Origin: Toxonevra muliebris
Lineage: Eukaryota; Arthropoda; Insecta; Diptera; Pallopteridae
NCBI GenBank assembly: GCA_963691655.1
Contig: OY829329.1
Location: 53,085,408-53,149,407, forward strand
DNA: 64,000 nucleotides
Direction of reading: 5' to 3'
Position numbers and translations under genes: made by a program. Shown one piece after another: positions 1-64,000 of this stretch. The notes beneath the pieces were generated by a model that saw nothing but the letters and a program-made list of their open reading frames with translations, was not told the origin of the DNA and did not search any database. How positions within the stretch are numbered: the stretch's first letter is position 1; every line of letters starts with the position of its first letter.

Positions 1-2121
1 AGTACAAAAAAAATATAAAATAAAAACAAAATGAAGAAGCGTAACAGTAGAAACTAAACAAAATAAAACAGAAAATACTAAATAAAGTAAATCTGTAGAG
101 AGGGTTACGCGAATAAGAAACACATACACACATTGTACATAAATAAATATATAGGTATATGCATTGCATATATACAAAACATGTAAACAGGGAAGTTAAA
201 TAAAAGTCAATATATGATGTTAAGTTCGGTCAAGCGCATTTTCAATTTAGTAATAAACTTTAAAGGCAAAAAGCAAAGAAACAAACGAATAAAAAGTGGT
301 AAGTAGAATCGGTGGATGGTGGACAGACATGTTTTGAACAATAGGTACTCGTATGTGTATATAAAAGAACGATCGATATTTGTGGATTAACGCATTATAA
401 AACTAAAATAAAACAAACAAAAAAAACAAAAAACCAAACGAAAAACAAAAAAAAATTTAAAAAAAGGGATAAACTTGACACGCGATAAAAATGACACTAA
501 ATGTTAGTGGAACTATAAATTATATAGTTTTTTGTTTTCTTTTGGTTTTATTGAACCGAAAAAAAAACAGAAAAGCAAAAATATTAAGGGTTATGGTAGA
601 CGCGGAAAAATGTAAAACAAAAAGTAGTAGTAGAACGAGTAATAACGTAAGACAAAAAAGGTAGTTTGAAATAGTATGCGAAACTCAAAACGTGAACGCG
701 AAACTTTTTTTGCGCACACATTAGTCAAATTAAAAATCGCAAACACAAGGTGTGTGACCTTTTTAGTTCAGTTAAGTTTCATTTTTTTTTTTTTTTTGAT
801 GTTGGTATGTTATGTTTATGATTATGCGCTATTGGGAGTTGAGCGAAAATTGTACCCAAAACAATAACAAAAATAATTTTAATTTTGGCAAAATACAAAA
901 ATTATTTGCACAAAGGAAAATAAAATTACTTAACTAAGTTTCAACACGAAAATATAACGAAGTTTAATGTATTTTATAGTTTTTTTATTTATTTTTTTTT
1001 TGTAATAAGTTTTTGATAAGTGTGAGAACAAATTTCAGCATGAAACTTATTGTTCTGTGTTTTATTTAGTTTTTATTGGCGTACTGGAAGCATGTCGCGA
1101 AAAACGACAACAACAACACCTTCTGCTTCTTCTGACCATAAAATTTTGTCATGCTAAAAACTATAACCCAGTCATGCCATAAAACATTTTGCAAGTAAAT
1201 TAATATAATCAAATGAATATGAACAAAGTTTTGGATTTTCTAAAGAGTATGAAAGAAAATTAATACAAGAAAATTATGCCTAATAAAAGTTAATGCATAA
1301 AGTTTGCTAAAAGGTTGTACAAAATGATAATTTGCTTGGCTCAAGGCAAAAGTAGAGAAGAACTCACACCAAATTAAAGTTAAATATCAAATTAGTAAAA
1401 AAAAAATAAAACAATGTAACTATTTCTTAAATTTTAGATACGGTAAATTTGTAAAAAAAAAAACTTGGAAATCAGAAAGGGAGGAAGCTAATTATCATAA
1501 ATATCTCAACCCTCGATTTGGCCGCCATATAAATTTGACTCTGTAACTTTCGAAATTTGATCCGAAAATTGCAATATAACCAAAGAGAAAAGAAATAGAC
1601 AAGTTATAACAAAAACTAACCCCATATTAAAGACTATATATGTACCTAGAAACCCAGTCATACCTTAAAAATTGGACAGAAACTAAGAAATGAAACAAGG
1701 AAGCGTTGGGTGCCATACAAAGAAAAGTATAATATCACAATACTTTTGAACTCAATACAATTTTAACAGAAGATTGTTATACAACAACAAAAATGGGAAG
1801 AACAATTACAATTAATCGTTAAACATATCGCTAGCTTAGAGCGTATGGCGCCAAGTCTATATTCCTTTTTTGTGAAAAATTAGATTTTGATGCAGTAAGA
1901 AAGAGATATTAAAATTAAATCGTTTTTAAAAAGAATTATGTACTTAGAAGCGTTAAAAGCAGCTTTCAAAAAGCACACGGTAAGTCACGTAAAAAATAGC
2001 AAATTGTTAATTAAACGTTATCTCGTAAGGCTACTTAATTTTTGCAGAAATTTTGTATCAAAAAATATTTTTTTGGAAAGTTTTTTGTCTTTCCTGTAAA
2101 ATGTGAAAGCGTCTTTTCATT
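1..2121. other. A-rich non-coding stretch
   Basis: No convincing coding region. The plus strand is rich in A runs and in AAAC/AATAAA-like strings, as in a long fly 3' UTR or intergenic spacer. The longest open frame (676-867) is short and runs through a homopolymer T tract. It could be the 3' UTR of a gene lying to the left, but no coding exon is visible to support that. Confidence 0.5.
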
Positions 2122-4420
2122 GTAGGTTAGGTTAGGTTAGAGTGGTTGTCCTATCATAATAGGACCTACTTAAGCCAATAAGGCCCGTTGCAATACCACG
2201 TGGCTTATCCACAATTCCCCAATCTTACAATGAACTTTGTGGTTAATAGAGTTGAACCATTTTGTGGCTTTAATAAACCTATATAAATCTCTGATGTCAG
2301 CAGATTCGAGGTCAGCAAGATTGCTGTAGAAGGATTGACCTAAAGATTTTAGTCTACATGTGGCAAGCGCTGGACAGTTACAGAGAAAGTGGAGATTAGT
2401 TTCCTCCTCTTCCTCGTCTAGGCAGCATCTGCAGAAGTCATTTGAAGGTAGCCCCAATCTGCTGGCATGCCTGACGATCAGACAATGTCCAGTGATTATT
2501 GCTATTTATTTAGCGAAGCAAGAGAATTTGACATCTTTGGGTTGTAGGAGGGCCAAATTAGTTTTGTTACCTATGTTAATCAATTGGCTACATATGTTCA
2601 GTTTGCAGGTTGCCATAGGCATACCTGGGTATGCACGAGGAGTAGGGAATGTTGTGCCTAGCCTTGCTTTACAATTACCCGCAATGTCACTATGACCTGG
2701 TACCCAATACAGGTGTACCTTGAAATGCTCAGATATCTCATAAGAGATAGTCGGCATTTGGAGACTACTTTGGAGGTAGTTATTACACTATTAAGTGATT
2801 TAATGGCCGCTTGGCTATCCGTGAAGATGTAAATATCACATGGTGATAATTTACTGCACTTTAGCCAGTCAGCTACTTTTTTAATCGCCGTTACCTCTCC
2901 TTGAAACACGCTGCAGTGGCCCGGAAGGCGAAAAGATTTTTGAATGTCCAGACTGTTTTAAAAGATACTTTCTCCCACTCTACCGTCCAGTTTGGAGCCA
3001 TCCGTATAGAACTGAATGAATTTACCAAGCTGAACTGACCCCTCCGACCATTCCTTTCTGGTGGGACTATGCGTGATAAATTTATTATCACTTAGCTTAG
3101 CAAAAGCGTAGTCGATATTCTTGAGAATTGAGCTACTTGTATCTTGTAATATTCCAAAATGTCCGTAGCTAGAGCTGGTCTATGGTGAGACTATGTTTAA
3201 TCTAATGGCCGCAGTTTTTTGCTGTGTATTTTTCCGCGAGATCCATTGGAAGCAGGTGAAGCATGGTTTCTAAGGCTTTGGTAGGTGTAATCCTGAGTAC
3301 CCTTGTTGCCAGTAGACACGCCATTCTCTGCACCTTGGCCAAATGCCCGCAGTGAACATCCTTTTCAAGAGATGTCCACCAAACCATAACACCATAAAGC
3401 AGTATAGGTCTGACTACAGCTCTGTAAAGCCAGAGAACTGCCAATGGCTCTTTTGGAAGAATAGAGCGCAACTGAGGCTTTTTTCACCCTGTCTTGGATG
3501 GTTTGTTTCCATTTTAGTTTCCTGTCTAGTATAAGGCCTAAGTTTTTGGCTTGCTCTACAGGTAACAGTGGGACCCCTTTAAGTATAGGTGGGTCAAATG
3601 AGGGAATCTTATGTTTCCTGGTAAATAGGACTAATTTCGTTTTACTTGGGTTGATGTTCAGGCCACATCTGCCGCACCATTTAGTTAAGACAGAGAGACT
3701 TCTCTTAATTAGCTCTGTTAAAGTGCTTAGATATTTGCCTGAGACTGATAAGGTAACATCATCCGCGTATGCAAAGACCTTGCATCCTGTTTTTTTAGAG
3801 ATATGAGCAATTCTTTCACGACAAGGTTCCAGAGACACGGTGAGAGGATTCCACTTTGGGGTGTGCCTCTGTTCGCGAATCTTCTGATAGAGGAGTTGCC
3901 TAGTGTCGAATTGATTGCCTTGTTTTTTAGCATCTGGTCAATCAATTCCGTAAGCGAAGCATCGATCTCAAGATTCTTCAGTGATGAGGTAATTGCTTCT
4001 GGTGTGACATTGTTAAAGCCGCCTTCTATGCACAGAAAGACGGCAACAGTATAATCTTTGTGGTGCATCGATTTCCCAATATGATGAGCCAAATCTACAG
4101 ATTTGCTCTTAGTGTAGGCATGCTGGGGCTTTCCGGACGAAGGAAGACAAACTCATCGGTCTGTAGTCCTTCGGCTTGGAGTTTGACGCTTTTCCTCCCT
4201 TAGGGATGAAGACGACATTTACCTCTCGCCACTTCAGTAGAATGTATGAGAGGTTTAAGCAGGCTTAGATATTAATTTCTAACTAAGGTAGCACTATGTC
4301 AGAAGCTATTTGAAGTTCAGCGGGAATTATATTATTTGGTCCCGGTGACTTAAATGGTTTAAAACCATTGTCTAGAAAGCCAGCAATATTAAAAATTACC
4401 TTGAAAACTAAAATTATAAG
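2122..4420 (-). pseudogene. 5'-truncated, decayed LINE (RT, RNase H, C-terminal zinc finger)
   Basis: Minus-strand remnant of a non-LTR retrotransposon related to, but clearly different from, the LINE at 13.6-19.7 kb. In coding order it starts inside the reverse transcriptase (FKPFKSPG near 4350), then shows PQSGILSP near 3860, the FAYADD catalytic box near 3765, an RNase H start with YTDGSKLDG near 3010, TDSQAA near 2820 and a C-terminal CRCC...H...C finger near 2420. The reading frame is broken several times. The first catalytic aspartate of the RT is gone: FLCIEGGF where the other copy has FLDIEGAF. The endonuclease and ORF1 are missing, so this is a dead 5'-truncated insertion. Its 3' end (plus-strand 2122-2139) is a short run of TTAGG-type repeats. 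The left limit of the RT (about 4420) is approximate and no target duplication could be identified. Confidence 0.85.
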
Positions 4421-7400
4421 AGAAATTATAAAACTTTTAAATATCTTTTACAGCTGCTAGAATCAAACTTTTTCGATAGAAAATAGACCCACCCAGAGTT
4501 GCCAGTAAAAATATATGTACATTCACAAATACTTTAGAAAATTATTATAAATTTGCCAATTTAAAACTTCAAATTTAATTTTTCATTTACAACAAGTTAA
4601 TAAAAAATTCTACTACATACACATATCTACACTAAATTGCGGTCGGTTAAAGAAACTGAATGCATTAAGTACGTACTGCATCAAAATTAGAACAAAACAT
4701 TAAAAATTCAAAAATATAAATTCGAGCACGCTTCATAAACTTACGGATAGGTAAATATACTTTAACAATAATAAAAAAAAGAAGAAAATAAACCCTTTCT
4801 GCCTTGTAGTCAACAACATTTTTAACCGAAAACAATGCAAAAGAATAGCTACAAGTTTACTGAACCGCAAAATTACTTATGCGTGTGCATTCCGGCTGAC
4901 GGGTTGAACGAGGAGTTAAGCTAGGGAATGCAAGTAAACAAAAGGCACAATTCCAATGAAAAAATGGTAAAAAAAACAGACACACACATCAACTTTGTTG
5001 CAACAAATTGCAGTAGTTAAAAAATATACAAACGAACAAAAAAAAAAAGAAAAACAAAAAGAGTTAGTTTGTTAGTTAGCTGGCAGTAGTAGCAGCGTAA
5101 GCAATAAGAAGTTGATGATGACGCGCCACACACATACTATTGCAACATTTCTCTCAGGTGTGAATATGTACTTTAGTTTTAGGGAAAATGTTGCTATGAA
5201 TGGTAGTGGTAAATAGTTTCTAGTTTTATTGTTGGTACATGTTTTTTTTTTTTTTTAATGAACACATGAATTGGCAGACGTACATAGAGGCTAACTAATT
5301 GAATGAATGACTGACTGGCTTGACTGACGGAATGACAAACGCATAGAAACTTGCGTTGACACATTTTATTTTATTTTTGAAAATACATAGTAGTGAGTTA
5401 ACTATAAAATTAAAAAATTTTAGTATTGTTGTAACAATGGCCGTAGTCGTAGTCATCATCATCATCAACGTCGCCTTAGGTCGTTGGTCATTGGCGCTCG
5501 TCGTCGTAACCGTCGTCGCAACGTTGGCGACAGGGCATATTACGGCGTTTTTTTTTTAAATGTTTTTCTTTTGCTTTGTTACCTTTTTTTTGGTTTTTTG
5601 ACTTTATTTTCAGTTATTAATTATGTACGTGTAGAAGACACATACCTATACATACCTACACATTTCAATGCGTGTACTTTGTGGTACCGAAAGTACTAAA
5701 AAAAAAACAACAAAATTTAAACTTCCACAGGGTACGCAGTAAAAATCAGTAGTGGTGGTGGTGGTAGTTGGTTGTGGTGATGTGGTGTTGGTGATGTGGT
5801 GTTGGTGATGTGGTGTTGGTTATGGTGAGATGGTAACGGCGGTGCCAGAGTTTTCATTTTTGTAAACTTCTGTTAAAATGTGCATTGTTTATGCGGTTGA
5901 TGTTTTAATTTTATTTTTTCTTGTACCTTCTTTCATTTTATTCTGTTATTTTTCTGTGTAATGTTTTCAATTTGTTGCTGCTTTTGTGTTGTTTTTGCCA
6001 TGTCATTATTTATACATACATTGTTGTTGAATGTGGATATTTTTTTTAAATAAAACCTAAAACTTTTTAAAACAACTTCTCGTATTTTTCTTTTGTCGTA
6101 GGAAAGTGTTAAAATTGTCTCCCAAAAACTTGAACTTTTTTCCTTTTTTTTTGGAGTAACAGCAGTTCCACTTTGAAAAAGTTTATGTATATTTTATGTT
6201 GACTGTGTAACAAAAGCAACTTTATTTAAGTCATGCTAAGCCAAGTTACATACCAACTTTGCTTTTTGTATTCTTTCTTTGTAACCAACACACAGCACAG
6301 TTGGAGAACATGAACACACCTTATATTCTTCATTCCATCAATGTTGTATGTTGTGCGGCATTTGTTTAATGTTTTTTTTATCTTTTTCTTCTTTTACTTC
6401 TTTTTCTTTTACTTCTACTGTTCCTCCTGTGTTCGTTTTTATTCTAGAATATTTTTGTGGTCTAGAAAAATATATAACCACAAAAGTTTATGTTTCATAG
6501 TTTTCTTTTTCAATTGTATTGTTTTTACTTTTGGTTAAAAACAAAGTTGAGAATTTTCGTGTTACATTTCGAGGCTAGAATTTCATTGTATATACCGTGA
6601 TTTTACACAGATATGTATGCAAGTACCTTTTTGAAAATATAGTATGAAATTTTCTATAGCATTATATTGCCACTAGAGTAGAGTTTTTGGTAGCAACATT
6701 TAGTGTGATTATAATATTCTTCTCTGAGAACAGTTAATCTCACATAATAATTTCAAGTTTGCGTTGGTGTTAATAAAGCCACTATTAATGTTTGGCTTCT
6801 ATCAAGTGGCAAAAAATAAATACAATCTTAACTTTGGAATCTATTTTTCTATAAGTATTCTCATCAAAATCATTATAATCTTTGTAGCTGATCATCAAGT
6901 TCCCAAATGGTGCTGAAAATTCAAGTATATTACTCGAATTTAAAAAAAAATTTTGTAGCAGACGGGAGACATATCGTTTCAAACTAATTCAAGGAATTCA
7001 GTGGTGATAACTGTTTTTCCCCTATCAGCAGCGTTTTATACAAAAATTTTTTTGAGGTTATGGATTGGGGGTATACTACGAAGTTACATGTTCCTCTTCT
7101 TATTGCGGTGAAAAATTGTATCGAGGGGTTTTTTGGCATGAAAAAACTGAATCTGGCATTTATTTGCAGAAAAAAATAATTTTAGACATGCCTCCCATAC
7201 AAAAAACCGTCAAAAATCAAAAAAGTGGAAAATTTGTATGGGAGTGTATGGGAGGTACCCTTATTTTACATCGAAATAACTTAAATTTGATTGCACGCGG
7301 GCCTAAGGTTTGCCCGTTTCTAACAGATTAAGTATAATAAACAATAAAATAACTTGTAAGTATTGCATCAGAGCTTGTTTGTACGCTCGGAAAGTTATAG

Positions 7401-7440
7401 TAAAATTTTCTGTAGAATATTTTCCTCCAACATATTAACC
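4421..7440. other. Non-coding stretch with low-complexity and trinucleotide islands
   Basis: No supportable gene. Contents are A/T runs, a CGT/CAT-rich island at about 5440-5540, a GGT-rich minisatellite at 5776-5817 and several T-rich tracts. Apparent open frames here (5356-5559, 5484-5699, 6341-6538, 7065-7331) lack an ATG or run through low-complexity sequence. At 7360-7510 begins a dispersed repeat that is also found at 13100-13340. Confidence 0.5.
5776..5817. repeat. 14-bp GGTGATGTGGTGTT minisatellite, 3 copies
   Basis: Three consecutive exact copies of a 14-bp G/T-rich unit, set in a wider GGT-rich tract (about 5748-5830). Strand asymmetry is strong, with G and T on the plus strand. 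Confidence 0.85.
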
Positions 7441-7590
7441 TTTTGGCGCCCACCAGTATAGATCAGTTTTGCCCTTTTCGAAAAAGTGAATAGTTTCTTT
7501 AAAGAAATATACTCTACAGAAAGATATCTGAGAACAGGCACAAACAACAATTATTGGTTTAGATTAACCAATAAACAATAAAACATGCAA

Positions 7591-7746
7591 CCCCATGTTG
7601 GGCGCTCTATAAATTTTATAAATATTCTTTTATTAAAATTTATCCAAAAATAAATTATTATATATACTATACCAGAAAAAAAACAACACTAGCACCATAG
7701 TTGATGAGAAATGAGGAAAAATATATGCAATCCCACGTTGGGCGCT
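7591..7746 (-). repeat. Two monomers with a tRNA-Lys PBS-like core
   Basis: Two minus-strand copies, 140 bp apart, of a GCGCCCAACGTGGG-like core (7591-7607 and 7731-7746), each in the same A/T-rich context with TATA before and GCAT after. The core matches the primer-binding site complementary to the 3' end of tRNA-Lys used by some LTR retroelements. No LTR or retroelement gene is visible beside it. Similar pairs occur at 12.7, 23.4-23.5 and 25.5-25.8 kb. Confidence 0.6.
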
Positions 7747-7824
7747 ATAAACATTTTATAGAAATAGAAGAAATATAATCCATGTAGGATTCCTTAAACT
7801 AAAGACTGATAGGGAGGGTATAGA

Positions 7825-8589
7825 TAGTGTTGATTCGATACACACATAGTATCGATACTTTTACTCATTACTTGTATCGAATAAAAGTATCGATGCTACC
7901 GAAAATATCGGAAAAAAGTATCGAATATGTACTTGTATCGAATACTTGTTTAAAGAGACAAATAACTCTTTTTTAGTGGTTGTCAAGGAAAGCATTCAGG
8001 CCAGAACGGTCCATTGTTATACAACATGGTTGAGCCTACAGTTTACACTACTCAACACGAGTTTTCGCCAATAAATCATGGTTTTGAGATATTTCCACTG
8101 GAAAGACGTGAATCATATAGAAATGACGTTAATTTAATTTAGCAAATCGCTGGAAAATTTATAATAGAAGGAAAACTAATCAACAGATTAAAGATTGTTA
8201 AAAATATTTTATTTTAATGAAAAGGTTTCAATAAGCATTATGTTCTACATGCATGGCCGGAAATATCTTTTGGAACTTCAATACTGTACTGCAATATTGT
8301 CATACATTGAAATATTGCAAAATGGACTGAAATATTTTGAATAATTTTGCAGTAGCATTTTGAAATATATTATTGATTGCTGTAAAATATTTTAAAATGA
8401 TCCGCAATTTTAAATATTGTATAGCAATATTTTAGTTTTTTAAATAAATATTTTCCAAAAGTATCGAGTATCCGATACTGACCCTTTTTTCCGATACCAA
8501 GTAAAATAGTTATGTTATAGCATCGAGTAAAAAAAGTACTTGAATCGAATGAAAAGTATCGAGTTTTTACTTGCATCGAATCATCACTA
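7825..8589. mobile_element. Non-autonomous hAT-type element, 765 bp
   Basis: Bounded by terminal inverted repeats: left TAGTGTTGATTCGAT, right end in reverse complement TAGTGATGATTCGAT. It is flanked by a perfect 8-bp duplication, GGTATAGA, at 7817-7824 and 8590-8597. Eight-bp duplications and TAGNG termini are the signature of the hAT superfamily. Roughly 130 bp at each end are filled with subterminal GTATCGA-like repeats in both orientations, which in hAT elements are usual transposase-binding regions. The interior is AT-rich without a transposase frame, so it must have moved with help from another copy. Confidence 0.88.
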
Positions 8590-8673
8590 GGTATAGAATA
8601 AGAGGGGATCTAAAAATTAAATAGGATTATGAGGGTGACCACCGAAGCAACCTTCTATGGAAGCCCTCCGCCT

Positions 8674-9403
8674 CACAGTGGTTTGACTGCGGAAAAAAAT
8701 TATTTTTTTTACGCGTCGATATTAGAAAACTTTTTCTTAATTTCTATTCATAAATATTTCATTAGCATATTAAAAAAAATCAGATTAAATAATTGTAGGT
8801 AAGTTGTCGAAATTGATGAATGTTAAACACAAAGTGTTAGCATGCATTTTGAAGCATTTTCGGAAGCGTTTTTTGTTTAACTATAGTTTTTAGAAACTAA
8901 AATTTCAAGTTAATTCCTTAAGTTTGGTGGACCAGGTCTATCTTACGAAACTGTGCGAAATATTTTAATATATAAAAATGTAAAATATAATTTCTTAGCT
9001 AAATAACACAAAAAAATAATAGCTGCGGATCCCATTTTTATTAACAAAATACTAAATGCATATCGGGTAAAAACTGTATGAAAATGTGAGTATTTGTGGT
9101 ATCAGTGTTCTTTTAAGAGATAGAAATTTGTTTGTCAAAAATAAAAAAATATGAACTAAAATGAAATGTTGAAACAGTTAAAACCATTTTTTATGATATT
9201 TATCTCAGTATCTTGACTGTAACGTATTTTTAGAGCTATTTCAATTTTACTGTTTTATGGGAAGTGGGCGTGGCAGTTGGCCGATCACGCCCATTTTCAA
9301 AATTTTTCTTTTCCACGACCTAAGAGTGACTCATGCCAAAAATCGTTATGCTGAGAGGATCCCTTATTTTTTTCCGCACTTTGAATGGAGTCAAACCACT
9401 GTG
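8674..9403. mobile_element. Non-autonomous Transib-type element with 12/23 RSS-like ends
   Basis: Both ends begin with the heptamer CACAGTG and continue GTTTGACT. On the left the heptamer (8674-8680) is followed by 12 bp and then AAAAAAATT (8693-8701). On the right, read inward, the heptamer (9397-9403) is followed by 23 bp and then AAAAAAATA (9365-9373). The flanks are CGCCT (8669-8673) and CGCCG (9404-9408), a 5-bp GC-rich target duplication with one mismatch. CACWRTG termini and GC-rich 5-bp duplications are diagnostic of Transib, the DDE family from which RAG1 derives. The 730 bp contain no recognisable transposase. A hAT call was considered because of the inner CAGTG, but there is no 8-bp duplication. 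Confidence 0.82.
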
Positions 9404-12400
9404 CGCCGGTCATTCAAATTGTCGTGATGAGGGAAGAGGGCCTTGGCTTCGGATGAAGCCATTCTCGAAACGGGTTGCTGAGGACGATTCCTGAAGAAAC
9501 TTGATTTGAAATGCGATTCTCTGAGCAAAAGAAAAACTATATACGCTGCTATTAAAAGTAAAATAAATTGTATTGAACTATCAAATTATTTTTCTTTATA
9601 TGAGCCGCCTATAAATCTTAGGAATAATAGAATTTTAGATATAGACGAAATTTGTAAAACCAATTATGCCTTGAACGAACCCAATAAACGGTACATTCGA
9701 TTATGTAATAATTATAAAAATTTAAATGAAAATGAATATCGTGTTAGACTAAGCCTTTTTATTTTATTCAATTAAAAATGTTTGTTTTTTTTTCTTTTGT
9801 TATTATTTGTTAAATAAGCATTTGTTTTATAGTCTGTAAGATTAAATTATCAGTAGACTGAAATATATATAAATAAATAAAAAGTATCAAAAGTATAAAG
9901 CAGGTGAGGATCCACCAGTATCGGCAGAGACCAAGGCTACTGACTCAGACATTTACAAGCCGAGCCGGCAGCTGTTATGATGCACGCAATATACTTATTT
10001 CGTCTCTCTTGACTGACAACATATCTGACTCACAAAAGTAAAGTAGATAAACAGGGAAGGGATACAGATTCAGATACTGCTGAAGCTAAGCTATATTTAA
10101 TGTGCAAAGTCAAGTTTTTCACGGTGAGTAATAGGAATGAACTTTCGAATACGTTTAGCGATTCGTTAGTCCATTTCCTATAACAGGCCATTCAAAGTCA
10201 AGTTCGATGTTGAGTCCAGCTTTTTCATCTTCGTATTTTCAAATGTTCCATAATGATCCCAAATCACGACAGGAAAGAAAACGAGAGAAAAAAGGAAAGA
10301 AGGTAAAACCGACAGCTTAACAACTGATACTTTAGTTATATCCTTTTTTGCTTTGGACATTAAGGAGAACTCTAATTGCAAGGAAACTGGAAGGATTGGC
10401 AAAAAACGACCCAAGTCATGGTTGCCGGATTGCCCAGAAAGAAGAGCAAGACTGTGCCTACCAGTACAGCTCGCCTTTCTGATAACTTGTACTAAAATAA
10501 ATATTTAAAATTTACAAAGGTTTCAAAATATCATTTTAATTGGCAAAAGTTGGCTGAAGTGATTTAAAATACAACAAAAAATGTGGACGTCTTGCAAAAT
10601 TAGTATAGATTTTTTTTGACATAACTTTCGTTTTAAAAAAATACTGAAAAATTTCTTAATGCTTATTTAAGACTATAAATTTCCTTACAGACATACACAA
10701 ATAAACAACAATTTTTAAATATTTCTTGATTAATATACTAGACAAAAATAGCTTGAATATGTACTTGGAAAAGAGAAACATTACTTTTTACCGCGTCATA
10801 TAAATTGTTTATTTTTAACAAATTTATTAATATGAAAAATGTACTCAACTCGTTTTTGGTTAACAAATAAATTTCCAACACTTACAGTCAGTCAAACACT
10901 TGTACTTAAATATATCACACACAAACTGTAACAAGTAATTATAATTATTTATATTATTTGTTATGAATATGTGGAATGTTTATAATCTTATCAAGAGAAT
11001 GATGAATGTGTGAATAATAATATTAACTCATATATTTTTCATAATAATAATAAAAATAAAATGTATTTAAGCATAACAACACAACAGCACTACTACACAA
11101 CAATTGTTCATCAATTGTGCAAATAAACATTCAACTTCATACAATTAACATTTTGAAATACCTAGAGACGACGTCAATAAGTCAGCAAGACTAATCATCA
11201 GCCTTAATGATCAACCAATATACATACATATGTATAACTTGTACATGTAGAGTGCTAATAGGCGCACCATATCGTAGGTACTTTTATGTGAGTGTGTAAA
11301 TACGGTGAGGTACCAAAGAAGAATTTATGACTTGTCAACAAATTATTTCCCATTTTCCCATCAAGTCAGCCAGTTAGCAATAAAGCAAGGGTTACTCTCT
11401 AACGTATTTGTAAGTCCACAATATCGTCATTGACTGGCGTCCGTCGCGGTCGTGGTGGCCATCATCGCCAACATTCTAAGTGATTCATTAAACACCAAAC
11501 AAAGTAAAATTGAACTAGGTTTAGGTACCTACATATATGACTATATGAGTACCTAGAATCATATGCAATGCATACGTCTCTCAGTATTTGTATGCATATA
11601 GATAAAAGTTTATATAAACAAAATTGTAGTGTTTAATAAGCTCACTCACAAATTCAATTCAACTTTTTTTTTTTTTTTATTTATTTTGGAAATTTTTTAT
11701 TGAACGCATTTTTTCCAAGAAAATACCCAACAAAAATTTCATCAACTTATGTGAGCAACAAGCAACACACACACAGCACACCCACAACAACACTATCTAT
11801 GAGTTTATAAAGAATAAGTACCTACGTACTTATACCTATAGCTAAGGAGAAGAAACAACAGATGAACAAGTAGAGGAAGACGTTGAAATGCCGGCAAGAC
11901 AGGCACGGAAAATGATTTTGTAGTGCTTTTATTTCTCTCTTTCTATCTGAGGTGTAGAGGTAGACTTTTGAAATATTCTTTTTTTTAATTTTTTTTTTTT
12001 TTTTTTTGAAAAACAAAACAAATATAATTAAAAACAACTGACGTCAAAAAAATCAAAAATATACAAAACAAAAACACAACACCAAAAATATGAAATGCAT
12101 AAAAATCGAAAAACAGCAGCAATAGCTTGGAAAAATAATAAATTAAATTAGAAATATAGTTTTTAATTAGAATATGTTGGAAAAACTATTTGTACTATAA
12201 TTACTGTTTTAATTACATCGAAATTGTGTTTTGTAAACATTTAATATATTTATTATTATGTACTATGTAGTTAGTCTACTGGGCATTATGGATGGTTAAT
12301 GTGAGAGCAAAAGAAATATTAAATGTAGTAAAAGTTCTGTTTATTATTATAGTTATAACCTAATTAGAATTAATTTGGCATACAATTTATGATAATTTAA

Positions 12401-12674
12401 TTTTATCATTTTTTTTTGGTTCAGCAAAAGATTAGATAGCATAATCCTAATCGTAATAAAAGTCAAAAGAGATGTTTTTGTTTGAAGAAAAAACAAAAAA
12501 CAAACTGTAAATGGGTTTGCTACCCTGCGTCAATGGAAAATTTATATTATAAACAATTATTTCTATGAAGATTAAAAAGAATATGCAATAAAAAAATAAA
12601 CAAAATGTCATATTAGAATTGGGATAGATAAATTAATTTATAATTTAATTATAAAAAAATATGTATAAAAAAGT

Positions 12675-12830
12675 ATGGCGCCTACCATGGGGTAATATGT
12701 AAGCATTTTGATTCTTCGATTAAATTTTATTTATAAATAACTATTAACAAGAAATTTACTTATAAGCTTTATTTTTTTATTTATAAGTTTTCTAACAAAA
12801 AATATATATAACGCTCAATATGAGGATGCA
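12675..12830 (+). repeat. PBS-like core repeat pair (degenerate)
   Basis: TGGCGCCTACCATGGGG at 12675-12691, with a weaker relative (ACGCTCAATATGAGG) about 135 bp downstream. Both are followed by similar ATGCAAG/ATGTAAG and ATTTTGATT/ATTTTAGTT sequence. Same family as the pairs at 7.6-7.7, 23.4-23.5 and 25.5-25.8 kb. Confidence 0.5.
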
Positions 12831-13099
12831 AGTATTTTAGTTTTCTAATAAAAACGCAGATTGCCATTGACTCCCCACTTAGCTCCCGTAACAAAACTGA
12901 CGCTGCGGTTTTCTGTATATGTGGCATACGTATTTTTGCTGTTTGATTATTAACAAATTACACTGTCCGACAAAAATCAAATTTTTCAACAAAAAAAAAC
13001 TGAAAGTGGATTCTGATAGAACTTGAAAAAAAAAATTATACGTGTCTCGGCGTTTTAAAAGTTTACGTATAATTTTCTTTTTACACGGGCCTAACGTTA

Positions 13100-13340
13100 A
13101 CTTGTTAGTTTTGCATCAAAGCTTGTTTGTATGTTCAGCAACTTATAATAGAATTTTCCGTAGAATATTTTCTTTCAACATATTAACCCTTTAGTACCCA
13201 CGGTTATGTGTCTTTTTTTTTTTTTTTTGCCTTTTTCGAAAAAAGTTACATTTTTGACCCATTACTAGGGTCGGTAGAGGGTTAATATGTTCAAGAAATA
13301 AGTTGCTTATGAAATTCTACTATAGGTCACTGAACAACAA
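13100..13340. repeat. Inverted-repeat element around a 95-bp TTAA-flanked core
   Basis: The sequence leading to CAACATATTAACCCT at about 13180 is mirrored after 13281 (AGGGTTAATATGTT and following), giving arms of roughly 60 bp outside and a core at 13187-13281 flanked by TTAA on both sides and starting CCCT at both ends. The left arm is also present at 7365-7440. TTAA flanks and CCC starts resemble piggyBac-derived MITEs; this assignment is inference. Confidence 0.55.
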
Positions 13341-13595
13341 AAATCTGTAAACTAAATTTTAGTACAAATAAAACCAAATTCAAAAAATGTTTCAAATTTT
13401 CACCTTTTATACGCAGTGAACGGGTCTTTAAGCTTCCTAACTAATTTATTCTGCATAATTGCACCTTATTCTAATTTAAGAGCTGAATGCTTTCATAATT
13501 ATCTTTTAGAAGACAAACTAGGTTTTATATGCCTTACTGACTTGCCTCAATAACGAACACCTTCGATGTCATTAAAAATATATTCGAGTTATTTT

Positions 13596-13608
13596 ATTAT
13601 ATGTATTA
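13596..13608. repeat. Left 13-bp target site duplication of the full-length LINE
   Basis: ATTATATGTATTA, repeated exactly at 19713-19725 after the (TAA)n tail. It fixes the 5' end of the element at 13609. Confidence 0.93.
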
Positions 13609-13983
13609 GGCCGTCAGCCGTTAGCCAATTCAGGGGGATCAACATGTAACACCTTGGTGTACGTGCCGTAACTGTTTGGACTGATGGTAGTGCGACTATG
13701 ACCTCCTCGTGGTGGCGGCTGGTAACGGTGTATGATATGGTCATGTCTCTATCATGCACCGGCTAACATAGTTGGGCGGAGAGATGGTTCACTCTCTTAA
13801 ATCAAAACCCCTAATCCAAGGTGGAACAGCATATGCCGAGGGATGCGTGGCTAAGAGGGCGCTTAGTCGTTAATTTGCGAACTCTGGATACCAGGCGACC
13901 TCCAGTTTCAATCAGCCCTCCCATGATACAGCGGGCTATGTCATGGGTGATTTTCCTTTCCCGCCCACTCGTGGGAATAAAAC

Positions 13984-16026
13984 ATGTTAAATAACCGAAA
14001 GGAAAAAAACAAGGATGTGGAGGATGCACCTAGTGCATCGACAGTCTGTAGTGCTGACGGGCATACAGCTGTCCCAATTTCCATGTCTACCGGCTTGGTA
14101 GACATGCCTTCGGGCGCTTTGGCTTCTGGGCCTCTGGCTCCCAACCCCACTAGCAGTGATGTTGGTCCGGCTACTGGGGTCTCGGATAGGCCACCAACAC
14201 CTATCCCTGGTGTGCTTTCGTCCACACTTATCGGCGCCAGGGAGGGGGTCGTATCCGAGGAAGACTCCTCGGATATCGACTCCCTCTGTGGCACGGTAGT
14301 GCCGGACAATTTTAGTGTGTGCTCGGAGCAATCTGGGCTCACAGCTATTGGCGCAGAAGTTAACCAGATGACGCTAAACGCGGAGTCTGGTTTTGTCAAA
14401 CTTACTTCTGCAGAGAAAAGGAGGTTCCGTTGGGCTATGGACTGTGGTCTCTCCAGAGATAGGTCTCTGGAAATAGCCAAGAATCCCCTTCTCTCCCTTC
14501 CGGCTAAGCCGAAAAAAATCAAGCGTGTGCGCTCGTTGGAGCAATCACAGAGTCTCCCCGACTCCAAAAAGCCCAAGAACTTCCACACGGAACCAGCGAA
14601 AGCCACTTACAGCCAAGTGGTGAGTAGCGTTAGACTGGGCTTTGTTTCGAGCGACATGAATAATCGTCCTCTTACAGCTGAGCAAGTGGCTCTTGTGCAG
14701 GAGGCGATTATTGACGTGTCAATCGAGCTAGCTGGCAAAGACGTGCTCAAGCCACAATATGAGAACTGTCTGCCCAGAACGGGGTGGTTAGTTCTCACGT
14801 GCGTCGACCAGCCCTCGGCTGACTGGGTGCGTAGGCACTTCAAAAAAATCAAAGACCATTCGGCCCTTGACATAGACCTTGTGGAGGAGGGTAACTTTCC
14901 CAGGACTCATTTGATCCGGGGTTACTTTCCTCACAGCCTGTCGCTGACAAGTGAGAAGGTAGTGAGCACACTTGGTGCACTTAACCCCTTCTCAACTGAG
15001 CAGTGGAAGGTTGTTGAGCGACGCACGCAAGGTCCGCTTCTCCATCTAATTATGGTTATTGATGATGCGTCAATGACTAAATTGCTGGAGCTCAAGGGCA
15101 GGGTCTGCTACAGATTTGGGTTCATCAAATTGATGCTCAAACCTGTGGCCGCTGCTACCAAAAACGCTGGACCTGTATCTGAGGAGCAGGTCCCCTCTAA
15201 CACTACCTCTACCAGTACGGTAGACAGCGGGGAAAAAGCGATGTTGTTGGACATGCTCCCGGCTTCTGCCGATTTGGTCGGTAGCAGGACCGACAACATG
15301 TCAACAGTGCCTCTAGACGCTGTAGAGCCTTCCACAAGTCGCGCCGCTGGGCAGACTAATGTAAGGACTCTTCGGCGGCTGAGGTCCACTGGTGATATTG
15401 CGACCGGTCCTGTTACTTGGGCCAGTATCGTCGGGGCGTCGGGTGCGCCAGGTAGCGGTTTTGTGGCGGAGAGTGATGTTGAGAGGCCCTCTACTAGTCG
15501 TGCCGCCGGGCTGACAACCAGAGGGCCCTCGCAGCATCAGTCATCTGCTTCAGAGACCGCTTCCAGGTCGAAAAACAAACCCGCTGCCTCCGTTTCAGTG
15601 AGGGCTATGAGCACCGTGGGGTCTTCTGCTGGTCGGGCTGTTGAGCCTACCAGTGGAAGGGCAGCGCGGCTCTCATTGCCACACGTAGAGGCAGTTACTG
15701 TGTCTTATGACACAACAGTCACAGAAGGGAACGTAGAGGCAATGGCTGCTGCAGGACCTTCTACCAGTCGTGCTGCAGGGTCGACTAGTAGTGGGGCCTC
15801 TCAGCAAACACTGTCTTCTGCGACTTCAGCAGTACTGCCAGGTGGAACTCCGCTGGCGGTTCTGCCCCACAATTCGCATTCTTCCGCTCGGGGAGGAATG
15901 CCACCCAACTCCCTTGGCAGGGCTGCAGCCCATGGCAGAGGAGGAAGAGGTGCTAGAGGCAGAGGACCTCGACGAGCTTTGGCTGGGAAGCTCGTCCAAC
16001 GGTCTCTAGAACAGCAGAGACGATGA
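13984..16026 (+). CDS. LINE ORF1 protein, 680 aa (RNA-binding, DUF4780-like)
   Basis: First ORF of the LOA-like LINE; such proteins bind the element's RNA and form the transposition particle. Residues 1-200 are Ser/Pro/acid-rich and look disordered. Residues about 226-386 resemble the insect DUF4780 region, an RRM-like fold, with landmarks LTAEQ near its start, GWLVLTC in the middle and STEQWKVVERR later. Residues about 440-610 carry several copies of an S-T-S-R-A-A-G motif separated by Ser/Thr-rich linkers. The tail (about 650-670) is RGG-rich (GRGGRGARGRGPRR), a likely RNA-binding patch. No CCHC zinc knuckle is seen, unlike ORF1 of I or jockey. The frame is intact from ATG 13984 to TGA 16024-16026. 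The DUF4780 assignment is from recall of the family pattern. Confidence 0.88.
   Translation: MLNNRKEKNKDVEDAPSASTVCSADGHTAVPISMSTGLVDMPSGALASGPLAPNPTSSDVGPATGVSDRPPTPIPGVLSSTLIGAREGVVSEEDSSDIDSLCGTVVPDNFSVCSEQSGLTAIGAEVNQMTLNAESGFVKLTSAEKRRFRWAMDCGLSRDRSLEIAKNPLLSLPAKPKKIKRVRSLEQSQSLPDSKKPKNFHTEPAKATYSQVVSSVRLGFVSSDMNNRPLTAEQVALVQEAIIDVSIELAGKDVLKPQYENCLPRTGWLVLTCVDQPSADWVRRHFKKIKDHSALDIDLVEEGNFPRTHLIRGYFPHSLSLTSEKVVSTLGALNPFSTEQWKVVERRTQGPLLHLIMVIDDASMTKLLELKGRVCYRFGFIKLMLKPVAAATKNAGPVSEEQVPSNTTSTSTVDSGEKAMLLDMLPASADLVGSRTDNMSTVPLDAVEPSTSRAAGQTNVRTLRRLRSTGDIATGPVTWASIVGASGAPGSGFVAESDVERPSTSRAAGLTTRGPSQHQSSASETASRSKNKPAASVSVRAMSTVGSSAGRAVEPTSGRAARLSLPHVEAVTVSYDTTVTEGNVEAMAAAGPSTSRAAGSTSSGASQQTLSSATSAVLPGGTPLAVLPHNSHSSARGGMPPNSLGRAAAHGRGGRGARGRGPRRALAGKLVQRSLEQQRR
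16023..16026 (+). promoter_or_regulatory. ATGA stop/start overlap between ORF1 and ORF2
   Basis: The ORF2 ATG (16023-16025) overlaps the ORF1 TGA (16024-16026). In other non-LTR elements such overlaps support translation of ORF2 by termination and re-initiation. That mechanism is inferred here. Confidence 0.75.
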
Positions 16027-19000
16027 GTGCCATCAAGGTACTCCAGGCGAACCTGCACCATGCCATAGGGGCATCGGCCACAGTATGCAGGCTTTTCGCT
16101 GAAAACAAATTCACCCTTGCGCTAATACAGGAGCCCTGGGTAAGCTGTGGTCAGGTCCGCGGACTCAATACGAATCATAGTAAGTTGCTTTACTTTCGTG
16201 GAGATGTTGTGCCAAGAGCGGCCATACTAATTGAAAAAAGTTTTAATTATCTCCCTCTTACTAATTTTATTTCCAGAGATCTCGTAGCCATACTGGTGGA
16301 GGTCCCCACTGCGAACGGAGTACAGGAGGTCGTGCTGGCGTCTGCATACTTTGCTGGGGACTTGCAACAAATCCCACCAATCGAGGTCCAGGATTTAATT
16401 AGTGACTGTCGGCAGTCCAATCGTCAATATGTTGTTGGCTGTGATGCTAATGCCCATCATACCATCTGGGGTAGTAGCAACATCAACGAACGAGGTGAGT
16501 GTCTTCTAAATTACTTAGTATCTAATAGTGTAGATATTGTAAATAGGGGATGTAAGCCTACTTTCATTACTGCAGCCAGGGAAGAGGTGCTGGACCTCAC
16601 CCTAGCCAGCAGGATATTGTCCGATTCTATTGTGAATTGGAGAGTCTCAGATGAAGCGTCCCTGTCTGATCATCAACACATAGTTTTTGACATTCCAGGA
16701 CGTACTGAGCTCCTTGCTAATGTAATTAATCCTAGAAGAACTAATTGGAGTCTGTTCCAAGCCATTGTGGGCACAAAGATAGATTCCATTGCTACCTCCA
16801 TCAGCTCAGTCGATGAACTGGAAGAGGTAGCAACTCAGCTCAATAATGTGCTAATTTCTTCCTATCAAGACAGTAATTTCGTTCCTACAACTAAAATGGT
16901 GCGCAAGGTACCCTGGTGGAACAATCAGCTGTCAGATATGCGCAAGCATGTCAGGAAGTTATTCAATAAATCAAAACGTACAAAGCAGTGGAATGAATAT
17001 AGGGTTGCACTGACGGAGTACAATATAGAAATTAGGAAGTCAAAACGCGATTGCTGGAGAAGACACTGTGAGAGTATCTCCTCGCTGCCTGAGGCAGCAC
17101 GTCTTCAAAGGGTTTTCGCCAAAGACTCTTCTAATGGGGTTGGTCTCCTCAAAAAGCATGATGGCACTTTTACTGCCAATCACCGCGAGACTCTGGAAAC
17201 TTTACTTCATGTTCATTTTCCGGGGTCTTCTACGGAAGTTACTCCGTCCTCTCCTGAAGTACATGATCATAGGATCTGCTTCTCCAATAGGACGAAGAGC
17301 CTTTCAGGGGTCATTTTTGACCGGAATAAGGTTAAATGGGCAGTGGCCTCTTTTAAACCTTATAAATCCCCAGGGGGTGACAGGATCTTTCCAGCAATGT
17401 TGCAGAACTGTCTGGAAACCATCCTTGACCACCTAGTTAAACTGTTTAGGGCAAGTTTCAATTGGGGATACATTCCAAGTTCTTGGAGGAAGGTGGTTGT
17501 CGTCTTCATTCCCAAACAAGGCAATAGGCCTCTGGAACTCCCTAAATCTTACAGGCCTATAAGCCTCACGTCTTTCCTGCTTAAAACCATGGAAAAACTG
17601 CTTGATTTACACTTTAGAAGCAAACTTGCAAGCTCGATACCTCTTCATCGAACGCAGTTTGCTTACATTAAGGGTAAATCGACCGAAGTCGCATTACATT
17701 GCCTTGTCAGTAAAATTGAAAAAACCTTTCGATCCAAAGAGATTGCGCTCTGTGCTTTCCTTGACATTGAGGGTGCCTTCGACAATACTGGATTCGGTTC
17801 TATTTCCAAAGCTTTGGAATGTAAGGGTATTGATTCCCAATCCATTGCCTGGGTGGATGCCATGCTGAGGAAGCGTGAAATCTCATCCACGCTAGGCAAA
17901 GCCACTGTGTGCACTAAGGCTGTAAAAGGCTGCCCACAAGGCGGTGTTCTATCACCTCTGTTGTGGTCCTTAGTAATTGATGACCTTTTGACTAAACTAG
18001 ATGAGTCTGGTTTTGAGGCCATCGGTTATGCGGATGATTTGGTAATCATCGTCTCTGGAAAGTATGATTCAACCATCACGGAGGTGATGAAATCAGCTCT
18101 CCTATTGGTTTCAAATTGGTGCGCCGTAGAAGGCCTATCAATCAATCCCAACAAAGCAGTTCTTGTTCCCTTTACTAAGAGATACAAACTGGACCTCGGT
18201 CCCATTTCCATACAAGACACTGTTATTGTGTACTCTGATGAGGTCAAATATTTAGGCATCACGCTTGACAAACGACTAAACTGGAACACTCACTTACACA
18301 CTGTCCTCTTAAAAGCCACTAGGGCTTTCTGGGCCTGCAAAAGACTCTTTGGTAAAACATGGGGTCTTACTCCTAAGATGATCTTTTGGCTCTACACCAT
18401 GATAGTTAGACCTGTCATAGCCTATGCGGCTCTAGTGTGGTGGCCCAAAGTCATGCAGGGCTCGGCCATCACCAAACTTAACAAGCTCCAAAGGCTTGCT
18501 TGCGTCTCCATAACTGGAGCTATGCGCACCTGTCCAACTCCTGCCATTGAAGCGCTGATTGGCCTGGTGCCATTACACATTTTCATCAAGAAAACAGCTG
18601 CAAATACTGCTTTGCGGCTGCGTATATCGTCAAGCTTACTTGAAGGCAACTATGGTCACCTGAGCATTCTTCACGAAATCCCTAACACTCCCATATGTAC
18701 TGTATCGGACTATATGGTTAGGGATCTATGTTTCGGTAGGAAATTCAACATCATTCTTCCTTCCAGGTCCGAATGGGATGGCCAATGTCCCGATTTCGGT
18801 CCCTTTGCTCTCAATTGGTATACAGACGGCTCGAAAATGGACTGTGGTTCTGGTGCCGGAGTTGCTGGACCCAATACTAGAATCTCAATCCCTCTGGGTA
18901 TTTGGCCCAGTGTCTTTCAAGCCGAAATATACGCAATTGAGACCTGCGCTAATATAAACCTGTATAAAGGTCTTAAAGGCGCAAATATTGTAATTTTCTC

Positions 19001-19632
19001 AGATAGCCAGGCGGCTCTCTTAGCACTCTCTTCATGGAGTTTTTTCATCTAAACTGGTGAAAGAGTGTTTTGATAGTCTCCAGCGCTTATCTACCCGTAA
19101 CAAAGTTACGCTTTGTTGGGTACCCGGCCACCGTGACATTGCTGGTAATGAAGCCGCCGATGAACTGGCTAGGCAAGGTTCATCTACCAAGCACTTCGGC
19201 CCCGATCCGTTTTGCGGAATCGGCTGGGCCTCCACGAAATCTATCGTTGAGGAGTGGTCTAAGGCAAAATGGCTAGAGTATTGGAACTCCATCCCGGGTT
19301 TAAGACAGGCAAAAGCTCTTATCATTCCGCTTGCCCAAAATCAGCCCATTTCTTATTCCAAACCTGACCTTAGGCTATTGGTGGGCTACATGTCTGGACA
19401 CCATGGGCTCAGATATCACCTAAGCAAAATAGGTCTGTCCAATGAGACAGAATGTCGTCTATGTATGGAAGATGACGAGACGACAGTTCACATTCTGTGT
19501 GAGTGTCCGGCCTTGGCTCGGCTCAGAGGAAGAATCTTTGATTATTCGTTTTTGACGGCTGATCACATGAAATCTTCTTCAACGAAAGATGTCTTGACTT
19601 TTATTAGGTCAGCCGAACGTCTTTTGTCATAA
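16023..19632 (+). CDS. LINE ORF2 polyprotein: endonuclease, reverse transcriptase, RNase H (one frameshift)
   Basis: Second ORF of the LINE, about 1202 codons if the frame were continuous. Residues 1-220 are an APE-type endonuclease (LQANLHH, QEPW at 36-39, GCDANAHH near 139, SDH at 215-217). The reverse transcriptase follows: SYRPISLTS, FLDIEGAFDN with Asp581, GCPQGGVLSP, and the YADD box at 669-672. RNase H begins with TDGS (Asp935), then AEIYAIE, DSQAAL and WVPGHRDIAGNEAAD. A C-terminal finger reads CRLC...H...C. The frame breaks at a run of six T (19040-19045): with five T the RNase H would continue. As it stands translation stops at 19050-19052, leaving a 1009-aa product without the second half of RNase H. 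The start codon overlaps the ORF1 stop. The break may be a real mutation or an assembly error. Confidence 0.92.
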
Positions 19633-19712
19633 AATGGGGAATGGCACAAAAGATCTTTTAGGTCGCAGTGCCTGCCTGGTTGGGCTCCTCTATTACTAAT
19701 AATAATAATAAA

Positions 19713-19725
19713 ATTATATGTATTA
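19713..19725. repeat. Right 13-bp target site duplication of the full-length LINE
   Basis: ATTATATGTATTA directly after the (TAA)n tail; identical to 13596-13608. Confidence 0.93.
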
Positions 19726-19889
19726 ACTTTTACATTAACTTTAACATATTTTTAGATATTTCTTTTATAGTTTTTAATAATCAATTGATTTCGCATAATT
19801 ACATTCAGTTAAGCTTTTAATATTAAATTGCTTTGGTGAATTTTCATACTTATTAAAATTTCAATAGCATTTTTACTAAAATACATTAA

Positions 19890-21351
19890 CCCTTTAATGC
19901 ATGATTTTTTTCTTTTTAAGAAAAACATATTTTTGTATGTATTTTATAGCCCTGATCACGAAAATGATAAGAATTTTGGAAATAATTTACCTGTTTGCTA
20001 GCTATAGAGAAATTTCTATAAATATCATATATGATATACCATATATTAAATCGATAACTTTTTAGCTTTTTAAATTCATTTAATTTTTGAATATTGCACT
20101 GTTCAATGTAGTAAAAATATGAAGAAGGCCTAAAGGAATTCACTTATAACAATTAATTATTCACAGCTGAAAAATTAAATATTAATTGTTTGGCATATAA
20201 CCCATGAAACTGAAATATAGCTCCTGATTTTGTTAAAACAAAGTGTAGTATCACATTTGCATATTTAAGGAACCTTCCTCATCCAAAAACTTTATTAGGT
20301 TTTGCTGGAAGATTCTGCTTAGGATTGTCGTTGAAACATAAATATTAAGGGATTCCCGCAAGTTTCATTACATACAGTTTGACTCCAATACCTTTCTGTA
20401 TTTAGAATTTGGGCAACGGACATAAGCACGCCAACTCCAATGTATTTCCGCTACTCAGCAGCGGATAAACAAAATGTGCTCGATGTATCACACTATCGAG
20501 CAAATAATTTACATTCTGCTAGAATTGAGTTAATGATATCTGGTTGGAAAAATAAGTTAAAAATTGCACATGGGGTGCATAAGTTCGAAGTTTCTCTTCC
20601 TCCAAATGAATTTTAAATAGCCTTAAGCTTTTCAGCTAGCTATTGTCGGTTTAGTAAATTAGTATCTATTGAAATTGCTTTGATATTACTGTTATTATCA
20701 GTCTCATCTTTTTCTTGTTGGTTAGCCCTATCTGCGGTCATACTGTGTAGTTCGCTATAGGTACAGGCATCATCTTTATCGTTCCCAGTTTCAAAATCAT
20801 CCTCACATACGTCCTAGTTATTCATTATGAACTCAACCTCATCACTTTGAATCTTTCTTCTATGTGTAGTCATCTGGAAAACATCCCAGTATTAATGCAT
20901 GTAATACCATATATGATATGTATATCATATATGATATAACATTTTTTCTGGTTCTCATTGCATGAAATATCATATATGATATAAACGATTTTGAATAAAG
21001 TTTTTAAATCAATATATTGTTTTTAGGATTGTAATGCAATGTTATTCATTAAATTGTAATAAAGCCGAGCTAAAATACTCCAAATAATGTATTTAACATG
21101 TTTTTATAATTAAATTTTAACAAAAAACTCAAACGTTCACAGGGCTATGAAAACTAGTATACGCGATGTTTGCAAACTCTCAACCGTAACTATCAATGTA
21201 ATGGGATATCTGACTGTTGAATGCAAAAAAGATGAACCAAAATATAGAATTTATACAAAATAGAAGAAAGAACTAGAAATTATCTTCACAAAACAAAATT
21301 ATCATGAAATGAAATAAGCATATCATATATGATATGTGATGCATTAAAGGG
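19890..21351 (-). mobile_element. Decayed piggyBac-like element flanked by TTAA
   Basis: TTAA flanks at 19886-19889 and 21352-21355, with inverted ends both starting CCCTTTAATGCAT. TTAA targets and CC-starting termini are the hallmark of piggyBac. Minus-strand remnants of an N-terminal piggyBac transposase lie at about 20330-20870: an acidic segment (EFIMNN, then CEDDFE), FFQPDIINSILAE, and LSAAE followed by RKYIGVGVLMSVAQIL and RYWSQ, which fit the family pattern of the DDE_Tnp_1_7 domain start. Several stops and frameshifts interrupt it. At 1462 bp it lacks the catalytic core, so it is inactive. Four exact copies of the palindrome ATATCATATATGATAT lie inside, one of them 16 bp from the right end. 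Confidence 0.82.
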
Positions 21352-23413
21352 TTAAAATCTCAAAACCGGATGTAATTTGAATGCAAAAAAAAGCATAAAA
21401 AAAAGTATTATTTATTTAAGTTATCCAAAATTCTATATTCACATTAGAATAAAAAATAAAAATGCAATAAAAAAATGTATTTTTGGCAAATTAAACAAAC
21501 ATAATTTTAATATATTTCCTTCCACTCTAGACAAATACGTGTACTTTACTCCCCCACCTCACCTCCCACCTTCTAATATATTTTCATATTATTATTTTAG
21601 AACGTGGAAGCACAATCATCTTTCTATTCATTCCAACTAACTATATGTACACAATATATAGGTACATAATTAATAAACAAACCAACAGCAAATAAAGTAA
21701 TTATTTCCTATTTCTCTCTACTTTTTCACTGAAAAAAAAAGAAAAGAAGAAGACCGACAACGATGACGAGAAAAAAAAGTGCTATAAAAATAAAATATAT
21801 TTTTATAAGACAATAATAATAAAAATTGAAAAAAAAAAAACCAAAACGAACTTCAACTAAAAATAACACCACAAGTTCCGCTGCAGTAAAACTTTCAAAA
21901 ATAGAAAAACAATAATAAATAATTACGAAAATAAAAAAATCATTTAAAGAAGAGGTAAAGAAATAAAAAATAAAACACGTGCACGCATTAACTTCAAATC
22001 TATTAATGTAATAGTAATAGCAACAAAAATAATAACAACAACTAACAATAAAATGTGCATTATTAACTTCTCTTCTACCCAAAAGCGTAAACGGAACGGA
22101 ACGTAATGAAATTGACTACACAATAATAACTTCATACAAATAATAACTATCAAAAAAAACAGCAAATTGTTCAATAAACTAACTACCTGACTTACTGACT
22201 GACTGACAAAACCAACTTGAATTGACTTGACTATCTTCATAATAACATTACCTCAATTGAGTTGTAAATGTTTGTATGTATATATGATTTCTTCAATTTA
22301 TTTCACATTGAATTGAAATTGCAAACGAAGGTGGTGATCATGATCTATAAGATAATAATGATGTTTGCTTGATAATTATGATGCTTTCTAAATTTCCTTT
22401 ACACATTTTTTTTTTACAAATATATTTATTTTTTAAGAAGGCGCCTAATTAGTCATTAGTAATTTATTTTTATATTATTTATCATTTGTCTTTTTAATTT
22501 ATTTTTGCTGCTGCTGAAAAAAAGTAGGGGTAGTAGAGGTGAAGAAAAAAAACCAAGACTTCAAAACCATGACACATTGTCTTGTCTCTTCTTGTCTGCT
22601 TGAAACAAAAACAAACAAAGAAAAAAATCACCATCACATCGATTCGATTTCGAGCAAAGCGAAAAAAAAACCAACTCAAGTTATTTTTAAATCCGCTAAC
22701 ATTTTTTTTTTCTATTTGCAATGCCGCCACAAAAGTCAAGAAAAAACCTAACCAAACAAGAGCAACATAAAGCAGACAGCGTTAAGCAAAAAAAAAAAAA
22801 AAGCCGGAACCTTCTACGCTGGAAATACGTAAATGAACTACTTATTTTTTGAAATATGTTTAAATAATTTTTATGAATGAATTTCAAATAAATGCGAAAT
22901 TATAATGAGTTAGAAACATACACACATTCATAAATATTCATAGTCATTCGCCAAAACTCTCGCGTTCGAAGTTCAATCCACACTCACACCGATCTGTGGT
23001 TAGTGGTAGACATCGTTAGTTGTTAAAACATTTGTTTATAAAGTTTTTTATTTTTTGTTTGTGTTCTTTTTTTGCAAATTATACTCTTTACAGTGGCTTG
23101 CTATATTATTAGTACCAATTCAAAAATGAAAATGTTTTTTTAAATTATTAACAATTTGGCATGTGCTGCTTAAAAAGTAGGAAGTAACTAGTGCAGTTTA
23201 AGTATGTTTATTGATGATTCATTTCATGTTAGTGTGTCAAATATTTTAATGCATGTTTTTAAAAATTAATTAAATATATATATATATATATATGTAAGTA
23301 TCTGAAACAAATTCTAAATTTTTGCATGTTAAGGAAAGTATTTAGCGTAAAGTCTTGTGCGATTATTTAAGCATAAAAACCTTACAAAAACAAAATCTAA
23401 TATATTTTTGTGA

Positions 23414-23547
23414 GAGCGCCTAATGTGGGGGCAACATTTAAATATCTTATTTTTATTAAATTCAAATGGTTGATTACATCAAATACAGAAACCAGCGTCA
23501 ACTATCTGAAAAAAGTTTAAAATTTATTGATGGCACCCAATGTGGGG
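23414..23547 (+). repeat. Two monomers with a tRNA-Lys PBS-like core
   Basis: GAGCGCCTAATGTGGGGG at 23414-23431 and TGGCACCCAATGTGGGG at 23531-23547, 117 bp apart, both followed by ATTTAA-containing sequence. Same family as at 7.6-7.7 and 25.5-25.8 kb, opposite orientation to the former. Confidence 0.6.
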
Positions 23548-23687
23548 TTATTAAATTTAAGCTCTGCCACACTTTAGATTCATTTTATATAATTACCGAC
23601 AGAAAAAATTTAAAAATTTGCTACTGCAACTTGAAAATAAAACGGATTTCTCAAGTGTTCCAATAATATGTTAAGATACTGTACGAA

Positions 23688-23692
<5 letters not shown>

Positions 23693-23728
<36 letters not shown>
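23693..23728. repeat. (CT)n microsatellite
   Basis: An uninterrupted CT dinucleotide run of about 17 units on the plus strand, followed by a CT/TCTC-rich stretch to about 23890. Confidence 0.9.
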
Positions 23729-23732
<4 letters not shown>

Positions 23733-24607
23733 AAAATAAATACACAAACTTCTTTCACTACAAAATAAAATGTTACTTTGTAAAGTCATAAACTTGAATG
23801 AAATTACCATTTCATAGTCGTTGTCGATTTTGTTCTGTTTCTTTTTTCTTCCCCTCCTTCCCTGCCTTTCTCTCTGTCTCCTCCTCTTTTATATTTAACA
23901 ACTATACTCTTTGCACATATTCTTCATATATTTAACTATGTAGTTTTTATTATTATTTGTCAATGCTGCTGGTGCTGCTGCTGATGCTGTTTGTTTGCTG
24001 TTGTCAACAACTACAACAAGAAAGAACATCGTATGTATAGTAGACTTACGTCATTGAAGGCGGTATTTATGTACCTAGTTTAATTTAAAGCCCGGTAGAA
24101 ACAATGTCAAATATAGTAAAGTAGCTTGAGGATTAACTACAACTATTTATTATTTTTGCTGCCATCGTTGTTGCTGTTAATAAAGTTATCTATGTATTGC
24201 ACTAAAGTCGTACACCATAGAAAAGTTAGAGTCAGACTTTGTTGACAGTTGAAAGTCAAAGTCTTTCTTAGCTGCAAAAGAGGACAACAACAAAAAATAT
24301 TATGTTTGTAGTAAGTTTTTTATTTAACTTGTTGACTAATGATCATCACGTGTCTATTTATAGCATTAGCAAATGTTTAAAATAATCAAGTGATAAATTA
24401 GTTGATTATTGGCAACCAATTAAAAACAAAACGGTTTCTTTTTTTATCGTCACCACTAAAGTATGAGATTATTTTTAAATAATTATGAAATTTAGAAAAA
24501 GATGAAGTTGCATGAGATGTTAGCTTTAAGATTTTGCTGTAATTTATACTAGGAGTTGCATATATCAAACTATAATGAATATCAATAATTATAATAGGTT
24601 ATTGCTA

Positions 24608-25340
24608 ACACTGTTCAACAGCCAAAAATGAGCAGAGACGGGACAAGTGTACTTAGGGTAATGGGGGGTCTCTGAGTCCGAATCCTTGGTCCGTTTCGCT
24701 CTGCTACGCCACAATTTAAAATTGAAAAAAAAATTAAAAATGCAGTTCATATTTTTTTCATCAAAACATTAATTTTTACAAAAAAAAAAATTTTCGATTT
24801 TTTTTTAATTTTTTAATTTTGAAATTTTTTTTTATAATTTTTTTTTTTTTTATAAATTTATTTTTTCGTTATTTTTTTCATCCTCATTATCATCGCACAC
24901 TTTTTCCAAGAAAGTAACTTGAGATAAAAATTTTTTTTGAATCTGGCTCAGGAACGGTTCAACGACAAGGTGCCATATGGCACCGCTAGGCATTACTGGG
25001 TTAAGCTAACAACGAGATAAAAGTGAACGATGATAATGAGGATAAAAAAAAAATAACGAAAAAATAAATTAATTAAAAAAAAAAAAAATTTTAAAGTTAA
25101 AAAATAAAAAAAAACGAAAAAATTTGCAAAAATGGATGTTTTAATAAAAAAAAAAATATGAACTGCATTTTTAATTATTTTTTTTTTTCAATTTTAAAAA
25201 TTTTGATATCAATAAACAAAAAATTGTGACTTAGCAGACCGGACCGGACCACGGATTCAGACTCAGCGACCCCCCATTACCCTAAGTGCACTTGTCCCGT
25301 CTCTGCTCGTTTGAAAAAGTTTCCATTTGTAGAACAGTGT
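24608..25340. repeat. Long inverted-repeat element, 733 bp
   Basis: Ends are ACACTGTTC and its reverse complement GAACAGTGT. The arms (about 310-330 bp each) share AGCAGAGACGGGACAAGTG, CTTAGGGTAATGGGGGGTC, long A/T runs and TCCTCATTATCATCG. A loop of roughly 90 bp separates them and holds a 16-bp palindrome GGTGCCATATGGCACC (24969-24984) and a TTAACCCAGTAATGCC string on the minus strand (TTAA at 25001-25004). No clear target duplication. It could be a foldback-like MITE or a head-to-head duplication. Confidence 0.75.
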
Positions 25341-28300
25341 AATTACTTAAGCAAAGCTTAAAGTCATGGGTTTAATAAAATATATTTATCATGTCACTTG
25401 TATTTTTAGTATATAATCCAAATTTGAGAATTTCTCTGAAATGCACTGAGTAGTTATGTCTTCATCCTTTTATTCTCTCAGAAATTTAAATATTTTTGTT
25501 GGCGCTCAATGTGGGGAACCACAGACGAACTAATAAAATAAAAAGTAGCTTGGTATTTCATGTGGGGATAGCTTCAGAATTTCGTAGTATTTTATATGAG
25601 TAGCTATTCCAAATTAGATTATCATATACTACTTAAAATGTATGCTTTTTTCCTAAAGTAAAGTAAACCATATCAAAATATTTTTCATGGCATTCACTAT
25701 GGGTGCATTGTATTTTTACTTAAAAATTTCGTTTAAATCTACCTTGGATCATGTGGGGATGTGCTTCCTTTCTCACGCGTATATTACAAACTTTGAACTT
25801 CATTATTTTTGTTGGCGCCCAATGTGAGTAACCACAGAATTCGGTTAAATTTAAGTATAGAGCTCAGGAATTTTAAGTATGGAGTCTTGAAAGTACGATT
25901 AAATTAAAGTATCGAATGAGGAAAATATAAATTTAAATACTGGAAAACTTTTATTCTTCAATTTTCTTATGAGCACAACCCACAATAACTCTGAATCATC
26001 AGCATGCAAATTTTCATTCATATTATTCATAAAGTCCAAACTATATATACTTATTAGTTGGATAAAACTGCTCAGAACTGCTTTAAATTAACGTTAGCTA
26101 AGATATAAACAGAAATCTTGTCAAGATACAATAACACATCGTAATCATAGCTAATAATAAACAATTACATCCGTTTCTCACACTTTCATACACAACAACA
26201 CAAACAAATTTTGCAACATTTAATCAAAATCAATTAAATAATTGCACAGCAACATGAAACACAACAAAAACCAAATGTCTAGTTACATTTTTACATATGT
26301 ACGGACGTACAAGTACATGACATGCACGAGGAATAATAGATTCATCATTTTAGCTAATGTCTAAGTTCTACTAATTGAACGAATGACGTGATTTCCTTAA
26401 AAACTAATTTCTTATTTGGATGAATGTTTGAATGAAAGAAAAGAAAAAAAAATAATAATTTTGTTTGCTATTTTAAACATACAAAAATGCATATGTACAT
26501 ACATCTGCTCATATTTGTTCATACACAAATAAAAAAGGAGAAAAAACCAAAAGGTAGGGACGATAGATGATGATCATCAGCAAAAATTATTAAAATAAAA
26601 ATGTATATAACGATATGAAAGATGAGGCTTAAGTAAACAACTACTATAGTAGTACAACTACTAATCAAATTGAATACGAATGAAAGGGAAGAAGCTTCCT
26701 TTGTCCGTCGATGCATGTGATTCTTTAGTGCATTAGAGCGTTACACTTAAGGGTCATAAAACTAAACTATACATAGAACGCATGCACAACCTATTCAAGA
26801 AAAACATAAAATATCTACAAAACTATATAAAAAAGAGAATAGAGGGAGAGATAGAGAGAGAGAGAGAGCGATTGTTCTCTACCTATCAATTTAAAAATGA
26901 TGCACCAAAAAATAAAAAGAAAGTATCAAACACGAACAAAATGAAAACCCAAGTAGCATAAGTAAAGTAGATTGAGCACAAAAAGGAAAAAGGACACTTG
27001 TTTGAGAGCAACAAACAACAACAAGGAAGTTGAATATGTTTAGGTACTATAATTGTAGGTATGCACTCCACTCACATGAGGAAATAATGATGGAAGTGAT
27101 GGAGGAAGGAGCAGTAGTGTCGTTGTCTATCGGCACGCGTGCGCTTCTCTTCCATAAAGTATCATATGTCAACTTAAACAGTATCACGACAACAGAACAT
27201 AAATGAACAAGGCACAGTCAGAGAGAAAGAGAGAGCGCATAAAAACAATATGAACATATGAAAGATTAAGAAAGAATAAGTAAAAAGAACCAGACGGAGC
27301 TCAAGAAGTAAAAGAAGAAGAAGAAACAGATGAAATGATGCACGATGCATGTGGTATGGTAGTGACTAGCATACAAAAAAAAAAAGAAAATATTGTCATC
27401 TGTCAGTTGAAATTTTTGAATATGTACGACATATGAAGTGGGAACATAAAATTTTTAAGATGTTTTTATTTATGAATTTTTTTTATTGTTATTATTATTA
27501 TTTGGGTAGGTACTTTTCATTTACAATGTAGTATATGAAGTAAACTACATACTCACGAGTGAGTGAATAAGTTGGAGAATGCCTATTACTTCGGCCGTAG
27601 CTGCCTGCTGCTACCAATTTTCTTACGATTACAGAACTGAATTTCTAATGAAAAAAACTTAAATGTAAAACAACAACAAAAAGAAAAAAAAAACCAACAA
27701 GCTATGAATGAGTCTTGAGAGTCGTTCGAGTCCGATGTTGACGTCTGGCGACAATATAGCAATAACAACAACTACCACAACGATTACGACGTTGACAACA
27801 ATGTCTGAGTCTGCGTGCATGAGTGTGGTGGTGGTAACGATGGTGTTCTCGGTTGTTGGTGTCTGGAGGCAAGTGACTAGTGTGACAGTGCCAGTGGCAG
27901 CAGTAACGCGTAATGTTTAAATTGGTTTTTACACTTTAAAGGTTTAAAGGTTCGTTTTGATATTCATAGGTAGTGGTAGGTAGTGGAACAGATCTTTTGT
28001 GTGTGTATTTGTGTTTTTTTTTTTTTGTTCTCCACTTCTTTTTCTATATTGACTTTCAGTTTACAGCTGTCGTTAATCCAACTTCACAGCATATGAAAAG
28101 TAGTACGAATTGTTTGTAAGTATAGCTGCTGCTTGTTTGTAATGAATATGAATGAAAAGAATCCGAATTTGAATAGCAAATTATTTTATTGAAATGGGGA
28201 AAAAAAGGTGGAATTTTTGTAAGAAAAAGAAAAGCTATAAAGGTAAAGATGTGAAGAAGAAAATATTGTTACAAAATTCGGAATCTAATGAAATATATTA

Positions 28301-28608
28301 GAATTGGTTAGTTTGTTTTAAATTACTATCAACTGATGTCTGGATCCGTTAACTGGGTCAAGAAAAAAATAGAAAAAACTTATTTTTCAAGAAAAAAAAT
28401 AGAAGAAACTAATTTTTCAAGAAAAAAAAATTAATTGTTGACGAAGTCATTTTTGTAGGACCCCGTTCCTGAAGTAGTGCCTTGAGGTGACCATCATAAC
28501 ATTTTACTGGTTCATCTTAAATTAACCCAAAAAAAAAAAAAAACCATTAGTTTAATAGTTAATCTAGTACCTAACGAGAAGCTTACTCGCGGATTTTTAA
28601 TAAAAACT
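25341..28608. other. AT-rich non-coding stretch
   Basis: No gene supported. It holds the PBS-like array at 25500-25828, a GAGA-rich tract at 26835-26868, and CGN/ACN trinucleotide-rich islands around 27730-27910. Open frames at 26519-26716, 26886-27071 and 27708-27920 are short and low in complexity. Confidence 0.5.
25500..25828 (+). repeat. Small array of PBS-like core repeats
   Basis: TTGGCGCTCAATGTGGGG at 25499-25516 followed by AACCACAG, and TTGGCGCCCAATGTGAG at 25812-25828 followed by TAACCACAG. Between them are shorter CATGTGGGGAT copies near 25563 and 25750 and a weak one near 25690. The first and last share the upstream context TATTTTTGT or ATTATTTTTGT. Confidence 0.6.
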
Positions 28609-28750
28609 ACCACTAAACGTTTAGTGGTAATTGATTTTTCTTTCTACTACCACTAAAGGTTTAGTGGTAGTTAATTTTTATTTCCACTTCCACTAAAGTT
28701 TTAGTGGTAGTTGATATTTATTTCCACTAACACTAAAGGTTTAGTGGTAG
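28609..28750. repeat. 40-bp minisatellite with a palindrome in each unit, 4 copies
   Basis: Four units at 28609, 28649, 28689 and 28729, exactly 40 bp apart. Each has an ACCACTAAA / TTTAGTGGT inverted pair; the first is a perfect 20-bp palindrome centred on CG, the others are imperfect. The linkers are ATTT/TTTC-rich. Confidence 0.9.
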
Positions 28751-29556
28751 TTAATATTTATTTCCACTTAGAAATTTAGTATTAAGCTTGTGTGTATGAA
28801 GGGCACCCTCCCTCTAGTAGTTGGTTTTGAAACTTAACAATAGGGAGAAAAATAAATGTTATGCCATGAAATGTCTCTTCATTTATTACAAATTATAATA
28901 TTAAATTTGGCTTGCATCAGCACCATGCAATTTAATTTCAAATATTTATTTTAAGCCTTAGATTATACTGTACTTAAGTTTTCCTTATCGTTCTTATCGT
29001 TTACTTTCAAAATTAGACAGTTCCAATGAATAAACACTGGGGAATTTTCAGCTTGCTGACTCAAACCACATACCCAATAATGCCAAAAATATGATGGTTT
29101 GGGTAAAACCGAATCCATTTTTTTTTAGAGTTTAAGTTAAAAAAAAAAAAAAAACGATCAGTTACGACATATTGTTTCCATTTCATATTGTAGTCTTTTT
29201 TTTGGTATGCAAACTCTGTATTGCGGTGAGTATTTTTGAAGATATTTCAAGTTACTTTATCAATTCTATCAAATCTGCGCTGAAATCGACGAAGAATATA
29301 TAATTCCAGCACAACACAACTAACAATTTCTAGGTTCTCATGTTTTAAATCATTAATTTTTTGTGTTTTTCATTTTGTCACTGTGCGTTCAAGTTTTGAA
29401 AGTATAGAAACTTGTCGTTTTCATACCAGCAAAGCAGATAAGTCCGTTTTTACATACGTCTAGCTGGTAATACCCGTGTCTTGGTTTGTTGGGCAATAGC
29501 AGCTTCCGCTATCTCTACTCTCTACTAGATCTCTACTTAATAGCAGTAAAAGTATA
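28751..29556. other. Non-coding stretch left of the nested transposons
   Basis: AT-rich with poly-A/T runs; nothing coding or structured enough to name. Confidence 0.5.
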
Positions 29557-29765
29557 TAAGGAGTGAGATTGAAAAAATCTTAATACACGTTTTACCTAAT
29601 AATTTTTTTTGGGTGTAAAATTTAAAAATTTCTTTGATCTAGTTATCTTTGAAAAGTATGTCTGTTGTTTTTTTTTAATGACAAACATGTTGATTTATTG
29701 TGAGTTTGATCAAAATGAGTGAAGAAAAAGAAGTGCGTCTTAAAATTATTAAAAAATTTTTTAAA

Positions 29766-29774
29766 AATCCAAAT
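29766..29774. repeat. Left 9-bp target duplication of the Foldback element
   Basis: AATCCAAAT immediately before the left terminus; identical to 48011-48019 immediately after the right terminus. Confidence 0.95.
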
Positions 29775-30067
29775 AACGGTGTGAAGATAGCCACGCGTGG
29801 CTATCTTAGCAAATACACAAACCACAAAATGTAAAAATTTCTATGTTAACTTAACAGAAAAAATGTTAACCAAAAAATGTAATGTTAAGCAGAATATAGA
29901 ATATTCTATCGGATCCTAATGACCATTTGGAGAACTGACTGTGACCACCAGACATACCATTCCATAGGTATTGAACAACAGTTTTATCCTGCATACACAA
30001 ATTTCACATATTTATCTCAGATTATTTTTAATTAATTTCTAAAATATATCATTTTGTAAACTGAGTT
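29775..30067 (+). repeat. Left outer inverted repeat of the Foldback element
   Basis: 293-bp terminal sequence. It contains a perfect 24-bp palindrome at 29784-29807 (half AAGATAGCCACG) and a 14-bp palindrome ATAGAATATTCTAT. From about 29918 inward (ACCATTTGGAGAAC, CCAGACAT, CCATAGGTATTGAA, TTATCCTGCAT) it aligns in order with the satellite monomer, so it looks like a diverged edge unit. Confidence 0.88.
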
Positions 30068-32148
30068 GGAGGAATCTGGTGGTTATATGGAGCACTTCTA
30101 CATATGTGCCAGATATCACATGGGTATCAGTGGATTGGTATTGAGGAGTAGATCAATCCTGCATTTCCCAAATATCTAACATTAATTTCGGTCTACTAGT
30201 AACGGCTGTTTGAAAATTTGCATGTTGGGTGCAAATGGGCGGAGGAACTGGTGGCCATATGGAGCACTTGTACATATGTGCCAGACATGACATGGGTATC
30301 AGTGGATAGGTATTGAGGAGTAGATCAATCCTGCATTTCCCAAATATCTAACATTAATTTCGGTCTACTAGTAACGGCTGTTTGAAAATTTGCATGTTAG
30401 GTGCAAATGGGCGGAGGAACTGGTGGTCATATGGAGCACTTCTACATATGTGCCAGATATCACATGGGTATCAGTAGATAGGTATTGAGAAGTAGATCAA
30501 TCCTGCGTTTCCCAAATATCTAACATTAATTTCGGTCTACTAGTAACGGCTGTTTGAAAATTTGCATGTTGGGTGCAAATGGGTGGAGGAACTGGTGGCC
30601 ATATGGAGCACTTCTACATATGTGCCAGATATGACATGGGTATCAGTAGATAGGTATTGAGGAGTAGATCAATCCTGCATTTCCCAAATATCTAACATTA
30701 ATTTCGGTCTACTAGTAACGGCTGTTTGAAAATTTGCATGTTGGGTGCAAATGGGCGGAGGAACTGGTGGTCATATGGAGCACTTCTACATATGTGCCAG
30801 ATATCACATGGGTACCAGTAGATAGGTATTGAGGAGTAGATCAATCCTGCATTTCCCAAATATCTAACATTAATTTCGGTCTACTAGTAACGGCTGTTTG
30901 AAAATTTGCATGTTGGGTGCAAATGGGTGGAGGAACTGGTGGTCATATGGAGCACTTCTACATATGTGCCAGATATGACATGGGTATCAGTAGATAGGTA
31001 TTGAGGAGTAGATCAATTCTGCATTTCCCAAATATCTAACATTAATTTCGGTCTACTACTAACGGCTGTTTGAAAATTTGCTTGTTGGGTGTAAATGGGT
31101 GGAGGAACTGGTGGTCATATGGAGCACTTGTACATATGTGCCAGACATGACATGGGTATCAGTAGATAGGTATTGAGGAGTAGATCAATCCTGCATTTCC
31201 CAAATATCTAACATTAATTTCGGTCTACTAGTAACGGCTGTTTGAAAATTTGGATGTTGGGTGCAAATGGGTGGAGGAACTGGTGGTCATATGGAGCACT
31301 TGTACATATGTGCCAGACATGACATGGGTATCAGTGGATAGGTATTGAGGAGTAGATCAATCCTGCATTTCCCAAATATCTAACATTAATTTCGGTCTAC
31401 TAGTAACGGCTGTTTGAAAATTCGCATATTGGGCGGAGGAACTGGTGGTCATATGGAGCACTTGTACATATGTGCCAGACATGACATGGGTATCAGTTGA
31501 TTGGTATTGAGGAGTAGATCAGTCCTGCATTTCCCAAATATCTAACATCAATTTCGGTCTACTAGTAACGGCTGTTTGAAAATTTGCATATTGGGTGGAG
31601 GAACTGGTGGCTATATGGAGCACTTGTACATATGTGCCAGACATGACATGGGTATCAGTGGATAGGTATTGAGGAGTAGATCAATCCTGCATTTCCCAAA
31701 TATCTAACATTAATTTCGGTCTACTAGTAACGGCTGTTTGAAAATTTGCATATTGGGTGGAGGAACTGGTGGTCAAATGGAGCACTTGTACATATGTGCC
31801 AGACATGACATGGGTATCAGTGGATTGGTATTGAGGAGTAGATCAATCCTGCATTTCCCAAATATCTAACATTAATTTCGGTCTACTAGTAACGGCTGTT
31901 TGAAAATTCGCATATTGGGTGGAGGAACTGGTGGTCATATGGAGCACTTGTACATATGTGCCAGACATGACATCGGTATCAGTGGATTGGTATTAAGGAG
32001 TAGATCAATCCTGCATTTCCCAAATATCTAACATAATTTCGGTCTACTAGTAACGGCTGTTTGAAAATTTGCATGTTGGGTGCAAATGAGTGGAGGAACT
32101 GGTGGCCATATGGAGCACTTGTACATATGTGCCAGACATGACATGGGT
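30068..32148 (+). repeat. Forward satellite array, first block (about 12 monomers)
   Basis: Head-to-tail 172-bp units, e.g. AACGGCTGTTTG at 30201, 30373, 30545 and 30717. From about 31400 onward a 162-bp variant appears (31405, 31567, 31729), lacking 10 bp between two GGGTG strings. The block ends in an assembly gap. Confidence 0.95.
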
Positions 32149-32348
32149 NNNNNNNNNNNNNNNNNNNNNNNNNNNNNNNNNNNNNNNNNNNNNNNNNNNN
32201 NNNNNNNNNNNNNNNNNNNNNNNNNNNNNNNNNNNNNNNNNNNNNNNNNNNNNNNNNNNNNNNNNNNNNNNNNNNNNNNNNNNNNNNNNNNNNNNNNNNN
32301 NNNNNNNNNNNNNNNNNNNNNNNNNNNNNNNNNNNNNNNNNNNNNNNN
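32149..32348. other. Assembly gap of 200 N
   Basis: Exactly 200 unknown bases, probably a fixed-size scaffolding gap. All open frames that cross it are meaningless. Confidence 0.98.
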
Positions 32349-32353
32349 TAAGG

Positions 32354-32646
32354 AACGGTGTGAAGATAGCCACGCGTGGCTATCTTAGCAAATACACAAA
32401 CCACAAAATGTAAAAATTTCTATGTTAACTTAACAGAAAAAATGTTAACCAAAAAATGTAATGTTAAGCAGAATATAGAATATTCTATCGGATCCTAATG
32501 ACCATTTGGAGAACTGACTGTGACCACCAGACATACCATTCCATAGGTATTGAACTACAGTTTTATCCTGCATACACAAATTTCACATATTTATCTCAGA
32601 TTATTTTTAATTAATTTCTAAAATATATCATTTTGTAAACTGAGTT
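32354..32646 (+). repeat. Second copy of the left Foldback terminus
   Basis: Starts AACGGTGTGAAG right after the gap, preceded only by TAAGG. It carries the base (GAACTACAG) found in the right terminus rather than that of the first left copy (GAACAACAG). It lacks the AATCCAAAT flank. Either a second nested element or an allelic contig joined by mistake. Confidence 0.9.
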
Positions 32647-34724
32647 GGAGGAATCTGGTGGTTATATGGAGCACTTCTACATATGTGCCAGATATCACAT
32701 GGGTATCAGTAGATAGGTATTGAGGAGTAGATCAATCCTGCATTTCCCAAATATCTAACATTAATTTCGGTCTACTAGTAACGGCTGTTTGAAAATTTGC
32801 ATGTTGGGTGCAAATGGGTGGAGGAACTGGTGGTCATATGGAGCACTTGTACATATGTGCCAGACATGACATGGGTATCAGTTGATTGGTATTGAGGAGT
32901 AGATCAATCCTACATTTCCCAAATATCTAACATTAATTTCGGTCTACTAGTAACGGCTGTTTGAAAATTTGCATGTTGGGTGCAAATGGGTGGAGGAACT
33001 GGTGGTCATATGGAGCACTTGTACATATGTGCCAGACATGACATGGGTATCAGTTGATTGGTATTGAGGAGTAGATCAATCCTGCATTTCCCAAATATCT
33101 AACATTAATTTCGGTCTACTAGTAACGGCTGTTTGAAAATTTGCATGTTAGGTGCAAATGGGCGGAGGAACTGGTGGCCATATGGAGCACTTCTACATAT
33201 GTGCCAGATATGTCATGGGTATCAGTGGATAGGTATTGAGAAGTAGATCAATCCTGCATTTCCCAAATATCTAACATTAATTTCGGTCTACTAGTAACGG
33301 CTGTTTGAAAATTTGCATGTTGGGTGCAAATGGGTGGAGGAACTGGTGGTCATATGGAGCACTTGTACATATGTGCCAGACATGACATGGGTATCAGTTG
33401 ATTGGTATTGAGGAGTAGATCAATCCTGCATTTCCCAAATATCTAACATTAATTTCGGTTTACTAGTAACGGCTGTTTGAAAATTTGGATGTTGGGTGCA
33501 AATGGGCGGAGGAACTGGTGGTCATATGGAGCACTTGTACATATGTGCCAGACATGACATGGGTATCAGTTGATTGGTATTGAGGAGTAGATCAATCCTG
33601 CATTTCCCAAATATCTAACATTAATTTCGGTTTACTAGTAACGGCTGTTTGAAAATTTGGATGTTGGGTGCAAATGGGCGGAGGAACTGGTGGTCATATG
33701 GAGCACTTGTACATATGTGCCAGACATGACATGGGTATCAGTTGATTGGTATTGAGGAGTAGATCAATCCTGCATTTCCCAAATATCTAACATTAATTTC
33801 GGTCTACTAATAACGGCTGTTTGAAAATTTGGATGTTGGGTGCAAATGGGCGGAGGAACTGGTGGCCATATGGAGCACTTCTACATATGTGCCAGATATC
33901 ACATGGGTATCAGTAGATAGGTATTGAGGAGCAGATTAATCCTGCGTTTCCCAAATATCTAACATTAATTTCGGTCTACTAGTAACGGCTGTTTGAAAAT
34001 TTGCATGTTGGGTGCAAATGGGTGGAGGAACTGGTGGTCATATGGAGCACTTGTACATATGTGCCAGATATGACATGGGTATCAGTAGATAGGTATTGAG
34101 GAGTAGATCAATCCTGCATTTCCCAAATATCTAACATTAATTTCGGTCTACTACTAACGGCTGTTTGAAAATTTTGCATGTTGGGTGCAAATGGGTGGAG
34201 GAACTGGTGGTCATATGGAGCACTTGTACATATGTGCCACACATGACATGGGTATCAGTTGATTGGTATTGAGGAGTAGATCAGTCCTGCATTTCCCAAA
34301 TATCTAACATTAATTTCGGTCTACTAATAATGGCTGTTTGAAAATTTGGATGTTGGGTTCAAATGGGCGGAGGAACTGGTGGCCATATGGAGCACTTCTA
34401 CATATGTGCCAGATATCACATGGGTATCAGTAGATAGGTATTGAGGAGCAGATTAATCCTGCGTTTCCCAAATATCTAACATTAATTTCGGTCTACTAGT
34501 AACGGCTGTTTGAAAATTTGCATGTTGGGTGCAAATGGGTGGAGGAACTGGTGGTCATATGGAGCACTTGTACATATGTGCCAGATATGACATGGGTATC
34601 AGTAGATAGGTATTGAGGAGTAGATCAATCCTGCATTTCCCAAATATCTAACATTAATTTCGGTCTACTAGTAACGGCTGTTTGAAAATTTGCATGTTGG
34701 GTGCAAATGGGCGGAGGAACTGGT
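32647..34724 (+). repeat. Forward satellite array, second block (about 12 monomers)
   Basis: Same 172-bp monomer in forward orientation, ending within a unit at GGAGGAACTGGT. Confidence 0.93.
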
Positions 34725-34744
34725 ATATTCAATCAATCATTACT
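34725..34744. other. Inversion junction (loop) of the Foldback element
   Basis: About 20 bp (ATATTCAATCAATCATTACT) between the last forward and first reversed unit, not present in the monomer. This is the whole unique centre of the element. Confidence 0.85.
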
Positions 34745-37700
34745 CGTAGACCGAAATTAACGTTAGATATTTGGGAAATGCAGGATTGATCTACTCCTCA
34801 ATACCAATCCACTGATACCCATGTCATGTCTGGCACATATGTACAAGTGCTCCATATGGCCACCAGTTCCTCCACTCATTTGCACCCAACATCCAAATTT
34901 TCAAACAGCCGTTACTAGTAGACGGAAATTAATGTTAGATATTTGGGAAATGCAGGATTGATCTACTCCTCAATACCAATCCACTGATACCCATGTCATG
35001 TCTGGCACATATGTACAAGTGCTCCATATGGCCACCAGTTCCTCCACTCATTTGCACCCAACATCCAAATTTTCAAACAGCCGTTACTAGTAGACGGAAA
35101 TTAATGTTAGATATTTGGGAAATGCAGGATTGATCTACTCCTCAATACCAATCCACTGATACCCATGTCATGTCTGGCACATATGTACAAGTGCTCCATA
35201 TGGCCACCAGTTCCTCCACTCATTTGCACCCAACATCCAAATTTTCAAACAGCCGTTACTAGTAGACGGAAATTAATGTTAGATATTTGGGAAATGCAGG
35301 ATTGATCTACTCCTCAATACCTATCCACTGATACCCATGTCATATCTGGCACATATGTAGAAGTGCTCCATATGGCCACCAGTTCCTCCACCCGTTTGCA
35401 CCCAACATCCAAATTTTCAAACAGCCGTTACTAGTAGACCGGAATTAATGTTAGATATTTGGGAAATGCAGGATTGATCCACTCCTCAATACCAATCCAC
35501 TGATACCCATGTGATATCTGGCACATATGTAGAAGTGCTCTATATGACCACCAGTTCCTCCGCCCATTTGCACCTAACATGCAAATTTTCAAACAGCCGT
35601 TACTAGTAGACCGAAATTAATGTTAGATATTTGGGAAATGCAGGATTGATCTACTCCTCAATACCAATCCACTGATACCCATGTCATGTCTGGCACATAT
35701 GTACAAGTGCTCCATATGGCCACCAGTTCCTCCACCCAATATGCAAATTTTCAAACAGCCGTTACTAGTAGACCGAAATTAATGTTAGATATTTGGGAAA
35801 TGCAGGATTGATCTACTCCTCAATACCAATCCACTGATACCCATGTCATGTCTGGCACATATGTACAAGTGCTCCATATGGCCACCAGTTCCTCCACCCA
35901 ATATGCGAATTTTCAAACAGCCGTTACTAGTAGACCGAAATTAATGTTAGATATTTGGGAAATGCAGGATTGATCCACTCCTCAATACCAATCCACTGAT
36001 ACCCATGTCATGTCTGGCACATATGTAGAAGTGCTCCATATGGCCACCAGTTCCTCCGCCCATTTGCACCTAACATGCAAATTTTCAAACAGTCGTTACT
36101 AGAAGACCGAAATTAATGTTAGATATTTGGGAAATGCAGGATTGATCTACTCCTCAATACCAATCCACTGATACCCATGTCATGTCTGGCACATATGTAG
36201 AAGTGCTCCATATGACCACCAGTTCCTCCGCCCATTTGCACCCAACATGCAAATTTTCAAACAGCCGTTACTAGTAGACCGAAATTAATGTTAGATATTT
36301 GGGAAATGCAGGATTGATCTACTCCTCAATACCTATCCACTGATACCCATGTCATGTCTGGCACATATGTACAAGTGCTCCATATGACCACCAGTTCCTC
36401 CACCCATTTGCACCCAACATGCAAATTTTCAAACAGACGTTACTAGCAGACCGAAATTAATGTTAGATATTTGGGAAATGCAGGATTGATCTACTCCTCA
36501 ATACCTATCTCCTGATACCCATGTCATGTCTGGCACATATGTAGAAGTGCTCCATATGGCCACCAGTTCCTCCGCCCATTTGCACCCAACATGCAAATTT
36601 TCAAACAGCCGTTACTAGTAGACCGAAATTAATGTTAGATATTTGGGAAATGCAGGATTGATCTACTCCTCAATACCTATCTACTGATACCCATGTCATG
36701 TCTGGCACATATGTACAAGTGCTCCATATGACCACCAGTTCCTCCACCCAATATGCGAATTTTCAAACAGCCGTTACTAGTAGACCGAAATTAATGTTAG
36801 ATATTTGGGAAATGCAGGATTGATCTACTCCTCAATACCTATCGACTGATACCCATGTCATATCTGGCACATATGTAGAAGTGCTCCATATGTCCACCAG
36901 TTCCTCCACCCATTTGCACCCAACATGCAAATTTTCAAACAGCCGTTACTAGTAGACCGAAATTAATGTTAGATATTTGGGAAATGCAGGATTGATCTAC
37001 TCCTTAATACCAATCCACTGATACCGATGTCATGTCTGGCACATATGTACAAGTGCTCCATATGACCACCAGTTCCTCCACCCATTTGCACCCAACATGC
37101 AAATTTTCAAACAGCCGTTACTAGTAGACGGAAATTAATCTTAGATATTTGGGAAATGCAGGATTGATATACTCCTCAATACCTATCCACTGATACCCAT
37201 GTCATGTCTGGCACATATGTACAAGTGCTCCATATGACCACCAGTTCCTCCACCCATTTACACCCAACAAGCAAATTTTCAAACAGCCGTTAGTAGTAGA
37301 CCGAAATTAATGTTAGATATTTGGGAAATGCAGGATTGATCTACTCCTCAATACCTATCTACTGATACCCATGTCATGTCTGGCACATATGTAGAAGTGC
37401 TCCATATGGCCACCAGTTCCTCCACCCAATATGCGAATTTTCAAACAGCCGTTACTAGTACACCGAAATTAATGTTAGATATTTGGGAAATGCAGGACTG
37501 ATCTACTCCTCAATACCAATCCACTGATACCCATGTCATGTCTGGCACATATGTACAAGTGCTCCATATGACCACCAGTTCCTCCACCCATTTGCACCCA
37601 ACATACAAATTTTCAAACAGCCGTTACTAGTAGACCGAAATTAATGTTAGATATTTGGGAAATGCAGGATTGATCTACTCCTCAATACCAATCCACTGAT

Positions 37701-40700
37701 ACCCATGTCATGTCTGGCACATATGTACAAGTGCTCCATATGGCCACCAGTTCCTCCACCCAATATGCGAATTTTCAAACAGCCGTTACTAGTAGACCGA
37801 AATTAATGTTAGACATTTGGGAAATGCAGGATTGATCCACTCCTCAATACCAATCCACTGATACCCATGTGATATCTGGCACATATGTAGAAGTGCTCCA
37901 TATGACCACCAGTTCCTCCGCCCATTTGCACCTAACATGCAAATTTTCAAACAGCCGTTACTAGTAGACCGAAATTAATGTTAGATATTTGGGAAATGCA
38001 GGATTGATCTACTCCTCAATACCAATCCACTGATACCCATGTCATGTCTGGCACATATGTACAAGTGCTCCATATGGCCACCAGTTCCTCCACCCAATAT
38101 GCAAATTTTCAAACAGCCGTTACTAGTAGACCGAAATTAATGTTAGATATTTGGGAAATGCAGGATTGATCTACTCCTCAATACCAATCCACTGATACCC
38201 ATGTCATATCTGGCACATATGTAGAAGTGCTCCATATGGCCACCAGTTCCTCCACCCAATATGCAAATTTTCAAACAGCCGTTACTAGTAGACCGAAATT
38301 AATGTTAGATATTTGGGAAATGCAGGATTGATCTACTCCTCAATACCAATCCACTGATACCCATGTCATGTCTGGCACATATGTACAAGTGCTCCATATG
38401 GCCACCAGTTCCTCCACCCAATATGCGAATTTTCAAACAGCCGTTACTAGTAGACCGAAATTAATGTTAGATATTTGGGAAATGCAGGATTGATCCACTC
38501 CTCAATACCAATCCACTGATACCCATGTGATATCTGGCACATATGTAGAAGTGCTCCATATGACCACCAGTTCCTCCGCCCATTTGCACCTAACATGCAA
38601 ATTTTCAAACAGCCGTTACTAGTAGACCGAAATTAATGTTAGATATTTGGGAAATGCAGGATTGATCTACTCCTCAATACCAATCCACTGATACCCATGT
38701 CATGTCTGGCACATATGTACAAGTGCTCCATATGGCCACCAGTTCCTCCACCCAATATGCAAATTTTCAAACAGCCGTTACTAGTAGACCGAAATTAATG
38801 TTAGATATTTGGGAAATGCAGGATTGATCTACTCCTCAATACCAATCCACTGATACCCATGTCATGTCTGGCACATATGTACAAGTGCTCCATATGACCA
38901 CCAGTTCCTCCACCCATTTGCACCCAACATGCAAATTTTCAAACAGCCGTTACTAGTAGACGGAAATTAATGTTAGATATTTGGGAAATGCAGGATTGAT
39001 CTACTCCTCAATACCTATCCACTGATACCCATGTCATATCTGGCACATATGTAGAAGTGCTCCATATGGCCACCAGTTCCTCCACCCATTTGCACCCAAC
39101 ATCCAAATTTTCAAACAGCCGTTACTAGTAGACCGAAATTAATGTTAGATATTTGGGAAATGCAGGATTGATCTACTCCTCAATACCAATCCACTGATAC
39201 CCATGTCATGTCTGGCACATATGTAGAAGTGCTCCATATGACCACCAGTTCCTCCGCCCATTTGCACCCAACATGCAAATTTTCAAACAGCCGTTACTAG
39301 TAGACCGAAATTAATGTTAGATATTTGGGAAATGCAGGATTGATCTACTCCTCAATACCTATCCACTGATACCCATGTCATGTCTGGCACATATGTACAA
39401 GTGCTCCATATGACCACCAGTTCCTCCACCCATTTGCACCCAACATGCAAATTTTCAAACAGACGTTACTAGCAGACCGAAATTAATGTTAGATATTTGG
39501 GAAATGCAGGATTGATCTACTCCTCAATACCTATCTCCTGATACCCATGTCATGTCTGGCACATATGTAGAAGTGCTCCATATGGCCACCAGTTCCTCCG
39601 CCCATTTGCACCCAACATGCAAATTTTCAAACAGCCGTTACTAGTAGACCGAAATTAATGTTAGATATTTGGGAAATGCAGGATTGATCTACTCCTCAAT
39701 ACCTATCTACTGATACCCATGTCATGTCTGGCACATATGTAGAAGTGCTCCATATGGCCACCAGTTCCTCCACCCAATATGCGAATTTTCAAACAGCCGT
39801 TACTAGTACACCGAAATTAATGTTAGATATTTGGGAAATGCAGGACTGATCTACTCCTCAATACCAATCCACTGATACCCATGTCATGTCTGGCACATAT
39901 GTACAAGTGCTCCATATGACCACCAGTTCCTCCACCCATTTGCACCCAACATACAAATTTTCAAACAGCCGTTACTAGTAGACCGAAATTAATGTTAGAT
40001 ATTTGGGAAATGCAGGATTGATCTACTCCTCAATACCAATCCACTGATACCCATGTCATGTCTGGCACATATGTACAAGTGCTCCATATGGCCACCAGTT
40101 CCTCCACCCAATATGCGAATTTTCAAACAGCCGTTACTAGTAGACCGAAATTAATGTTAGACATTTGGGAAATGCAGGATTGATCCACTCCTCAATACCA
40201 ATCCACTGATACCCATGTGATATCTGGCACATATGTAGAAGTGCTCCATATGACCACCAGTTCCTCCGCCCATTTGCACCTAACATGCAAATTTTCAAAC
40301 AGCCGTTACTAGTAGACCGAAATTAATGTTAGATATTTGGGAAATGCAGGATTGATCTACTCCTCAATACCAATCCACTGATACCCATGTCATGTCTGGC
40401 ACATATGTACAAGTGCTCCATATGGCCACCAGTTCCTCCACCCAATATGCAAATTTTCAAACAGCCGTTACTAGTAGACCGAAATTAATGTTAGATATTT
40501 GGGAAATGCAGGATTGATCTACTCCTCAATACCAATCCACTGATACCCATGTCATATCTGGCACATATGTAGAAGTGCTCCATATGGCCACCAGTTCCTC
40601 CACCCAATATGCAAATTTTCAAACAGCCGTTACTAGTAGACCGAAATTAATGTTAGATATTTGGGAAATGCAGGATTGATCTACTCCTCAATACCAATCC

Positions 40701-43700
40701 ACTGATACCCATGTCATGTCTGGCACATATGTACAAGTGCTCCATATGGCCACCAGTTCCTCCACCCAATATGCGAATTTTCAAACAGCCGTTACTAGTA
40801 GACCGAAATTAATGTTAGATATTTGGGAAATGCAGGATTGATCCACTCCTCAATACCAATCCACTGATACCCATGTGATATCTGGCACATATGTAGAAGT
40901 GCTCCATATGACCACCAGTTCCTCCGCCCATTTGCACCTAACATGCAAATTTTCAAACAGCCGTTACTAGTAGACCGAAATTAATGTTAGATATTTGGGA
41001 AATGCAGGATTGATCTACTCCTCAATACCAATCCACTGATACCCATGTCATGTCTGGCACATATGTACAAGTGCTCCATATGGCCACCAGTTCCTCCACC
41101 CAATATGCAAATTTTCAAACAGCCGTTACTAGTAGACCGAAATTAATGTTAGATATTTGGGAAATGCAGGATTGATCTACTCCTCAATACCAATCCACTG
41201 ATACCCATGTCATGTCTGGCACATATGTACAAGTGCTCCATATGACCACCAGTTCCTCCACCCATTTGCACCCAACATGCAAATTTTCAAACAGCCGTTA
41301 CTAGTAGACGGAAATTAATGTTAGATATTTGGGAAATGCAGGATTGATCTACTCCTCAATACCTATCCACTGATACCCATGTCATATCTGGCACATATGT
41401 AGAAGTGCTCCATATGGCCACCAGTTCCTCCACCCATTTGCACCCAACATCCAAATTTTCAAACAGCCGTTACTAGTAGACCGAAATTAATGTTAGATAT
41501 TTGGGAAATGCAGGATTGATCTACTTCTCAATACCTATCCACTGATACCCATGACATATCTGGCACATATGTAGAAGTGCTCCATATGGCCACCAGTTCC
41601 TCCGCCCATTTGCACCTAACATGCAAATTTTCAAACAGCCGTTACTAGTAGACCGAAATTAATGTTAGATATTTGGGAAATGCAGAATTGATCCACTCCT
41701 CAATACGAATCCACTGATACCCATGTGATATCTGGCACATATGTAGAAGTGCTCCATATGACCACCAGTTCCTCCGCCCATTTGCACCTAACATGCAAAT
41801 TTTCAAACAGCCGTTACTAGTAGACCGAAATTAATGTTAGATATTTGGGAAATGCAGGATTGATCTACTCCTCAATACCAATCCACTGATACCCATGTCA
41901 TGTCTGGCACATATGTACAAGTGCTCCATATGGCCACCAGTTCCTCCACCCAATATGCAAATTTTCAAACAGCCGTTACTAGTAGACCGAAATTAATGTT
42001 AGATATTTGGGAAATGCAGGATTGATCCACTCCTCAATACCAATCCACTGATACCCATGTCATGTCTGGCACATATGTAGAAGTGCTCCATATGACCACC
42101 AGTTCCTCCGCCCATTTGCACCCAACATGCAAATTTTCAAACAGCCGTTACTAGTAGACCGAAATTAATGTTAGATATTTGGGAAATGCAGGATTGATCT
42201 ACTCCTCAATACCTATCCACTGATACCCATGTCATGTCTGGCACATATGTACAAGTGCTCCATATGACCACCAGTTCCTCCACCCATTTGCACCCAACAT
42301 GCAAATTTTCAAACAGACGTTACTAGCAGACCGAAATTAATGTTAGATATTTGGGAAATGCAGGATTGATCTACTCCTCAATACCTATCTCCTGATACCC
42401 ATGTCATGTCTGGCACATATGTAGAAGTGCTCCATATGGCCACCAGTTCCTCCGCCCATTTGCACCCAACATGCAAATTTTCAAACAGCCGTTACTAGTA
42501 GACCGAAATTAATGTTAGATATTTGGGAAATGCAGGATTGATCTACTCCTCAATACCTATCTACTAATACCCATGTCATGTCTGGCACATATGTACAAGT
42601 GCTCCATATGACCACCAGTTCCTCCACCCAATATGCGAATTTTCAAACAGCCGTTACTAGTAGACCGAAATTAATGTTAGATATTTGGGAAATGCAGGAT
42701 TGATCTACTCCTCAATACCTATCTACTGATACCCATGTCATATCTGGCACATATGTAGAAGTGCTCCATATGTCCACCAGTTCCTCCACCCATTTGCACC
42801 CAACATGCAAATTTTCAAACAGCCGTTACTAGTAGACGGAAATTAATGTTAGATATTTGGGAAATGCAGGATTGATCTACTCCTCAATACCTATCCACTG
42901 ATACCCATGTCATGTCTGGCACATATGTACAAGTGCTCCATATGACCACCAGTTCCTCCACCCAATATGCGAATTTTCAAACAGCCGTTACTAGTAGACC
43001 GAAATTAATGTTAGATATTTGGGAAATGCAGGATTGATCTACTCCTCAATACCTATCTACTGATACCCATGTCATATCTGGCACATATGTAGAAGTGCTC
43101 CATATGACCACCAGTTCCTCCGCCCATTTGCACCTAACATGCAAATTTTCAAACAGCCGTTACTAGAAGACCGAAATTAATGTTAGATATTTGGGAAATG
43201 CAGGATTGATCTACTCCTCAATACCAATCCACTGATACCCATGTCATGTCTGGCACATATGTACAAGTGCTCCATATGACCACCAGTTCCTCCACCCAAT
43301 ATGCGAATTTTCAAACAGCCGTTACTAGAAGACCGAAATTAAGGTTAGATATTTGGGAAATGCAGGATTGATCTACTCCTCAATACCAATCCACTGATAC
43401 CCATGTCATGTCTGGCACATATGTAGAAGTGCTCCATATGACCACCAGTTCCTCCGCCCATTTGCACAGAACATGCAAATTTTCAAACAGCCGTTACTAG
43501 TAGACCGAAATTAATGTTAGATATTTGGGAAATGCAGGATTGATCTACTCCTCAATACCAATCCACTGATACCCATGTCATGTCTGGCACATATGTAGAA
43601 GTGCTCCATATGACCACCAGTTCCTCCGCCCATTTGCACCCAACATGCAAATTTTCAAACAGCCGTTACTAGTAGACCGAAATTAATGTTAGATATTTGG

Positions 43701-46700
43701 GAAATGCAGGATTGATCTACTCCTCAATACCTATCCACTGATACCCATGTCATGTCTGGCACATATGTACAAGTGCTCCATATGACCACCAGTTCCTCCA
43801 CCCATTTGCACCCAACATGCAAATTTTCAAACAGACGTTACTAGCAGACCGAAATTAATGTTAGATATTTGGGAAATGCAGGATTGATCTACTCCTCAAT
43901 ACCTATCTCCTGATACCCATGTCATGTCTGGCACATATGTAGAAGTGCTCCATATGGCCACCAGTTCCTCCGCCCATTTGCACCCAACATGCAAATTTTC
44001 AAACAGCCGTTACTAGTAGACCGAAATTAATGTTAGATATTTGGGAAATGCAGGATTGATCTACTCCTCAATACCTATCTACTAATACCCATGTCATGTC
44101 TGGCACATATGTAGAAGTGCTCCATATGACCACCAGTTCCTCCGCCCATTTGCACCCAACATGCAAATTTTCAAACAGCCGTTACTAGTAGACCGAAATT
44201 AATGTTAGATATTTGGGAAATGCAGGATTGATCTACTCCTCAATACCTATCCACTGATACCCATGTCATGTCTGGCACATATGTACAAGTGCTCCATATG
44301 ACCACCAGTTCCTCCACCCATTTGCACCCAACATGCAAATTTTCAAACAGACGTTACTAGCAGACCGAAATTAATGTTAGATATTTGGGAAATGCAGGAT
44401 TGATCTACTCCTCAATACCTATCTCCTGATACCCATGTCATGTCTGGCACATATGTAGAAGTGCTCCATATGGCCACCAGTTCCTCCGCCCATTTGCACC
44501 CAACATGCAAATTTTCAAACAGCCGTTACTAGTAGACCGAAATTAATGTTAGATATTTGGGAAATGCAGGATTGATCTACTCCTCAATACCTATCTACTA
44601 ATACCCATGTCATGTCTGGCACATATGTACAAGTGCTCCATATGACCACCAGTTCCTCCACCCAATATGCGAATTTTCAAACAGCCGTTACTAGTAGACC
44701 GGAATTAATGTTAGATATTTGGGAAATGCAGGATTGATCTACTCCTCAATACCTATCTACTGATACCCATGTCATATCTGGCACATATGTAGAAGTGCTC
44801 CATATGTCCACCAGTTCCTCCACCCATTTGCACCCAACATGCAAATTTTCAAACAGCCGTTACTAGTAGACGGAAATTAATGTTAGATATTTGGGAAATG
44901 CAGGATTGATCTACTCCTCAATACCTATCCACTGATACCCATGTCATGTCTGGCACATATGTACAAGTGCTCCATATGGCCACCAGTTCCTCCGCCCATT
45001 TGCACCTAACATGCAAATTTTCAAACAGCCGTTACTAGTAGACCGAAATTAATGTTAGATATTTGGGAAATGCAGGATTGATCTACTCCTCAATACCTAT
45101 CTACTGATACCCATGTCATATCTGGCACATATGTAGAAGTGCTCCATATGACCACCAGTTCCTCCGCCCATTTGCACCTAACATGCAAATTTTCAAACAG
45201 CCGTTACTAGAAGACCGAAATTAATGTTAGATATTTGGGAAATGCAGGATTGATCTACTCCTCAATACCAATCCACTGATACCCATGTCATGTCTGGCAC
45301 ATATGTACAAGTGCTCCATATGACCACCAGTTCCTCCACCCAATATGCGAATTTTCAAACAGCCGTTACTAGAAGACCGAAATTAAGGTTAGATATTTGG
45401 GAAATGCAGGATTGATCTACTCCTCAATACCAATCCACTGATACCCATGTCATGTCTGGCACATATGTAGAAGTGCTCCATATGACCACCAGTTCCTCCG
45501 CCCATTTGCACCCAACATGCAAATTTTCAAACAGCCGTTACTAGTAGACCGAAATTAATGTTAGATATTTGGGAAATGCAGGATTGATCTACTCCTCAAT
45601 ACCAATCCACTGATACCCATGTCATGTCTGGCACATATGTAGAAGTGCTCCATATGACCACCAGTTCCTCCGCCCATTTGCACCCAACATGCAAATTTTC
45701 AAACAGCCGTTACTAGTAGACCGAAATTAATGTTAGATATTTGGGAAATGCAGGATTGATCTACTCCTCAATACCAATCCACTGATACCCATGTCATGTC
45801 TGGCACATATGTACAAGTGCTCCATATGACCACCAGTTCCTCCACCCAATATGCGAATTTTCAAACAGCCGTTACTAGAAGACCGAAATTAAGGTTAGAT
45901 ATTTGGGAAATGCAGGATTGATCTACTCCTCAATACCAATCCACTGATACCCATGTCATGTCTGGCAGATATGTAGAAGTGCTCCATATGACCACCAGTT
46001 CCTCCGCCCATTTGCACCCAACATGCAAATTTTCAAACAGACGTTACTAGCAGACCGAAATTAATGTTAGATATTTGGGAAATGCAGGATTGATCTACTC
46101 CTCAATACCTATCTCCTGATACCCATGTCATGTCTGGCACATATGTAGAAGTGCTCCATATGGCCACCAGTTCCTCCGCCCATTTGCACCCAACATGCAA
46201 ATTTTCAAACAGCCGTTACTAGTAGACCGAAATTAATGTTAGATATTTGGGAAATGCAGGATTGATCTACTCCTCAATACCTATCTACTAATACCCATGT
46301 CATGTCTGGCACATATGTAGAAGTGCTCCATATGACCACCAGTTCCTCCGCCCATTTGCACCCAACATGCAAATTTTCAAACAGCCGTTACTAGTAGACC
46401 GAAATTAATGTTAGATATTTGGGAAATGCAGGATTGATCTACTCCTCAATACCTATCCACTGATACCCATGTCATGTCTGGCACATATGTACAAGTGCTC
46501 CATATGACCACCAGTTCCTCCACCCATTTGCACCCAACATGCAAATTTTCAAACAGACGTTACTAGCAGACCGAAATTAATGTTAGATATTTGGGAAATG
46601 CAGGATTGATCTACTCCTCAATACCTATCTCCTGATACCCATGTCATGTCTGGCACATATGTAGAAGTGCTCCATATGGCCACCAGTTCCTCCGCCCATT

Positions 46701-47717
46701 TGCACCCAACATGCAAATTTTCAAACAGCCGTTACTAGTAGACCGAAATTAATGTTAGATATTTGGGAAATGCAGGATTGATCTACTCCTCAATACCTAT
46801 CCACTGATACCCATGTCATGTCTGGCACATATGTACAAGTGCTCCATATGACCACCAGTTCCTCCACCCAATATGCGAATTTTCAAACAGCCGTTACTAG
46901 TAGACCGAAATTAATGTTAGATATTTGGGAAATGCAGGATTGATCTACTCCTCAATAGCTATCTACTGATACCCATGTCATATCTGGCACATATGTAGAA
47001 GTGCTCCATATGACCACCAGTTCCTCCGCCCATTTGCACCTAACATGCAAATTTTCAAACAGCCGTTACTAGAAGACCGAAATTAATGTTAGATATTTGG
47101 GAAATGCAGGGAATGATCTACTCCTCAATACCAATCCACTGATACCCATGTCATGTCTGGCACATATGTAGAAGTGCTCCATATGACCACCAGTTCCTCC
47201 GCCCATTTGCACCCAACATGCAAATTTTCAAACAGCCGTTACTAGTAGACCGAAATTAATGTTAGATATTTGGGAAATGCAGGATTGATCTACTCCTCAA
47301 TACCTATCCACTGATACCCATGTCATGTCTGGCACATATGTACAAGTGCTCCATATGACCACCAGTTCCTCCACCCATTTGCACCCAACATGCAAATTTT
47401 CAAACAGACGTTACTAGCAGACCGAAATTAATGTTAGATATTTGGGAAATGCAGGATTGATCTACTCCTCAATACCTATCTACTGATACCCATGTCATGT
47501 CTGGCACATATGTAGAAGTGCTCCATATGGCCACCAGTTCCTCCGCCCATTTGCACCCAACATGCAAATTTTCAAACAGCCGTTACTAGTAGACCGAAAT
47601 TAATGTTAGATATTTGGGAAATGCAGGATTGATCTACTCCTCAATACCTATCCACTGATACCCATGTGATATCTGGCACATATGTAGAAGTGCTCCATAT
47701 AACCACCAGATTCCTCC
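34745..47717 (-). repeat. Reverse satellite array (about 76 monomers)
   Basis: Reverse-oriented 172/162-bp monomers over 13 kb. Two coupled variant types alternate: ACATATGTACAAGTG with CATGTCTGG, and ACATATGTAGAAGTG often with CATATCTGG or GATATCTGG. Higher-order blocks are visible: about 37295-39168 recurs at 39643-41516 (shift 2348 bp), and a 516-bp (three-monomer) spacing recurs at 43829/44345 and 46035/46551. Confidence 0.95.
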
Positions 47718-48010
47718 AACTCAGTTTACAAAATGATATATTTTAGAAATTAATTAAAAATAATCTGAGATAAATATGTGAAATTTGTGTATGCAGGATA
47801 AAACTGTAGTTCAATACCTATGGAATGGTATGTCTGGTGGTCACAGTCAGTTCTCCAAATGGTCATTAGGATCCGATAGAATATTCTATATTCTGCTTAA
47901 CATTACATTTTTTGGTTAACATTTTTTCTGTTAAGTTAACATAGAAATTTTTACATTTTGTGGTTTGTGTATTTGCTAAGATAGCCACGCGTGGCTATCT
48001 TCACACCGTT
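47718..48010 (-). repeat. Right outer inverted repeat of the Foldback element
   Basis: Inverted copy of 29775-30067, with the 24-bp palindrome at 47978-48001 and the end CTTCACACCGTT at 48010. Confidence 0.92.
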
Positions 48011-48019
48011 AATCCAAAT
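48011..48019. repeat. Right 9-bp target duplication of the Foldback element
   Basis: AATCCAAAT, identical to 29766-29774. Rejoining at this sequence keeps the transposase frame of the host mariner element. Confidence 0.95.
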
Positions 48020-49046
48020 TGGTCCTACAAATAATTGGACAAAGAATTGAAGGTCTGCCGTGAAACTGTTTCCAATGTTATTAAACAGTTTCAGGAGAAT
48101 TTGACCATCGATAGGAAACCTGGTTCGGGAAGAAAACAATGACCACAAGATATTGGGAAAGCCAAGGAAATAGAAAGCATATTGAAAAGATCTCCAAACA
48201 CATCTGGTAGAAAAGCTACACGGTTAGCCCAGTGCTCTGGGTCCAAAAAGTTCCAGACAGGAATGCTGCAAAAAATTTAGACGCCAAAAGTAGGGCTCGG
48301 AAATTAACATCAAATTTCATACAAAAATATTCATGTTGTATAATGGACGACGAAACGTATGTACTGGCAGATTTTACGCAGCTTCCGAGTCAAAATTTTT
48401 ATGTTGCTGATGCTCGAGGAAATGCCGAAGAACAATTTAGAATCCAAAAGTAGACAAAATTTCCTAAAAAATTCCTGGTATAGCAAGCTATATGCAGTTG
48501 CGGCAAAAGAAGCAAGTCATTTGTTACAGTGGGCTCTATAAATACCGAAATATACATCAAAGAATATTTGAAAAAAAGACTTCTTCCTTTCATAAGAGAG
48601 CACAATGTGTCCACATATTTTTGGCCCGATTTGGCATCATGTGACTAAGGCAAGAAAGCTCTGGAGTGGTACCAAAGTAATAACATAGTTTTTGTACCAA
48701 GAGAGGCTAATCATCCAAATTGTCCGGAGCTAAGACCAGTGGAGCTCTTGTGAAAAAAAACTTAAAGGGCACAAAAAAGGTGTCCCAAAATATCGAAGAT
48801 TTTAAAAGGAGATGGGCAAACTGTTCCAAAAAGGTGTCTGAAACAACTATCAAATCTCTAATGGAAGGCTTACAAAAAAAAAGGTCCACGAGTTCATAAA
48901 TAGTGGTTAGAAATATAAAAGTTATATTTTTCTGTAATTTGTAAAATAATATCAATTAAATAAAAAAAAAATCAAAACTCTAAGATCAACCGTTTAAAAA
49001 TTATTGAATTTTATATATGTTAAGATTTTTTCGATCTCACTCCTTA

Positions 49047-49594
49047 TTCACTCAATAGAACTTTGCTCAACACTTAGTAGTAGTAGTTGAAGCTCTCCAC
49101 TGAATATTGTAAATAAGAATACTACTACAACTATTATGGCACCTAGACCGAGCTTTACAATATCTCAAATAAAAACTAGAATTTTTCTTTAAAACTGACT
49201 TAAAACTGATATATGAAACTACTTTGAATTGTTCAAAGTACTAGTATTTTTTAAGTCTTGCACACACTTCATTCAATAAATACTCATGCATTTTCAATTT
49301 CAATGTATGTAGTTTGTTTGTTAAATTTATGTTAAATTTTTGCCATTCCCAACTTGTTTTCTCTACACTGCTTTAGTTTTAGAATATTCTTTTACCCAAC
49401 AGCTAAAACTACTGCAATTGCAGTAGTCTTTTTTGAATACAGTAGCCAAACACAAACAATCTCTTACATACACACATTTTCAGTTGACAATAACATGAAA
49501 ACTTGGAACAACATCAAACTTCGATTTTCCAGCAAATGTAGTCAGGGGAAATACGAGAAGTAAAGCTGATGGGGTTTTTATCAAAAAACACATA
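49047..49594. other. Non-coding stretch
   Basis: No gene or named repeat seen; AT-rich with a short GTA run near 49077. Confidence 0.5.
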
Positions 49595-50683
49595 TGAGCC
49601 GTTGCGTGCAAAAGTGATGTAAGTCATAAAATTCGATTTTGAGCAATACATTGGTTTAGTAGAAGTGTTGTAAAAAATAAAGTAATTGTTAAATTATTTT
49701 TCCCACTTCAAAAGCAGCTTTATAGAATACATGTTCATCTTCTAATAATCCTTGTTTTTACTTGAGTATGTACTGAAATATATCTTTTATGTACCCCCAA
49801 AATGACTTACACCACTTTTGGAGGCAACATGTTTATTAAATGCAGTTGTATATCTATTATGACTTACGCCAAATTTATGACAGACGCAGTTTAGGAGATC
49901 GTGAGTTTTGTAATAAAAATAGCATTTGTTATAGAATTTTTTATTTAAAATATAATAAATACATTTTTAAAATTAAATTAAATTTTTGTAAGAATGTATA
50001 ACAAATTAATACAAAACTATTAAAACTACAAATCAAAATTTTTTAGTAAACTATTCATTTGCTACTCGTCTAAGGGTCCTACATCTGCTATCATTTTATC
50101 TTTAGATGTTTTTAAGTTAAGGAAAAATGGGTGATGAATTGGAGGAATATAAGGGAGTCAGTCCATCATGTCACTCTTCTTTGCTACTGTTACCGCTCTT
50201 GCGGACATAAACAAAGGAAGTTTCTGTATTTCGTTAAAATTTTGTTAGGATTTGAGCTGTTTTTTTTTTTTACTTTAAGCTCTAAAAATTCTTCAAATTC
50301 ACTAAGTGTTTCCTAACAAAATATGGTGTAAGGATTGTCATTTTCAAAACGCATCCATTTAATTCGCAGCTAGTTCACAGCCTTTCCCTGTTGGTTAAAT
50401 GCTGTTTGTTATACCGTTGTTTTGGTTCCCGCTATTGTATTTTACCACGCGTTTCGTTCTAAAATCATAACCTTCTTGACCAGTGACTTACACCACTTTT
50501 TCAAATAGCACTATCGCCATACCGTTCTATCATTCAACATTCTCCTGCCATCTACCGGCAAACAGTTGAACTTAGACTTACAAAACTTTCGCACAAAACG
50601 GAATGAGGTTAAAGTTATTGCCTAGTGGTGAAAACCCGAATTATAAAAAAATGACTTACACCACTTTTGCACGCAACGGCTCA
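49595..50683 (-). mobile_element. TIR element, 1.09 kb, TA-flanked, family unknown
   Basis: Inverted ends start TGAGCCGTTGCGTGC at both sides and continue AAAAGTGRTGTAAGTCAT, about 33 bp in all. TA lies outside each end (49593-49594, 50684-50685). The motif GACTTACACCACTTTT recurs inside, near 49803 and 50484, besides the ends, with a weaker copy near 49860. Minus-strand coding remnants are visible around 50110-50370 (KWMRFENDNPYTIFC, later AKKSDMMDSLIFL), broken by stops. These recall an insect transposon protein pattern, but I cannot name the family. Confidence 0.65.
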
Positions 50684-50685
50684 TA

Positions 50686-53600
50686 TATAGCATTCAGAGT
50701 TTGAGTGAATCTTTTCAGAGAGAGAAAACGTGAGACCATAAGGAATTTATACAATTTTATAATAGATAAATGAGGCAACCCTCTAACTACTATGAAATAA
50801 AATCGTTGCTACTTGGCCTTCCCCCTTTCCTCTGCTTTTACTAATATTTTGGCACAATAGGCCAAACTTTTCGTAACCATTTATTTTATGCTGAATACGA
50901 ACGGCGTATTAAAAAGCTTTTCTTATGCAATTTTTCTTCTTGGAGGGTTGCCATAGCCAGCCAAGAGGTGATGCTGTGTGCCACTTTTTTTTCCTACCAA
51001 CCTTATATCCCAACATTAACGAAGAACAGAGCTATACGAAATAAAAAACCATCTCTAAAATAAATTAGACATTAATGAAAACTTTCATAAAAAGTACGTA
51101 AACGAAAACAAAAACGGAAAACGTGCGGATATGAGTTTTTATTTATTCAGAATACGTTTTTCTCGGGATAAAACAAAACTAACTAATAATTTGATGTCTG
51201 AAGTTTCATTTTCATTAATTGGTGGAGGAAGATTCGACTACCGTAATCTATTCTACATGACTACATAGACCTGATAAGTTTGCGTCAAAATCGGGATTTG
51301 GAAGGTGGGAGTCTTTGCTGTTTCATGGAATTGCAATTTGATGTCACTGTTGTATGAATATGAGAAATGAGAGGATGCCATTGTCGGCAGCATGAAGCAG
51401 AAGAATAATAATAAAATTTTCTACTGGAATCGGGAATAGTCTATGGAGAATTGATAGGTCTTGATATAATGGATATTTTGAATTAACGTGCTTTAGGAAA
51501 GGTATTTATTATAGCATAAAAAATTGAACTAAACTAAAGTATGTATCTATTCTTAAAGCAAATGCAATTTACTAAAAAAATATGGTAACAAAATTGAATT
51601 GAATACAATTACTATGTGTTCCACCCTTTTCTTGTACTAAGTATTGTACTTACTAAGTACATATGTATGCACCTATTTTTTGCATAGTATATAAATACAT
51701 GTATGCAATTGAAAAATAGATATAAAGCAAAAACCAAAACAAATAAATATAGGTAGGTAAAAAAGAAAACCGCAAAATAAATATTGTGCAAGGATATGGA
51801 GTGAAGTAGAACAGAAGAGAAAAAATAAAAACAAAAATCAATTCGATTTTTGGTTTAAATAAAAATAAAAAGGAAATTTATGTCGTTTTAAAAAGCTAGT
51901 GACAAATAGTACAAACAACAAAGTTATAAAACTGTGGGGAGTGAAAAAATACTATATAATTGAAATTGGACATATAGTAACTAACTACCACCACCATTGA
52001 CAACTAAATATGCTATTACTGCTCTTCAAGTTGTAAGAATGATATTGGCAAAAACAAAATTTTATCAAACATAACAAATACAAATTATATAAAAGTTATA
52101 GCTGAATCATTGTACAATCAAAAGAGCTGTAGTAAATTTATGCAATAACAGTTGAAATCACAAAGAGGAAAGTCAGCGCCAGCAAAGATTTGCTAAGGTT
52201 AGCTTTGTGTAAATTATATAAGGAAATAATTACAACATTTTTCTACTGCAAACAAGTAATTACAAAATATATTGTAGTAAATTTCTACAAAATTAACAAA
52301 ATAATCTCTGAGTAGACATCAAATTTGTATAGTGGTTACAAGAAAGAATAAAGTTATAATATAAAATAAGAATCACTGGTTGGGGGATTGATTTACAGTA
52401 ATGACAAAAATTTCAGTCCGACAAGTCGTTCAAACTTCAACGTTTCACACACATACTCACAACGCATCAACGTAGATTTACTCACACACACATACACAAT
52501 TCCCCAAAACATTTTGCAATGAACTTTTGTCCTCATTTAACACAGCAGCAGCAGAAAATATTAAAAAAAAATAAATAAATAAAGAAAGAAAGAAAAACGG
52601 AAAAAATTGCGATTGTGATTTATATTTTATTATATATTTTTTTTTGCGTAAATTTTTGTTTTTGCATAAACTCAAACGCAAAAAAAAAAAACGAAATTCA
52701 TAGAATTCCAAACAATTTGGCAAACTTTTCAACGTCATAGTTAGTAGCATGGAGTAGATTCCAATAAAACAAAACTAGCAAGCAGCAATGAATGAAACGC
52801 CACAGGAAATTGCGTTATTTAAACGAAAATGAAAAATTATATTTCAAGCAAAAACAGCATGTTGTTTCTTGGACTTTTGATGCGGAGCGATAGTCTTTGG
52901 GTTGGACATTCATTTTGGAGATAGAGGAAAAAAGGCAAGTTAATTACGCAACCAATTCATATCCTCTCTAAACTGCGTTGATGAAAATATTTTATCTATT
53001 AAACGAAGAATTTGACTACATCTTGAACGAAAAACATAAAATTCCTAAACCAATTAAACGGTTAATCAACCGGTGGTACATGTATAAAAAAAAATTCTAG
53101 ATTAAAATCGCTTTTCCTTAAATTTTAGTGACTTCATTTTCCCTTTTAATTTAAAATAAACTACTTTAAGCGAGTACAGAATAATGAATCGAACACGCCT
53201 ATAGCAGCAGTTTTGAAACGGTTTTTTGCACAATCTTTTCTACATAATTAGAAATCATCATAAATGGAGCAAACAAACAAGTAATCATTTTCCTTTACAG
53301 ATTTGAATATTTTGGTCTAAAATTCTCTAAGAATGATCAGTAACACGTTCTTTAAATGGGTTGGAAAATCCTAAATGTATCCTACTGATTGTAACTCAAA
53401 TAAAATTTCACAATTCCAAAAACTCAGCATTATTATTGCTAAATTTAATTGCGCTTTCCTAACTTAATAATTTTTATTAGAGACGTTTTCTTTGAAATGT
53501 TTTCTCAAATCTCCAATTACGTGGCTACGTGGAACAGTGCTATGGCTACAGCATTGAAGCCAATTTGAAAGAAAAAATTGGTAGACTGAGTATGAGTGTG

Positions 53601-54884
53601 TATTAATATGTGTGCGACTAAGTGGGTGGTTTAAAATATTAAGAAAATGTTTATGATTAAAATTAATTTATTTATTTACTCATCACTTCCTTTGAGAGAT
53701 GTGTGTGTTTACACATTACGATAATAATTTATATCATTATTGTTATTACTATATCAACATCAGCAGAGATTGTATATGGTGATTACCAACGCAGTTATCA
53801 CATAGAGCGAACCAATTTTAATCCACTTTTATTTAAGTTAGTTACTTAATTTTTTTTTTTTTTTTTTTTTTGTAAATTGTAGACAAATTTCTGCACATTT
53901 AACTAAAATTGTTCTTTATTTCTTTTTTCCTTCTAGGTTTTTTTTTTCTATCGTCGAACTCTCTCAATCCAATTCAAATGAAATGATTATGATATTTTGA
54001 TTATTTTGTACGCTTTGCGGGTGGTTAATTTTCAATTTTCATTTTTCCAACAAACTATATACAATGTATATTATTTTCCTCTAAACACACGAGAGATATG
54101 TAGAAGAAAGAGTATCTTCTAAACTAAACACAACGCCACCTACTGTGGCATTGAGAAGTTAAAAAGAAGGTTGCTGCCGCCTCAATTGCTATTCAATAAC
54201 TGTATGAAATTCTGTCTAAATGAATTGGTTTGTTTTTTGTTTTTGTTTCATTGTTGTTTTATTTTTATTGAAAATGCTGCAGAATTATAGAAATATTTTG
54301 AAATTTTTCATTTTTCCCCCCATTTCTATTGTTTTTCTTTCTTTTACCTGTTTCTCTTTTTTTAGGGAAGCGTGGGAATATTTAGTTTTTACACAAATTT
54401 TTCAACTTTTTCTTATATTGTGCTTTGTATTTATATAGTATAATTGGTGTATAAAGTGTATAGATATTTGTAATGGTGCAATTAGGAAAGTATGTGGGAA
54501 AATTGCACAGGAAGGAAGTATAAAACTGAGAAGAAGGTTAAGTTCTCAAGGCACTACATTTCTTTTTCTATTGAGAATTCAATTGAGTATTGTGAAATGA
54601 CACGTCATAGGAGCGCAAAACAATTGGTTCTGAATGGAGGAAGAGAGCATAAGTGAACTAAACGATTGTTTTATAACTATATAAGCATAGTTACCCTAAC
54701 ACAAGCGTGTATTATTTATGAGAATATTTTTGAAGAATATTTCTAAGCAAAAAAAAAAAAATACAAAATATCAAGAAAGCAACTTTACGACTATTCAAAA
54801 GCATAGATATTTTTTCAAATGAAATGAGAAGATTATACATATCCGAAACCCAAACCTTATTATTTTTATATTTTTTTACAGCTA
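50686..54884. other. AT-rich non-coding stretch
   Basis: No supportable gene. Short open frames (51653-51841, 52478-52750, 54220-54438) are low in complexity. A poly-T tract lies at about 53849-53871. Confidence 0.5.
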
Positions 54885-55470
54885 ATAATTGAGTTCAGAA
54901 ACCGACAAATTGAACTCAGAAAACACCAAATTAAAATCGGAAGATAAAAGCATTAAATTGAATTCGGAGTAATAAACTTGTGCTCCGACACCAACAAATT
55001 GAATTCAAGGAAGTCAAATTCAACTAAAAAACGTCAAATCAAATTCGGAGTAACCAAATTGAATTAATTAAGCGTTAAATTTACTTTGGAGTATACAAAT
55101 TTTGTGCGAAGTAGTTAAATTAAAGCGCAAATTGTATACAGAAAGAGACAAAATGAATTTAGAAAAGGGATAATTAATGTCAGAATGTTCCAATCAAATT
55201 GAAAAAAAAGAGTTGAGTCAAATTGAATTCAAAAAGTTGCAAATTTCATCTAGAATATTAAAATTGCATTTAAATAGCTTTAAATTGAATTCTGAGTAGT
55301 CGAATTGGCACCAGAAACATTTAATTGCATTCGGAGTAGTCAAAATAAATGTTGAGAGTAGTTAAATTAAATTCAGTGTAACAATTGAATTCGGGGTAGT
55401 CAAATTGAATAAAATTGAATTTCAATAAAGCAGCAAATTTGATTTTGGATATCAAATTGAATTTAGAAAG
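54885..55470. repeat. Degenerate tandem repeat built on AAATTGAATTCGGAGTA
   Basis: About twenty imperfect copies of a roughly 25-30-bp unit with the core AAATTGAATTC(G/A)GAGTAGT. Substitutions and length changes are common, so the array is old. GAATTC strings recur at several places. Related GAATTC/CTGAATTCAAA strings appear at about 58370-58860. Confidence 0.75.
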
Positions 55471-58400
55471 CATCAATATGAATGAAAAAAGATTTCATAC
55501 CCACTAATTTTTTCATAATCTAAATTGGATTGCCACTCCAATCATGTTCCCTTTAAATATAAATGTAAGAGCAATTGTCACTTCTATCAAATACATTGTT
55601 TTGACATGTTAAAATTTGGGAGCAAACTTTTGTTTGATTTGTGGAGAAGTTTCCATCCGAGAAAAACGTAGCAATCCTTATAGAATTGGTAATGTTGGAG
55701 TCTAATGCTGCACAGCATTATATAAGACATAAATACACAAATACTATGAACTCTTTTCCCTTGCAGCTTTCTTATACCACTTTCGATTACGACTTGACGT
55801 CTGAACGAGCGAGTTTCAAAGATTCGCTTTTTATAATATTTATACAAAATGTAAATTTCTGACATAGAAAATTTAAGCACTAGTTAGAATTATTTATATT
55901 TTTCTAATTCAGAAAAAAACTTAAACAAAAGTAAATTATTGGTACTTAGACTCACCTTTTTGCTCAACTTTACTGTTGTATATGTAATCCACAAATATCG
56001 AAGTTCAATAATCCACACAAAAAATAATTATCAGTTTTTTAAATTAATTTTCTTTTTTACTATTTATTGGGGCAAGCTTTTTTCGCTGCACACCTGCTGC
56101 AAAGGACACTGAGGCCGGTCGACTGAATGCGGCTTGAAAATAGAAGGAAAAACTTATCGCGAATATGTGGAGCTGCTCCAAAATGTACGACACACACACA
56201 TATAAGACACTACTATTATGTAGTAAAGCAGGCGTAGGCAAGCGTACTAAAAGTAAAAGAATTCATATATGAGAAAAGTCTACACTCGCGAAAATGACAG
56301 CAACAACACACACGGACGCAAATTTCAAAAAAAAAATTTCAATGTTGACAAAATGTGACAGCTACAAAAACAACAATGCGAAAACTCACGAAGACGACGA
56401 CGGCAGCAACGGCGACGACGACGACTACTGCGAGAACGAAGAAGGTGTGAGAGCGATATACACGTTGATGATTGCAAAACAAAATATGAGTTGCAACTTG
56501 CAAATTTAAACTGTGAACTTGGCTGTTTTCTTTTGCTTACAAGTATTTAAAATTTAAATAATTATTTTATTCAAATTCAATTTAATCTTTCACTTTATAT
56601 AGTATCCGCTCGTTTCTATAAACCACAAGCAGGTTTCACAAATTCATTCAACAACACAGGTTTACTTATTTTTTGTATTGTATTATTTTTGGCATATGCT
56701 GTCTCATTTGCTCCAGTTGCTAGTTGGCGTTTTGTTGTTTTATTTTATATTTTACACATTTCTATGCCTTTTCTCACTGATGTTGTTGTTGTTGCAGTAG
56801 TAAAAAAGTCTACAAACTGATTGAAACTTGGCAACTAAAAATTGAGGTGTATTTGTGCACGAGTGTGTGTGCGTATGCGTGTGAAACGAAAGAAAAACGG
56901 CACATAAAAAATGAAGAAATCATGCACTCTCAAATTTAGAGAGTATTAAAAATATTGTTTTTTTTCCAACATGTCAGAAAATTAGTAAATTTTATATTAA
57001 TTTTTTAATCTTTTTTATTGAACCAACTTGTTAAAATTCTTAGTTGCATTTCTTAGTACACTTCTTGTTCCATTTTTTCGTTAGTTCTTGGGGGTAAAAA
57101 GCATTTACCAAGTTTCAGCAGGCAACAATTGTTGGAAAAGCAAAATGACAGCCCAAAAAGTAGAATTCTTTTTTTTTATATTATTCAAAACGAATGCGAG
57201 CCCAAAGCATAAACGCACAAAAAGCAATTAAAACCAAAATTATGTTAAAACTAGAGAGCAGAGTACCAATTTAAAAAGAAAAATTGTACAAAATATTGCG
57301 TTTTTAGTTTAAATTTTCACTTATTTTAAGTTAATTCTTTCCTAAGAATTTTATTACATTTTTAGCGTACGATGTGGAAAAGACACAATTGGATCTCAAA
57401 TTCTTTTTCCCGTTTTCTTTATTTTTTACACATCAATTTTCTTGAATTTTCTCTACTTCTTCATTTCACTTCATTTACCAAAGGCACTTTTTGTTTTTCT
57501 CTTCCGTGATTCCGTTGAATTTTCTTTCTATCCACTAAAAATGTATCCAAAAATTCTCTTTTCGTTTATGGAAGTTTCATAAAATGCAATTTTAATACAT
57601 ATATTATTCTTTTAGTTCGTTTTTTCCGTTCTACTGCAATTTCTTCGGCAAATCTTAAAATTGCTTTTGGCAATAGAAAAATTTTTAAATCTTCGACAGC
57701 ACACAATTGGTAATATAAACGAGAAGAGCGCCCCCAAAAAGAAATACTAATTGGAAAATGCACACAGTATAGTGCGAGCTTATAATATTAAATTGCGTTT
57801 ACACTCCACCGTAAATTTCAACATACTAAATTTTGTTTCATATAATTTTCATTGTATTGCTGTCGCTGTCGTCGTTCTCCATTATTACTGTTGCAACTGC
57901 TGCTACAGCTCTGCTACTTGACGACCAAGTTTTATTTTCTGACACAGTATTTTTCTTTGTTGCTCCTATTGCTTTTCCCGTCACGGTAAGGAAAAACAGT
58001 GAAATAGGTAGATGTTAAACTACATGGAGACTTTAACGAATGCCAATGGAAAAGAGAAAGAGATATACTTAATTTTTGACTGATTTTTGGCAGTGTTGCA
58101 CCGAAAGAAAGGTAACTTCACTGACTTTTGATGTATTGAAGGTTTTACCCCTAAACACACTTGAACCGTTCAAAAATGTGAATTTTTTATTTTTTGCTCA
58201 AAGTAATCTTTATATATATAAACATGATATGCTACTGCTTGCAAAACCGATATCGAAAGAGAAAGAGTACGGCGATAAGCCGTAGTGAAAACTTTAAGAA
58301 CATTTTTCTCAAATACATGTTTTTTGGCAAATACAGTCATAGTTCAGTCGATGTCAAATTGAATTGGAATTTTCAAAATTCAATTTTAAAATTCCGAATT

Positions 58401-59955
58401 CAAATTAGTCTCACTAAACTAAGTTTGTTTACTTTGAACTGAATATGTCATATTCTTTCAAATTTGAAATTCTGACTTCCTTCTGATTTCCTGAAGTTTA
58501 TTTGGCTCTTCGCTATTTAAATTAATTGTGATAATGAATTTTATCTTGTAGAGTATAACCGAAATAATATCATGTCTTTAACTTTGCTGTTTTCAGTTGA
58601 ATATCCTGAATTTCTGAATTGAGTTTTATTTATTTGTAAACTTAGATAAGGATTTTTCTAGCTCAATTTTCCTGAATTCAAACCACTTCCTTTTAATTTT
58701 TATTTGTATGTTAGGAGCGAAATTTGACAATGTCTAGATGACAATGGTATATCTTATGCAGAATCCAATTAAAAATTCTGGCTCTTAGAATTCCGGTTTA
58801 TCGGTTCTGAACTTAGATCGACACATTCGAAATCATTTTAACCCTTCTAAATTCAAATTAGCTCCTTCTGAAAATTATTTGTTAAATTTGAATTATTTTT
58901 GGCACTCATAGTTTTAATGCATTTTATTTTCCACCATCTGATTACGGTATTATTGTTATACAGGTATTCAATATTTAGCTACTATCGATTTTCGTTTATT
59001 TTAAATTAATTGCAAATACATTACTCTGTAGGAATTATTTGACGATTAATATACAAAAACCTACCTAGAAATATCAAGGTGGGTGAGCTTATGTGTTTTA
59101 AACAAATATCATGAGGAGATAGATTAAAATCTGACTTTTGAAAGAAATAACATAAAAGAAACCAAATTATGAACTTCAAATTGATGAAATTTACAAGATA
59201 CTTGGATTTGTCAGGTGACAGGGATTCCACAGGCAGCGTAGTGGATATGATTGAAAGTACACATAATTCCTTCAGGAATTCATTTTGGGTTTTCACAATT
59301 TTTTTAATACCGTTAAAGAACCATTTTAAATTATTAGTATCGGACAATAGCCACGCGCACATCTCATCCAAGTGAAATCTTGAACAAATTATTTTATGCA
59401 AAAACCATATGCAATAAACACGTCCGGTCAATGCAGAATTTTGATTAGAAGAAGTATTAGGTAAAAATTTCAACAAAAAGGAAAAAACAAGCAATATAAT
59501 TTTATATGTGACGGAATTTTACATTACATTTTTCAATTACTTTCCTTAAATTATTTAATTATATTAATTAACTTCTTAAAATATAAATGCATCTGTAACT
59601 TTATTTAATGGCTCCATTGGTCGAAGGCCTTATGTTGACACCTCGTAAATTCTTTTCCACCATTTTTGGAATCGACGACAAAAACATATTAAATGTATGT
59701 AAAAGAATTTAAATAAGAAAACCAATGTCAAATAGTTTTACTAAAAAAGTTCTAAGCATAGTAAAACTTAATATTTCCAAATTACTGTCGTACTGTACAT
59801 GGATCAATTATTATTTCTAGATAGTGAAGGCTAAAATAATAACGTTTTTTCACAGTGGAGGCTAAAATAACAAGTTCAAGGTAATTTGAAAATTTGAAAT
59901 TTAGATAACATTCCTATTGAAAATTGACGGGTTTCGCATTAAATATTTATTGTGA
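55471..59955. other. AT-rich non-coding stretch
   Basis: No gene supported. A GAC/CGA trinucleotide island lies at 56388-56450. The 157-codon minus-strand frame at 59021-59494 starts with TTG and has no recognised motif; it could be part of a decayed mobile element. Degenerate GAATTC-rich sequence lies at 58370-58860. Confidence 0.45.
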
Positions 59956-60213
59956 TTGGTTACGTTCAGAAGACGCAACTGTTGCCCAACATAGGAGAAC
60001 GTGTCTTCTGTACGCGTAGTTGTCTGTTTTTGCTCAGCACAACTGTTGGCATTTGGAAGCCACTTTTGCGATCATATTATTTTTCCGCTCTTTCATGCCA
60101 ACATGTTGTTTTCTAAAAATTTGACAGGCGATTCAGAAGACACAACAGCATAAAAACTGTTGGCAATTTACAAACAACAGGTTAAAATTTGTGTGTTTCT
60201 TCTGAACGCAACC
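59956..60213. mobile_element. Small MITE-like inverted-repeat element
   Basis: Inverted ends GGTTACGTTCAGAAGA (left) and GGTTGCGTTCAGAAGA (right, reverse complement). The 7-bp direct repeat ATTGTGA lies at 59949-59955 and 60214-60220. Internal CAGAAGAC strings repeat near 59973 and 60132. Family uncertain. Confidence 0.6.
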
Positions 60214-60440
60214 ATTGTGACTAATAGATCAAAATCATTCACAATAGTTCCTAGTTTCAAATACATGGTTGCATGTTGAACTTAATTGGTTTGGATTTAG
60301 TTTTTCCAATTGAATTAAGACCCATTTGAACCAATTATTTGTATGAATTTTCTACACTCTCTGTTTTATTGAAACTCAAATTTTCACGCAAAGTCAAATT
60401 TTTCAGCAATAAAACTAATAATTTATGAAAGAGCTACAAT

Positions 60441-60631
60441 AGGTGTTTTTCTTTCTTAACTCAGAGCACGGAGTAGAGCACGAGCACACCGAGCACGCTC
60501 GGATCAGAGCACGCTCCGATCACGAAAAGAAACACAATTATGTTTGCTCTGAGTGCTCAGAGCTAAAAAGAATCACGATTACGTTTTTTGACAACTCGTG
60601 CTCTGCTCAGAGCTAATAAAGAAAAACACCT
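60441..60631. mobile_element. Small MITE-like element with GAGCACG-rich interior
   Basis: Inverted ends AGGTGTTTTTCTTT at both sides, continuing into GCTCTGAGCA/CTCAGAGCAC. The interior has many GAGCACG and GCTCGGATC strings able to pair. No clear target duplication (flanks GCTACAAT and AATGTATT). It lies 0.86 kb upstream of the Atg4 start codon. Confidence 0.65.
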
Positions 60632-61487
60632 AATGTATTTGTTCCTCTTCGATTACAACTCTGTTCTGCTACTTATTTTGACATCATTGCGAAGGAACAA
60701 AGAAAGAGCATGTGAAAAGAAGAGAGTGGAAGAGGTGTAGAAATCTTCTTTGTTTTGAATTTTTTGTATTTTTATCGCGTAATAATGTGTAGTTAAAAAA
60801 CTGGAAAACATATTCAGAAAATATAATTTTAACACTGCCTGAATTGAAAGCATTTGATAAATTTATTGTGGACCTCGAAAGAATTTGAAGAAAAGCAAAA
60901 ATCTGTGGATAACAAGATGATTTTCTTTTCTTTGTGAGAGCTACGTAGTAATTAAAACGAGGTGAAAACAATAACAAAAACAAAGGGCGCAGTGTGGAGA
61001 GATTGGGTGATACCCGAACGAAGGAAGGCCAAGAGTATTTAAAAAAACAAAAATTATTCTTGCTGCTCCAAAATAAAACAGAAGAGAATCGACAATAAAA
61101 TAGACAGAGGTAAGGAAATGCAAAATAAAATGTGAATGATTTCATCCAATTAAGTAATAACAAAATGTAACTTTGACAGAATTTTAGTTTCCATAACGAT
61201 ATAGCTAGGTTGGCAGAATAACATTCAACATTCTTGTTTTCAAAGTTGCGCTCACGCTGTCTCTGTTGCCATTACTACAATTGCTCATCCACACATACTG
61301 GTTACTACCAGTACTACTATTATTCGTCCTATTGGTCATCTGCATTATCCTGCTAGCCCAGGCACCGTGGTTTCAACTGCATCCGCAGCAACTTTTCGAA
61401 CATAGTGAACGTATTTATTATTTACGTTTGCATTGCATAGCAAAAATCGATCGTTTCATTGCTTTGTACACTGATGTTTCGCGTAAA
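60632..61487. other. Upstream region of Atg4, including an ATG-less open frame
   Basis: The probable promoter and 5' UTR of Atg4 lie here, but no TATA box or start site can be fixed by eye. From 61209 to 61487 the frame of Atg4 exon 1 stays open for 93 codons without any ATG and encodes a strongly hydrophobic stretch (see findings). The minus-strand frame at 60684-61163 lacks an ATG and looks fortuitous. Confidence 0.5.
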
Positions 61488-63891
61488 ATGGAGAGTGTAT
61501 TTGAAAATTACTTAGGTCCGGATAGCGTGTTGGCGGGTGCGGTGGCGGGGGCGGTGGGCGAGCCAGATGATATACCCAAAGTGAATACATCGGTATGGGT
61601 GCTGGGCAAGCGTTATAATGCGATACAAGGTAAGCTATAAATTTTTTGTATACCATATTATGTAAAACTCTGTTTTAACCTTCTTTTCACATATACAGAA
61701 CTCGATTTCATACGCCGTGATATACAATCACGTTTATGGTGCACCTATCGACGTGGCTTCGTTCCCCTTGGTGAGCCTCAATTCACATCTGACAAAGGTT
61801 GGGGCTGTATGCTGCGCTGTGGCCAAATGGTTTTGGCTCAAGCTCTTATTGATTTGCATTTGGGACGCGATTGGTTCTGGAGTTCGGAAATACGTGATTC
61901 AACATACTTGAAGATTGTCAACCGTTTTGAGGATTCACGCAAAAGTTATTTTTCAGTACATCAAATTGCATTAATGGGCGATTCGGAGGATAAGAAAGTT
62001 GGGCAATGGTTTGGACCGAATACAGTGGCACAGGTTTTAAAGTAAGTGAGACTCCGGCGAGGATAAAGAATTACCTCTAATTTTCAAGTGTAGTGTATGT
62101 AGTTAAGAAGAAAGATATCGAGAATATGTCAGCCTTGCTAGGTAACTAGAACCGGTTTAAGGATCCTATATTATTCAAGAACTTTTCTTCAGGTAGTTTG
62201 AAGTTCCTTTAAGTTGTAGTTTGTTTCTTTGCTTATACTCTAGTTAACATTATTAAGTAATTCGCTAGATTAAAACAATAATAAAATCTAAAATACTACT
62301 TCTAATCTTTCAGAAAACTAGTACGCTACGATGACTGGTGTTCGATTGTGGTTCATGTTGCTATGGATAATATAATAGTAACCGATGATATATGTAAGTT
62401 CGTTACTGCTGCTATAATTTACTACAAAAAATCTACATACCTACATAAAATTTCATTCTATATTTTCTTCTTAAAAGATTCACAATGCCTTGAAAATCCC
62501 AAAAATGATGAAACCTGGAAACCTTTACTACTCATCATTCCATTACGTTTGGGTCTTAGCGAAATCAATCCAATTTATATACCCGCTTTAAAGCGTTGCT
62601 TCGAGTTGGTTGGTAGCTGTGGCATGATTGGTGGACGTCCAAATCAAGCACTCTATTTTCTTGGCTACGTTGATGATGAGGTCCTCTTTCTCGATCCGCA
62701 TACAACACAACGTTCTGGCTCGGTGGGTAAGAAGACATCACAAGATGAAATGGATTTTGATGATACATTTCATCAGAAATATGCGGGACGCCTTAATTTT
62801 CAACAAATGGATCCATCACTGGCAGTGGTATGTTTATGAGGTGGAGTGAAGAGAGAAAAATAGCGTAAATTTTCCTGGGAAAATTATTGATGCGTTTGTT
62901 AATTAATTCAAAATTCGATTAATGCTACTGAATATTATGTTCACATTCGGTTAGAACTACCTCCAATATTTTGTTCACTTAGCTAAAACTTGGTTCTGGC
63001 AGCTAAAAACTCAATTTACGTGTATTTGATTGGCATAACCTTTTGATGATCCTGCGAAGTATTCAGATCAGCATCCAAAACTCTTTGAAAAAATAACCTC
63101 TAATCGTTCTCCCTCACCTTCTCCTCTACCCTAGTTTCCCTCTACCGCAGTTTCACATTCCCTCAATTTACCTCCCTCAATCACCCTCTCACTCACTTCC
63201 CCTCTTCCTTATTCTCTTCTCCCTTACCGCCTACTTCGATTACTATTCATTATAAATCATATGTTTTCTTTGTTTTTTCACAGTGTTTCCTTTGTAAATC
63301 ACGCATCAGTTTTGAAGTCATGTTGGATAAATTAAAAACGGATGTGCTAACAGCAAGTGCACAGCCCTTATTTGAAATCACTAAAACACGCGCACCCGAA
63401 TGGGTTTCAATGACAGGTATTGAGTCACAATTTAATACATCAGCAACGTCAACAACATCAATAGAAAGCTTAAATGATGCTAGCAACTATAGTAATGCAA
63501 CTGAAATATCATCGTTTGAATTTGCAGCAGCGATAATGAACGATAGCTATAAATGCTGTAATCGCACCATTAGTTGTTGTGATTCTGAAGGTTTTCTTTC
63601 TAACTTTTCTTTCTATACCTTAACTTTGTTTTCTTCTTTTTGGCTTGATTGACTTGTTAACGGCTTGATTGTTTTGTTTTTGTACTAAATTGAAATTTTG
63701 TATTATGTAATTCTTTTATAACTACTTCTGTGTATACATATGATTAGTTAAATTGCCTATAATAAACTGTTCTTTTTTATACCTTTGCAGATTTTGAAAA
63801 TGTGAATCACATCAATATGCCTACGGGACATTCTCACAATTGCTGTGATGCTGACGCTGAGTCTGATGATGACTTTGAAATTATTTCATAG
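61488..63891 (+). CDS. Cysteine protease Atg4 (autophagin), 440 aa, six coding exons
   Basis: Cleaves the C-terminus of Atg8 to expose glycine for lipidation and later removes Atg8 from membranes, in the cytosol. Coding exons: 61488-61629, 61699-62041, 62314-62393, 62478-62827, 63294-63600, 63791-63891 (1323 nt; all junctions GT..AG and in frame). The peptidase C54 landmarks are present: VWVLGKRYN near the start, GWGCMLRCGQM with catalytic Cys84, GMIGGRPNQALYFLGY at about 237-252, and FLDPHTTQ with Asp261 and His263. Lengths and motifs match the ATG4A/B type, so the fly orthologue is most likely Atg4a rather than the longer Atg4b. The last exon encodes an acidic tail ending DDDFEIIS, a C-terminal LIR (Phe436, Ile439) like that of human ATG4B. 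The first ATG in frame (AAAATGG) was chosen. The gene appears intact. Confidence 0.95.
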
Positions 63892-64000
63892 TTTAATTTG
63901 AAGTAAAACTTTTAAGTTTCAATATTGGAAATGTAAAGAATTTTTCTTCGTTTTTTATACACATATATATCTACATACACATACGAATAATGTTCATATA
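63892..64000 (+). other. Start of the Atg4 3' UTR
   Basis: Sequence after the TAG stop. No AATAAA signal is seen before the window ends, so the 3' end lies outside. Confidence 0.6.

Follow-up and report, generated by a model that had tools for sequence, protein, structure and literature searches.

A non-autonomous foldback transposon family with satellite-sized arm repeats in the genome of the fly Toxonevra muliebris

Introduction

The Foldback (FB/NOF) elements of Drosophila melanogaster carry inverted arms made of tandem repeats and are flanked by 9-bp target site duplications (TSDs); their repeats are short, and the elements are only a few kilobases long. Tetris, a non-autonomous foldback element of Drosophila virilis and D. 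americana, has been described as a terminal flanking domain followed by tandem repeats of ~220 bp and a variable middle (PMC4079207). According to that account, the TSDs measure 8 to 9 bp in three complete copies and 9 to 10 bp in four rearranged ones, the repeats have a 37-bp stretch in common with the flanking domain, the terminal inverted repeats (TIRs) are up to 1,735 bp long in the copies sequenced, and fiber-FISH reveals extended arrays of the repeat with a flanking domain on either side, with foldback elements being proposed from these data as seeds of satellite DNA (PMC4079207). Galileo is reported as a member of the P superfamily with 7-bp TSDs and TIRs of up to ~1.26 kb, including ~210-bp internal tandem repeats in one subfamily, and has been associated with inversions, arms that vary in length, and chimeric copies whose TSDs do not match (PMC3573991, PMC3688188). 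The foldback-like element Tm1 of root-knot nematodes has composite TIRs and mostly 9-bp TSDs, with a Mutator/Phantom-like transposase in some of the copies described; its repeats are 13 to 15 bp long and the elements ~1 kb (PMC3169594).

Here we analyze a locus within a 64,000-nucleotide stretch (the window; C4:53085408-53149407) of the T. muliebris assembly, which comprises 491 Mb in 96 contigs. The element in the window is very probably a copy of a non-autonomous foldback family that inserted into an old Tc1-like copy, with the termini here called L1 and R as its two ends. This family, for which we recognized no earlier description in the open-licence literature, is a non-autonomous foldback whose design is closest to that of Tetris: set beside Tetris by published description only, it has the same succession of a flanking domain, tandem repeats, and a middle of variable size. 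It resembles FB/NOF in its opposed tandem-repeat arms and 9-bp TSD, Galileo as described in having long TIRs with internal tandem repeats and changes in arm length, and Tm1 as described in its composite TIRs and 9-bp TSD; unlike them, respectively, it yielded no NOF-like coding copy, makes a 9-bp rather than a 7-bp duplication, and is built of 172/162-bp repeats instead of 13- to 15-bp ones.

Results

Two 293-bp termini lie in inverted orientation at positions 29775 to 30067 (L1, plus strand, a short-arm type with A at position 203) and 47718 to 48010 (R, minus strand), and differ at a single position, 203. The 9-mer AATCCAAAT flanks both outer ends (29766 to 29774 and 48011 to 48019, both read on the plus strand), so that the inverted ends and the exact target duplication proposed in the sequence-only reading are both borne out. 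Some 100 opposed monomers of 172 or 162 bp had also been proposed; between L1 and R we counted 102 matches including partial ones, 25 on the plus strand and 77 on the minus strand, 66 of them 172 bp long and 27 of them 162 bp long, the shorter form being the longer one minus its last 10 bases. Mean monomer distances within and between arms fall between 3.7 and 4.6%. The inner part of the TIR aligns to the monomer in register, with none of 300 shuffles equally good, and its outermost 45 bp had no homology to the monomer above chance (347 of 500 shuffles were equally good). Nine bases inside the termini is a 24-bp perfect palindrome, AAGATAGCCACGCGTGGCTATCTT, at 29784 to 29807 and 47978 to 48001 and also at 32363 to 32386 in the third terminus described below; it is a candidate recognition site. 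The short satellite arm of L1 (30068 to 32148, plus strand) holds 12 monomers and a 57-bp piece and is truncated by a gap; the long satellite arm (34725 to 47717, minus strand) accounts for 77 monomer matches and contains layered exact repeats, the largest a tandem duplication of 1,884 bp at a spacing of 2,348 bp.

The sequence into which the element inserted is a decayed Tc1-like element (29557 to 49046, plus strand, including the TA at both outer edges) with ends TAAGGAGTGAGAT. When the flanks are joined with a single TSD, a Tc1-like transposase frame runs through the join, with MSEEKEVRLKIIKKFFKNP on its left and NWSYK, a stop, and LDKELKVCRETVSNVIKQF on its right; because the frame is restored in this way, L1 and R are the two ends of one insertion. 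The Tc1 label draws mainly on the matching ends, the TA edges, and a transposase motif that we take to be Tc1-like, with weak backing from Pfam, where one of three transposase pieces gave sub-cutoff helix-turn-helix hits including HTH_Tnp_Tc3_2 and two gave none.

The interior of this span is less straightforward. A single run of 200 N (32149 to 32348), a scaffold gap, follows the arm of L1, and 5 bp beyond it, where the assembled sequence begins at 32349, is a complete third TIR (L2; 32354 to 32646, plus strand). L2 is identical to R over 293 bp, faces the same way as L1, and is preceded by TAAGG instead of AATCCAAAT; L2 and R are the nearest opposed pair in the window and have no TSD in common. 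Its satellite arm (32647 to 34724, plus strand) consists of 12 monomers and a 13-bp piece and is 97.2% identical to its nearest relative. L1 and R belong to one subfamily and the L2 arm to a different one. The monomers adjoining the termini at L1, L2, and R are most alike among themselves. With a gap and a third terminus inside it, the 18,236-bp span is scaffolded and a length of 18.2 kb is not established; the proposal of an 18-kb element in one contiguous copy is thus not supported, and we estimate the length of the window element at ~15.8 kb, i.e., the sum of a 2,501-bp short arm and a 13,286-bp long arm. A unique 20-bp loop had likewise been proposed at its center, but the supposed loop (34725 to 34746, minus strand) aligns to a degenerate monomer, and the arms therefore meet in a direct inverted junction (J). 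We also considered that the arms of L1 and L2, which are nearly equal in length with their TIRs (2,374 and 2,371 bp), could be a single arm assembled twice, and dropped this idea on finding the two sequences 94.3% identical.

Related termini are dispersed at independent sites throughout the genome. A search with the 293-bp terminus returned 234 candidates, of which 40 were scored, all at 99 to 100% identity, and a search with the outer 86 bp gave 41 matches from 40 scored out of 196 candidates; flanks were read for all 40 ends of the first search and for 54 ends in total. Among the 40 scored ends there were 14 opposed pairs, with the window counted as L1-R, and 20 of the 40, L2 included, had no partner in the set. 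An exact 9-bp TSD flanks 8 of the 14 pairs (the window, E02, E03, E04, E07, E11, E12, and E13), and none was present in the remaining 6 (E01, E05, E06, E08, E09, and E10). The outer-86-bp search additionally revealed a second subfamily, with TIRs 89 to 91% and full monomers ~78 to 85% identical to those of the window, in which all seven new opposed pairs have an exact 9-bp TSD (nine new single ends are outside this count) and all seven carry plus-strand monomers at the left end and minus-strand monomers at the right. The expectation that other genomic copies would be flanked by duplications was accordingly borne out in part, for 15 of the 21 opposed pairs examined, and failed for 6. Long inverted termini with opposed internal tandem repeats were found in the window and in the sampled family copies alike, which together with the TSDs at many loci, a 20,467-bp copy, and a middle domain in some copies upholds the reading of a foldback-type transposon with satellite-sized arm repeats. 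One pair of identical copies of the outer 86 bp, on C3 at 41663831 and 41663953, is in the same orientation and only 122 bp apart.

Exact complementary 9-mers occurred in 17 of the 1,431 pairings possible among 54 ends, compared to 0.04 expected; 15 of these are the opposed pairs above and 2 join ends at different loci. The same pairings gave 1, 0, and 0 matches at word lengths of 7, 8, and 10. TSDs of the P superfamily are 7 to 8 bp long, and the Galileo-like 7-bp duplication is therefore not what characterizes this family. A further candidate pair, TATATTTTT at an end on C5 and TATTTTTTT at an end on C3, which differ by one mismatch, was dismissed as low complexity. Within the window's group the presence of a TSD follows the shape of the copy: all six TSD-less pairs are two-armed and belong to this group, and seven gap-free copies with TSDs have one monomer on one side and the remainder on the other (TSDs in 0 of 6 two-armed pairs, excluding the window, versus 7 of 7 one-monomer-arm pairs). 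A general link between two-armed structure and a missing TSD was rejected, since all seven pairs of the second subfamily have their TSDs.

Copies flanked by TSDs are between 3.3 and 20.5 kb long overall, and in the window's group, the window itself aside, they span 3,333 to 11,020 bp. The longest, in the second subfamily (C1:85636345-85656811; TSD TAAAGTTTA), measures 20,467 bp by coordinates and was read in parts, namely, 9,695 bp of the left side, the right end, three 401-bp samples, and the center. The left 9,695 bp contain 54 plus-strand monomers and no N, and between the plus and minus arms is a non-satellite middle of ~550 bp in which no stop-to-stop frame longer than 56 amino acids was found outside monomers. 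Of this middle, 321 bp are found again at 98% identity at C2:94.98 (3.9 kb), C1:120.40 (3.6 kb), and C5:8.69, so that at least 321 bp are common to three TSD-flanked copies of 3.6, 3.9, and 20.5 kb, and copies with the same core therefore differ greatly in arm length.

Arms are also shared between loci. Over their 2,374 bp, L1 and its arm agree base for base (100%) with the opening stretch of the 2,501-bp short arms ending at C1:60.44, C2:78.24, and C3:63.95, and a single mismatch sets them apart from the short arm at C1:52.50. Of the 13,286 bp of the R arm, 10,931 bp lie in exact blocks of at least 300 bp that also occur in the long arm (8,206 bp) at C1:60.43, and no more than 420 bp are shared with any of the five other long arms compared. 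Such identity at several loci could be partly an assembly effect as well as a sign of recent spread.

No coding copy of the family was found, the longest stop-to-stop frame in six copies measured being 85 amino acids. The genome has 11 matches to MULE genes, and the window terminus was absent within 1.5 kb of the 10 of these loci that were fetched; the suggested autonomous partner between the same termini was thus not recovered from this sample. A 9-bp TSD fits the Mutator superfamily, and the family probably uses a transposase of this type. Among the MULE loci of this fly, L061 also encodes a FLYWCH domain, and L058 and L059 have inverted repeats built of AATCCCGAAA-like units and may represent another foldback-like family. 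Rfam gave no match on the window at the gathering threshold, words of the terminus had no exact match in viral contigs, monomer words had none in viral or genome contigs, and the terminus with its first monomers had no match in phages.

Several other features were identified in the window. A non-LTR retrotransposon (13981 to 19632, plus strand) encodes a DUF4780 ORF1 and an endonuclease/reverse transcriptase ORF2, with a C-terminal RNase H part in another frame from ~19024, and a degraded reverse transcriptase fragment lies in two frames at 3365 to 4152 (minus strand). A 40-bp repeat is present in about four copies at 28606 to 28768, ~0.8 kb left of the Tc1-like end, and its first copy contains a 22-bp perfect palindrome. 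Exons of an ATG4 cysteine protease lie at 61209 to 62839 (plus strand); put together with guessed splice junctions, they give a 90% match to Teleopsis dalmanni, an 88% match to Anastrepha ludens, and a ~73 to 76% match to Drosophila species, which points to a higher (schizophoran) fly as the host. The few named homologs of the LINE had suggested a psyllid, a reading dropped in view of ATG4.

Alternative explanations

Two pairs of loci raise the possibility that ectopic recombination has split single insertions by inversion. The end at C1:52.50 has an exact 9-mer partner (CTCGAAAAT) at C1:60.43, 7.9 Mb away, and the end at C3:63.84 has one (CCAAAAACA) at C3:63.90, 61 kb away; within each pair of loci the two ends share a chromosome and are co-oriented as an inversion predicts. 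Two of the six TSD-less pairs have an end whose 9-mer partner is found at another place on their chromosome. In both pairs of loci, however, one partner belongs to an element that contains a 200-N gap, and a mis-oriented contig or wrong join therefore explains the same pattern; we regard inversion as a real possibility at these loci and as somewhat less than an even prospect. The left ends of C1:60.43 and C1:52.50, which are TSD partners, have long and short arms, respectively, of the types found in the window. If they are one insertion, a two-armed unit has moved to at least two sites, and these two insertions of one subfamily have a short arm in common and long arms of different length (8,206 versus 13,286 bp).

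The third terminus in the window might alternatively mark a nested insertion, with L2 belonging to a second element that entered the first one's left arm and lost its right end when the two minus-strand arms underwent exchange. In favor of nesting, the L2 terminus is complete, its flank is foreign, and its arm is of another subfamily; the plus-strand monomers also contain TAAGG a single time, at 31994, although those five bases likewise form the Tc1-like edge at 29557. No second right terminus is present within the window, however, and the gap with its 5-bp flank fits a contig end at a repeat boundary. The copy at C3:34.49 (L039) is similar in that its assembled sequence stops 11 bp outside the right terminus, beside a 200-N gap; at both edges it is as if the assembly had stopped where the repeat did. 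We consider nesting unlikely, and a nested or recombinant element a less likely source of the arm after the gap than a chimeric assembly across nearly identical arms, which is most likely. The window copy is real, and its middle is badly assembled.

This raises the question of whether opposed arms arise only where half-elements from different loci were joined in the assembly. Six two-armed copies have no TSD, E10 pairs its 2,501-bp short arm with a long arm that agrees with the one in E04 at every base over 4,571 bp, and 200-N gaps occur in or 11 bp beside 6 of the 17 loci read (the window, E05, E08, S1, S2, and S3); the seven one-monomer-arm copies are free of such gaps. On the other hand, all seven sampled copies of the second subfamily have opposed monomers at their ends together with exact TSDs, and junction J recurs at 11 of the 17 family loci read at length, evidence that already contradicts a pure artefact for the family as a whole and leaves it improbable. 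Least credible is a true tandem satellite that was never mobile and whose edges were overwritten by transposon ends, since its one attraction, the length and homogeneity of the monomer arrays, is set against identical multi-kilobase arms at different sites, arrays that sit between ends with exact 9-bp TSDs, and the lack of any monomer match longer than 14 bp in the window outside the element.

Discussion

In this study, we characterized a foldback family whose arms are arrays of a satellite-sized repeat. In the explanation that we favor, a 293-bp terminal domain forms each end of an element, and inward of it the 172/162-bp monomers, which have homology to that domain's inner part, run in tandem and in opposed directions on the two sides. 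The family would be mobilized in trans by a transposase, presumably of the Mutator/MULE type, whose insertions generate 9-bp duplications and which may recognize the 24-bp palindrome located 9 bp inside the termini. Arm length may shift through unequal exchange and tandem duplication, and this would account for TSD-flanked copies between 3.3 and 20.5 kb. L2, in turn, we infer to have been added to the window copy by assembly joining.

A broader proposal, which we put forward tentatively and hold to be possible rather than probable, is that the nucleosome-sized satellite itself spreads as expanding foldback arms, with arrays of 2 to 13 kb being transposed and then resized by unequal exchange, and that the opposed arms, being almost identical, have already produced inversions. 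The inversions concerned would measure 61 kb on C3 and 7.9 Mb on C1 and would split single insertions together with their TSDs.

Compared to Tetris as described, the arms here are long, reaching ~13 kb in the window, and one TSD-flanked copy measures 20,467 bp; identical arms at separate sites are a further point of contrast with the published account. Arrays of several kilobases are found here between termini with intact TSDs, and the arms of the Tetris copies whose sequences are reported are short by comparison. Such elements may also break assemblies, as suggested by the 200-N gaps in or beside 6 of 17 loci. Taken with TSD-flanked arrays, arms of 2.4 to 2.5 kb that are identical across sites make the dispersal of a satellite by transposition, and the growth of its arrays after insertion, directly measurable copy by copy, and our findings suggest that satellite DNA is carried around the genome of this fly inside a transposon.
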